Below, piece by piece: positions 1 to 38,748 of a stretch of DNA of 38,748 bases. The notes under the pieces were generated by a model. It was not told the origin of the DNA. It saw nothing but the letters and a program-made list of their open reading frames with translations, and did not search any database. The stretch is from Serratia marcescens (GTDB lineage Bacteria > Pseudomonadota > Gammaproteobacteria > Enterobacterales > Enterobacteriaceae). The DNA is taken from contig JADMXW010000033.1 of assembly GCA_015548865.1 (NCBI GenBank), forward strand, positions 1-38,748, in the 5' to 3' direction. The position numbers and the translations under genes were made by a program. Position 1 is the first letter of the stretch. Every line of letters begins with the position of its first letter.

Positions 1-511
1 GGTTTGGCGATTGATCAGATCGCACAATCCGGGCTGAGTTCCCTTTCAGTGATCTACTATTCCGCGCATCTATTTAGAACTAACAGAACGCAGCCTTATC
101 AGCGAAGGACCAGAAGTGGCGCAACGGTTACAGCAGTTACGCCAAGAGGGCATACATGTCGCTATTGATGATTTTGGCACCGGCCATTGTTCCCTTTCTT
201 ACTTGCAAAGCTTTCCACTCGACTATTTGAAAGTCGATCAGGGGTTTGTCCGCACCATATCATCGCAGGAAGAAGAAACGCCGATTTTGGATACCATTAT
301 CAGTCTTGCTCATCGGCTGAATTTGAAGATCGTGGCAGAGGGGGTGGAAACCTCGCGTCAGCTTCGCTACCTGACACAGCATGGGGTTGGCTACATTCAG
401 GGATTTTTGTATGCCAAACCCATGGATAATGAAAATTTTACCGTTTGGCAGCATTACCACGCCAAGCATAAGTTATCGCCTGGCGAAGAACATGTCTCGA
501 CGGTCCCCTAA
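1..511 (+). pseudogene. EAL-domain c-di-GMP phosphodiesterase, 3' part, frame disrupted
   Basis: The 5' end lies outside the window. From about base 65 the reading frame gives the C-terminal two thirds of an EAL domain: LELTER (metal-binding Glu), DDFGTG, DYLKVD, VAEGVET and GYIQGF are all present. It ends at a TAA at 509-511. Upstream, the matching EAL sequence (IDQIAQSGLSS, bases 10-42) is in a different frame. About 19 extra bases (43-61) and an in-frame TGA at 50-52 separate the two parts. A GTG at 116 could start only a domain fragment. The family hydrolyses c-di-GMP to pGpG; this copy probably does not, unless the 5' reading is a sequence error. It converges on the ail-like gene. Confidence 0.7.
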
Positions 512-522
512 GGGGAAATCAA

Positions 523-544
523 ACGCCGAAGTCAACTTCGGCGT
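523..544 (-). terminator. Hairpin between convergent EAL remnant and ail-like gene
   Basis: A perfect 9-bp stem (ACGCCGAAG paired with CTTCGGCGT) with loop TCAA lies 9 bp beyond the stop of the minus-strand porin gene and 11 bp beyond the EAL stop. Only short T stretches follow on the minus strand (TTTGATTT), so it is a weak, possibly bidirectional terminator. Confidence 0.6.
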
Positions 545-552
545 AATCAGGA

Positions 553-1089
553 TTAAAAGTGATAGCCAAGGCCAATATTGAATCCGTTGATTTTTACTTC
601 TCTGAATGTTGATCCTTCATAACCCACATCGATACTCCAGTTTGCTGCTGGCGCTATCTGAACACCGGCGCCATAGGCAAAACCAGACTCGTGGATCTTA
701 CCGGATACATAAACGCCTTTAGCATTTATTAATGATCCTTTCTCTTTACCATGCGCGGCACCGACTAAACCATAAAGGCTAATAAACTCATTGACGCGAT
801 AAGATGGGCCCACTAATAGCGAATAATATTTTAACTGCACTTTGCCTTTATCTCCATAATCATTAAATTTCTCAGTTCCATCCATATAGGTCAGCGAACT
901 GATAAAACCCAATGAATTCTCCGGCTGATAGTGATATTTCGCGGTGACACCGTGGATGTTTTTAAAACCATCCATCTTAGCATTAGAATAACCCAGACTG
1001 ACTGTCTGTGTATCCGCTTCAGCCATAGAACAACTGCCTATTGCGGCCAGCAACAGAGACAACGTTAATAAATTTTTATTGATATTCAC
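553..1089 (-). CDS. Ail/Lom/OmpX-family outer membrane beta-barrel protein
   Basis: The 178-residue product has an N-terminal signal peptide (MNINKNLLTLSLLLAAIGSCSMAEA, cleavage near residue 25). Alternating hydrophobic/polar strands follow, with the aromatic GLGYHF ending that terminates with Phe as in BamA-inserted barrels. Length and the YGLVGAAHGKEKG and FAYGAGVQI segments fit the eight-stranded Ail/Lom/OmpX family. Members act in adhesion, serum resistance or envelope stress; which role applies here cannot be read from sequence. The upstream 290 bases are very AT-rich. It is a single-gene unit ending at the hairpin at 523-544. Confidence 0.85.
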   Translation of the reverse strand: MNINKNLLTLSLLLAAIGSCSMAEADTQTVSLGYSNAKMDGFKNIHGVTAKYHYQPENSLGFISSLTYMDGTEKFNDYGDKGKVQLKYYSLLVGPSYRVNEFISLYGLVGAAHGKEKGSLINAKGVYVSGKIHESGFAYGAGVQIAPAANWSIDVGYEGSTFREVKINGFNIGLGYHF

Positions 1090-1300
1090 TTTTACACGCT
1101 CCTTTTATGGTCTGTATCATCCCAAAAACAGAGCGTAAAATGTCAGTTGATACTTTGCATGTAAATAAGCCAAACACCTTACTACAGAGCAAAAATAGCT
1201 ATTATCAATAAGTTATAAAATTTATTTATATTATATTTCAAGACAATAATCTTATTGATTATAATAAGTTAATTCTACAATAGAAAATTCTGAAAGAAAG

Positions 1301-1332
1301 TAAAAAAAACGGCAGATGAAGTCATCTACCGT
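1301..1332 (-). terminator. Intrinsic terminator of tRNA-Pro gene
   Basis: Read on the minus strand, an imperfect hairpin (ACGG.AGATGA with TCATCT.CCGT, one internal C/A mismatch, 2-nt loop) is followed by a run of eight T. It lies about 45 bp downstream of the tRNA 3' end. Confidence 0.8.
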
Positions 1333-1378
1333 TTATTTCAGCTTCGTCTAATACGCACCGAACAAAACTGAGGGAATT

Positions 1379-1455
1379 TGGTCGGCGAGAGAGGATTTGA
1401 ACCTCCGACCCACACGTCCCGAACGTGTTGCGCTACCAGGCTGCGCTACTCGCCG
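1379..1455 (-). tRNA. proK: tRNA-Pro (anticodon CGG)
   Basis: A 77-nt cloverleaf on the minus strand. The acceptor stem CGGCGAG pairs with CTCGCCG, the anticodon loop is TTCGGGA (anticodon CGG), the T-loop is TTCAAAT, and the 3' CCA is encoded. The body closely resembles E. coli proK, which also neighbours eptB, so synteny supports the identity. Confidence 0.96.
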
Positions 1456-1562
1456 AATGCGGGGCGCATCTTACTGCGCCCTCGAAAAAGCGTCAATCCC
1501 TTTTTGATAAAAGAGCACGCTCGGCGCGCTGTTGGCGCGAAAACGCACAGCCAACACCCTCA

Positions 1563-3242
1563 TCAACGCGGCAGTAACGCACACCAGTTATTGCTGGCAT
1601 TAATGCCGCCGTCAGATGAACGATAGCCGAGGCAGCCCAATATGGAATCAAACAATTCCTCATGGCGATGGGTGGTTCCCACGCGCTGCTGTGCTTTCAA
1701 CTGTTCAAACATTTGCGTATTTTGTGGTTGCGCCAAGAACTTATCTGACGCCCAGACCAGCATAGGGGAGCGGAACTGTTCCGGCGGTGCCACCTCGCGT
1801 GGGGTGCCGTGCAAGTGATAGTTTTCGTCTATCGATTCCCCATGATCCGAGGCATAAAACACCAGCGCCTTCTTGTCACGAACCTGATCCAACACGTTTT
1901 TAATAAATGTGTCGGTATACAACACACTGTTATCAAACGCGTTGATCAGTTGCTCACGCGAACAGGAAGCATCAACGCCCATACATTCGGGCTGATAGCG
2001 AGCATAACTGCGTGGGTAGCGCATCGAATAGAGATAATGGGAGCCTTTAGTGTGTAGGACGATCAAGTGCTTGCCTTGAGGATAGCGCGCTAACGAACGC
2101 TTTACCTCGTCGACCAATAACATGTCGTCGACAGATTTGCCTTCGTTATGTTCTTCGGAAGCGATCATCTCGCGAAATGAATAATTGTTGGCGTTGATGC
2201 TGTTATAGAACCAAACCTCACTTTGCATGGCGAATAGCTCTGAAGTGAATCCCAATGATCGCAGCACATTGAAAATATTTTGTTCTTTTAAAGTGCGTTG
2301 CGGATTGTTTTCAGCCCCGCCTTCACGTACGAACATACAACGCATGGAAAGCTTGGTTGAGGTATCACAAGACTGGCCGCGAAAGGCCACCAGATTGCGC
2401 TCTTTTGACAGTTCCGGCGTGGTGTCTCGCGGATAACCAAGTAACCCCATATGATCCCAGCGAGCAGTTTCCCCCAGAATAAAAATCACGTAGGTATCTT
2501 CAATTCCGGCAGGAGCCACATAGGTAAAATTTTTGGCAGGATCGAACAAGTCAGCAGCATCCTTGCTTTCGTCATATTGCGTATAAGCAAATAACCCCAG
2601 TGCCGATATCCAGTTAGATGGCAAATACGAATGTGCAATAACACCGCCATAGCTAGGTAAATCTATGTTGGTCCGTTTTTCCATGCGCTTTTGTTGGATT
2701 CCCATATATTCCATGGTGCCCCATACCAATGCGATGACAGCGAGTAATATCACCACTGGCGCTATCCGTTTTCCCGGCATTTTTAATTGTTCAATCAGGG
2801 TGTTACGCAAATCAGCTTTCCAGATTATCGCCAGAGGTATAGCGCTGACACACAGCGTCCAGACCATAAATTGCCAACCAATCACCTCCTTTGACAAATC
2901 GATATCGGTCGTCATCACTGCAGCAATAATGCCGTAACCAATAACCACATTAAAAAACGTCATGTAGTAACTGGCTGCAACAGAAACCAATACTAACAGA
3001 GAGGCGATTAATCGATAAAAATAGCGTCCTCCCAGTGAGAGTATCCGCATTAAGAAGAAGGTGAATAGTACACTGAGCGATAGTTCGATCAGTGCGGGCA
3101 TAAGTTTAGTAATAGCAGAGCCAGAAAGAGAGGCAACATCATCAAAACGGCGATAATAGACCGAGATGTTAAGAAACAATCCAATATATACTGCGAGAAA
3201 AAACGACAAAGCAGACTGCGAGAAAGAAGTAATCACCGACAT
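1563..3242 (-). CDS. eptB: Kdo2-lipid A phosphoethanolamine 7''-transferase EptB
   Basis: Inner-membrane enzyme (559 aa from this start) that moves phosphoethanolamine from phosphatidylethanolamine to the outer Kdo of LPS. About five N-terminal transmembrane segments (residues ~10-170) include the family stretch ASYYMTFFNVVIGYGIIAAVMTTDIDLSKEV-like region. The C-terminal periplasmic alkaline-phosphatase-type domain carries GETARWDHMG (Thr nucleophile), LHTKGSH and ASDHGES metal ligands. It matches E. coli EptB almost throughout, and proK adjacency agrees. An ATG at 3263 is in frame, but homology to the E. coli N-terminus (M-x-x-I-x-S-x-x-Q) and a GGAG about 10 nt upstream favour 3242. Confidence 0.95.
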   Translation of the reverse strand: MSVITSFSQSALSFFLAVYIGLFLNISVYYRRFDDVASLSGSAITKLMPALIELSLSVLFTFFLMRILSLGGRYFYRLIASLLVLVSVAASYYMTFFNVVIGYGIIAAVMTTDIDLSKEVIGWQFMVWTLCVSAIPLAIIWKADLRNTLIEQLKMPGKRIAPVVILLAVIALVWGTMEYMGIQQKRMEKRTNIDLPSYGGVIAHSYLPSNWISALGLFAYTQYDESKDAADLFDPAKNFTYVAPAGIEDTYVIFILGETARWDHMGLLGYPRDTTPELSKERNLVAFRGQSCDTSTKLSMRCMFVREGGAENNPQRTLKEQNIFNVLRSLGFTSELFAMQSEVWFYNSINANNYSFREMIASEEHNEGKSVDDMLLVDEVKRSLARYPQGKHLIVLHTKGSHYLYSMRYPRSYARYQPECMGVDASCSREQLINAFDNSVLYTDTFIKNVLDQVRDKKALVFYASDHGESIDENYHLHGTPREVAPPEQFRSPMLVWASDKFLAQPQNTQMFEQLKAQQRVGTTHRHEELFDSILGCLGYRSSDGGINASNNWCALLPR

Positions 3243-3455
3243 ATTGCTGTGGCTCCAGCACAAACTGTTGCATCTTTAAAAAAATTAGGACACAGGAATA
3301 ATTGATGAGTTCATGAATGATATACTTTTTTAACTATCTCCTTCATTGCTGCAAACACCATTTTGTTATACTTAAACGTATCTAATGATTTCAATCGAGA
3401 GCTTGACAGCACATCACGTCCTCCGTAAACGATAACACAAGCGCTCGATAGTCTT
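3243..3455. other. AT-rich intergenic region upstream of eptB
   Basis: This stretch holds the eptB upstream region. I see no convincing promoter pair, RNA or repeat. A 27-codon plus-strand frame starting just beyond it (ATG at 3480) has no good ribosome binding site. Confidence 0.4.
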
Positions 3456-3779
3456 TTACCGTCGTAGTGAGATTTTATGAATACAGCGGATCGTTTTCGT
3501 CCCCTGCTTAATCCAGCGCGTTATTATTTTTACCATTTGAAAAGAGTGTGGGTGAGGTAATGGCTTTTTTGTCGACTCCGGCGCTAAATAAAGTGTTTTA
3601 TCCAGCCGTTGCCGCCAGGAATAACGATCCCAGCATACAGAAAAACGCGTTTCCTGAACCACATGCGTTACCGCCCGCACAGCGGGATCGGATATCGACG
3701 TTCGTACCAGTATTATCAATGATTGCAGCAGTACCAGGAAGAACAGCATCGTGCCGTAATGCAGAACCGATTGTCTCAT
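3456..3779 (-). CDS. Uncertain small protein with N-terminal membrane segment
   Basis: A 107-codon frame preceded by AAAGGA and a 7-nt spacer before ATG. The N-terminus has one strongly hydrophobic span (MLFFLVLLQSLIILV, residues 11-25), then a basic, low-complexity tail that looks unlike a folded protein. I recognise no family. It is divergent from gmk. Only the first 50 or so residues look protein-like, so it may be a small membrane peptide with a spurious extension, or not a gene. Confidence 0.25.
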   Translation of the reverse strand: MRQSVLHYGTMLFFLVLLQSLIILVRTSISDPAVRAVTHVVQETRFSVCWDRYSWRQRLDKTLYLAPESTKKPLPHPHSFQMVKIITRWIKQGTKTIRCIHKISLRR

Positions 3780-3918
3780 AAGCGCATCCTTTACGTTTCT
3801 GTCGTTATGCTTGCACACACCAAAACGCCTCAGAAACCAAAAAACGCGCGAAAAATACTTATCACATGAAAATTTAAGCAAACTATCGAAAGCGATCACG
3901 AATCAGGTCATCACATGA

Positions 3919-4653
<735 letters not shown>

Positions 4654-4706
4654 CGTCACTTTCAGTATGATGCGCAGTCATTTTATTTCCTGTGGAGTAG
4701 CACATT

Positions 4707-4982
4707 ATGGCACGCGTAACTGTTCAAGACGCTGTAGAGAAAATTGGTAACCGTTTTGACCTGGTGTTGGTCGCTGCTCGCCGCGCCCGCCAGATGCAAG
4801 CAGGCGGAAAAGATCCGCTGGTTCCTGAAGAGAACGACAAATACACCGTTATCGCGCTGCGCGAGATCGAAGAAGGTCTGATCAACAACCAGATTCTGGA
4901 TGTACGTGAGCGTCAGGAACAGCAAGAGCAAGAAGCCGCAGAAATCCAAGCGGTCACCGCGATTGCTGAAGGTCGTCGTTAA
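4707..4982 (+). CDS. rpoZ: RNA polymerase omega subunit
   Basis: 91 aa, the same length as E. coli omega, with [20 protein letters not shown] at the N-terminus and the charged Gln/Glu tail. Omega helps beta-prime assembly and forms part of one ppGpp site on RNA polymerase, matching its position just before spoT. A good GGAG lies 11 nt before ATG. A TATGAT in the 53-bp gap after gmk (about 4664) could give a separate promoter. Confidence 0.97.
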
Positions 4983-5000
4983 TCTCACAGCGGATCGCCT

Positions 5001-7103
5001 TTGTATATCTTCGAAAGCCTCAATCTGCTGATTCAGCGCTATCTGCCGGAAGACCAGATCAAGCGCCTTCAGCAGGCTTATATCGTTGCACGTGATGCTC
5101 ACGAGGGGCAGACACGCTCCAGCGGTGAACCCTACATCACTCATCCCGTCGCCGTAGCGTGCATTTTGGCGGAGATGCGTCTTGATTATGAGACGCTGAT
5201 GGCGGCGCTGTTGCATGACACCATCGAAGATACACCCACCACCTATCAGGATATTGAACAACAATTCGGCAAAAGCGTCGCCGAACTGGTAGATGGTGTC
5301 TCGAAGCTGGATAAGCTGAAATTTCGCGACAAGAAAGAAGCGCAGGCAGAGAACTTCCGTAAGATGATTATGGCGATGGTGCAGGATATCCGCGTCATTC
5401 TCATCAAACTGGCTGACCGCACACATAACATGCGCACGTTGGGATCGCTACGCCCCGATAAACGCCGTCGCATTGCGCGCGAAACGTTGGAAATCTACAG
5501 CCCGCTGGCACACCGTTTAGGTATCCATCATCTGAAAACTGAGTTGGAAGAACTGGGTTTTGAGGCGCTGTATCCAAACCGCTACCGGGTGATCAAAGAA
5601 GTCGTCAAAGCTGCACGCGGCAACCGCAAGGAAATGATTCAAAAAATCCTTTCCGAAATTGAAGGGCGGCTGAACGAAGCAGGTATTCCTTGCCGCGTCA
5701 GCGGACGCGAAAAGCACCTCTATTCCATCTATTGCAAAATGCACCTGAAAGAACAGCGTTTTCACTCCATCATGGATATTTACGCGTTTCGGGTAATCGT
5801 TAAAGAGCTGGATACCTGCTATCGCGTTCTGGGACAGGTGCACAGCTTGTACAAACCGCGTCCCGGTCGCGTCAAAGATTACATCGCCATTCCGAAGGCT
5901 AACGGCTATCAATCGCTGCATACCTCGTTGATTGGGCCACACGGCGTGCCGGTAGAAGTGCAGATTCGTACGGAAGATATGGATCAGATGGCCGAGATGG
6001 GTGTAGCGGCACATTGGGCTTACAAAGAAGGCGAAAGCAGCACCACAGCACAAGTACGCGCTCAGCGCTGGATGCAAAGCTTGTTGGAGCTACAACAAAG
6101 TGCAGGTAGCTCGTTCGAGTTTATCGAGAGTGTCAAATCCGATCTCTTCCCGGATGAAATGTACGTATTTACCCCAGAAGGACGCATCATAGAACTTCCT
6201 GCTGGAGCGACACCGGTCGATTTTGCCTACGCAGTACATACTGATATTGGTCATGCCTGCGTCGGCGCGCGCGTAGACAGACAGCCTTATCCGCTTTCCC
6301 AGTCCCTCAATAGCGGGCAGACGGTAGAGATTATTACAGCACCGGGCGCTCGTCCCAATGCAGCCTGGTTGAACTTTGTCGTCAGTTCGCGCGCACGCGC
6401 CAAGATTCGCCAAATGCTGAAGAATCTCAAGCGCGACGATTCGGTGAGCCTTGGGCGTCGTTTGCTGAACCACGCGTTGGGTAATGGCAGAAAACTCAGC
6501 GATATTCCGCAAAAGAGCATCCAGCTTGAACTTGACCGCATGAAGCTCGCGACGCTGGATGACCTGCTGGCCGAAATTGGACTCGGTAACGCCATGAGCG
6601 TAGTGGTGGCGAAAAATCTGCTGGATGAACAGCCATTACAACAAGAACACACCGGTTTGCGCAAACTGCCAATCAAAGGCGCAGATGGTGTGCTGATTAC
6701 CTTTGCCAAATGCTGCCGTCCGATCCCCGGAGATCCCATCGTGGCACACGTTAGTCCCGGCAAGGGCTTGGTTATCCACCATGAATCTTGTCGTAATATT
6801 CGCGGCTACCAGAAAGAGCCAGAAAAATTCATGGCCGTCGAATGGGATAAGGTTACTGAACAAGAGTTTATCGCTGAGATTAAAGTCGACATGTTCAACC
6901 ATCAGGGGGCATTGGCCAACCTGACCGCAGCGATTAATGCCGCCAACTCCAATATCCAGAGCATCAATACGGAAGAGCGAGATGGTCGCGTCTATAGCGC
7001 TTTTATCCGTTTGACCACGCGCGATCGGGTACATCTGGCTAACGTCATGCGTAAAATTCGCGTGATGCCTGATGTCATTAAAGTGACCCGTAATCGCAAC
7101 TGA
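5001..7103 (+). CDS. spoT: Bifunctional (p)ppGpp hydrolase/synthetase SpoT
   Basis: 700 aa. The N-terminal HD hydrolase domain has LLHDTIED (His72-Asp73), the synthetase-like domain has GREKHLYSIYCKM, the TGS domain begins near FTPEGRIIELPAGATPVDFAYAVH, and an ACT domain lies at the C-terminus. The start is TTG at 5001, 18 bp after rpoZ, as in E. coli. The product begins MYIFESLN against E. coli MYLFESLN. It is two residues shorter than E. coli SpoT because of small differences around EGESSTTAQ and before the LPIKGADG segment. It degrades and makes ppGpp during starvation. Confidence 0.97.
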   Translation: MYIFESLNLLIQRYLPEDQIKRLQQAYIVARDAHEGQTRSSGEPYITHPVAVACILAEMRLDYETLMAALLHDTIEDTPTTYQDIEQQFGKSVAELVDGVSKLDKLKFRDKKEAQAENFRKMIMAMVQDIRVILIKLADRTHNMRTLGSLRPDKRRRIARETLEIYSPLAHRLGIHHLKTELEELGFEALYPNRYRVIKEVVKAARGNRKEMIQKILSEIEGRLNEAGIPCRVSGREKHLYSIYCKMHLKEQRFHSIMDIYAFRVIVKELDTCYRVLGQVHSLYKPRPGRVKDYIAIPKANGYQSLHTSLIGPHGVPVEVQIRTEDMDQMAEMGVAAHWAYKEGESSTTAQVRAQRWMQSLLELQQSAGSSFEFIESVKSDLFPDEMYVFTPEGRIIELPAGATPVDFAYAVHTDIGHACVGARVDRQPYPLSQSLNSGQTVEIITAPGARPNAAWLNFVVSSRARAKIRQMLKNLKRDDSVSLGRRLLNHALGNGRKLSDIPQKSIQLELDRMKLATLDDLLAEIGLGNAMSVVVAKNLLDEQPLQQEHTGLRKLPIKGADGVLITFAKCCRPIPGDPIVAHVSPGKGLVIHHESCRNIRGYQKEPEKFMAVEWDKVTEQEFIAEIKVDMFNHQGALANLTAAINAANSNIQSINTEERDGRVYSAFIRLTTRDRVHLANVMRKIRVMPDVIKVTRNRN

Positions 7104-7177
7104 TTACCTCCGTATCTGTGATAGCCCTGACGATCCCGGTTGCGAAAATAGCATCGGGATAACGCAAGAGACATCGT

Positions 7178-7870
7178 ATGACACCAGAACGCTACGCCCG
7201 CATCAAAGAGATGCTGACCAGCCGTCAACCTGATTTGACAGTGTGTATGGAGCAGGTGCACAAACCCCACAACATTTCCGCTGTTATTCGCACCGCCGAT
7301 GCCGTCGGCGTACACGAAGTTCATGCGGTTTGGCCCACCAGCCGCATGCGCACACTGGTGTCATCGGCGGCAGGCAGCAACAGTTGGGTACAGGTTAAAA
7401 CGCATCGCACGATTGCTGATGCCGTTACGCATTTAAAAACCCAAGGCATGCAAATTCTGGCGACCAACCTTTCCGCCAAGGCGGTAGATTTTCGCGAGGT
7501 CGATTACACTCGACCGACCTGCATTCTGCTCGGTCAGGAAAAAACCGGCATCACCCAAGAAGCGCTCTCGCTGGCCGATCAGGATATCATTATTCCCATG
7601 ATCGGCATGGTGCAATCTCTGAACGTCTCCGTCGCCTCTGCGCTGATTCTTTACGAAGCTCAGCGCCAGCGTCAGAATGCGGGTATGTACCAACGGGAAG
7701 TGGGTATGCTTGATGACGATGAGCAACAGCGCTTGTTGTTTGAAGGGGGCTATCCCGTGCTGGCGCGCGTGGCGAAGCGGAAAAAACTGCCCCGCCCGCT
7801 AATCGACAATCAGGGCCAGGTTGTTGCCGACACGGCGTGGTGGGCGGCAATGCAATCCGCCGCCGAATAG
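7178..7870 (+). CDS. trmH: tRNA (guanosine-18-2'-O)-methyltransferase
   Basis: 230 aa SPOUT-family methylase. The three knot motifs are visible: NISAVIRTADAVGV (catalytic Arg region), ILLGQEKTGI and IPMIGMVQSLNVSVASALILYEA. It methylates G18 in the tRNA D-loop using S-adenosylmethionine. A C-terminal SpoU-type extension (RVAKRKKLPRP) is present. It sits 74 bp after spoT with a weak AAGAGA ribosome site and 11 bp before recG, so probably in one transcript. Confidence 0.95.
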   Translation: MTPERYARIKEMLTSRQPDLTVCMEQVHKPHNISAVIRTADAVGVHEVHAVWPTSRMRTLVSSAAGSNSWVQVKTHRTIADAVTHLKTQGMQILATNLSAKAVDFREVDYTRPTCILLGQEKTGITQEALSLADQDIIIPMIGMVQSLNVSVASALILYEAQRQRQNAGMYQREVGMLDDDEQQRLLFEGGYPVLARVAKRKKLPRPLIDNQGQVVADTAWWAAMQSAAE

Positions 7871-7881
7871 CGAGATAACCG

Positions 7882-9966
7882 ATGAAAAGCCACCTGCTGA
7901 ATAACCAACCGTTGAACACCCTCACGGGCGTCGGTGCCAGTCAGGCGGCTAAACTCGCACGCCTCGGGTTGGAAACCGTACAGGATGTGCTGCTGCACCT
8001 GCCGCTACGTTATGAAGATCGCACCCACCTTTATGCTATTGGCGATCTGCTGCCCGGCATCTATGCCACTGTGGAAGGAGAGGTGTTGCGCAACGATATC
8101 GTTTTTGGCCGTAAACGCATGCTGACTTGCCAGATCAGCGATGGCAGCGGCGTACTAACGATGCGCTTCTTCAACTTCAATGCCGCAATGAAAAATAGTC
8201 TGGCGCCAGGACAGCACGTTATCGCTTATGGTGAAATCAAACGCGGCAAAAACGGCGCAGAGATTATCCACCCTGAATACCGCGTTCAGGGCGATGCGCA
8301 GCAATCTGTCGAATTACAAGAATCCCTGACACCTGTTTACCCAACCACGGAAGGCGTTCGTCAAGCCACACTGCGCAAATTAACCGATCAGGCACTAGAG
8401 CGTCTGGATGCGCAACCTATAGAAGAGCTGCTGCCACAGGAGTTAAGCCGGGGCATGATCGGGCTGCCTGAAGCGTTACATATATTGCACCGTCCTCCGG
8501 CTGGCACCCAACTGAGTGAGCTTGAACACGGTAAACACCCAGCGCAAAAGCGTTTAATCATGGAAGAGCTTCTGGCTCATCACCTGAGCATGCTGGCAGT
8601 ACGCGCCGGTGCACAGCGTCATCGTGCCCTCTCTTTGTCAGCACAGAACGCGTTAAAAACGCGGCTATTGGCAGCCCTCCCGTTCGCACTGACTCAGGCG
8701 CAAACCCGCGTAGTTCAAGAAATTGAAGCCGACATGGAAAAACCTTTCCCCATGATGCGCCTGGTACAAGGCGATGTCGGGTCAGGAAAAACGCTGGTTG
8801 CTGCACTGGCGGCACTGCGCGCCATCGCTAACGGTAAACAGGTGGCACTAATGGCACCCACGGAGCTGCTGGCAGAGCAACATGCCATCAACTTTCGTCA
8901 TTGGTTCGAACCTCTGGGCATTGAGGTCGGCTGGTTAGCTGGCAAGCAAAAGGGCAAAGCCCGCGTAGCGCAGCAAGAGGCCATCGCCAGTGGCCAGGTC
9001 AGTATGATCGTGGGCACTCATGCCATTTTTCAGCAGCAGGTGCAATTTAGTGGGTTAGCACTGGTGATCATTGATGAGCAACACCGCTTCGGTGTGCATC
9101 AACGATTGGCGCTGTGGGAAAAAGGAGTGGAACAGGGCTTTCATCCCCATCAATTAATCATGACGGCAACGCCCATTCCTCGCACACTGGCGATGACCGC
9201 CTATGCGGATCTGGATACGTCAGTCATCGATGAGTTACCGCCCGGCAGAACACCTGTCACAACGGTCGCCATCCCCGATTCTCGCCGTGAAGATATCATC
9301 ACCCGCGTCGATCGTGCCTGCAGGGAAGAAGGGCGTCAGGCCTATTGGGTCTGTACGCTGATTGAGGAGTCCGACTTGCTGGAAGCACAAGCCGCTGAAG
9401 CCACCTGCGAAGGGCTGAAGGCCGCGCTGCCAGACCTGAGAATTGGATTGGTACATGGGCGGATGAAACCGCAAGAGAAACAGGCGGTGATGCAGGCTTT
9501 CAAACAGGGTGAACTGCAACTGCTGGTGGCAACCACGGTTATTGAAGTGGGCGTGGATGTGCCAAACGCCAGCCTGATGATCGTCGAGAACCCGGAGCGG
9601 CTAGGGTTAGCACAATTACACCAGTTACGCGGACGCGTCGGGCGTGGAGCTATTGCCTCTCATTGCGTGTTGCTCTATAAAACGCCGCTAAGTAAAACCG
9701 CCCAACAGCGCTTGCAGGTCATGCGCGACAGCAACGACGGTTTCGTCATTGCGCAACGGGATTTAGAAATTCGCGGCCCTGGCGAACTTCTGGGTACACG
9801 GCAAACCGGCAGCGCCGAATTTAAAGTGGCGGATTTGCTGCGTGACCAGGCACTCATTCCCGAAGTACAGCGCGTAGCACGCCACCTTCATGCCCACTAT
9901 CCCGAACACGCAAAAGCGCTGATTGAACGCTGGTTACCGGAGCGGGTGCGCTATACCAATGCCTAG
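7882..9966 (+). CDS. recG: ATP-dependent DNA helicase RecG
   Basis: 694 aa (E. coli 693). An N-terminal wedge/OB region precedes two RecA-like lobes: Walker A GDVGSGKT (about residue 297), Walker B variant IIDEQHRFG, motif III TATPIPRT, and motif VI QLRGRVGRG followed by the C-terminal TRG element. RecG reverses stalled forks and branch-migrates Holliday junctions. Starts 11 bp after trmH. No strong terminator follows: a short GCCC/GGGC hairpin near 10000 has no T-run. Confidence 0.97.
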   Translation: MKSHLLNNQPLNTLTGVGASQAAKLARLGLETVQDVLLHLPLRYEDRTHLYAIGDLLPGIYATVEGEVLRNDIVFGRKRMLTCQISDGSGVLTMRFFNFNAAMKNSLAPGQHVIAYGEIKRGKNGAEIIHPEYRVQGDAQQSVELQESLTPVYPTTEGVRQATLRKLTDQALERLDAQPIEELLPQELSRGMIGLPEALHILHRPPAGTQLSELEHGKHPAQKRLIMEELLAHHLSMLAVRAGAQRHRALSLSAQNALKTRLLAALPFALTQAQTRVVQEIEADMEKPFPMMRLVQGDVGSGKTLVAALAALRAIANGKQVALMAPTELLAEQHAINFRHWFEPLGIEVGWLAGKQKGKARVAQQEAIASGQVSMIVGTHAIFQQQVQFSGLALVIIDEQHRFGVHQRLALWEKGVEQGFHPHQLIMTATPIPRTLAMTAYADLDTSVIDELPPGRTPVTTVAIPDSRREDIITRVDRACREEGRQAYWVCTLIEESDLLEAQAAEATCEGLKAALPDLRIGLVHGRMKPQEKQAVMQAFKQGELQLLVATTVIEVGVDVPNASLMIVENPERLGLAQLHQLRGRVGRGAIASHCVLLYKTPLSKTAQQRLQVMRDSNDGFVIAQRDLEIRGPGELLGTRQTGSAEFKVADLLRDQALIPEVQRVARHLHAHYPEHAKALIERWLPERVRYTNA

Positions 9967-10149
9967 AGCCCACGCGCGCGCCGCACGTAGAGAATAGCCC
10001 CCTAAAGGGCAGCAAGTGTCAGTAAAGTCGCACCAACAATGAAGCGTGAATTGCACATCACTACGCCAAAACATCGACGTTTTTTCACACATTGATAACG
10101 CGATATTCAACAAACCTCCATGGTTCTCAGGAACGCCACAAGATTGTTT

Positions 10150-10175
10150 TATAATCGTTTCGCAAACGATTGCTT
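10150..10175 (+). promoter_or_regulatory. xanP promoter -10 with PurR-type operator
   Basis: TATAAT at 10150-10155 is followed at 10160-10175 by a 16-bp palindrome, TCGCAAACGATTGCTT. It matches all fixed positions of the PurR consensus (ANGCAANCGNTTNCNT) except the first. The operator would cover the transcription start and block initiation when PurR binds with hypoxanthine or guanine. The -35 is poor. Confidence 0.65.
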
Positions 10176-10229
10176 TTACAAAGCAGATCATTAAAATGCC
10201 CTCTTTGCCGTTTTAGGACGCCATTGATT

Positions 10230-11624
10230 ATGACTACCACCACCACGGAACTCCCCCAAACGGAAACGCCAACGACCGCGTCCCGTAACAGTGAATTGAT
10301 TTATCGTTTGGAAGATAGGCCGCCGTTAGCGCAAACGTTGTTTGCCGCCAGCCAGCATCTTTTAGCCATGTTTGTGGCGGTGATTACACCAGCCCTGCTG
10401 ATCTGCCAGGCGCTCGGTTTGCCCGCACAAGATACGCAACACATCATCAGCATGTCGCTGTTTGCGTCCGGCCTGGCATCCATTCTGCAAATCAAAACCT
10501 GGGGGCCGGTGGGGTCAGGTTTGCTCTCCATTCAAGGAACCAGCTTTAACTTTGTCACACCGTTAATCATGGGCGGTCTGGCGCTGAAAAACGGTGGCGC
10601 CGACGTGCCCACCATGATGGCAGCCCTGTTTGGTACCCTGATGGTAGCCTCTTTCACCGAAATCATTCTCTCCCGCTTCCTGCATCTGGCGCGCCGTATC
10701 ATTACGCCGCTGGTATCCGGAGTGGTCGTGATGATCATCGGCTTGTCGCTGATTCAAGTCGGATTAACATCGATCGGCGGCGGCTTTGCTGCAATGAACG
10801 ATCACACTTTTGGCGCTCCTAAGAATCTGGCGCTGGCCGCTATTGTTCTGCTGGTCATCATCTTGCTGAACCGTCAGCGTAACCCCTATTTGCGTGTTGC
10901 CTCTCTGGTGATTGCCATGGCCGTCGGGTATTTCGCTGCCTGGGCAATGGGCATGCTGCCGCAAGATACCTCAGCCACCCACACCTCGGCTATCATGATC
11001 CCCACGCCGCTTTATTACGGCCTTGGTTTTGACTGGAACCTGCTGATTCCGCTGATGCTGGTGTTTATGGTGACCTCGCTGGAAACCATTGGTGATATCA
11101 CCGCCACCTCTGACGTTTCCGAGCAGCCCGTTAGCGGCCCGCTTTACATGAAACGCCTGAAAGGCGGCGTGTTGGCTAACGGCATGAATTCTTGCCTGTC
11201 CGCCATCTTCAACACCTTCCCTAACTCCTGCTTCGGCCAGAACAACGGCGTTATCCAACTTACCGGCGTTGCCAGCCGCTACGTCGGCTTTGTGGTCGCG
11301 CTGATGCTGATTGTGCTGGGTTTGTTCCCGGCAGTCAGCGGCTTTGTACAACACATTCCTGAGCCTGTTCTGGGTGGCGCGACCATCGTGATGTTCGGTA
11401 CCATTGCCGCCTCTGGTGTGCGTATTGTTTCGCGCGAACAGTTAAACCGCCGAGCCATCATGATCATTGCGTTGTCGCTTGCCGTTGGCCTGGGCGTATC
11501 GCAACAGCCGCTGATTCTCCAATTCGCACCTGACTGGCTGAAGACACTGCTTTCCTCCGGCATTGCCGCTGGGGGCATCACTGCAATTGTTCTGAATCTT
11601 GTCTTTCCGCACGAAGAAAAATAA
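10230..11624 (+). CDS. xanP: Xanthine:proton symporter XanP (NCS2 family)
   Basis: 464 aa inner-membrane permease (E. coli 463) with a 14-helix NCS2 fold. Recognisable segments include [31 protein letters not shown] (the acidic helix 8 motif) and [19 protein letters not shown]. It imports xanthine with protons. ATG at 10230 is chosen over the frame opening at 10170 because that opening lies inside the operator/start region and the N-terminus resumes homology at [18 protein letters not shown] lies about 11 nt upstream. E. coli has gltS between recG and xanP; here there is none. Confidence 0.95.
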
Positions 11625-11662
11625 AACCAAGCAGAGGCAATAGCTTCTAACTTGAGTATGAT

Positions 11663-11696
11663 AAAACGGCGAGTGTGTAACACTGGCCGTTTTTTT
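11663..11696 (+). terminator. Intrinsic terminator of xanP
   Basis: The outer stem AAAACGGC/GCCGTTTT encloses an inner AGTGT/ACACT hairpin and is followed by a run of T. It lies about 40 bp after the xanP stop. Confidence 0.9.
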
Positions 11697-11785
11697 ATTG
11701 TCTGTAACAGCGGTTAGGTATTGAGACGCGGGAAGAATTGCGGCATAACACAGGTACTCACGATGACAAGGCATGGACTGATACG

Positions 11786-13480
11786 ATGAAATTTCTCGGG
11801 AAACTACTGCTTACCTTGCTGTTGCTAGCCCTGTTGGTTTTGGTCATCGTTTACGTTGTATTGCAAACCCACTGGGCCGCAAACCGCGTCACCGCGTGGG
11901 TAAATGACAATACCGACTACCAGCTCACGCTGGGGAAAATCGAGCACAACTGGTCAGAAGCAGACCATATCGTGTTTAGTGATGTCACTTTTGGCATAAA
12001 AGGACAGCCTTTGACTGTGGCTGCACGCCAAATTTCCTTTGGTTTGAGCGCACGTCAACTGACGGAGCCACGCCACTTTGCCAGCCTGGAACTGGAAGGC
12101 GGTACGTTGAATCTGCTGCCTGAAAGCAGCATTGCCGTCCCATTCATGGCTGATGTGCTGCAATTACGCACCATGGCGCTGCAATCTCAGGATGGTGACT
12201 GGTCGTTGAACGGGCAGCAAATTAACGGCGGCATCACCCCCTGGCAACCGGAACCGGGGCATCTGCTCGGCACACAAGGTAGTTTTCAACTCAGCGCCCG
12301 CTCACTGCGTCTCAATGATGTTCCTGCCAGTCAGGTGCTGATTCAGGGCGAAATCAACAATAACCAGCTCAGGCTAACCAATTTTGGCGCAGACGTTGCG
12401 GGCGGCCAGTTAACCGGTAATGCCAGACGCGCAGAAGATGGAAGCTGGCAGGTGGACAACCTGCGCTTAAGCAATGTCCGTTTGCAAACCACTAAATCAT
12501 TGGAAGATTTTTGGCAGCCGGTGGCTGAACTGCCTTCGGTGGCGGTGTCCCGCTTTGATATGGTCGATGCCCGCATTGAAGGCCCCGGCTGGGCGTTTAG
12601 CGATCTTGACGTCACGCTACAAAATATCACTTTCCGCCAGCACAGTTGGGAAAGCGACGACGGAACGCTATCGTTTAATGCCAGCGATATCGTCAACGGT
12701 GGCATGCACCTGATTGATCCTATTGTTAACCTTGCTGTTTCACCGCAAGGGGTGGCAATTAAACAGTTTACAACCCGCTGGGAAGGCGGCTTGATGCGCA
12801 CTGATGGCATGTGGACGCGCAATAACCATCGTCTAACCTTGAATGAAGTCGTGGTCGCCGGTATGGAATACACCCTTCCCACTGACTGGCGTGACCGCTG
12901 GCAGAAGACATTACCGAACTGGCTGAGCGACGTTGAGGTGAAAAAGTTCCGCGCTAACCGTAATCTGCTCATCGATATCAACCCAGATTTCCCCTTCCAG
13001 CTCACCGCGCTGGACGGCTACGGTAATAACCTGGTGCTGGCGCGTCAGCACCAATGGGGCATCTGGCAGGGCACGCTGAACCTTAACGCCAGCGATGCCA
13101 CCTTTAACAAGCTTGACGTGCGCCGCCCATCGCTTGCGCTAAACGCAGGCGATGGGCAAATAGCCATTACCGAACTGAGCGCGTTTACGCAACGCGGTTT
13201 GCTCGAGGCTCAAGCCACTGTCGAGCAGCAGCCAGGCCGTGCGTTCACGCTCTCATTAAACGGACGTTCGGTACCGATGGATACGCTGACACACTGGGGC
13301 TGGCAACCCTCAGAGGCACTGCCCAGTGCCGACAGCAATCTGCAACTGCGCTTAACGGGAAATCTGGCCGCTAACACGCCGTTGAAACCGACGCTGAATG
13401 GCCTGTTACAAGGGACCACCAGCGACGGCACCAGCGTAAGACAGCAGATTCAGCACGGAGAGGTGAGCACCGCGCACTAA
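11786..13480 (+). CDS. yicH: AsmA-family inner-membrane protein YicH
   Basis: 564 aa. One N-terminal membrane helix (FLGKLLLTLLLLALLVLVIVYVVL) is followed by a long periplasmic beta-rich AsmA-type domain, consistent with repeating beta-groove proteins that bridge the periplasm. Segments such as TEPRHF, LNDVPASQVLI, DGSWQV and RRPSLAL match E. coli YicH. Homology starts at MKFLGKLLL (11786), not at the earlier in-frame ATG. AsmA-like proteins are implicated in phospholipid transport or envelope homeostasis; the exact role of YicH is not established. It converges on fabY with a 12-bp gap and no visible terminator. Confidence 0.88.
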   Translation: MKFLGKLLLTLLLLALLVLVIVYVVLQTHWAANRVTAWVNDNTDYQLTLGKIEHNWSEADHIVFSDVTFGIKGQPLTVAARQISFGLSARQLTEPRHFASLELEGGTLNLLPESSIAVPFMADVLQLRTMALQSQDGDWSLNGQQINGGITPWQPEPGHLLGTQGSFQLSARSLRLNDVPASQVLIQGEINNNQLRLTNFGADVAGGQLTGNARRAEDGSWQVDNLRLSNVRLQTTKSLEDFWQPVAELPSVAVSRFDMVDARIEGPGWAFSDLDVTLQNITFRQHSWESDDGTLSFNASDIVNGGMHLIDPIVNLAVSPQGVAIKQFTTRWEGGLMRTDGMWTRNNHRLTLNEVVVAGMEYTLPTDWRDRWQKTLPNWLSDVEVKKFRANRNLLIDINPDFPFQLTALDGYGNNLVLARQHQWGIWQGTLNLNASDATFNKLDVRRPSLALNAGDGQIAITELSAFTQRGLLEAQATVEQQPGRAFTLSLNGRSVPMDTLTHWGWQPSEALPSADSNLQLRLTGNLAANTPLKPTLNGLLQGTTSDGTSVRQQIQHGEVSTAH

Positions 13481-13492
13481 TGGTCGTAACGG

Positions 13493-14434
13493 CTACCCCG
13501 CTTCCGAGCCGCCCTTTTCCAGGGGATCGGCAGGTTGCGCGGGTAGCACGATGTAGACCCCTTCAAACACCGCGCCAGCTTTGTCATCGCCAAACAACTC
13601 TACGTCCAGTTGGACCCGCGCTTTTAGCCCGCGAGCCAGACGCGTAAGGTTGCCGCTCAGAGAGCCAAGGCAGGCCACTGCGCTGGGGCGGCCGGTAATG
13701 GGTGAACTGTAGCGAATATGCGCATCGGCAAGAATAATCGTTCCCCCGAGATGCCGTTCACGCAGTAATAGCCAAATCAGCCCCCATCCGGTTAATGTTG
13801 CTAACGAAAACAAGCTACCAGCAAACAGCGTATGGTGCGGATTCTGATTACCCGTTTCCGGCATGGTGGTAATAAATTTTTGCCCGGTATATTGGGTGAT
13901 CCGTACTCCCATTTTCTCACTGAGAGGAATATGGTTATACCAAGCCTGCTGCAATTGAGCGCACCAGTCAGGTCGATGCAGAATGTCATCCAAAGTGGCA
14001 ATAGGTTTGATCATCAGAAAATGGCGCACGGGCGTGGTTTGCGGCGCACTGATCTCCCCTTGCAAAGAAAAACCCAGCTTGGTAAAGAAATCTACGGCAT
14101 CTTCACGCGCGCTGCATACCACGCGCTTAACGCCTTCCTGACGCGCGACGGATTCCAGCGTCATCGCCACTAGCGTACCCAGTCCTTTGTATCGCACGCT
14201 GGGATGCACAGCCATAAAGCGAATAGCCGCTTCATTGTCAGCATTGATGGAGAGGCGTCCAATGGCCACCAACCGCCCTTGCTCATCCACCACGGTCTGG
14301 TGATGCGCCAACGCATCATAGGCATCCCGTTCTGAACCTAAGGGCTGATGCAATGGCTTACGCAGCATCTCCCAGCGAAACTGGTAGTAAGCATCCATTT
14401 CTTCAGCGGTTTCAGGCACTCTCAGGTGATACAT
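13493..14434 (-). CDS. fabY: Fatty acid initiation protein FabY/YiiD (GNAT plus hotdog thioesterase-like domains)
   Basis: 313 aa from this start. The N-terminal GNAT acetyltransferase domain (residues ~1-150; [22 protein letters not shown] is the acetyl-CoA loop) is fused to a YiiD-type hotdog domain with [22 protein letters not shown]. It closely matches E. coli YiiD, described as an alternative acetoacetyl-ACP-forming initiation factor. Start choice: AAGGAGG is well placed before ATG at 14434 (MYHLRVPE). An upstream in-frame ATG at 14506 overlaps the dtd stop and would add 24 poorly conserved residues, similar in length to the E. coli annotated N-terminus. Translation may be coupled to dtd. 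Confidence 0.9.
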
Positions 14435-14505
14435 TCCCACCCCCTCCTTCCGATTGGCTGTACTGAGCACAGGTGACAATGGGCGCGCAGACGCGCAAGG
14501 CATCA

Positions 14506-14943
14506 TCACACCTGAAGCCAGAAAGTGACTGGCCCGTCGTTAACCAACGCAACCTGCATATCTGCCGCAAAGCGACCGGTTTCTGTGTGTGTGCCTCGTT
14601 CGCGAGACTGAGCAACGAAATACTGATAAAGCCTGTCGGCCTCGGCGGGGTCTGCACCACGGGAAAAACTGGGACGCATGCCTTTTTGCGTATCTGCCGC
14701 CAACGTGAACTGCGATACAACCAACAGACTGCCCCCGGTTTGCTGCACGTTAAGATTCATCTTGCCATGATCATCGCTGAAGATACGATAACCGAGCACG
14801 CGCTCGCACAACCGTGCCGCTTTTCGTTCATCATCGCCTTGCTCGACGCCTAACAGCACCAACAAACCGCCCGCGATCTCCCCAACAAGGGTATTTTCCA
14901 CCGTCACACTGGCGCTGGTAACACGCTGAATTAACGCAATCAT
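14506..14943 (-). CDS. dtd: D-aminoacyl-tRNA deacylase
   Basis: 145 aa, the same length as E. coli Dtd. It carries the active-site segments [22 protein letters not shown] (containing SQFTL) and the C-terminal NDGPVTFWL (Gly-cisPro region). It hydrolyses D-aminoacyl-tRNA and glycyl-tRNA-Ala as proofreading. ATG at 14943 (MIALIQRV) is set by homology, with AGGAG about 11 nt upstream. It lies directly after yihX; the yihY gene that separates them in E. coli is absent. Confidence 0.96.
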
Positions 14944-15044
14944 AAACGACAATCACTCCTGAACCGCTGTTTTTATAATCAAAATACAACAAGAAATACC
15001 CACCGTTTTTATCACAGCTTATGTGGGTTAGCGAAGGTATTGTG

Positions 15045-15650
15045 CTAAGGGGAAAGAGGATGTTCGGCAAAAAACTGAGGCACCGTATCACGGTCAGTCA
15101 CCAAAATACTTTGGATCCCCAACGCCTGCGCCGCTGCAATATTTTGCTCATTATCATCGAAGAATATCGTTTGCTCAGGTGTCACCTGCTCTTGCGCCAG
15201 TACATACTGATAGATTCTCGCTTCTGGCTTACGCATCCCGATATCCTGCGACAGATAGAGACGATCGGCTGCAACAGCCACCTCAGGGAACAGGGCTGGC
15301 CAGTGAGCACAGTGCAGGCGATTGGTATTGGACAAAATAACGGCACGGTGCCCCTGCTGGCGCAATTGCTTCATCATATCCAGTATCTCAGGGCGTAACG
15401 CAACAAAAATCGCCTGCCAGCCTGCAGTAAACTGTTCATAGCTCAACAACATGCCCATTTCTTGACTCAGCCGAGCACCAAATTCTTCATCGCTGATCTC
15501 ACCCCGCTCATGCAATTCAAAGGCTTCATCCATCTTGAAGCGCTCTTTCAGCGTGGCGAGTGGCACACCGCTGAGATTGCTCCACACGCCCAACACGCGG
15601 TTGAAATCGATATCAATGACAACGTTACCTAAATCAAAGATATAAAGCAT
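15045..15650 (-). CDS. yihX: HAD-family alpha-D-glucose-1-phosphate phosphatase YihX
   Basis: 201 aa HAD phosphatase: DLGN motif I at residues 6-9 (variant of DxDx, nucleophile Asp6), SNTN motif II, KPEARIY motif III with the conserved Lys, and FFDDN motif IV. It matches E. coli YihX, which dephosphorylates glucose-1-phosphate. A strong GGAGG lies 5 nt before ATG. A weak inverted repeat (ACCCAC/GTGGGT, 14998-15028) may terminate the transcript before dtd. Confidence 0.95.
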   Translation of the reverse strand: MLYIFDLGNVVIDIDFNRVLGVWSNLSGVPLATLKERFKMDEAFELHERGEISDEEFGARLSQEMGMLLSYEQFTAGWQAIFVALRPEILDMMKQLRQQGHRAVILSNTNRLHCAHWPALFPEVAVAADRLYLSQDIGMRKPEARIYQYVLAQEQVTPEQTIFFDDNEQNIAAAQALGIQSILVTDRDTVPQFFAEHPLSP

Positions 15651-15792
15651 TTCGCCCTCCAGACGTCATGGTTGTTTTTCCACTGTAGCGGGAAACATGA
15701 CGGCTGAATAGGGAGGAACATAACTAAAACGTATACGAAATACTCAAGGTTGGCAGCAAAGGAAGCGGCGCTCCGCCTCTCGGGCAGGAAAA
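15651..15792. other. Intergenic, yihX to MmyB-like regulator
   Basis: 142 bp between two minus-strand genes, holding yihX upstream sequence. Only a weak GC-rich inverted repeat (near 15761-15780) is visible; I see no gene. Confidence 0.4.
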
Positions 15793-16608
15793 TCAGACCG
15801 ATAAAGCTTCTGCATCCCCTTCAAGTGGTTGATAAATAACCAACCGCAAACTGCGGTCTTCATCAAGCAAGAAAGTCGCATGCTCAAAGACAAGGGGAGG
15901 TCGTCCCTCAATGGAAAAACACCGCTGACCATGACCACAATGATGAACATCATGGCAACGCCAGAGCGCGGCAAACTGCGGCGATGCCTGTATTAATGCT
16001 TCAACGAGCGCTTTCACCTCATCATGCTCGGGTACGAGTGCAAAATCACGCCGAAAACTAGCGACAATAGCAGGTGCCTGGTGCGGCCAATCAATGAAGC
16101 GAGCAGCAAGCTCTGTATCAGTAAACAACATCCACAGCATATTGCGTGTCTGTGGTGATTGGGCACTAAAACCAAACAGTTTATCGGAAGCGTCGTTCCA
16201 TCCAAGCACATCCCAGTACAGATTAAGTACGTGTGCTGGGCGCGGATCAATACCATCCAGAAGGCGATGAAGAAATCCGGGCAACGTACGGGGGCGAGGT
16301 GAAGGTATAGGCAACGGATGCTGGCCCGTCAGTAAGAACAGATATTGACGTTGAGTCGCATCGAATTGTAGCACATCTGCAATCCGTTCGAGGACAGCGG
16401 ACGATACCTGGATATCGCGCCCCTGTTCAAGCCAGGTGTACCATGTGAGACCAACACCGGCGAGTACCGCAACTTCTTCACGCCTCAGCCCAGGAGTCCG
16501 TCGACGATTTCCTCCAGGCAATCCCAGCGCCTGTGGGATGAGGCTTTCGCGCCGACGTCGTAAGAAATCAGCAAGTTCTTTATTGGTGCGTTCGAGGCGT
16601 GAATCCAT
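15793..16608 (-). CDS. XRE-family regulator with MmyB-like ligand-binding domain
   Basis: 271 aa. An N-terminal helix-turn-helix (residues ~7-85) contains RRTPGLRREEVAVLAGVGLTWYTWLEQGRDI, typical of the MmyB-type subgroup. The C-terminal PAS-like ligand domain has the WDVLGWNDASDKLFG signature. Such regulators usually control an adjacent divergent gene in response to a small hydrophobic ligand. Here the divergent gene is an MFS exporter 125 bp away with an inverted repeat between them. GGGGAG precedes the ATG. The ligand is unknown. Confidence 0.85.
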   Translation of the reverse strand: MDSRLERTNKELADFLRRRRESLIPQALGLPGGNRRRTPGLRREEVAVLAGVGLTWYTWLEQGRDIQVSSAVLERIADVLQFDATQRQYLFLLTGQHPLPIPSPRPRTLPGFLHRLLDGIDPRPAHVLNLYWDVLGWNDASDKLFGFSAQSPQTRNMLWMLFTDTELAARFIDWPHQAPAIVASFRRDFALVPEHDEVKALVEALIQASPQFAALWRCHDVHHCGHGQRCFSIEGRPPLVFEHATFLLDEDRSLRLVIYQPLEGDAEALSV

Positions 16609-16657
16609 TGAGTGCTCCCCAAATGACCTCGCGATTGGCCATTGCCCTAAGTAATAG

Positions 16658-16679
16658 TGTAACTGGCTATATAGTAACA
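16658..16679. promoter_or_regulatory. Candidate operator between regulator and MFS gene
   Basis: Inverted repeat TGTAACT-N8-AGTAACA (6 of 7 pairs) lies 50 bp before the regulator start and 55 bp before the exporter start. This position suits control of both promoters by the XRE/MmyB-like protein. Confidence 0.45.
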
Positions 16680-16733
16680 GAATAAAAAACGGAGCAGAGT
16701 GAAGAAATTGTCATCAACTCAGGTCGTCATACC

Positions 16734-18194
16734 ATGTCTTGTTATGCTGAAATTCATCGCCCCCCTTGCTCGACTCCAGGGCTTTCCACCAAAGAGCTTA
16801 CCGTTTTATTCAGTGGCGCTTTCGCGGTGGTGTTCGACGTATTTGTCGTCAACCTGGCCATTCCGTCTCTGCAAATTGACCTGGGCGCCAACCTGGCCGA
16901 AAGTAGTCTGGTGGTTGCAGTATATGCACTTACCTTTGGGAGTTGCCTGATCATCGGAGGGCGTCTAGGCGATCGCTATGGACGCCAGCGTACATTTATC
17001 CTTGGTATGGTAGGTTTTGCATTCACTTCTCTCGGATGCGGTCTCGCTCCTACGCTGCCTTTTCTGGTTATCACTCGGTTATTACAGGGGATGTGTGCGG
17101 CGCTGTTATTCCCCCAAATCTACGCATTGTTACATGTGCTGTACGACGAATCTGGCCGCGCCCGCGCTTTTAGCATACTGGGTATGACTTTGGGTTTTGC
17201 AGCTATTACAGGCCAGTTACTTGGTGGGATGATGGTGTGGATTAACCTGTTCGGTCTTGGTTGGCGCCTCGTTTTTCTGGTAAACCTGCCGTTTGGTCTT
17301 GTTATCGCCCTATTGGCACGAACCGTGCCAGAATCACACGGCCCAGCAACCAGGCTGGATCTATTAGGTGCATTTCTCATCACCAGCAGTCTGAGCATGT
17401 TATTGGTTTCGTTATTAGAAGGACCAACTCAGGGATGGCCCACCTGGAGTATCGTTAGCCTCATAAGCTCCCCCTGCATTGGTATGCTGTTTATCATTTG
17501 GGAACATCATCTCAAACGCCGTGGCAACATCCCCTTGATTAATCTGGCTCTGTTCACCGAACGCCACTTCTCATTAGCATTGATCGCGGTACTATTGGTC
17601 TACTCGACGCCAGCCTCTCTGTTCCTGTGTTTCTCGATGACATTACAAAACGGACTGGGTGTAACACCGCTAATGGTGGGTACGTTACTCACCCCAATGA
17701 GCGTCGGCTTTATCCTGGCGTCTTTTGCGATGCCACGACTGCCCACGCATTTTGGCACGGGCACGATGATCTGTGGCTTGATGCTGTATACCGCAGGTTT
17801 CCTTTGGTTGGCCTGGGAAACACCGAACCTGAGTAGTGTGGCATTACCACACTTAAGTTATCTGGCGGGCATGGTTGCTTTCGGCTTTGGTCAGGGGCTT
17901 TCTGGGCCGCCTTTACTCAACCTCGCTATAGGCACCGTCGCCAAGACACACGCCGGAATGGCCAGTGGCATCATCTCTACAGCACAACAACTCGGCATGG
18001 CAATTGGCGTCGCTTCAGGTGGCATGCTCTTCACGGCAGCTCTGGCAGCCCCAGGCAGCACCTCACAGACTGAACATTATATGCAGGCACTGGCCATCAC
18101 ACTTTACGGGAACGCACTGCTCACGCTTATTGCAACGGCATTAATTGTCATTTTGCAGCGGCTAGCACGAAGTGAAAAAAGGCAGGGCGCCTGA
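16734..18194 (+). CDS. MFS drug-exporter-like transporter, DHA2 (14-helix) type
   Basis: 486 aa integral inner-membrane protein with about 14 predicted helices. The MFS motif A variant GGRLGDRYGRQR lies after helix 2, an acidic residue (FDVFVVNLAIP) sits in helix 1, and the motif C-like GFAAITGQLLGG lies in helix 5. This fits proton-driven exporters of the EmrB/QacA group. The substrate cannot be read from sequence. The likely regulator is the divergent MmyB-like protein. The start is uncertain: ATG at 16734 has only a weak AGG upstream and the first ~15 residues are atypical. The end of the gene contains the typA terminator. Confidence 0.85.
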   Translation: MSCYAEIHRPPCSTPGLSTKELTVLFSGAFAVVFDVFVVNLAIPSLQIDLGANLAESSLVVAVYALTFGSCLIIGGRLGDRYGRQRTFILGMVGFAFTSLGCGLAPTLPFLVITRLLQGMCAALLFPQIYALLHVLYDESGRARAFSILGMTLGFAAITGQLLGGMMVWINLFGLGWRLVFLVNLPFGLVIALLARTVPESHGPATRLDLLGAFLITSSLSMLLVSLLEGPTQGWPTWSIVSLISSPCIGMLFIIWEHHLKRRGNIPLINLALFTERHFSLALIAVLLVYSTPASLFLCFSMTLQNGLGVTPLMVGTLLTPMSVGFILASFAMPRLPTHFGTGTMICGLMLYTAGFLWLAWETPNLSSVALPHLSYLAGMVAFGFGQGLSGPPLLNLAIGTVAKTHAGMASGIISTAQQLGMAIGVASGGMLFTAALAAPGSTSQTEHYMQALAITLYGNALLTLIATALIVILQRLARSEKRQGA

Positions 18195-18204
18195 AAGCGC
18201 CCTG
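18175..18204 (-). terminator. typA terminator embedded in the MFS gene end
   Basis: A perfect 8-bp stem CAGGGCGC/GCGCCCTG with a 6-nt loop is followed on the minus strand by CC and six T. It spans the last codons and stop of the plus-strand transporter gene and lies 26 bp after the typA stop. Confidence 0.85.
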
Positions 18205-18229
18205 GAACGGTTTTGTAAAGAGCGGCAGA

Positions 18230-20053
18230 TTAGCCCTCTTTTGGCCCGCGGTTGGCGCGACGGCGATCGTTTTCAGTCAGGTGACGTTTACGCAAACGAA
18301 TAGACTGCGGAGTCACTTCAACCAATTCATCGTCATCGATAAATTCCAACGCTTGCTCCAGCGACATTTTCACGGCCGGAACCAGTACGGTCGCTTCATC
18401 AGTACCAGAAGCACGCATGTTGGTCAGTTTCTTACCCGTCAGGCAGTTGACCGTCAGGTCATTGGAGCGCGTGTGAATGCCAATAATCTGGCCTTCATAC
18501 ACTTCTGCACCATGGCCCAGGAACAACTTACCGCGTTCCTGCAGGCTGAACAGCGCATAGGCTACCGCTTTACCCTGACCGTTGGAGATCAGCACGCCGT
18601 TCTGACGCTGGCCAATATCACCTGGACGCACGTCGTCGTAATGACTAAAAGTGGAGTACAGCAGACCGGTACCCGACGTCATGGTCATAAAGTCGGTACG
18701 GAAACCGATTAAACCACGACTAGGAATGATGTAGTCCAGACGCACACGACCTTTGCCATCCGGGTTCATGTCACGCATTTCGCCTTTACGCAGGCCCAGC
18801 GCTTCCATGACGGAACCTTGATGCTGATCTTCGATATCAACGGTAACTTGTTCGAACGGTTCCTGACGGCGACCGTCGATTTCACGGAAAATAACTTTCG
18901 GACGAGATACCGCCAGTTCAAAACCTTCACGGCGCATGTTTTCGATCAGCACGGAGAGGTGCAGTTCACCACGGCCTGACACACGGAAAGTATCCGGGTC
19001 TTCAGTTTCTTCTACGCGCAGTGCCACGTTGTGCACCAGTTCTTTCTTCAGACGATCCAGAATCTGACGCGAAGTCACGAACTTGCCTTCTTTTCCGCAG
19101 AACGGCGAGGTGTTAACCCCGAAAGACATGGTTACGGTCGGCTCATCCACAGACAACGGCGGTAGTGCTTCCACGTTAGCTGTATCACAGATGGTATCGG
19201 AAATGTTCAGTTCACCCAAACCGGTGATAGCAATGATATCGCCTGCTTCTGCCACTTCAGATTCGATACGTTGCAAGCCCAAATGGCCCAACACCTGGCC
19301 AACTTTACCGTTACGGCGTTTACCTTCCGCATCGATAATCGTCACTTGCTGGTTCGGTTTAACGCGACCGCGTTTAATACGGCCAATACCGATAACCCCC
19401 ACGTAGCTGTTGTAGTCCAACTGGGAGATTTGCATTTGCAGCGGGCCGTCCAGATCGACGTTTGGCGCTTCAACGTGTTTGACGATCGCTTCGAACAGCG
19501 GCGTCATATCTTCCGCCATCTCTTCGTGATCCAAACCGGCGATACCCATCAACGCAGACGCGTAAACGATAGGGAAGTCCAGTTGCTCATCTGTCGCACC
19601 CAGGTTGACGAACAGATCGAACACCTGATCGACGACCCAGTCAGGACGTGCGCCCGGACGGTCAACTTTATTGATGACCACAATCGGTTTCAGGCCATAG
19701 GCAAAAGCTTTTTGGGTAACGAAACGGGTCTGGGGCATCGGGCCGTCCATTGCGTCTACCAGCAGCAGCACAGAGTCGACCATGGACATTACACGCTCCA
19801 CTTCACCACCGAAGTCGGCGTGTCCTGGGGTGTCAACGATATTGATACGGTAATCTCTCCAGTTAATGGCGGTGTTTTTCGCCAGAATGGTGATACCGCG
19901 TTCTTTTTCCAGATCGTTGGAATCCATGACGCGCTCAGTGGCATCATTTCGTTCACCCAATGTTCCAGATTGTTGTAGCAGCTTGTCAACCAGGGTTGTT
20001 TTCCCATGGTCAACGTGCGCAATAATAGCAATGTTACGCAAATTCTCGATCAC
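18230..20053 (-). CDS. typA: Ribosome-associated GTPase BipA/TypA
   Basis: 607 aa, identical in length to E. coli BipA. GTPase motifs: G1 AHVDHGKTT (residues 12-20), G2 RGITI, G3 [12 protein letters not shown]4 NKVD. EF-G-like domains and the BipA-specific C-terminus (ending [11 protein letters not shown]) follow. It acts on 50S assembly and stress or cold adaptation. It is transcribed divergently from glnA, as in E. coli. Confidence 0.97.
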
Positions 20054-20086
20054 AGCTTTGCCTCAGGCATTTAGAAATAGCGCGCT

Positions 20087-20114
20087 ATTGTACACGGATT
20101 AAGCGAGGGACCAA
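20087..20114 (-). promoter_or_regulatory. Probable sigma-70 promoter of typA
   Basis: On the minus strand, TTGGTC (-35) and TACAAT (-10) are separated by 16 bp. The start site would lie about 28 nt before the typA ATG. Confidence 0.5.
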
Positions 20115-20160
20115 ACAAGATCACACTCCTAAGCGATAAACAACCCAAGGGTGCTTGCTT

Positions 20161-20176
20161 TGTGATCCCTTTCACG
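20161..20176 (+). promoter_or_regulatory. CRP-like site upstream of glnA
   Basis: TGTGATCCCTTTCACG matches TGTGA-N6-TCACA at 9 of 10 fixed positions. E. coli glnA has a CRP-dependent upstream promoter (glnAp1), so this probably serves the same role. Confidence 0.6.
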
Positions 20177-20217
20177 GTGCAACGACGCAGAGAAAGTAAA
20201 CAAACGCACACAAACAG

Positions 20218-20271
20218 TGCACTATTTTGGTGATTATGAACCATAATGGTGCAACGAACGGTAATGGTGCA
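20218..20271 (+). promoter_or_regulatory. NtrC enhancer cluster of glnA
   Basis: Three elements resemble TGCACCA-N3-TGGTGCA. The best is at 20237-20253 (16 of 17 positions, only the third base differs). A weaker one is at 20218-20234 (TGCACTATTTTGGTG). A half site, TGGTGCA, is at 20265-20271, one 18-bp step from the best site. They lie roughly 75-130 bp before the sigma-54 promoter, as expected for phosphorylated NtrC. Confidence 0.85.
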
Positions 20272-20326
20272 GGCACTGCCTTCAACGAAAGCCCGAAAAC
20301 AACGCCTCGCAACGACGTGCGTAGAG

Positions 20327-20342
20327 TTGGCACGATTTTAGC
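20327..20342 (+). promoter_or_regulatory. Sigma-54 promoter of glnA (glnAp2-like)
   Basis: TTGGCACGATTTTAGC has the -24 GG (20329-20330) and -12 GC (20341-20342) with exactly 10 bp between. The predicted start near 20354 leaves a leader of about 70 nt. Confidence 0.88.
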
Positions 20343-20424
20343 TTAAACCTTATTACGGTAACAAACATCATTCCATAACGATATTCGTTCCACGACGATA
20401 AATGACAAATCGGGAGATCCAAGT

Positions 20425-21834
20425 ATGTCCGCAGAACATGTTTTGACGATGCTGAACGAGCACGAAGTTAAATTCGTCGACTTACGCTTTACCGATACCA
20501 AGGGTAAAGAGCAGCACGTCACCATTCCGGCTCACCAGGTTAGCGCTGACTTCTTCGAAGAAGGCAAAATGTTCGACGGCTCCTCTATTGGTGGCTGGAA
20601 AGGTATCAACGAATCCGACATGGTGCTGATGCCTGACGCGAGCACCGCGGTACTGGACCCGTTCTATGAAGACACAACGCTTATCATTCGTTGTGACATT
20701 CTGGAACCGAACACCATGCAAGGCTACGATCGCGACCCGCGCTCCATTGCGAAACGCGCTGAAGAGTACCTGCGCTCCACCGGTATCGCGGATACCGTTC
20801 TGTTCGGGCCAGAACCTGAATTCTTCCTGTTTGACGACGTTCGTTTCGGTAGCAATATCTCCGGTTCTCACGTTGCTATCGATGATATCGAAGGCGCATG
20901 GAACTCCAGCACCAAATATGAAGGCGGCAACAAAGGCCACCGTCCGGCAGTGAAAGGGGGTTACTTCCCCGTTCCGCCGGTTGATTCTTCACAGGACATT
21001 CGTTCTCAGATGTGTCAAGTGATGGAACAAATGGGTCTGGTTGTTGAAGCTCACCACCACGAAGTGGCAACTGCTGGCCAGAACGAAGTGGCAACCCGCT
21101 TCAATACCATGACCAAAAAAGCGGACGAAATTCAGATCTACAAATACGTTGTTCACAACGTAGCGCACGCTTACGGAAAAACCGCAACCTTTATGCCGAA
21201 ACCGATGTTCGGTGACAACGGCTCTGGTATGCACTGCCACATGTCCTTGTCCAAAGGCGGCACGAACAAATTCTCCGGCGACAAATACGCTGGCCTGTCT
21301 GAAGAAGCACTGTTCTACATCGGTGGCGTAATCAAACATGCTAAAGCGATTAACGCCCTGTCCAACCCGACCACCAACTCTTACAAGCGTCTGGTTCCGG
21401 GTTATGAAGCTCCGGTAATGTTGGCTTACTCCGCACGTAACCGTTCTGCATCTATTCGTATTCCGTTCGTATCCAGCCCGAAAGCAGCACGTATCGAAGT
21501 GCGCTTCCCGGACCCGGCTGCTAACCCGTACCTGTGCTTCGCAGCACTGCTGATGGCAGGTCTGGATGGTATCAAGAACAAGATCCACCCAGGCGATGCT
21601 ATGGACAAAAACCTGTACGATCTGCCGCCGGAAGAAGCGAATGAAATCCCACAGGTTGCAGGCTCTCTGGAAGAAGCACTGAACGCGCTGGACGCTGACC
21701 GTGCATTCCTGACGGCAGGCGGCGTGTTCACTGACGACGCTATCGACGCTTACATCGGTCTGCGCCGTGAAGAGAACGATCGCGTTCGCATGACGCCGCA
21801 CCCGGTTGAGTTCGAACTGTACTACAGCGTTTAA
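20425..21834 (+). CDS. glnA: Glutamine synthetase type I
   Basis: 469 aa as in E. coli. Visible landmarks are FDGSSIGGW, the metal-binding [10 protein letters not shown], the [13 protein letters not shown]/metal loop, [17 protein letters not shown], and the adenylylation tyrosine in [10 protein letters not shown] (near residue 398). It forms a dodecamer in the cytoplasm and assimilates ammonia into glutamine. Control is by the NtrC/sigma-54 promoter upstream and post-translational adenylylation. A strong terminator follows, with glnL beyond. Confidence 0.98.
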
Positions 21835-21973
21835 TAAGCGACTGTGTACCTATGATTTACCTCGGCGTGGTGGGCGTGCTGAACCCTGCCATGACCGAGT
21901 ATCAACAGAATTATAAGAAGTTTGTTTTTGTTGCCGTGGAAACTTTTCAGCCCATCTTCGGATGGGCTTTTTT
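21835..21973 (+). ncRNA. glnA 3' UTR, possible GlnZ-like small RNA
   Basis: 139 nt from the glnA stop to its terminator with no open frame of note. In E. coli the glnA 3' UTR is processed to the small RNA GlnZ. Position and terminator fit an equivalent here, but I cannot verify sequence similarity or processing. Confidence 0.3.
21949..21973 (+). terminator. Intrinsic terminator of glnA
   Basis: AGCCCATC-TTCG-GATGGGCT followed by six T, with an extra-stable UUCG tetraloop. It separates glnA from glnLG, allowing partial read-through control. Confidence 0.95.
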
Positions 21974-22011
21974 CACCATCGGCCCTATTTCTTTATCATC
22001 AAAATTGGCCG

Positions 22012-22060
22012 TTGCGACGTAACATCCATCATCTACACTACAATGCACCGCTAGGGTGCA
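22012..22060 (+). promoter_or_regulatory. glnL promoter overlapped by NtrC site
   Basis: Probable -35 TTGCGA (22012-22017), 16-bp spacer, -10 TACACT (22034-22039). The start region is covered by the palindrome TGCACC-N5-GGTGCA (22044-22060), a near-perfect NtrC site. NtrC repression of glnLp is known in enterics; the arrangement here fits it. Confidence 0.75.
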
Positions 22061-22072
22061 GGAGTCTGCGTT

Positions 22073-23122
22073 ATGGCAACAGGCACGCTGCCCGATGCTG
22101 GGCAGATCCTCAATTCTTTGATCAATAGTATTTTATTGCTGGATAACGACCTGGCAATCCACTATTCCAATCCGGCTGCCCAGCAGTTGCTGGCGCAAAG
22201 TTCACGCAAATTGGCGGGAACACCGTTGCCGGATCTGCTCAGCTATTTTTCGCTGAATATTGAGCTGATGCGCGAAAGTCTCAACGCGGGTCAAGGATTT
22301 ACGGATAATGAAGTGACTATCGTTGTCGATGGCAGAGCGCACATTATGTCGCTCACCGCACAACGCATTCAAAACAGTTTTATCCTGTTGGAGATGGCGC
22401 CCATGGACAACCAGCGCCGCCTCAGCCAGGAGCAATTACAGCATTCCCAGCAGCAGGCAGCCCGTGATTTGGTGCGCGGTTTGGCGCATGAAATCAAGAA
22501 TCCGCTCGGTGGATTACGCGGCGCGGCACAACTGCTGGCCAAAGCGTTGCCCGATCCGGCGCTGACCGAATATACCAAGGTTATCATTGAGCAGGCCGAT
22601 CGTTTGCGTAATCTGGTGGACAGGCTACTAGGGCCGCAGCAGCCCGGTTTACACGTAACGCAAAGCATCCATCAAGTCGCTGAACGCGTATGTCAGTTGG
22701 TATCGCTGGAAAAACCAGACAACGTGACTCTGGTGAAAGATTACGATCCCAGCCTGCCAGAACTGACTCATGACCCAGACCAGATTGAACAAGTGCTGCT
22801 GAATATCACCCGCAATGCGCTGCAGGCGCTGGGTAAAGAAGGTGGCACCATTACGCTGCGCACACGTACCGCCTTTCAACTCACGCTGCACGGCGTGCGC
22901 TATCGTTTGGCGGCGCGTATTGATATTGAAGACGATGGCCCAGGTGTGCCTGCTCAACTGCAAGACACGCTGTTTTACCCCATGGTAAGCGGTCGCGAAG
23001 GGGGCACAGGCTTGGGATTATCTATCGCGCGTAGCCTGATAGATCAGCATTCGGGAAAAATTGAATTTAACAGTTGGCCAGGCCATACCGAATTCTCGGT
23101 TTACCTGCCTATTCGCCAGTGA
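22073..23122 (+). CDS. glnL: Nitrogen sensor kinase/phosphatase NtrB
   Basis: 349 aa as in E. coli. An N-terminal PAS domain (residues ~10-110) precedes the HisKA helix with His139 in [12 protein letters not shown]. The ATPase domain has an N box ([10 protein letters not shown]), G1 (DDGPGVP) and G2 (GGTGLGLS). It is cytoplasmic with no membrane segment. With PII it switches between phosphorylating and dephosphorylating NtrC. glnG begins 8 bp downstream. Confidence 0.97.
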
Positions 23123-23130
23123 GGTTCACG

Positions 23131-24543
23131 ATGCAACGAGGGATAGTCTGGATTGTCGATGACGATAGCTCCATCCGTTGGGTGCTAGAGCGCGCGCTCA
23201 CTGGGGCGGGGTTAACCTGTGCCACCTTTGATAACGGAAATCAGGCGCTGCACGCGCTTGCCACACAAACACCGGATGTCTTGCTTTCCGATATTCGCAT
23301 GCCGGGCATGGATGGCCTGGCACTGCTGCAACAAATAAAACAGCGTCACCCGATGCTGCCGGTAATCATCATGACTGCACATTCCGATCTGGATGCAGCG
23401 GTAAGCGCTTACCAACAGGGCGCTTTTGATTATCTGCCAAAACCGTTTGATATTGATGAAGCCGTTGCATTGGTTGAACGTGCGATCAGTCACTATCTGG
23501 AACAGCAACAGCCGGTCAGAGCGCAGCCGCTCAATGGCCCCACCACGGACATTATTGGTGAGGCTCCGGCCATGCAGGATGTGTTCCGCATTATAGGCCG
23601 ACTCTCCCGTTCATCCATCAGCGTGCTGATTAACGGAGAGTCAGGAACCGGTAAAGAATTGGTGGCGCATGCATTACACCGCCACAGCCCACGAGCCAAA
23701 GCGCCATTTATCGCATTAAATATGGCGGCCATCCCTAAGGATCTGATTGAATCAGAACTGTTTGGTCATGAAAAAGGGGCATTTACCGGCGCTAACCAGA
23801 TTCGCCAAGGCCGCTTTGAACAAGCCGATGGCGGTACCCTGTTTCTGGACGAAATCGGCGATATGCCGCTGGATGTACAAACGCGGCTGCTCCGCGTATT
23901 GGCTGACGGGCAGTTCTATCGCGTCGGTGGCTATGCCGCGGTGAAGGTGGATGTGCGTATTATTGCCGCTACCCACCAGAACCTGGAAATGCGGGTTCAG
24001 GAAGGCAAATTCCGTGAAGACCTGTTTCACCGCCTCAATGTGATTCGCGTCCATCTGCCTCCTTTGCGTGAACGGCGCGAAGATATTCCGCGGCTGGCGC
24101 GCTACTTCTTGCAGGCAACAGCCAAAGAGCTTGGGGTAGAACCGAAAAATCTGCATCCCGAAACAGAAACTGCGCTCACACGCTTGCCCTGGCCGGGTAA
24201 CGTGCGTCAGTTGGAGAACACCTGTCGCTGGCTGACCGTTATGGCCGCAGGGCAAGAGGTCCTGATTCAGGATCTTCCTCCGGAGCTGTTTGAAACTACT
24301 GCACCAGACGCTACGGTACACATGCTGCCAGACAGTTGGGCGACTCTGTTAGCACAATGGGCCGATCGCGCACTGCGTTCCGGTCATCAAAACCTGCTTT
24401 CAGAAGCACAGCCAGAAATGGAAAGAACGCTGCTCACTACCGCGTTACGTCATACGCAAGGCCATAAGCAAGAGGCAGCTCGCCTGTTGGGATGGGGACG
24501 TAACACCCTGACGCGCAAGCTCAAAGAGCTGGGAATGGAATAA
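23131..24543 (+). CDS. glnG: Nitrogen response regulator NtrC
   Basis: 470 aa. The receiver domain has Asp10-12 and phospho-acceptor Asp54 ([12 protein letters not shown]). The central AAA+ sigma-54 activation domain has Walker A GESGTGKE, the sigma-54-contacting GAFTGA, and Walker [14 protein letters not shown]-terminal Fis-type helix-turn-helix follows ([21 protein letters not shown]). An in-frame opening at 23074 lies within glnL; ATG at 23131 with GAGG upstream matches the family. It activates glnA through the sites at 20218-20271. Confidence 0.97.
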
Positions 24544-24558
24544 TCGAGAAAAAGCCCC

Positions 24559-24592
24559 GTACACGGCCATCAGCAACATGATGGCCGTGTAC
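24559..24592 (+). terminator. Long hairpin after glnG
   Basis: A perfect 14-bp stem (24559-24572 with 24579-24592) and a 6-nt loop, 15 bp after the glnG stop. No T-run follows on the plus strand; the T-run is on the other side (minus strand GGGGCTTTTT). It may act as a 3'-stabilising or bidirectional structure rather than a classical terminator. Confidence 0.55.
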
Positions 24593-24639
24593 GTGCTACC
24601 GTTCACTACTCAATCCCCCATTCTGTTATTCCCGCACAG

Positions 24640-24982
24640 ATGTTGAAGAATCTCCACAAATTTAGGCTAAGTCTTTTTGTTGGTGCAGTGAACATTTCGT
24701 GCGCGTTAACCCGCGCGGTTATTTGCCCCGTACATCGCACGCGCCCTCGCCCCGAGTCCCCTGCTCTTCGCGGGAAATAACGCCGCTTACGCGGTGCCTT
24801 CGGGGCCCAAGCCCACGGACGGGCCGCCAGCAACGCATTCCCGACACGGCGCTGACTTTCGCGGCATCCTGCCGCTCACCCGGTGGCCTCGTTCCCCTCA
24901 GCGTTACTTTTACGCGTTACAAAATCAAAGAATTAAAACAATGCCGCTTTACGTTATTTTTTTAAGGATTCCTCCGCCCTAA
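24640..24982 (+). pseudogene. P4-satellite-like Icd-type (host division inhibitor-like) gene remnant
   Basis: Two frames give neighbouring parts of a familiar satellite-phage protein. SLFVGAVNISCA is read from ATG 24640. After a frame change near 24710, RLFAPYIARALAPSPLLFAGNN, then AYAVPSGPKPTDG and a tail ending at 24982, are read in a second frame that has an upstream stop. This resembles Icd-like/Ash-region proteins of P4-type elements by recall; no search was possible. The first frame stops at 24780. Base composition is far more GC-rich than the expIR region and codons look unlike the neighbouring core genes. Confidence 0.5.
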
Positions 24983-25199
24983 GGAGAGAGTTTCCCACTG
25001 ACAGCACGCATTTTCACCATAAGGGTATCCCCCAACCATCACCAAGAAGGATGGCAAGCGTGACGCTCACGCTCCGTTTGCCGTGCCTCCACAGGTATCG
25101 CCGGGAATTACAAGCCAGCGCACAAAATTGTCGATATTTTGCTCTTTACATAAAACAAGCCGGCAGTATGATCGTGTCGCTGATTCAGGAGAAAGTACC

Positions 25200-25322
25200 A
25201 TGCTAGATTCACTTATTTCTGCGGCAACGCACGGCGTTGAGCTTGGCGCAGCGGCGAGTCACTCACCGCAAACCGCCATTGCCGCGATTCTGTGCGCTGC
25301 ATTAATCAATTTCTTTATTTAG
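25200..25322 (+). CDS. yshB: Small membrane protein YshB
   Basis: 40 aa with a C-terminal hydrophobic span. SHSPQTAIAAILCAALINFF matches the E. coli YshB core (SHTPQTAVAAVLCAAMIGLF), and the position between glnG and hemN is the same. CAGGAG lies 8 nt before ATG. The function is unknown, though YshB-type proteins have been linked to intracellular growth of Salmonella. It is the only clear core gene in an otherwise accessory stretch. Confidence 0.85.
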   Translation: MLDSLISAATHGVELGAAASHSPQTAIAAILCAALINFFI

Positions 25323-25455
25323 ATTTAACCGACACGCCACCGGGCTGATGTCTATATCACAATAACATCCCCCATCATCATCGATGATGACGCTGTTTTA
25401 ACATGAAAATGCCCGTTAATTCAGACTGATGACAACGTTACTTTACCTCGTCATT

Positions 25456-25589
25456 CTCGGCAAAAGCCGAGGATCTCTGCCAGAAAAAACGCGTGTAATC
25501 TGCAAGAGATTCCCGCCCTCGCGGGAAAGACGGTGGTAGTAGGACAGTTGTCAGCAACCTCAAACGCCCCGTTAACATCGGGGCGTTTT
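25456..25589 (+). ncRNA. Candidate structured small RNA downstream of yshB
   Basis: Three hairpins follow one another without an open frame: CTCGGC-AAAA-GCCGAG (25456-25471), TTCCCGC-CCTC-GCGGGAA (25510-25527), and the terminator at 25562-25589. The series could be a free-standing small RNA or the 3' UTR of yshB. No promoter was identified and GGA motifs are not in loops, so a CsrA sponge is not supported. Confidence 0.35.
25562..25589 (+). terminator. Intrinsic terminator downstream of yshB
   Basis: AAACGCCCCG (25562-25571) pairs with CGGGGCGTTT (25579-25588) around a 7-nt loop; the T tract runs to 25589. Confidence 0.9.
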
Positions 25590-25613
25590 CATGTTTTACA
25601 TTGACTCAATGTA

Positions 25614-25700
25614 TATACCCTCAGGGGAGCCTACTCAGGTAAGTGACTGGGATGAGCGAGGAAAACCAACGTACCTGCAACATGAAGGATAACGGCTATA
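25614..25700. repeat. Degraded copy of a dispersed enterobacterial intergenic repeat
   Basis: The sequence starts TATACCC and ends GGCTATA. Its centre (CTACTCAGGTAAGTGACTGG, then GATGAGCGAGG) matches, from memory, a family of roughly 120-bp intergenic repeats common in Yersinia, Serratia and Pectobacterium. Part of the left half appears deleted. The family name cannot be confirmed without a search. Confidence 0.45.
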
Positions 25701-25782
25701 TCGACAATATCGCTAATCAGGAAAGGGGGGAACGTTTATTTTTCCGGTGGCTTATTTACGATATACTCTCGATGCTGCGGCA

Positions 25783-26112
25783 AAATCCGTAGCCGGAATT
25801 GGCGTTCCGAAATTTACCACGTTGCCTAAAAGACACTGATTTACTTAGTGTCTTTTATTAGGCGATGCCTGTGTGCACCTGTCAATGGTGGCTCAGGCGG
25901 GGGCTCCTCAAGGAGCGCCGGGCTACGTGGTAACCGGTTACGCCAACCCCGTCTGGGCTACCACCACAGGATTGGCGTCTCAGGTGGTAGTGATGCCCTA
26001 CCTACCACGGAGATTATCTTATGGCAATTATCCTTCCCTTGTTACACCCATATGCTTTCACCACGCTACCTGCGGGGGTGCATCATGTATAACGCTACGC
26101 CCCTTACCGTAG
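25783..26112 (+). pseudogene. Ash-family (P4 satellite-like) protein remnant
   Basis: One frame reads KSVAGIGVPKFTTLPK, then two stops (TGA 25837, TAG 25846), then SMVAQAGAPQGAPGYVVTG and YANPVWATT, the hallmark run of Ash-family proteins of P4-like satellites (recognised by recall). It ends at 26112. The part after 25873 could be translated alone (79 codons). The two stops lie inside a perfect hairpin, so this may be an attenuated leader rather than simple decay. It overlaps the small gene at 26085 in another frame. Confidence 0.5.
25828..25856 (+). terminator. Perfect hairpin inside the Ash-like leader
   Basis: AAAAGACACT (25828-25837) pairs with AGTGTCTTTT (25847-25856) around a 9-nt loop. 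With A4 on one side and T4 on the other, it could terminate weakly in either direction, in the manner of the short immunity-region terminators of P4-like satellites. Confidence 0.55.
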
Positions 26113-26252
26113 AAGAATACGTCGATCATTGCCGTGCACTTTCCTATGCCATCATCGAGTTGGATGATCCTCAAGCCAAAGAACTGCTGAACTTTATTCT
26201 GTGGGAACGGTTGAATCAGTTGAATGAGGCACTGCAAACAGAGGAAGCGTGA
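26085..26252 (+). CDS. Small P4-satellite-type hypothetical protein
   Basis: 55 aa: YNATPLTVEEYVDHCRAL, then AYAI-like YAIIELDDPQAKELLNFILWERLNQLNEAL-type helix. It is acidic, helical and soluble, similar to short proteins that follow ash/Icd genes in enterobacterial satellite prophages (recall, unverified). A GGGGG-rich ribosome site (TGCGGGGGTGCATC) precedes ATG. The frame is open upstream to 25848, but that part reads as the alternate frame of the Ash-like sequence. No function is known. Confidence 0.55.
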   Translation: MYNATPLTVEEYVDHCRALSYAIIELDDPQAKELLNFILWERLNQLNEALQTEEA

Positions 26253-26333
26253 ATGGTCGAGAAAGGCATTGGAAATAAAAAGCTAGTAGCGATACGTTGA
26301 CGTTCTGACATTTACTGCGTTAACGACATAATC

Positions 26334-26362
26334 GGTAATTGCCGCCAATATCGGCAATTACC
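26334..26362 (-). terminator. Hairpin beside the decayed hemN 3' end copy
   Basis: A perfect 11-bp stem GGTAATTGCCG/CGGCAATTACC with a 7-nt loop. It occupies the same position relative to the relic hemN tail as the hairpin at 28745-28768 does to the intact hemN stop, so it appears to be the duplicated hemN terminator. There is no T-run. Confidence 0.5.
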
Positions 26363-26372
26363 ATCACAAACA

Positions 26373-26456
26373 CCATCAAATCACCCGCGAGAACTTGTGT
26401 CTATACCTTGGCACGCAGATAGCTGTCAAAACACATGCAGATATTGTGAATTAACA
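26373..26456 (-). repeat. Decayed direct repeat of the hemN 3' end
   Basis: 84 bases align in the same orientation with 28778-28863. Outside a 16/18-nt gapped stretch, 63 of 68 positions are identical. Translated on the minus strand it gives NICMCFDSYLRAK, identical to the HemN tail, then a premature stop and frame loss. It marks the far side of the expI/expR island. Confidence 0.85.
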
Positions 26457-26853
26457 CATCATTACGCACCTGTCGAACATATCAACATGCCCCTTCATAC
26501 ATAAGCGTATTTTTTATTACCTTAATACTATCTTACCTCTTGTATATATTATGAATATAGACATTACGCAATTTAACCATTCCTTATTCAGGCCAAACTC
26601 TCTGACAGTCCAAATGTAAAGATTATAAAAAACCAAATAAAATTACTTTCTTAGATAAAAACTCGAAGCAAAAGGGGACAAATGAATCTGAGGATATGAA
26701 ATTCTATTATTTAGATTTTATTTATTCTTCGTGATTATTTGAGTGGGAATAAAACACTAAAAAAACTATTATTGCTCAGTCCCGGCATGCTACTGGAAAG
26801 CTTCACTGATGTTACCGAATTTAATCATTCTACACATTAATACAGGTGACATT
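26457..26853. other. AT-rich upstream region of expI
   Basis: About 400 bp of low-GC sequence without an open frame. It presumably holds the expI promoter, but several AT-rich hexamer pairs are possible and none stands out. A lux half-site (ACCTGT at 26468) lacks a matching partner. Confidence 0.4.
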
Positions 26854-27495
26854 ATGTTTAATATTTACAGTGTTAATTACTTATCTCTAAGCAATGAAAA
26901 ATCAGAAGATTTTTTCATTTTACGAAAAAATATATTTAAAGATCGTCTACAATGGAATGTTAATTGCTCTAATGGAAAAGAATTTGATGAATTTGATAAT
27001 GAAAAAACAGATTATATATTTGGAGTTAAAAATGGAGTTATTATTTGTGGTACAAGAATTATAGATACTAAATACCATAACATGCTGAATGATACGTTTT
27101 CATCTTTCTTTAAAAAAATAAATTTACCTGAAGGAAAATTCATTGAGTCAACCCGTTTTTTTGTGGATAAAGATAGGGTTAGCTCACTCCTTGGTAACAA
27201 ATATCCCGTTACTCTGGCCTTATTTCTTTCATTGATTAACTATGCCCAGCGTCACCATTATGACGGTATATTGGCTGTTGCAAGTCACCCGATGATGAGC
27301 ATCATCCGAAAATCAGGCTGGAATGTTACAGTACTGGAAACCGGGGTTTCCGAGAAAGATGAACCTGTCTATCTGCTACTGGGTCATATTGATCTCAAGA
27401 GTCAGAAAGAATTAAAAGATAGGATATTACGTAGGGACAACATTCAGTCTGAAAATGTACTGAACGACTGGCCACTGTCGTTTATCGCTGAGTAA
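26854..27495 (+). CDS. expI: Acyl-homoserine lactone synthase, LuxI/ExpI family
   Basis: 213 aa. All core LuxI-family residues are present: Arg24, Phe28, Trp34 (LRKNIFKDRLQW), Asp45 and Asp48 (EFDEFD), Arg68 (CGTR), and Glu98/Arg101 (IESTRFFVDKDR). The C-terminus WPLSF is typical of the ExpI/CarI/YenI group. It makes N-acyl-HSL signal from S-adenosylmethionine and acyl-ACP. The usual IYTIVSHPM block reads ILAVASHPM, so the Thr linked to 3-oxo selectivity is Ala141. ATG at 26854 with CAGGTGA upstream fits the family better than the opening at 26809. The gene is strikingly AT-rich compared with flanking core genes. Confidence 0.92.
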   Translation: MFNIYSVNYLSLSNEKSEDFFILRKNIFKDRLQWNVNCSNGKEFDEFDNEKTDYIFGVKNGVIICGTRIIDTKYHNMLNDTFSSFFKKINLPEGKFIESTRFFVDKDRVSSLLGNKYPVTLALFLSLINYAQRHHYDGILAVASHPMMSIIRKSGWNVTVLETGVSEKDEPVYLLLGHIDLKSQKELKDRILRRDNIQSENVLNDWPLSFIAE

Positions 27496-27498
27496 TCA

Positions 27499-28221
27499 TT
27501 ACGTAATCGGTTGAATCAGGCGAAGCTCCACGCCAAGACGCACAGCATGCCGGGCATTGGCGACTCCCATCTTTTTAACAATATTCAGCATATGGAACTT
27601 AACAGTACGCACTTTTATACCAAGAATCATCCCTGTTTCTTGATATGTTTTACCGACACTCGTCCAATAGAGAATTTCATTTTCTCTTTTGGTGAGTAGG
27701 TTAGTTTTTCTCACGTCTTCTGGTTTTTTTTCAGAAAATGATGTCAACGTCAAGTATGTTTCGTGTACTGATGCTAATAATATTGAGATGTCCCCTTTAT
27801 TCTGTAAAAGCGTTTGCATTATCTCTACCTTACGTTCAGCTGGGACAATAAAAGATAGAGTCACAAGATTATTGTTATAGTCATGCAATACAAACGTATA
27901 GCCATTAACCACTTCATATTCACTGGCTTGATTGAAAAGTTCAGCAAAGTCATACCCTGAATGGGTCATCAGTTTTTCATTCCAGGGAAAAGGGGTTAAC
28001 CTTTTCAATGCAGTGATTACCACAGGATCAGTATACTGAAGCCCATTCTCTCGGTAATGTCTGACCCATTCTTCTGGATAGTTTGTTACACCAAAGATGC
28101 ATGACATATCTTTTTTGGATAAGACCACGTATGCCCATGTGAATGCCTCGAGGGTGTTTAACGTCGCTTCAAGCTGATTTCTTATAATTTCTTCAACATT
28201 GCATTCATTTTTCATTAACAT
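27499..28221 (-). CDS. expR: Quorum-sensing regulator, LuxR/ExpR family
   Basis: 240 aa. The N-terminal autoinducer-binding domain keeps the Trp/Tyr/Asp-Pro/Trp constellation (TWAYVVLS, WVRHYRENGLQYTDP, FPW). The C-terminal LuxR-type helix-turn-helix is LTKRENEILYWTSVGKTYQETGMILGI with KFHMLNIVKKMGV. It converges with expI, the stops separated by 3 bp, the layout of ExpI/ExpR, YenI/YenR and EsaI/EsaR. Proteins of that subgroup often bind DNA without signal and release on AHL binding; whether this one does is inference. AAGGA lies 7 nt before ATG. A probable -10 is TATATT (28260-28265, minus strand). Confidence 0.93.
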   Translation of the reverse strand: MLMKNECNVEEIIRNQLEATLNTLEAFTWAYVVLSKKDMSCIFGVTNYPEEWVRHYRENGLQYTDPVVITALKRLTPFPWNEKLMTHSGYDFAELFNQASEYEVVNGYTFVLHDYNNNLVTLSFIVPAERKVEIMQTLLQNKGDISILLASVHETYLTLTSFSEKKPEDVRKTNLLTKRENEILYWTSVGKTYQETGMILGIKVRTVKFHMLNIVKKMGVANARHAVRLGVELRLIQPIT

Positions 28222-28330
28222 TACAACATCCTTGTGAGTACGAATATCATGTCTTCAATAATATATCGCCTATGGGAATGAATGACCGCCTTCGTATCAG
28301 TTTGGGGACCGGTGTAAGGTACAGCAAGTG

Positions 28331-28350
28331 AACTGTACTTATGGTCAGAT
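28331..28350 (+). promoter_or_regulatory. lux-box-like ExpR binding site
   Basis: The 20-mer has CTG-N10-CAG (28333-28348), the core of LuxR-type boxes, and matches about 15 of 20 positions of the lux-box consensus. It overlaps a second perfect palindrome, GTACAG-N8-CTGTAC (28319-28338). It lies 110 bp upstream of the expR start codon, and its centre is about 41 bp before the predicted start of the rightward transcript. Confidence 0.6.
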
Positions 28351-28368
28351 TATTTTTCCAGACATTTG

Positions 28369-28374
28369 TATTAT
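28369..28374 (+). promoter_or_regulatory. -10 box of rightward promoter beside the lux box
   Basis: TATTAT (5 of 6 matches to TATAAT), start site near 28381. The lux-box-like element would overlap the -35 region, the usual placement for LuxR-type activation. Confidence 0.45.
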
Positions 28375-28380
28375 TCTATG

Positions 28381-28709
28381 AAAAGTAATGAGGCACTTAT
28401 TACTGTACGTGACTAAAAACCCAGAACACAAAGGGTTAGAAAGACCGATAGCTAAACACCAGGGAATACACACCCTCAGTATAAATAGTAAATTGAGGGT
28501 GTTCGGACTTCAGTGTCGTGACTAACGCATCATAACATTGCTATTACTCTGCCTATAAGAGTAAATCGTTAGCCTCCCCTCCTACAACATCAGATCAAAT
28601 CGTTGATCCTTACACTGCTAAATCCGTTAAATAAGGTGAAACAAGCGTAAGAACCGCAAGATGTACGATGGTGAGTTGTACGCAGAATTAAAAGCGCACT
28701 GCTTTTTTT
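28381..28709 (+). ncRNA. Candidate quorum-controlled small RNA divergent from expR
   Basis: About 330 nt without a plausible gene. Hairpins follow in series: ACACCCTCA/TGAGGGTGT (28470-28502), TTACTC/GAGTAA (28544-28564), GATCAA-ATCG-TTGATC (28593-28608), then an intrinsic terminator. The only frames are 12-16 codons. The layout (lux box, divergent from the luxR-type gene) matches the EsaR-regulated esaS RNA next to esaR in Pantoea stewartii. Promoter and terminator positions are predictions. Confidence 0.45.
28690..28709 (+). terminator. Intrinsic terminator of candidate small RNA
   Basis: AAAAGC-GCACT-GCTTTT followed by three more T (seven T in total), reading rightward toward the end of hemN. 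Confidence 0.65.
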
Positions 28710-28744
28710 GATATTTCACAACTCTGTATATGGCAGAACCCGTC

Positions 28745-28768
28745 ATAGCCGCCAACGTAGGCAGCTAT
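28745..28768 (-). terminator. Hairpin downstream of hemN
   Basis: ATAGC.GCC pairs with GGC.GCTAT (one C/A mismatch) with a 6-nt loop, 12 bp after the hemN stop. It has no T-run. Its counterpart lies beside the relic copy at 26334-26362. Confidence 0.5.
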
Positions 28769-28777
28769 CAGCACACG

Positions 28778-28863
28778 CCATCAAATCACTCGCGAGAACT
28801 GTTGCGTCCTTGCTTTTGCACGCAAATAGCTGTCAAAGCACATGCAGATATTGCGAATCAACA
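28778..28863 (-). repeat. Intact copy of the hemN 3'-end direct repeat
   Basis: These 86 bases include the last 27 codons and stop of hemN. They match 26373-26456 in the same orientation. The copy in the functional gene is intact while the other has drifted. Confidence 0.85.
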
Positions 28864-30154
28864 AGCGGCCTTTCGGTGTTACCACGATCCCCGTAGGGTG
28901 CAATTCAGCCAGACCATCCTGCACCAGCGGTGCCAGCAGGCGCAAATCTTCCGCGAAATAGAGACGGCAATCGATGCCGTAATCCGCTTCAATCGCCGCG
29001 TAGTCCAGACGGAAATTACAGATGAGACTCTTGATCACATCGCGGCGAATACAGTCATCGTGCGTCAAGCGCAGGCCGCGCCACAGTGCATTGCCCTGCT
29101 CACTCACCTTCTCGTAGTAGGTTTTCAGCACCTTTTCATTTTGCGCGTAGCTGTCGCCAATCATGCTGATCGCCGACACGCCCATGCCCAGCAGGTCGGT
29201 CTCACCCTGCGTGGTGTAGCCCTGAAAGTTACGGTGCAATTTACCGGCACGCTGCGCCAGCGCCAGCTCATCATCTGGGCGAGCAAAATGATCCATACCG
29301 ATAAACTGATAGCCCGATTGGGTGAGCGTGGCAATGGTTTGGCGCAGAATCTCTAGCTTTTGCGCTGGGCTCGGCAAATCCGCATCTTTAATTTTACGCT
29401 GGGCAGCAAACAGCGTCGGCAAATGGGCGTAGTTGAACACGCTGAGACGATGAGGGCTCAACTCAGCAACGCGTTGCAGGGTAAAAGCAAAGCTCTCCGG
29501 CGTCTGTTTCGGCAAACCATAGATAAGGTCGATATTGGTAGAAGTGAAGCCAAGCGACTTGGCGCGTTCAATCAGCGCAAAGATAAATGCCTCATCCTGC
29601 TCACGGTTCACCAGGCGTTGCACTTCCTTGTTGAAATCCTGCACGCCCATGCTCAGGCGATTAAACCCTTCCGCACGCAGGTGATCGAGGATATCCAGCT
29701 CGATTTCACGCGGATCGACCTCCAGCGAGGTTTCCACCTCATCCGCGAACTGGAAATTCTCGCGCAACAACGCCATTAACCGGCTGATTTGATCTTTGTT
29801 AAGATAGGTAGGCGTGCCGCCTCCCCAGTGCAGTTGCGTGACAATGCGTCCGGCAAACAGCGGCGCGCGCTGGCGAATCTCCACGGCCAGCACATCAAGG
29901 TATTCTTCTGCTTTGTGCTGCTGGCGTGTCACCAGCTTGTTGCAACCGCAGAAATAGCACAGACGATGACAAAATGGGATATGGACGTAAAGCGACAGCG
30001 GCCGCTGCGGATAACGCGCTATCGCCTGACGGAATGCCACATCGTCATATTGTTCGTTAAACTCCAGCGCCGTGGGATAAGAGGTGTAACGCGGCCCGGA
30101 GTAGTTGTATTTTTGAATTAGGGCTAAATCCCAATCGACGTGTTGTTCTTGCAT
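28781..30154 (-). CDS. hemN: Oxygen-independent coproporphyrinogen III oxidase
   Basis: 457 aa as in E. coli. Radical-SAM enzyme with the 4Fe-4S motif HIPFCHRLCYFCGCNK (CxxxCxxC) near residue 60, and the following WGGGTPTYL and GVQDFNKEVQ segments. It makes protoporphyrinogen IX without oxygen. ATG at 30154 (MQEQHVDW) has a strong AAGGAG 8 nt upstream. It is the third gene of an operon-like run yihI, small membrane protein, hemN. Its 3' end is the site of the direct repeat. Confidence 0.97.
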   Translation of the reverse strand: MQEQHVDWDLALIQKYNYSGPRYTSYPTALEFNEQYDDVAFRQAIARYPQRPLSLYVHIPFCHRLCYFCGCNKLVTRQQHKAEEYLDVLAVEIRQRAPLFAGRIVTQLHWGGGTPTYLNKDQISRLMALLRENFQFADEVETSLEVDPREIELDILDHLRAEGFNRLSMGVQDFNKEVQRLVNREQDEAFIFALIERAKSLGFTSTNIDLIYGLPKQTPESFAFTLQRVAELSPHRLSVFNYAHLPTLFAAQRKIKDADLPSPAQKLEILRQTIATLTQSGYQFIGMDHFARPDDELALAQRAGKLHRNFQGYTTQGETDLLGMGVSAISMIGDSYAQNEKVLKTYYEKVSEQGNALWRGLRLTHDDCIRRDVIKSLICNFRLDYAAIEADYGIDCRLYFAEDLRLLAPLVQDGLAELHPTGIVVTPKGRLLIRNICMCFDSYLRAKARTQQFSRVI

Positions 30155-30158
30155 GCTG

Positions 30159-30335
30159 TTACTCCTTCCGCTTGTATTTCCCAACAGCGCTTTTCAACAA
30201 CAGCTTACGCTGCCCTGTCCCGAACACCGATCGCTGTAGTCGCGTTTTACGCCGGGAAAGCAGCCACAGTTTAACCAACAGACACAGCAGATAACAGAAA
30301 ACCAACACCAAGATGAGACTCAGTAGCCCTTTCAT
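30159..30335 (-). CDS. Single-span small membrane protein between yihI and hemN
   Basis: 58 aa: MKGLLSLILVLVFCYLLCLL gives one transmembrane helix, followed by a strongly basic cytoplasm-like tail (LLSRRKTRLQRS to KYKRKE). The ATG is 3 bp after the yihI stop and the stop is 4 bp before the hemN ATG. The end of the gene carries the hemN Shine-Dalgarno. No own ribosome site is obvious, so translational coupling to yihI is likely. It may be a shortened relative of the DUF2489 proteins found between yihI and hemN in Vibrio and Shewanella (unverified). Function unknown. Confidence 0.7.
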   Translation of the reverse strand: MKGLLSLILVLVFCYLLCLLVKLWLLSRRKTRLQRSVFGTGQRKLLLKSAVGKYKRKE

Positions 30336-30338
30336 CTA

Positions 30339-30914
30339 TCAGAATACGTCTTTCGGGTTATTACGTTTGAGGAGCTGCATCATGTCTTCCTGCTGCGTTT
30401 CCTCTTCGTCATCGTCCATTTCGATTCCCAGCTCATCCATCAAGGCATTGATACGATCGAGTGTACTATCTACCCATTTCTGCTCATTTTTGCTCAACGT
30501 CTCACCGTTATCCAGACGTTCCAGCAGTGCATCGAGGCGATCATCATTCTCCAGCAGAGCCAGCTCCTGCTCTGGGGTCAAGCGCGTTTCGACTACTGTT
30601 TCTGCTTTAGGCTTAGTATCTTGTGTGTGATCACGCTGCGGTTTAGTGGTCTGTGACTGTTCGTCACTTACCGTCAGCGCGACAGGTTTTTTGCTACCGA
30701 TGCGCGGGTCGCTTTTTTTCCCCTGACTGGATTGCTTTGCAACTTCCACTGCTGGGTTTGCACGGCTGCCCGCCGCACGACCACTGTGTTTTTTCTGACG
30801 TTTACGTTCCCGACCTTCACTATTAAGCTCGTCGCGAGTTTTTCTCTTGGCTTTAGATGTCGACGCCTTCGCGCCAGGGGCTTTGGTGCCCGAATTTTTC
30901 ACCGGCTGTTTCAT
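30339..30914 (-). CDS. yihI: Der GTPase-activating protein YihI
   Basis: 191 aa (E. coli 169). The basic, low-complexity N-terminus ([23 protein letters not shown]-like stretch) and acidic C-terminus ([11 protein letters not shown]) with [24 protein letters not shown] in between are typical of YihI. YihI stimulates the GTPase Der and so modulates 50S assembly. ATG at 30914 (MKQPVKNSG) is chosen by homology over an upstream in-frame opening. The N-terminal region is longer than in E. coli. It is divergent from engB, itself a ribosome-assembly GTPase. Confidence 0.92.
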
Positions 30915-31063
30915 AACAACACTCTCAGGTAAACAGAAGATAATTGCGGCGGAATCTAGCAGAAAGGCCAGCAATAAAAAAGGGTCGGTGCAACCATTAG
31001 GCGAATTCGCCTTGTGCAACAAAGACTGGCACCGATAACCCCGCGTTTCGGGTCAGTTATAGG

Positions 31064-31069
31064 TATAAT
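31064..31069 (+). promoter_or_regulatory. -10 box of engB promoter
   Basis: Perfect TATAAT placing the transcript start near 31076. This supports GTG 31107 and excludes the earlier in-frame opening at 31014. The -35 is weak. Confidence 0.55.
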
Positions 31070-31106
31070 AGACCCAAAACCACCTATCCAGACAGAGATA
31101 ACCATT

Positions 31107-31757
31107 GTGACCGAACAAGAGAACCCGAACGTGACGCATAATTACAATGTGACGCATTTTGTCACCAGCGCGCCCGATATTCGTCACCTGCCTGCCGATA
31201 GCGGTATCGAAGTGGCTTTCGCCGGGCGCTCCAACGCGGGCAAATCCAGTGCCCTGAATACACTCACCAACCAGAAAAGCCTGGCGCGTACCAGTAAAAC
31301 ACCGGGGCGAACTCAGCTTATCAACCTGTTTGAAGTCACAGACGGCGTGCGTCTTGTCGACCTTCCCGGCTATGGCTATGCCGAAGTTCCTGAAGAGATG
31401 AAGCGGAAATGGCAGAAAGCGCTGGGGGAATATCTGCAAAAACGTGCCTGTCTGCAAGGATTGGTCGTGTTGATGGACATTCGTCACCCGCTGAAAGATC
31501 TCGATCAACAAATGATTGAATGGGCAGTGGCGGTGGAACTGCCGGTGCTCATTCTGCTCACCAAAGCCGATAAATTGGCTTCTGGCGCGCGCAAGGCTCA
31601 GCTAAACACGGTGCGTGAAGCGGTTCTCGCTTTTGGTGGAGATATTCAGGTTGAAGCCTTCTCTTCTCTGAAAAAGCAGGGCGTGGACAAACTGCGCCAA
31701 AAACTCGATCTGTGGTTCAGCACTCGCCCTTCAATACAAGAAAACGCGGATAACTGA
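31107..31757 (+). CDS. engB: Ribosome biogenesis GTPase YihA/YsxC
   Basis: 216 aa with a GTG start at 31107. GTPase motifs: G1 GRSNAGKSS (residues ~36-44), G3 [12 protein letters not shown]4 TKAD, and the [12 protein letters not shown]-terminal segment. It is needed for 50S assembly. The N-terminus is 6 residues longer than in E. coli. In E. coli csrC lies between this gene and yihI; here the 192-bp gap holds no such RNA. Confidence 0.94.
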
Positions 31758-31764
31758 GACTAAC

Positions 31765-31797
31765 TGCCGCGATCGTTAGCGATCTTGCGGCATTTTT
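31765..31797 (+). terminator. Intrinsic terminator of engB
   Basis: The outer stem TGCCGC/GCGGCA encloses an inner GATCG/CGATC hairpin and is followed by T5, 8 bp after the engB stop. It faces the spf terminator 15 bp away. Confidence 0.9.
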
Positions 31798-31812
31798 CTA
31801 ACTTTCGCCCAA

Positions 31813-31921
31813 TAAAAAACGCCCCAGTCACCGAAGTGACCGGGGCGGCTAATATTCAGCCAAATCCGATTACGTGAAGTAAAAGGTCTGAAAGATAGAA
31901 CATCTTACCTCTGTACCCTAC
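31813..31921 (-). ncRNA. spf: Spot 42 small RNA
   Basis: The minus-strand sequence begins GTAGGGTACAGAGGTAAGAT and contains TTTCAGACCTTTTACTTCAC and the GCCCCGGTCA/TGACTGGGGC terminator hairpin with T6, nearly identical to E. coli Spot 42 (109 nt). It is an Hfq-dependent repressor of galK and other catabolic mRNAs, itself repressed by cAMP-CRP. It sits between polA and engB as in E. coli. Confidence 0.96.
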
Positions 31922-31928
31922 GTCGTTA

Positions 31929-31956
31929 ACTCTACCCTATTTTTTCGCCAGAACAA
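31929..31956 (-). promoter_or_regulatory. spf promoter
   Basis: TTGTTC, a 16-bp spacer, then TAGAGT ending 7 nt before the Spot 42 start. A weak CRP-like half site (TGTGA at 31998-32002) lies upstream. Confidence 0.65.
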
Positions 31957-32101
31957 AGGTTTTTTTGTTGTTTAGTTTCATAAAAAATGGCTATGGGTCA
32001 CACAAAGTCAAACAAGCCACCCAATCCTGTAGTTTAATTACAGAAATGAATAACATAATGCGCATTAAACGTTCAGTTGCAACATCCTGTTTTTCTGTAC
32101 A

Positions 32102-34888
32102 TTAATGCGCCTCATCCCAATTTTTACCTTCGCCTACATCCACACGCAGCGGAACATTTAGCGACATACAACCTTCCATCAGGGTAACGATCTTTTGTTT
32201 TGCCGCATCCAGCACCGATTCATGTACTTCAAACACCAATTCATCGTGTACCTGCATGATCATATGTACCTGCGGCTGCTCCTGCTGTAGCCAATTATCG
32301 ATCGCAATCATCGCCTTCTTGATGATGTCGGCAGCAGTACCCTGCATCGGGGCGTTAATGGCAGCACGTTCCGCAGCTTTGCGGCTCATCGCATTGCGTG
32401 AATGAATATCCGGTAAATAGAGACGGCGCCCATCCAGCGTCTGCACATAGCCTTTCTCAGCGGCCTCCTGACGAGTTCTTTCCATGTAGTCTTGCACGCC
32501 AGGATAGCGCTCGAAGTAAAGGTTCATATAGCGTTGCGACTCGGCGCGGGGGATACCCAATTGACGTGACAAGCCGAAGGCGCTCATGCCATAAATCAAA
32601 CCAAAGTTGATCGCCTTGGCACTACGACGCTGCTCTCCCGTGACGTTCTCCAGCGGCAAGCCAAAAACCTCTGCGGCGGTGGCTCGGTGAATATCCAGCC
32701 CGTCGGCAAACGCCTTGAGTAACCCTTTATCACCAGAGAGGTGCGCCATAATGCGTAACTCAATCTGAGAGTAGTCTGCCGCCACGATGCAATACCCTTC
32801 AGGAGCAATAAACGCCTGACGGATACGTCGCCCTTCATCATTACGCACCGGGATGTTTTGCAGGTTAGGATCGCTGGAGGAAAGACGCCCCGTCGCCGTG
32901 ACCGCTTGATGGTATGACGTGTGTACCCGCTGGGTCAGCGGGTTAATCATCAGCGGAAGCTTGTCGGTATAAGTCGATTTTAATTTCGCTAGCCCACGAT
33001 ATTCCAGAATACGTTTGGGCAGCGGATAGTCATGCGCCAACTCTTCCAGCACTTCTTCATTGGTGGAGGGCGCACCTTTCGGCGTTTTCTTTAACACTGG
33101 CAGCTTTAGCTTGTCGTACAAGATCCCCTGCAACTGCTTGGTAGAGGCAAGATTAAACGTTTCTCCTGCCAGTTCATGTACTTCAGTTTCCAACTCAGCC
33201 AGGCGTGCCGTCAATTCCTGAGAATGCTGCGCTAGAATTCCAGAATCAATCAACACGCCCTGGCGTTCAATGCGAGACAGCACCGGTACCAACGGCATAT
33301 CGATATCGCGGAACACTTTCACCAATTCCCCCTGTTGTTGCAGTTGTTCCCACAGGGTTTGGTGCAAATGCAGAGTAACATCCGCATCTTCTGCAGCGTA
33401 GGTACTGGCCTGCTCAACAGGGATCTGGTTGAAGGTAAGCTGGTTCTTGCCTTTGCCAGCAATCTCTTCGAACGAAATGGTTTTGTGTTGCAGATAGCGC
33501 TCAGCGAGACTGTCCATGTCATGACGGCCCGCCACGCTGTTTAGCACGTAAGACTCCACCATGGTGTCATACGCGATACCGCGTAGCTCAATGTCATAGC
33601 GCTTCATCACGCCCTGATCGAATTTCAGATTCTGCCCGATTTTGCGCAGCGCGCTATCTTCTAGCAGCGGCTTGAGCAATTCCAGTGCCCTAGCTCTGTC
33701 GATTTGATCCGGTGCATCAAGATAATCGTGCGCCAATGGCAAATAAGCCGCTTCACCCGCCGTCACAGCGAATGACATACCCACCAGATTCGCACTCAGC
33801 GTATCCAAACCGTCCGTTTCCGTATCAAACGCAAACTCTCCCGCCTTTTGGATACGGGCTATCCACGACAGTAAAGTTTCTTCATCCTGAATAGTGACAT
33901 AGCCTTCGCGGCTCAAGGAAATAGTCGCTTCCGTTTGCGGCTGCTCTTGCACCTTGGGTGTTGGCTGCGAAACCTGGGATTGCCCTTTACGTGCCTGCAT
34001 CCAGGTTCCACCTTCAATATCGGCCATCCAGCGTTTGAAATCATAGCGCTTAAACAACCCGTGCAGTGCATCTACATCGGGTTCATTCACCGTCAGCTCA
34101 CCGCAGGTCAGATCCAACGCGACGTCAGTTTTGATTGTCGCCAGTTGATAAGAAAGGTATGCCGCTTCTTTATGCTGTTCCAGTTTTTGCGCCATTGTCT
34201 TTGCGCCGCGAAACGACAGCGTGGCAATTTTGTCCAGATTATCGTACAGGGTATCTAACCCCCCCAATCCCTGAAGTAACGCCTGTGCCGTTTTTTCACC
34301 TACGCCCGGCACACCAGGAATGTTATCCGATGCATCTCCCATCAGGGCCAGAAAATCGATAATCAGCTCCGGCGGGATACCGTATTTGTCGCAGACTTCT
34401 TGCGGCCCAAGCACCGTATTGTTCATAGTGTTGATAAGCGTGATCGTCGGTGACACCAGTTGCGCCATGTCTTTATCACCAGTGCTTATCAGTACTGGCG
34501 TACCCGCACATTCCGCCTGACGAGCCAGCGTACCAATCACGTCATCCGCTTCCACACCGCTTACAGCCAACAAAGGTAGCCCCATGGCACGCACCATCGC
34601 GTGCAGAGGCTCAATCTGCGCACGCAGATCGTCCGGCATTGGTGGGCGATGCGCCTTGTAGTTCTCGAACAGTTCGTCGCGGAACGTTTTTCCTTTGGCA
34701 TCAAACACCACAGCGACATGGCTGGGAGAGAACTGAAGCAATAGGCTGCGCAGCATATTCAGCACACCGTACATGGCGCCTGTCGGCTCGCCTGCGTTGT
34801 TCGTCAAAGGGGGAAAGGCGTGGTAGGCACGGTATAAATACGACGAGCCATCAACCAAAATTAACGGGTTTTGTGGAATCTGAACCAT
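32102..34888 (-). CDS. polA: DNA polymerase I
   Basis: 928 aa as in E. coli. The N-terminal 5' nuclease (residues ~1-320, with [14 protein letters not shown] and GDKDMAQLV) is followed by a 3'-5' exonuclease with an intact Exo I motif ([11 protein letters not shown]). The family-A polymerase domain carries ADYSQIELR (motif A), [16 protein letters not shown] (motif B) and VHDELVFEV (motif C). It replaces RNA primers and fills repair gaps. spf lies immediately downstream on the same strand. Confidence 0.98.
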
Positions 34889-35345
34889 GTTCTGTCATGA
34901 CCTATATCGTCCATCATGGCGCTAAGCATGCCATAGCTCACCGCAAGAGACGAACGTTAACGCACAGAAAACCGCAAAACTGCCATGCGTGAAGCAAAAA
35001 ACCTGTGGATAACTTTGTGCATAGAAAGAAAGAGGTTTAATGTCGACATTGCTACATCAAAAAACAATTCACATATTATGGCCTTTTTTCAGCAAGATAG
35101 AGAAATATTTTCGATAAGTCTGCATACTATAAAAAACATTTCTTTTGTGGATAGATATAACTTAAACATGAATTAAACATCGCTTAAGCCAAAAGAACAT
35201 ACGTGAGATATGATATATTCTAGAGTTTGGTTCGAATAATTCGAGTGACCAAAAGTTAGAAAGTTAATTAGTCATGATGAACATATTTAGGTAAAGTGTT
35301 TGAGTAAACGAGCTCACTCAACACACACATAATGAGAAGAATAAC
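34889..35345. other. AT-rich polA-dsbA intergenic region
   Basis: About 460 bp with no credible gene. It holds the polA upstream region, a perfect DnaA box (TGTGGATAA, 35004-35012), a one-mismatch box (35156-35164) and a short inverted repeat (TTGAGT/ACTCAA, 35300-35321). E. coli has yihG here; nothing of it remains. Confidence 0.5.
35004..35012 (-). promoter_or_regulatory. DnaA box upstream of polA
   Basis: On the minus strand it reads TTATCCACA, the strict consensus, 116 bp before the polA start codon. A regulatory role is inference. Confidence 0.4.
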
Positions 35346-35378
35346 AAAAATAGCTGCGCCTGTTATCAAGCGCAGCTA
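35346..35378 (-). terminator. Intrinsic terminator of dsbA
   Basis: On the minus strand, TAGCTGCGC-N10-GCGCAGCTA is followed by T5, just past the dsbA stop. Confidence 0.93.
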
Positions 35379-35389
35379 GTCGAAAAGTG

Positions 35390-36013
35390 TTATTTTTTCT
35401 CGATGAGGAATTTCACAACATCAGCATATTGCTTCACATATGCATCCATTGAACTTGTATCCAAACCATCGCTTTTCACCATATATTTGCCATTAACAAA
35501 CATGGCCGGTACACCACGCAGTTGCAAATCAGCAGCGGCTTTTTCTTGCTGAGCAACCAAAGATTTAACCACAAAGCTATTCAATGCACCGTCATAATCT
35601 TCAGCTTTAACACCCGCCGCCACAAATACCTTGCGAATATCATCGGTGGTTTTCAGCGTTTGGCTTTTTTGCACTGCGTCAAACATTAATGGGGTAACCT
35701 TATCTTCTACACCCAAGGCGATGGCCACAGCCCAAGCTTGCGTCAGTTCTTTACCTAAAGGTCCAAGAAAATCGACGTGATAACGGGTAATCTTGGTATC
35801 CGCCGGCAGCACCTTACTTACCGCCTCAGGAATATGATAAACCTCAGCAAACTGATAACAATGCGGGCAGTAAAATGAGAAAAACTCAAGCACCTGTGGT
35901 AATTGAGGTACCGGTTTATTCACTTCAACATACTGTTTTCCATCAGAAAAATCTGTCGCTGATGCACCGAAGGCCAACATGATGCCCAATAATGCCGCAA
36001 ATACACTCTTCAT
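35390..36013 (-). CDS. dsbA: Periplasmic thiol:disulfide oxidoreductase DsbA
   Basis: 207 aa precursor with a signal peptide ([19 protein letters not shown], cleavage about residue 19). The thioredoxin-fold active site is Cys49-Pro-His-Cys52 (FYCPHCYQF), and the cis-Pro loop is [10 protein letters not shown]. It oxidises cysteines in exported proteins and is recharged by DsbB. ATG at 36013 has GGAGAG upstream. It lies 23 bp after srkA, with which it is probably co-transcribed, as in E. coli. Confidence 0.97.
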
Positions 36014-36036
36014 ATAACACATCTCTCCGTTAAACA

Positions 36037-37023
36037 TCAGTACATGGACAATAGCTGTAAAGGAGGCTCCTGTAACAGCTTAACCTGTTCAGTAAATATT
36101 GCTGTTTGCCTGAACCAGAAATCATCTTCTTGTATCCAAGGAAAGCTCGGGGGAAATGCCGGATCTTCCCAACGGCGAATAACCCATGCTAAATAATGTA
36201 CCATTCGCATTGCCCGAAGCGGCTCAATTAACGCCAGCTCTTTCTCCTGAAACGTCATAAACTCACTGTAGGCTTCAAGCAGAATATCGAGTTGAATTCG
36301 CTGTTCCTGACGTTCGCCATGAAGCAACATCCATAAATCCTGCACTGCAGGTCCGTTGCGGGCATCATCTAAATCGACAAATAACGGGCCGTCGCGCCAA
36401 AGAATATTCCCTGGATGACAATCACCGTGCAATCGGAGAAAAGAGGCATCCAACGTCCAATAGCGTTTTACCATGTCTATAAGTTGCTGGGTGGACTGTA
36501 AAAAGAGATCTCGACGCGCAGCAGGAATAAGTCGCGTTTGCGTCAATAACTGATAAGGCTTGTCGAGATATTCCTCAACCCCCATGGTGGGGCGAGCCAT
36601 AAAAATCGCTTTTTGTCCCGTCTGGTGCCAACGCCCTAGAAAACGGCCAACACCTTCCAATTGCTCATCATTATCCATTTCATATTGCCTCCCCCCAACG
36701 CTTGGGAAAACCGCAAAATAAAATCCATCATAACAATGCAGGGTTTGACCATTGAGCTTCAAGGGTGCCACGACGGGCACCTCATCTTCGACCAATGCAA
36801 GGGCAAAATCGTGCTCTTCCTGAATTTGCTCCTGCGTCCAACGTTCTGGACGATAGAATTTAACAACAAAACGGTGCCGGTCTTCATCCATAAACTGATA
36901 AACCCGGTTTTCATAGCTGTTAAGCGCCGTCAAACCAGAATCAACACGAATACCTACCGCAAAAAGCGCATCGATAATCAGCGAGGGAAACAGCGTTTGA
37001 AAATTAAACACTGAATTTTGCAT
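36037..37023 (-). CDS. srkA: Stress response serine/threonine kinase SrkA (YihE/RdoA)
   Basis: 328 aa, the same length as E. coli SrkA when started at 37023 ([11 protein letters not shown]). Kinase features: [11 protein letters not shown] (Lys), catalytic [12 protein letters not shown] and metal-binding [11 protein letters not shown]. It is a cytoplasmic kinase protecting against Cpx-linked envelope and oxidative stress. An in-frame ATG cluster at 37032-37038 has a slightly better GAG upstream, so the exact start is open. Confidence 0.95.
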
Positions 37024-37091
37024 AGCCGTCATCATCACTCGCAGAAGTAATTAAAATAAGCGTGAAAAAGCGGCACATATCGATAAGCGTA

Positions 37092-37361
37092 TCAGTCCTT
37101 GATAACACCCCGGGCACGCAGCAGTGCTGTTTTGAAATCTTCCTCATAATCCTTTTTCAAGCCAGGGATGACTTGCTCTTTATCCGCATCACGCATTTTC
37201 AAATGGTAGATCAGGATATCATCTGTCAGCTCACTTAGCTGCCCCTGGAACCCCGCCTCCTGTGCAAGTTTTTGTAAAAATTGGACCAGGTTCAGGTCCG
37301 GATCTTTTTGCCAAGCAGGGTGTAGTAATTCGACCAACTCATTAACGCGATGACATTTCAT
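37092..37361 (-). CDS. yihD: DUF1040 protein YihD
   Basis: 89 aa, the same length and near-identical pattern to E. coli YihD ([43 protein letters not shown]). Small, helical and cytoplasmic; biochemical role unknown. It is the first gene of the yihD-srkA-dsbA run and is divergent from mobA. Confidence 0.95.
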
Positions 37362-37486
37362 GGTTTAATCCTCTTATACAGATATTAATATCACCTTAGC
37401 AGCCTTAATCACGGGAGGAAAGCGCTTGGCGTCAGGAATTATTTTGCCCAGAATAGAGCCATTGCGGCGCGACAAAGAGGGAGCTC

Positions 37487-38062
37487 ATGATCACAGGCAT
37501 TATTCTGGCTGGTGGACAAGCCAGTCGAATGGGGGGACAAGATAAAGGACTATTAATGTTGCGCGGCATACCGCTGTATCAACACGTATTAACACGGTTG
37601 GCTCCCCAGGTTGATCGCGTATACATCAATGCCAATCGTAACCAGTCTGCATATCAGAAAAGCGGCTGCAGGGTATTCAGCGACTTGCCAAATGGCTTCT
37701 CTGGCCCATTGGCGGGTATTTTATCCAGCTTGAAAGTGCTTGAGACGGAGTGGGCGGTTTTCGCGCCCTGTGATGTCCCTAATTTACCCACCGATATGGT
37801 GGCCAGACTGTGGCACGGTAAACAACAAGGGTATGCAGCCTACGTAAACGATGGTCAGCGAGAGCATCCAACCTTGTTGCTTATACACCGTTCCCTGACG
37901 CCAAAGCTTGAAACCTATCTTGAGCGTGGCGATCGTAAACTGATGCTTTTTCTGGCAGAAATTGGGGCGACTCCCGTGTTGTTCACTGATTGCCCTTTGG
38001 CATTCCAAAACCTGAACACTCCAGACGATCTGTCCAACTGGCAAGAGAACAAGCATGAATGA
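37487..38062 (+). CDS. mobA: Molybdenum cofactor guanylyltransferase
   Basis: 191 aa. The N-terminal nucleotide-binding signature LAGGQASRMGGQDKGLL and the FAPCDVPNLP metal/GTP segment are clear. It joins GMP to molybdopterin to form the guanine dinucleotide cofactor. AGGGAG lies 5-6 nt before ATG. It overlaps mobB by 8 bp. Confidence 0.96.
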   Translation: MITGIILAGGQASRMGGQDKGLLMLRGIPLYQHVLTRLAPQVDRVYINANRNQSAYQKSGCRVFSDLPNGFSGPLAGILSSLKVLETEWAVFAPCDVPNLPTDMVARLWHGKQQGYAAYVNDGQREHPTLLLIHRSLTPKLETYLERGDRKLMLFLAEIGATPVLFTDCPLAFQNLNTPDDLSNWQENKHE

Positions 38063-38576
38063 GCTACATCACCCACGCCTTCTGGCAGTTAGCGCTTACA
38101 GCGGTACGGGGAAAACCACGTTGCTCACCAATGTGATTCCCCTACTTAAGGGGAAAGGTTTACGCATTGGTGTTATCAAGCATACTCACCACGATATGGA
38201 TATCGATAAACCCGGCAAAGATAGCTATGAGCTGCGTAAAGCAGGGGCCGAGCAGACGCTTGTTGCCAGTAACCAACGCTGGGCATTGATGACAGAAACA
38301 CCACAGGGTGAAGACGTCGATCTCTATCAAATGGTGAGTAAGATGGATGTTGATACGCTGGATTTGGTGCTGGTCGAAGGGTTTCGACATGAAAAGGTGC
38401 CTAAGATCGTCCTGTCGCGCAGAGGCCTGAACAAGAGCGCACACGATTTGTTGGATAGCTATGCCGTTGCTATTGCCAGTGATGACGATGCTGATCGACA
38501 ACTTTCTTTGCCCTGGCTTAACATTAACGATCCTAAACAGGTAGCTGACTTTATTGAGGGCTGGATACGAGGTTAA
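38055..38576 (+). CDS. mobB: Molybdopterin-guanine dinucleotide biosynthesis adaptor MobB
   Basis: 173 aa with Walker A YSGTGKTTLL (residues ~15-24), KHTHHDMDIDKPGKDSYELRKAGA and LVLVEGFRHE. A GTP-binding partner of MobA; not essential in E. coli. Its start lies inside the end of mobA, indicating coupled translation. Confidence 0.95.
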   Translation: MNELHHPRLLAVSAYSGTGKTTLLTNVIPLLKGKGLRIGVIKHTHHDMDIDKPGKDSYELRKAGAEQTLVASNQRWALMTETPQGEDVDLYQMVSKMDVDTLDLVLVEGFRHEKVPKIVLSRRGLNKSAHDLLDSYAVAIASDDDADRQLSLPWLNINDPKQVADFIEGWIRG

Positions 38577-38626
38577 AACTCCTGTGATGTTACCCTGCTA
38601 TTTCTGATGATAAAAATGACGCACAG

Positions 38627-38654
38627 CAAAAAGGGCTGTCCTCTCGGACAGCCC
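38627..38654 (-). terminator. rRNA operon terminator
   Basis: On the minus strand, GGGCTGTCC-GAGA-GGACAGCCC is followed by five T, about 15 bp beyond the 5S 3' end. Confidence 0.93.
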
Positions 38655-38668
38655 CTTCGCTTTGTTTA

Positions 38669-38748
38669 AAGCCTGGCAGTTCCCTACTCTCACATGGGGA
38701 AGCCCCACACTACCATCGGCGCTACGGCGTTTCACTTCTGAGTTCGGC
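38669..38748 (-). rRNA. rrf: 5S ribosomal RNA, 3' part
   Basis: The last ~80 nt of 5S rRNA, from GCCGAACTCAGAAGTGAAAC through AGAGTAGGGAACTGCCAGGC, matching E. coli 5S except around the loop near GGGGCTTCCCCATG. The rest lies beyond the window. In E. coli, rrnA likewise ends beside mobB. Confidence 0.96.

Follow-up and report, generated by a model that had tools for sequence, protein, structure and literature searches.

How a quorum-sensing gene pair came to lie between two copies of the end of a housekeeping gene is the question raised by the stretch of DNA analysed here (the window, 38,748 nucleotides). The window corresponds to contig C26 of G000, a genome of 5.39 Mb assembled in 64 contigs. 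This genome is a relative of Symbiopectobacterium, an insect- and plant-associated genus whose members pass between plants, insects, and nematodes. A first-pass annotation made from the window alone had placed the locus in a Pectobacteriaceae context and had read expI and expR as an island left at the hemN 3′ end either by integration or by segmental duplication. Its taxonomic framing had to be corrected, the arrangement being specific to Symbiopectobacterium among the genomes compared. Our genus set comprised five genomes, namely the window genome, G001 (Candidatus Symbiopectobacterium endolongispinus), G002, G003, and G004, whose hemN genes are 96–98% identical to one another; among the matches seen in other genera, hemN identity did not exceed 85%.

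The expI/expR pair is enclosed between both copies of the hemN end, which have the same orientation and are identical at 106 of 132 aligned positions (26323–26456 against 28730–28863). The outer copy, hereafter the relic, comprises the 83 bases that end hemN, including its stop codon, followed by about 51 bases of downstream sequence with the hairpin; it also matches the hemN end of G004 (86%). When the outer stretch was aligned locally against 28745–30200, the repeat scored 68, compared with no more than 16 in 500 mononucleotide shuffles, a difference that rules out chance similarity; an assembly artefact is ruled out by the same structure in G002, an independent single-contig genome, and the two together keep next to no probability. 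The repeat thus lies where the first-pass annotation had put it, with two amendments. The identity it gave (63 of 68) was too high, because the interval it named, 26373–26456, yields 73 of 84 and one 2-base gap, and the homology extends beyond that interval, out to about 26323. Its other anatomical readings stood: the outer copy retains the codons NICMCFDSYLRAK, followed by V and a premature stop (AKV*), a hairpin lies downstream of each copy, and the enclosed 2.3 kb is AT-rich (36% G+C over 26457–28733, against 54% in glnLG and hemN).

On the inner side hemN, whose stop codon occupies 28781–28783 on the minus strand, runs uninterrupted and intact through the repeat, so that this border falls within continuous homology. 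On the outer side there is an abrupt join at 26456/26457, where the relic starts inside hemN and adjoins a stub unlike hemN, while the relic itself continues outward through its hairpin; no clear microhomology was noticed at this join. As in elements residing at the 3′ end of a gene, direct repeats of the gene end flank the locus and the inner copy restores the gene.

Table 1. Features of the hemN–expI/expR locus in window coordinates.
Feature	Position	Strand	Evidence or remark
isrK (25774–25858) and C4 antisense RNA (25881–25968), phage-type immunity remnant	25774–25968	+	Rfam 56.3 and 76.4 bits; outside relic
Small ORF belonging to the isrK/C4 phage-type module	26085–26252	+	8 copies in window genome
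Outer (relic) hemN 3′ end and downstream hairpin	26323–26456	-	Premature TAG; 2-base deletion relative to hemN
Hairpin of outer copy	26334–26362	-	10-base arms GGTAATTGCC/GGCAATTACC; z -3.56
46-base stub, from relic to expI-side sequence common with relic-less genomes	26457–26502	.	Window and G002 only
expI, LuxI-type acyl-homoserine-lactone synthase	26854–27495	+	Pfam Autoind_synth 1.2e-63
expR, LuxR-type regulator, convergent with expI	27499–28221	-	Pfam Autoind_bind 3.4e-23, GerE 5.9e-14
expR–hemN intergenic part of block	28222–28729	.	43 informative sites grouping window and G002 in 28222–28733
Inner copy, intact: end of hemN with the hairpin behind it (28745–28768)	28730–28863	-	Sequence repeat, folding
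hemN, oxygen-independent coproporphyrinogen III oxidase, intact	28781–30154	-	

We surveyed the locus outside the genus in 80 named loci of 590 candidates and in 16 of 87 non-genus hemN places; 95 of the surveyed loci lay outside the genus, and 93 of these (91 distinct by sequence) had enough downstream sequence to be informative. The empty arrangement prevails there: glnG begins 35–758 bp after the hemN stop in 91 of the 93, expI or expR stands beside hemN in none, and none has a second hemN end, the best self-repeat score being 20 (L020), whereas the window scores 54 and G002 scores 51. This is what the first-pass annotation had predicted, namely a single hemN end in genomes lacking expI/expR at this place, and no relative without the pair was found to carry the relic among the compared loci. 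The two exceptions in spacing are L102, with neither glnG within 6.5 kb of hemN nor expI/expR, and L012 (Pectobacterium zantedeschiae), where the interval after hemN (9366–17362) is occupied by genes for a two-component system, transport, and metabolism (names judged from sequence). The content of this interval in L012 implies that the hemN–glnG place accepts other insertions; as a parallel case for its enlarged interval, L012 was rejected, there being one hemN end in its whole genome. A relic search of 149 family genomes gave matches in 47, with a second match to the coding end only in the window genome and G002 and a second match of 36–41 bases, to the hairpin part, in G038 and G044; the search was a weak one, 102 genomes returning no match even to their own hemN. 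None of the genomes compared showed the exact state expected before the insertion.

Within the genus, expI/expR stand beside hemN in all five genomes, and the relic is present in two, the window genome and G002 (about 8938–9047 of locus L117, with the same structure as in the window). In G001, G003, and G004 the only match to the hemN end is hemN itself, and sequence like that at window position 26313 passes straight into sequence like that at about 26507–26510; the 46-base stub, like the relic, is found in the window genome and G002 alone. The island reading of the first-pass annotation agrees with the empty arrangement outside the genus but had not foreseen three of five genus genomes with the pair and no outer copy. 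In G001 stops or frame breaks interrupt both expI and expR (L116, 3097–4421), in line with the eroding genome of this species. All four relatives also have a set of about 5 kb between glnG and expI, encoding PLD-like, ExbB, TonB-receptor, TonB, and ExbD proteins (about 3460–8875 in L117 and about 3432–8966 in L119); the corresponding part of the window, 25412–26252, has no such set and holds the isrK–C4–small-ORF remnant in its place.

The presence of the scar in two genomes of the genus is accompanied by a conflict between the block and its surroundings. In the flanking DNA the window stands apart from G001–G004, which are close to one another, and over 14001–22000 only 15 informative sites group the window with G002, compared with 36 that group it with G004. 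Over 26510–28780, 154 sites group the window with G002 and a single one with G004. Likewise, of 337 sites in 26503–28780 that discriminate between the window and G004, G002 agrees with the window at 264, compared with only 82 of 396 in 18000–24543; the end of hemN in G002 has therefore moved together with the island. Synonymous divergence gave the same picture. Between the window and G002, dS was 0.21 for expI and 0.24 for expR, compared with 0.33 for glnL, 0.62 for glnG, 0.33 for hemN, 0.91 for yihI, 0.51 for engB, and 0.50 for polA; between G002 and G004 it was 0.43 and 0.46 for the pair, and 0.16, 0.26, 0.31, 0.69, 0.22, and 0.31 for glnL, glnG, hemN, yihI, engB, and polA, respectively. Since the divergence of the G002 pair from the window is well below that of most flanking genes, these distances indicate that the block and its scar have been exchanged between the lineage of the window and G002, which are different species. 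The window's side is the probable source of the block, scar included, that G002 now carries.

The left border of the exchange in G002 lies near window position 26287 and the right one within 28790–29290, not pinned to the repeat. A border exactly at the repeat edge (28811–28880) was considered and dropped, since the switch inside hemN cannot be pinned to that edge, the best split being 29180/29201, with 28810/28825 only 0.93 log units worse. The end and the body of hemN nevertheless do not share one history in all relatives, as the G002 end shows by having travelled with the island, and this much of the earlier expectation held; there was no sign of a hemN end from a distant donor, both copies being of Symbiopectobacterium type. 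Against G001, G003, and G004, the window pair has a dS of 0.44–0.58, close to that of glnG, engB, and polA (0.46–0.57) though higher than that of glnL and hemN (0.29–0.43), and for this reason expI/expR were probably already present in the ancestor of the genus. A separate exchange between the window and G004 was seen in yihI (window 30339–30914; dS 0.33, compared with 0.69–0.91 between the window and the other three), and ordinary homologous recombination therefore works at this region. At the locus itself, a block made up of signalling genes and a gene end has been swapped between species, while the surrounding chromosome largely has not.

We then compared the relics with the current hemN ends. 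In an unrooted tree of seven sequences (156 columns), the two relics grouped together and apart from all five hemN ends (ultrafast bootstrap 91); the hemN ends of the window and G002 formed a pair (99), as did those of G001 and G003 (96), with G004 joining the latter (79). The root cannot be placed because the downstream part has no outgroup. The coding part of the relic is nearest to the hemN ends of the window and G002 (the G002 relic matches its own hemN at 59 of 60 positions), whereas its downstream part is nearest to G004 (53–55 of 70) and G003 (49–54 of 70), compared with 36–48 of 68 for hemN of the window and G002. The two parts tell different stories, and the relic therefore calls for gene conversion or a mosaic origin. 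In the relic hairpins the 10-base arms are perfect and are the same in the window and G002, while the loop has diverged, which hints that hairpin function has been retained; against shuffles they folded better (z-scores of -3.56 and -3.31) than the hemN hairpins of the window, G002, G003, and G004 (-1.92, -0.43, -1.88, and -1.60).

Taken together, these data lead us to favour, with about even confidence, a reading in which the outer copy is the scar of an expI/expR insertion anchored at hemN, most likely made by homologous or one-sided recombination. DNA carrying expI and expR next to a hemN terminus would have entered the hemN–glnG interval of a Symbiopectobacterium ancestor, its entry anchored by homology at the hemN 3′ end; the incoming terminus would have completed hemN, and the resident terminus with its hairpin would have been pushed 2.4 kb outward, where it is now decaying. 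The route would most likely be of RecA type, either one crossover with a fragment that had circularised or homology-facilitated illegitimate recombination, in which case hemN would be the homologous side and the stub/relic border the non-homologous join. Block and scar would later have moved between the window's lineage and G002. The order within the relic, an abrupt start in hemN and then the 3′ hairpin, is the one expected for a displaced resident end, although a circular-fragment crossover, a one-sided insertion, or an integrase acting at the hemN end would produce it as well. Several findings stand against the favoured reading: the three genus genomes with the pair and without the relic, in which either the relic was lost or the pair arrived without one; the differing affinities of the two parts of the relic; the absence of clear microhomology at the non-homologous join and of a genome in the pre-insertion state among those compared; and the phage-type remnant 60 bases outside the relic, which leaves room for an integrase. 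The relic-less genomes could instead reflect a local duplication: with expI/expR already in place beside hemN, template switching, or a tandem duplication and subsequent deletion, would have put a second hemN end upstream of expI in the window's lineage, from which G002 would later have received it. The backbone-like divergence of the pair between the window and the three relic-less genomes would suit such a history, as would the affinity of the coding part of the relic to the window and G002 hemN ends; we nonetheless regard it as doubtful, since it requires two events, leaves the stub, absent from the relic-less form, unexplained, and does not predict relics that stand apart from the five current hemN ends in the (short and unrooted) end tree. 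When the scar arose is a matter distinct from how, and was rated separately from the homology, integrase, and duplication readings: with a chance only slightly short of even, the relic was present in the genus ancestor, relic and stub were lost by one deletion of about 190 bases in the ancestor of G001–G004, and G002 regained the block from the window's lineage. A single deletion joining 26313 to about 26510 does yield the relic-less form, and the pair's dS between the window and G001, G003, and G004 is close to that of flanking genes; however, no microhomology was noticed at the deletion join, and a simple outgroup relic would not be expected to have a downstream part that resembles G004 more than it does window hemN.

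The pattern of a restored gene end and a displaced outer copy is usually read as the work of an integrase. Prophage e14 of E. coli K-12, for example, is integrated into the 3′ end of a protein gene, icd, whose terminus it restores, and the hemN locus resembles it in having an intact inner end and a decayed outer end in the same orientation. A tyrosine-integrase element might in the same way have recognised the hemN 3′ end and restored its terminus, the integrase being later lost or supplied in trans, possibly with tandem accretion by the phage-type remnant. The anatomy fits attL and attR at a gene 3′ end, the relic hairpin arms are perfect over 10 bases, and isrK, C4, and the small ORF lie directly outside the relic; 8 of 10 other loci with the small ORF also carry isrK and C4, and in G003 (contig C59) an integrase fragment is found some 200 bases away from the small ORF. 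Yet, unlike e14, the hemN locus has neither an integrase nor phage genes between the repeats, the remnant lying outside them, and the other loci analysed gave no instance of an integrase site at the hemN end. As the first-pass annotation had remarked, no integrase is visible: none of the genome's 19 matches to PF00589 (E ≤ 0.001) falls in the window contig, and there is no tyrosine integrase in the hemN–glnG interval of G001–G004. Nor would the interval of at most 758 bp in 91 of the 93 loci outside the genus offer room for an integrative element; L012 has no evident integrase in its 8 kb and a single hemN end, and the hemN-end motif occurred in no viral contig (a pattern scan run without a positive control). 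Four records labelled as phage with a hemN end were rejected as attP evidence, two being bacterial contigs and two short host fragments (yihI–hemN or hemN–glnG), and a literature search found no paper on hemN as an integration site. Site-specific integration, which the first-pass annotation had offered as one source of the pattern, has thus gained no positive support beyond the repeat itself and the nearby phage-type remnant, and we consider it unlikely. It is very improbable, in our estimate, that the hemN terminus is a repeatedly used site at which an integrase-less expI/expR cassette moves as a unit between Symbiopectobacterium species, mobilised in trans by the integrase of an isrK/C4 element. 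The eight copies of the small ORF in the window genome lie in contigs C10, C15, C33, C64, C1 (two), and C55 and at 26085–26252 of the window, and six of the seven copies elsewhere accompany C4 and isrK, which suggests that this genome holds many decayed phage-type elements.

Homology at a housekeeping gene would explain the pattern more economically than an integrase, and recombination of this kind has been invoked before. In two reports on T6SS effector-immunity arrays and Rhs loci (PMC5361080, PMC3240628), displaced 3′ ends are proposed to result from homology-facilitated illegitimate recombination. As described there, a homologous gene anchors the insert at one of its sides, the resident 3′ end is shifted behind the newcomer, and blocks are later swapped by homologous recombination without specific sites. 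The hemN locus resembles these systems in its homologous anchor and in the later exchange of the block, and its relic may likewise be a resident end displaced by the insert. It departs from the systems in those descriptions in its anchor, housekeeping hemN with a duplicated terminus, and in its cargo, a luxI/luxR pair, and the one-sided mechanism is here our proposal. The locus would accordingly be a further example of a scar type already known, one that records how a quorum-sensing pair entered this genus and then changed hands within it. The scar is real and well delimited and the exchange between species is documented; the proposed route of entry is the tentative part of this history.

The cargo is a LuxI/LuxR pair by its Pfam domains, an autoinducer synthase adjacent to a regulator with autoinducer-binding and GerE domains, whose acyl-homoserine-lactone activity is predicted, and these domains match those of ExpI/ExpR pairs of the Pectobacterium, Trabulsiella, and Serratia type. 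Among the genomes compared, the closest pairs outside the genus reach 78% identity (G084, Trabulsiella odontotermitis) and then 75–76%, with 72–75% at the DNA level over most of the pair; unlike the pair studied here, they have no hemN nearby and no spanning direct repeat (nine larger loci, drawn from 51 genomes with a match). In searches of mobile DNA, the island had no megablast match among plasmids, the relic matched a plasmid once only, at hemN, the 13 plasmid records with a match to ExpI (E ≤ 1e-40) did not reach 60% identity, and four pattern matches to ExpI in viral contigs were not confirmed. A literature search on Symbiopectobacterium and quorum sensing found no paper on this locus among those listed. 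The window genome also encodes a second LuxI homologue, 42% identical to ExpI, at 294155–294775 of contig C33, about 9 kb from the small-ORF copy at position 285301 of that contig.
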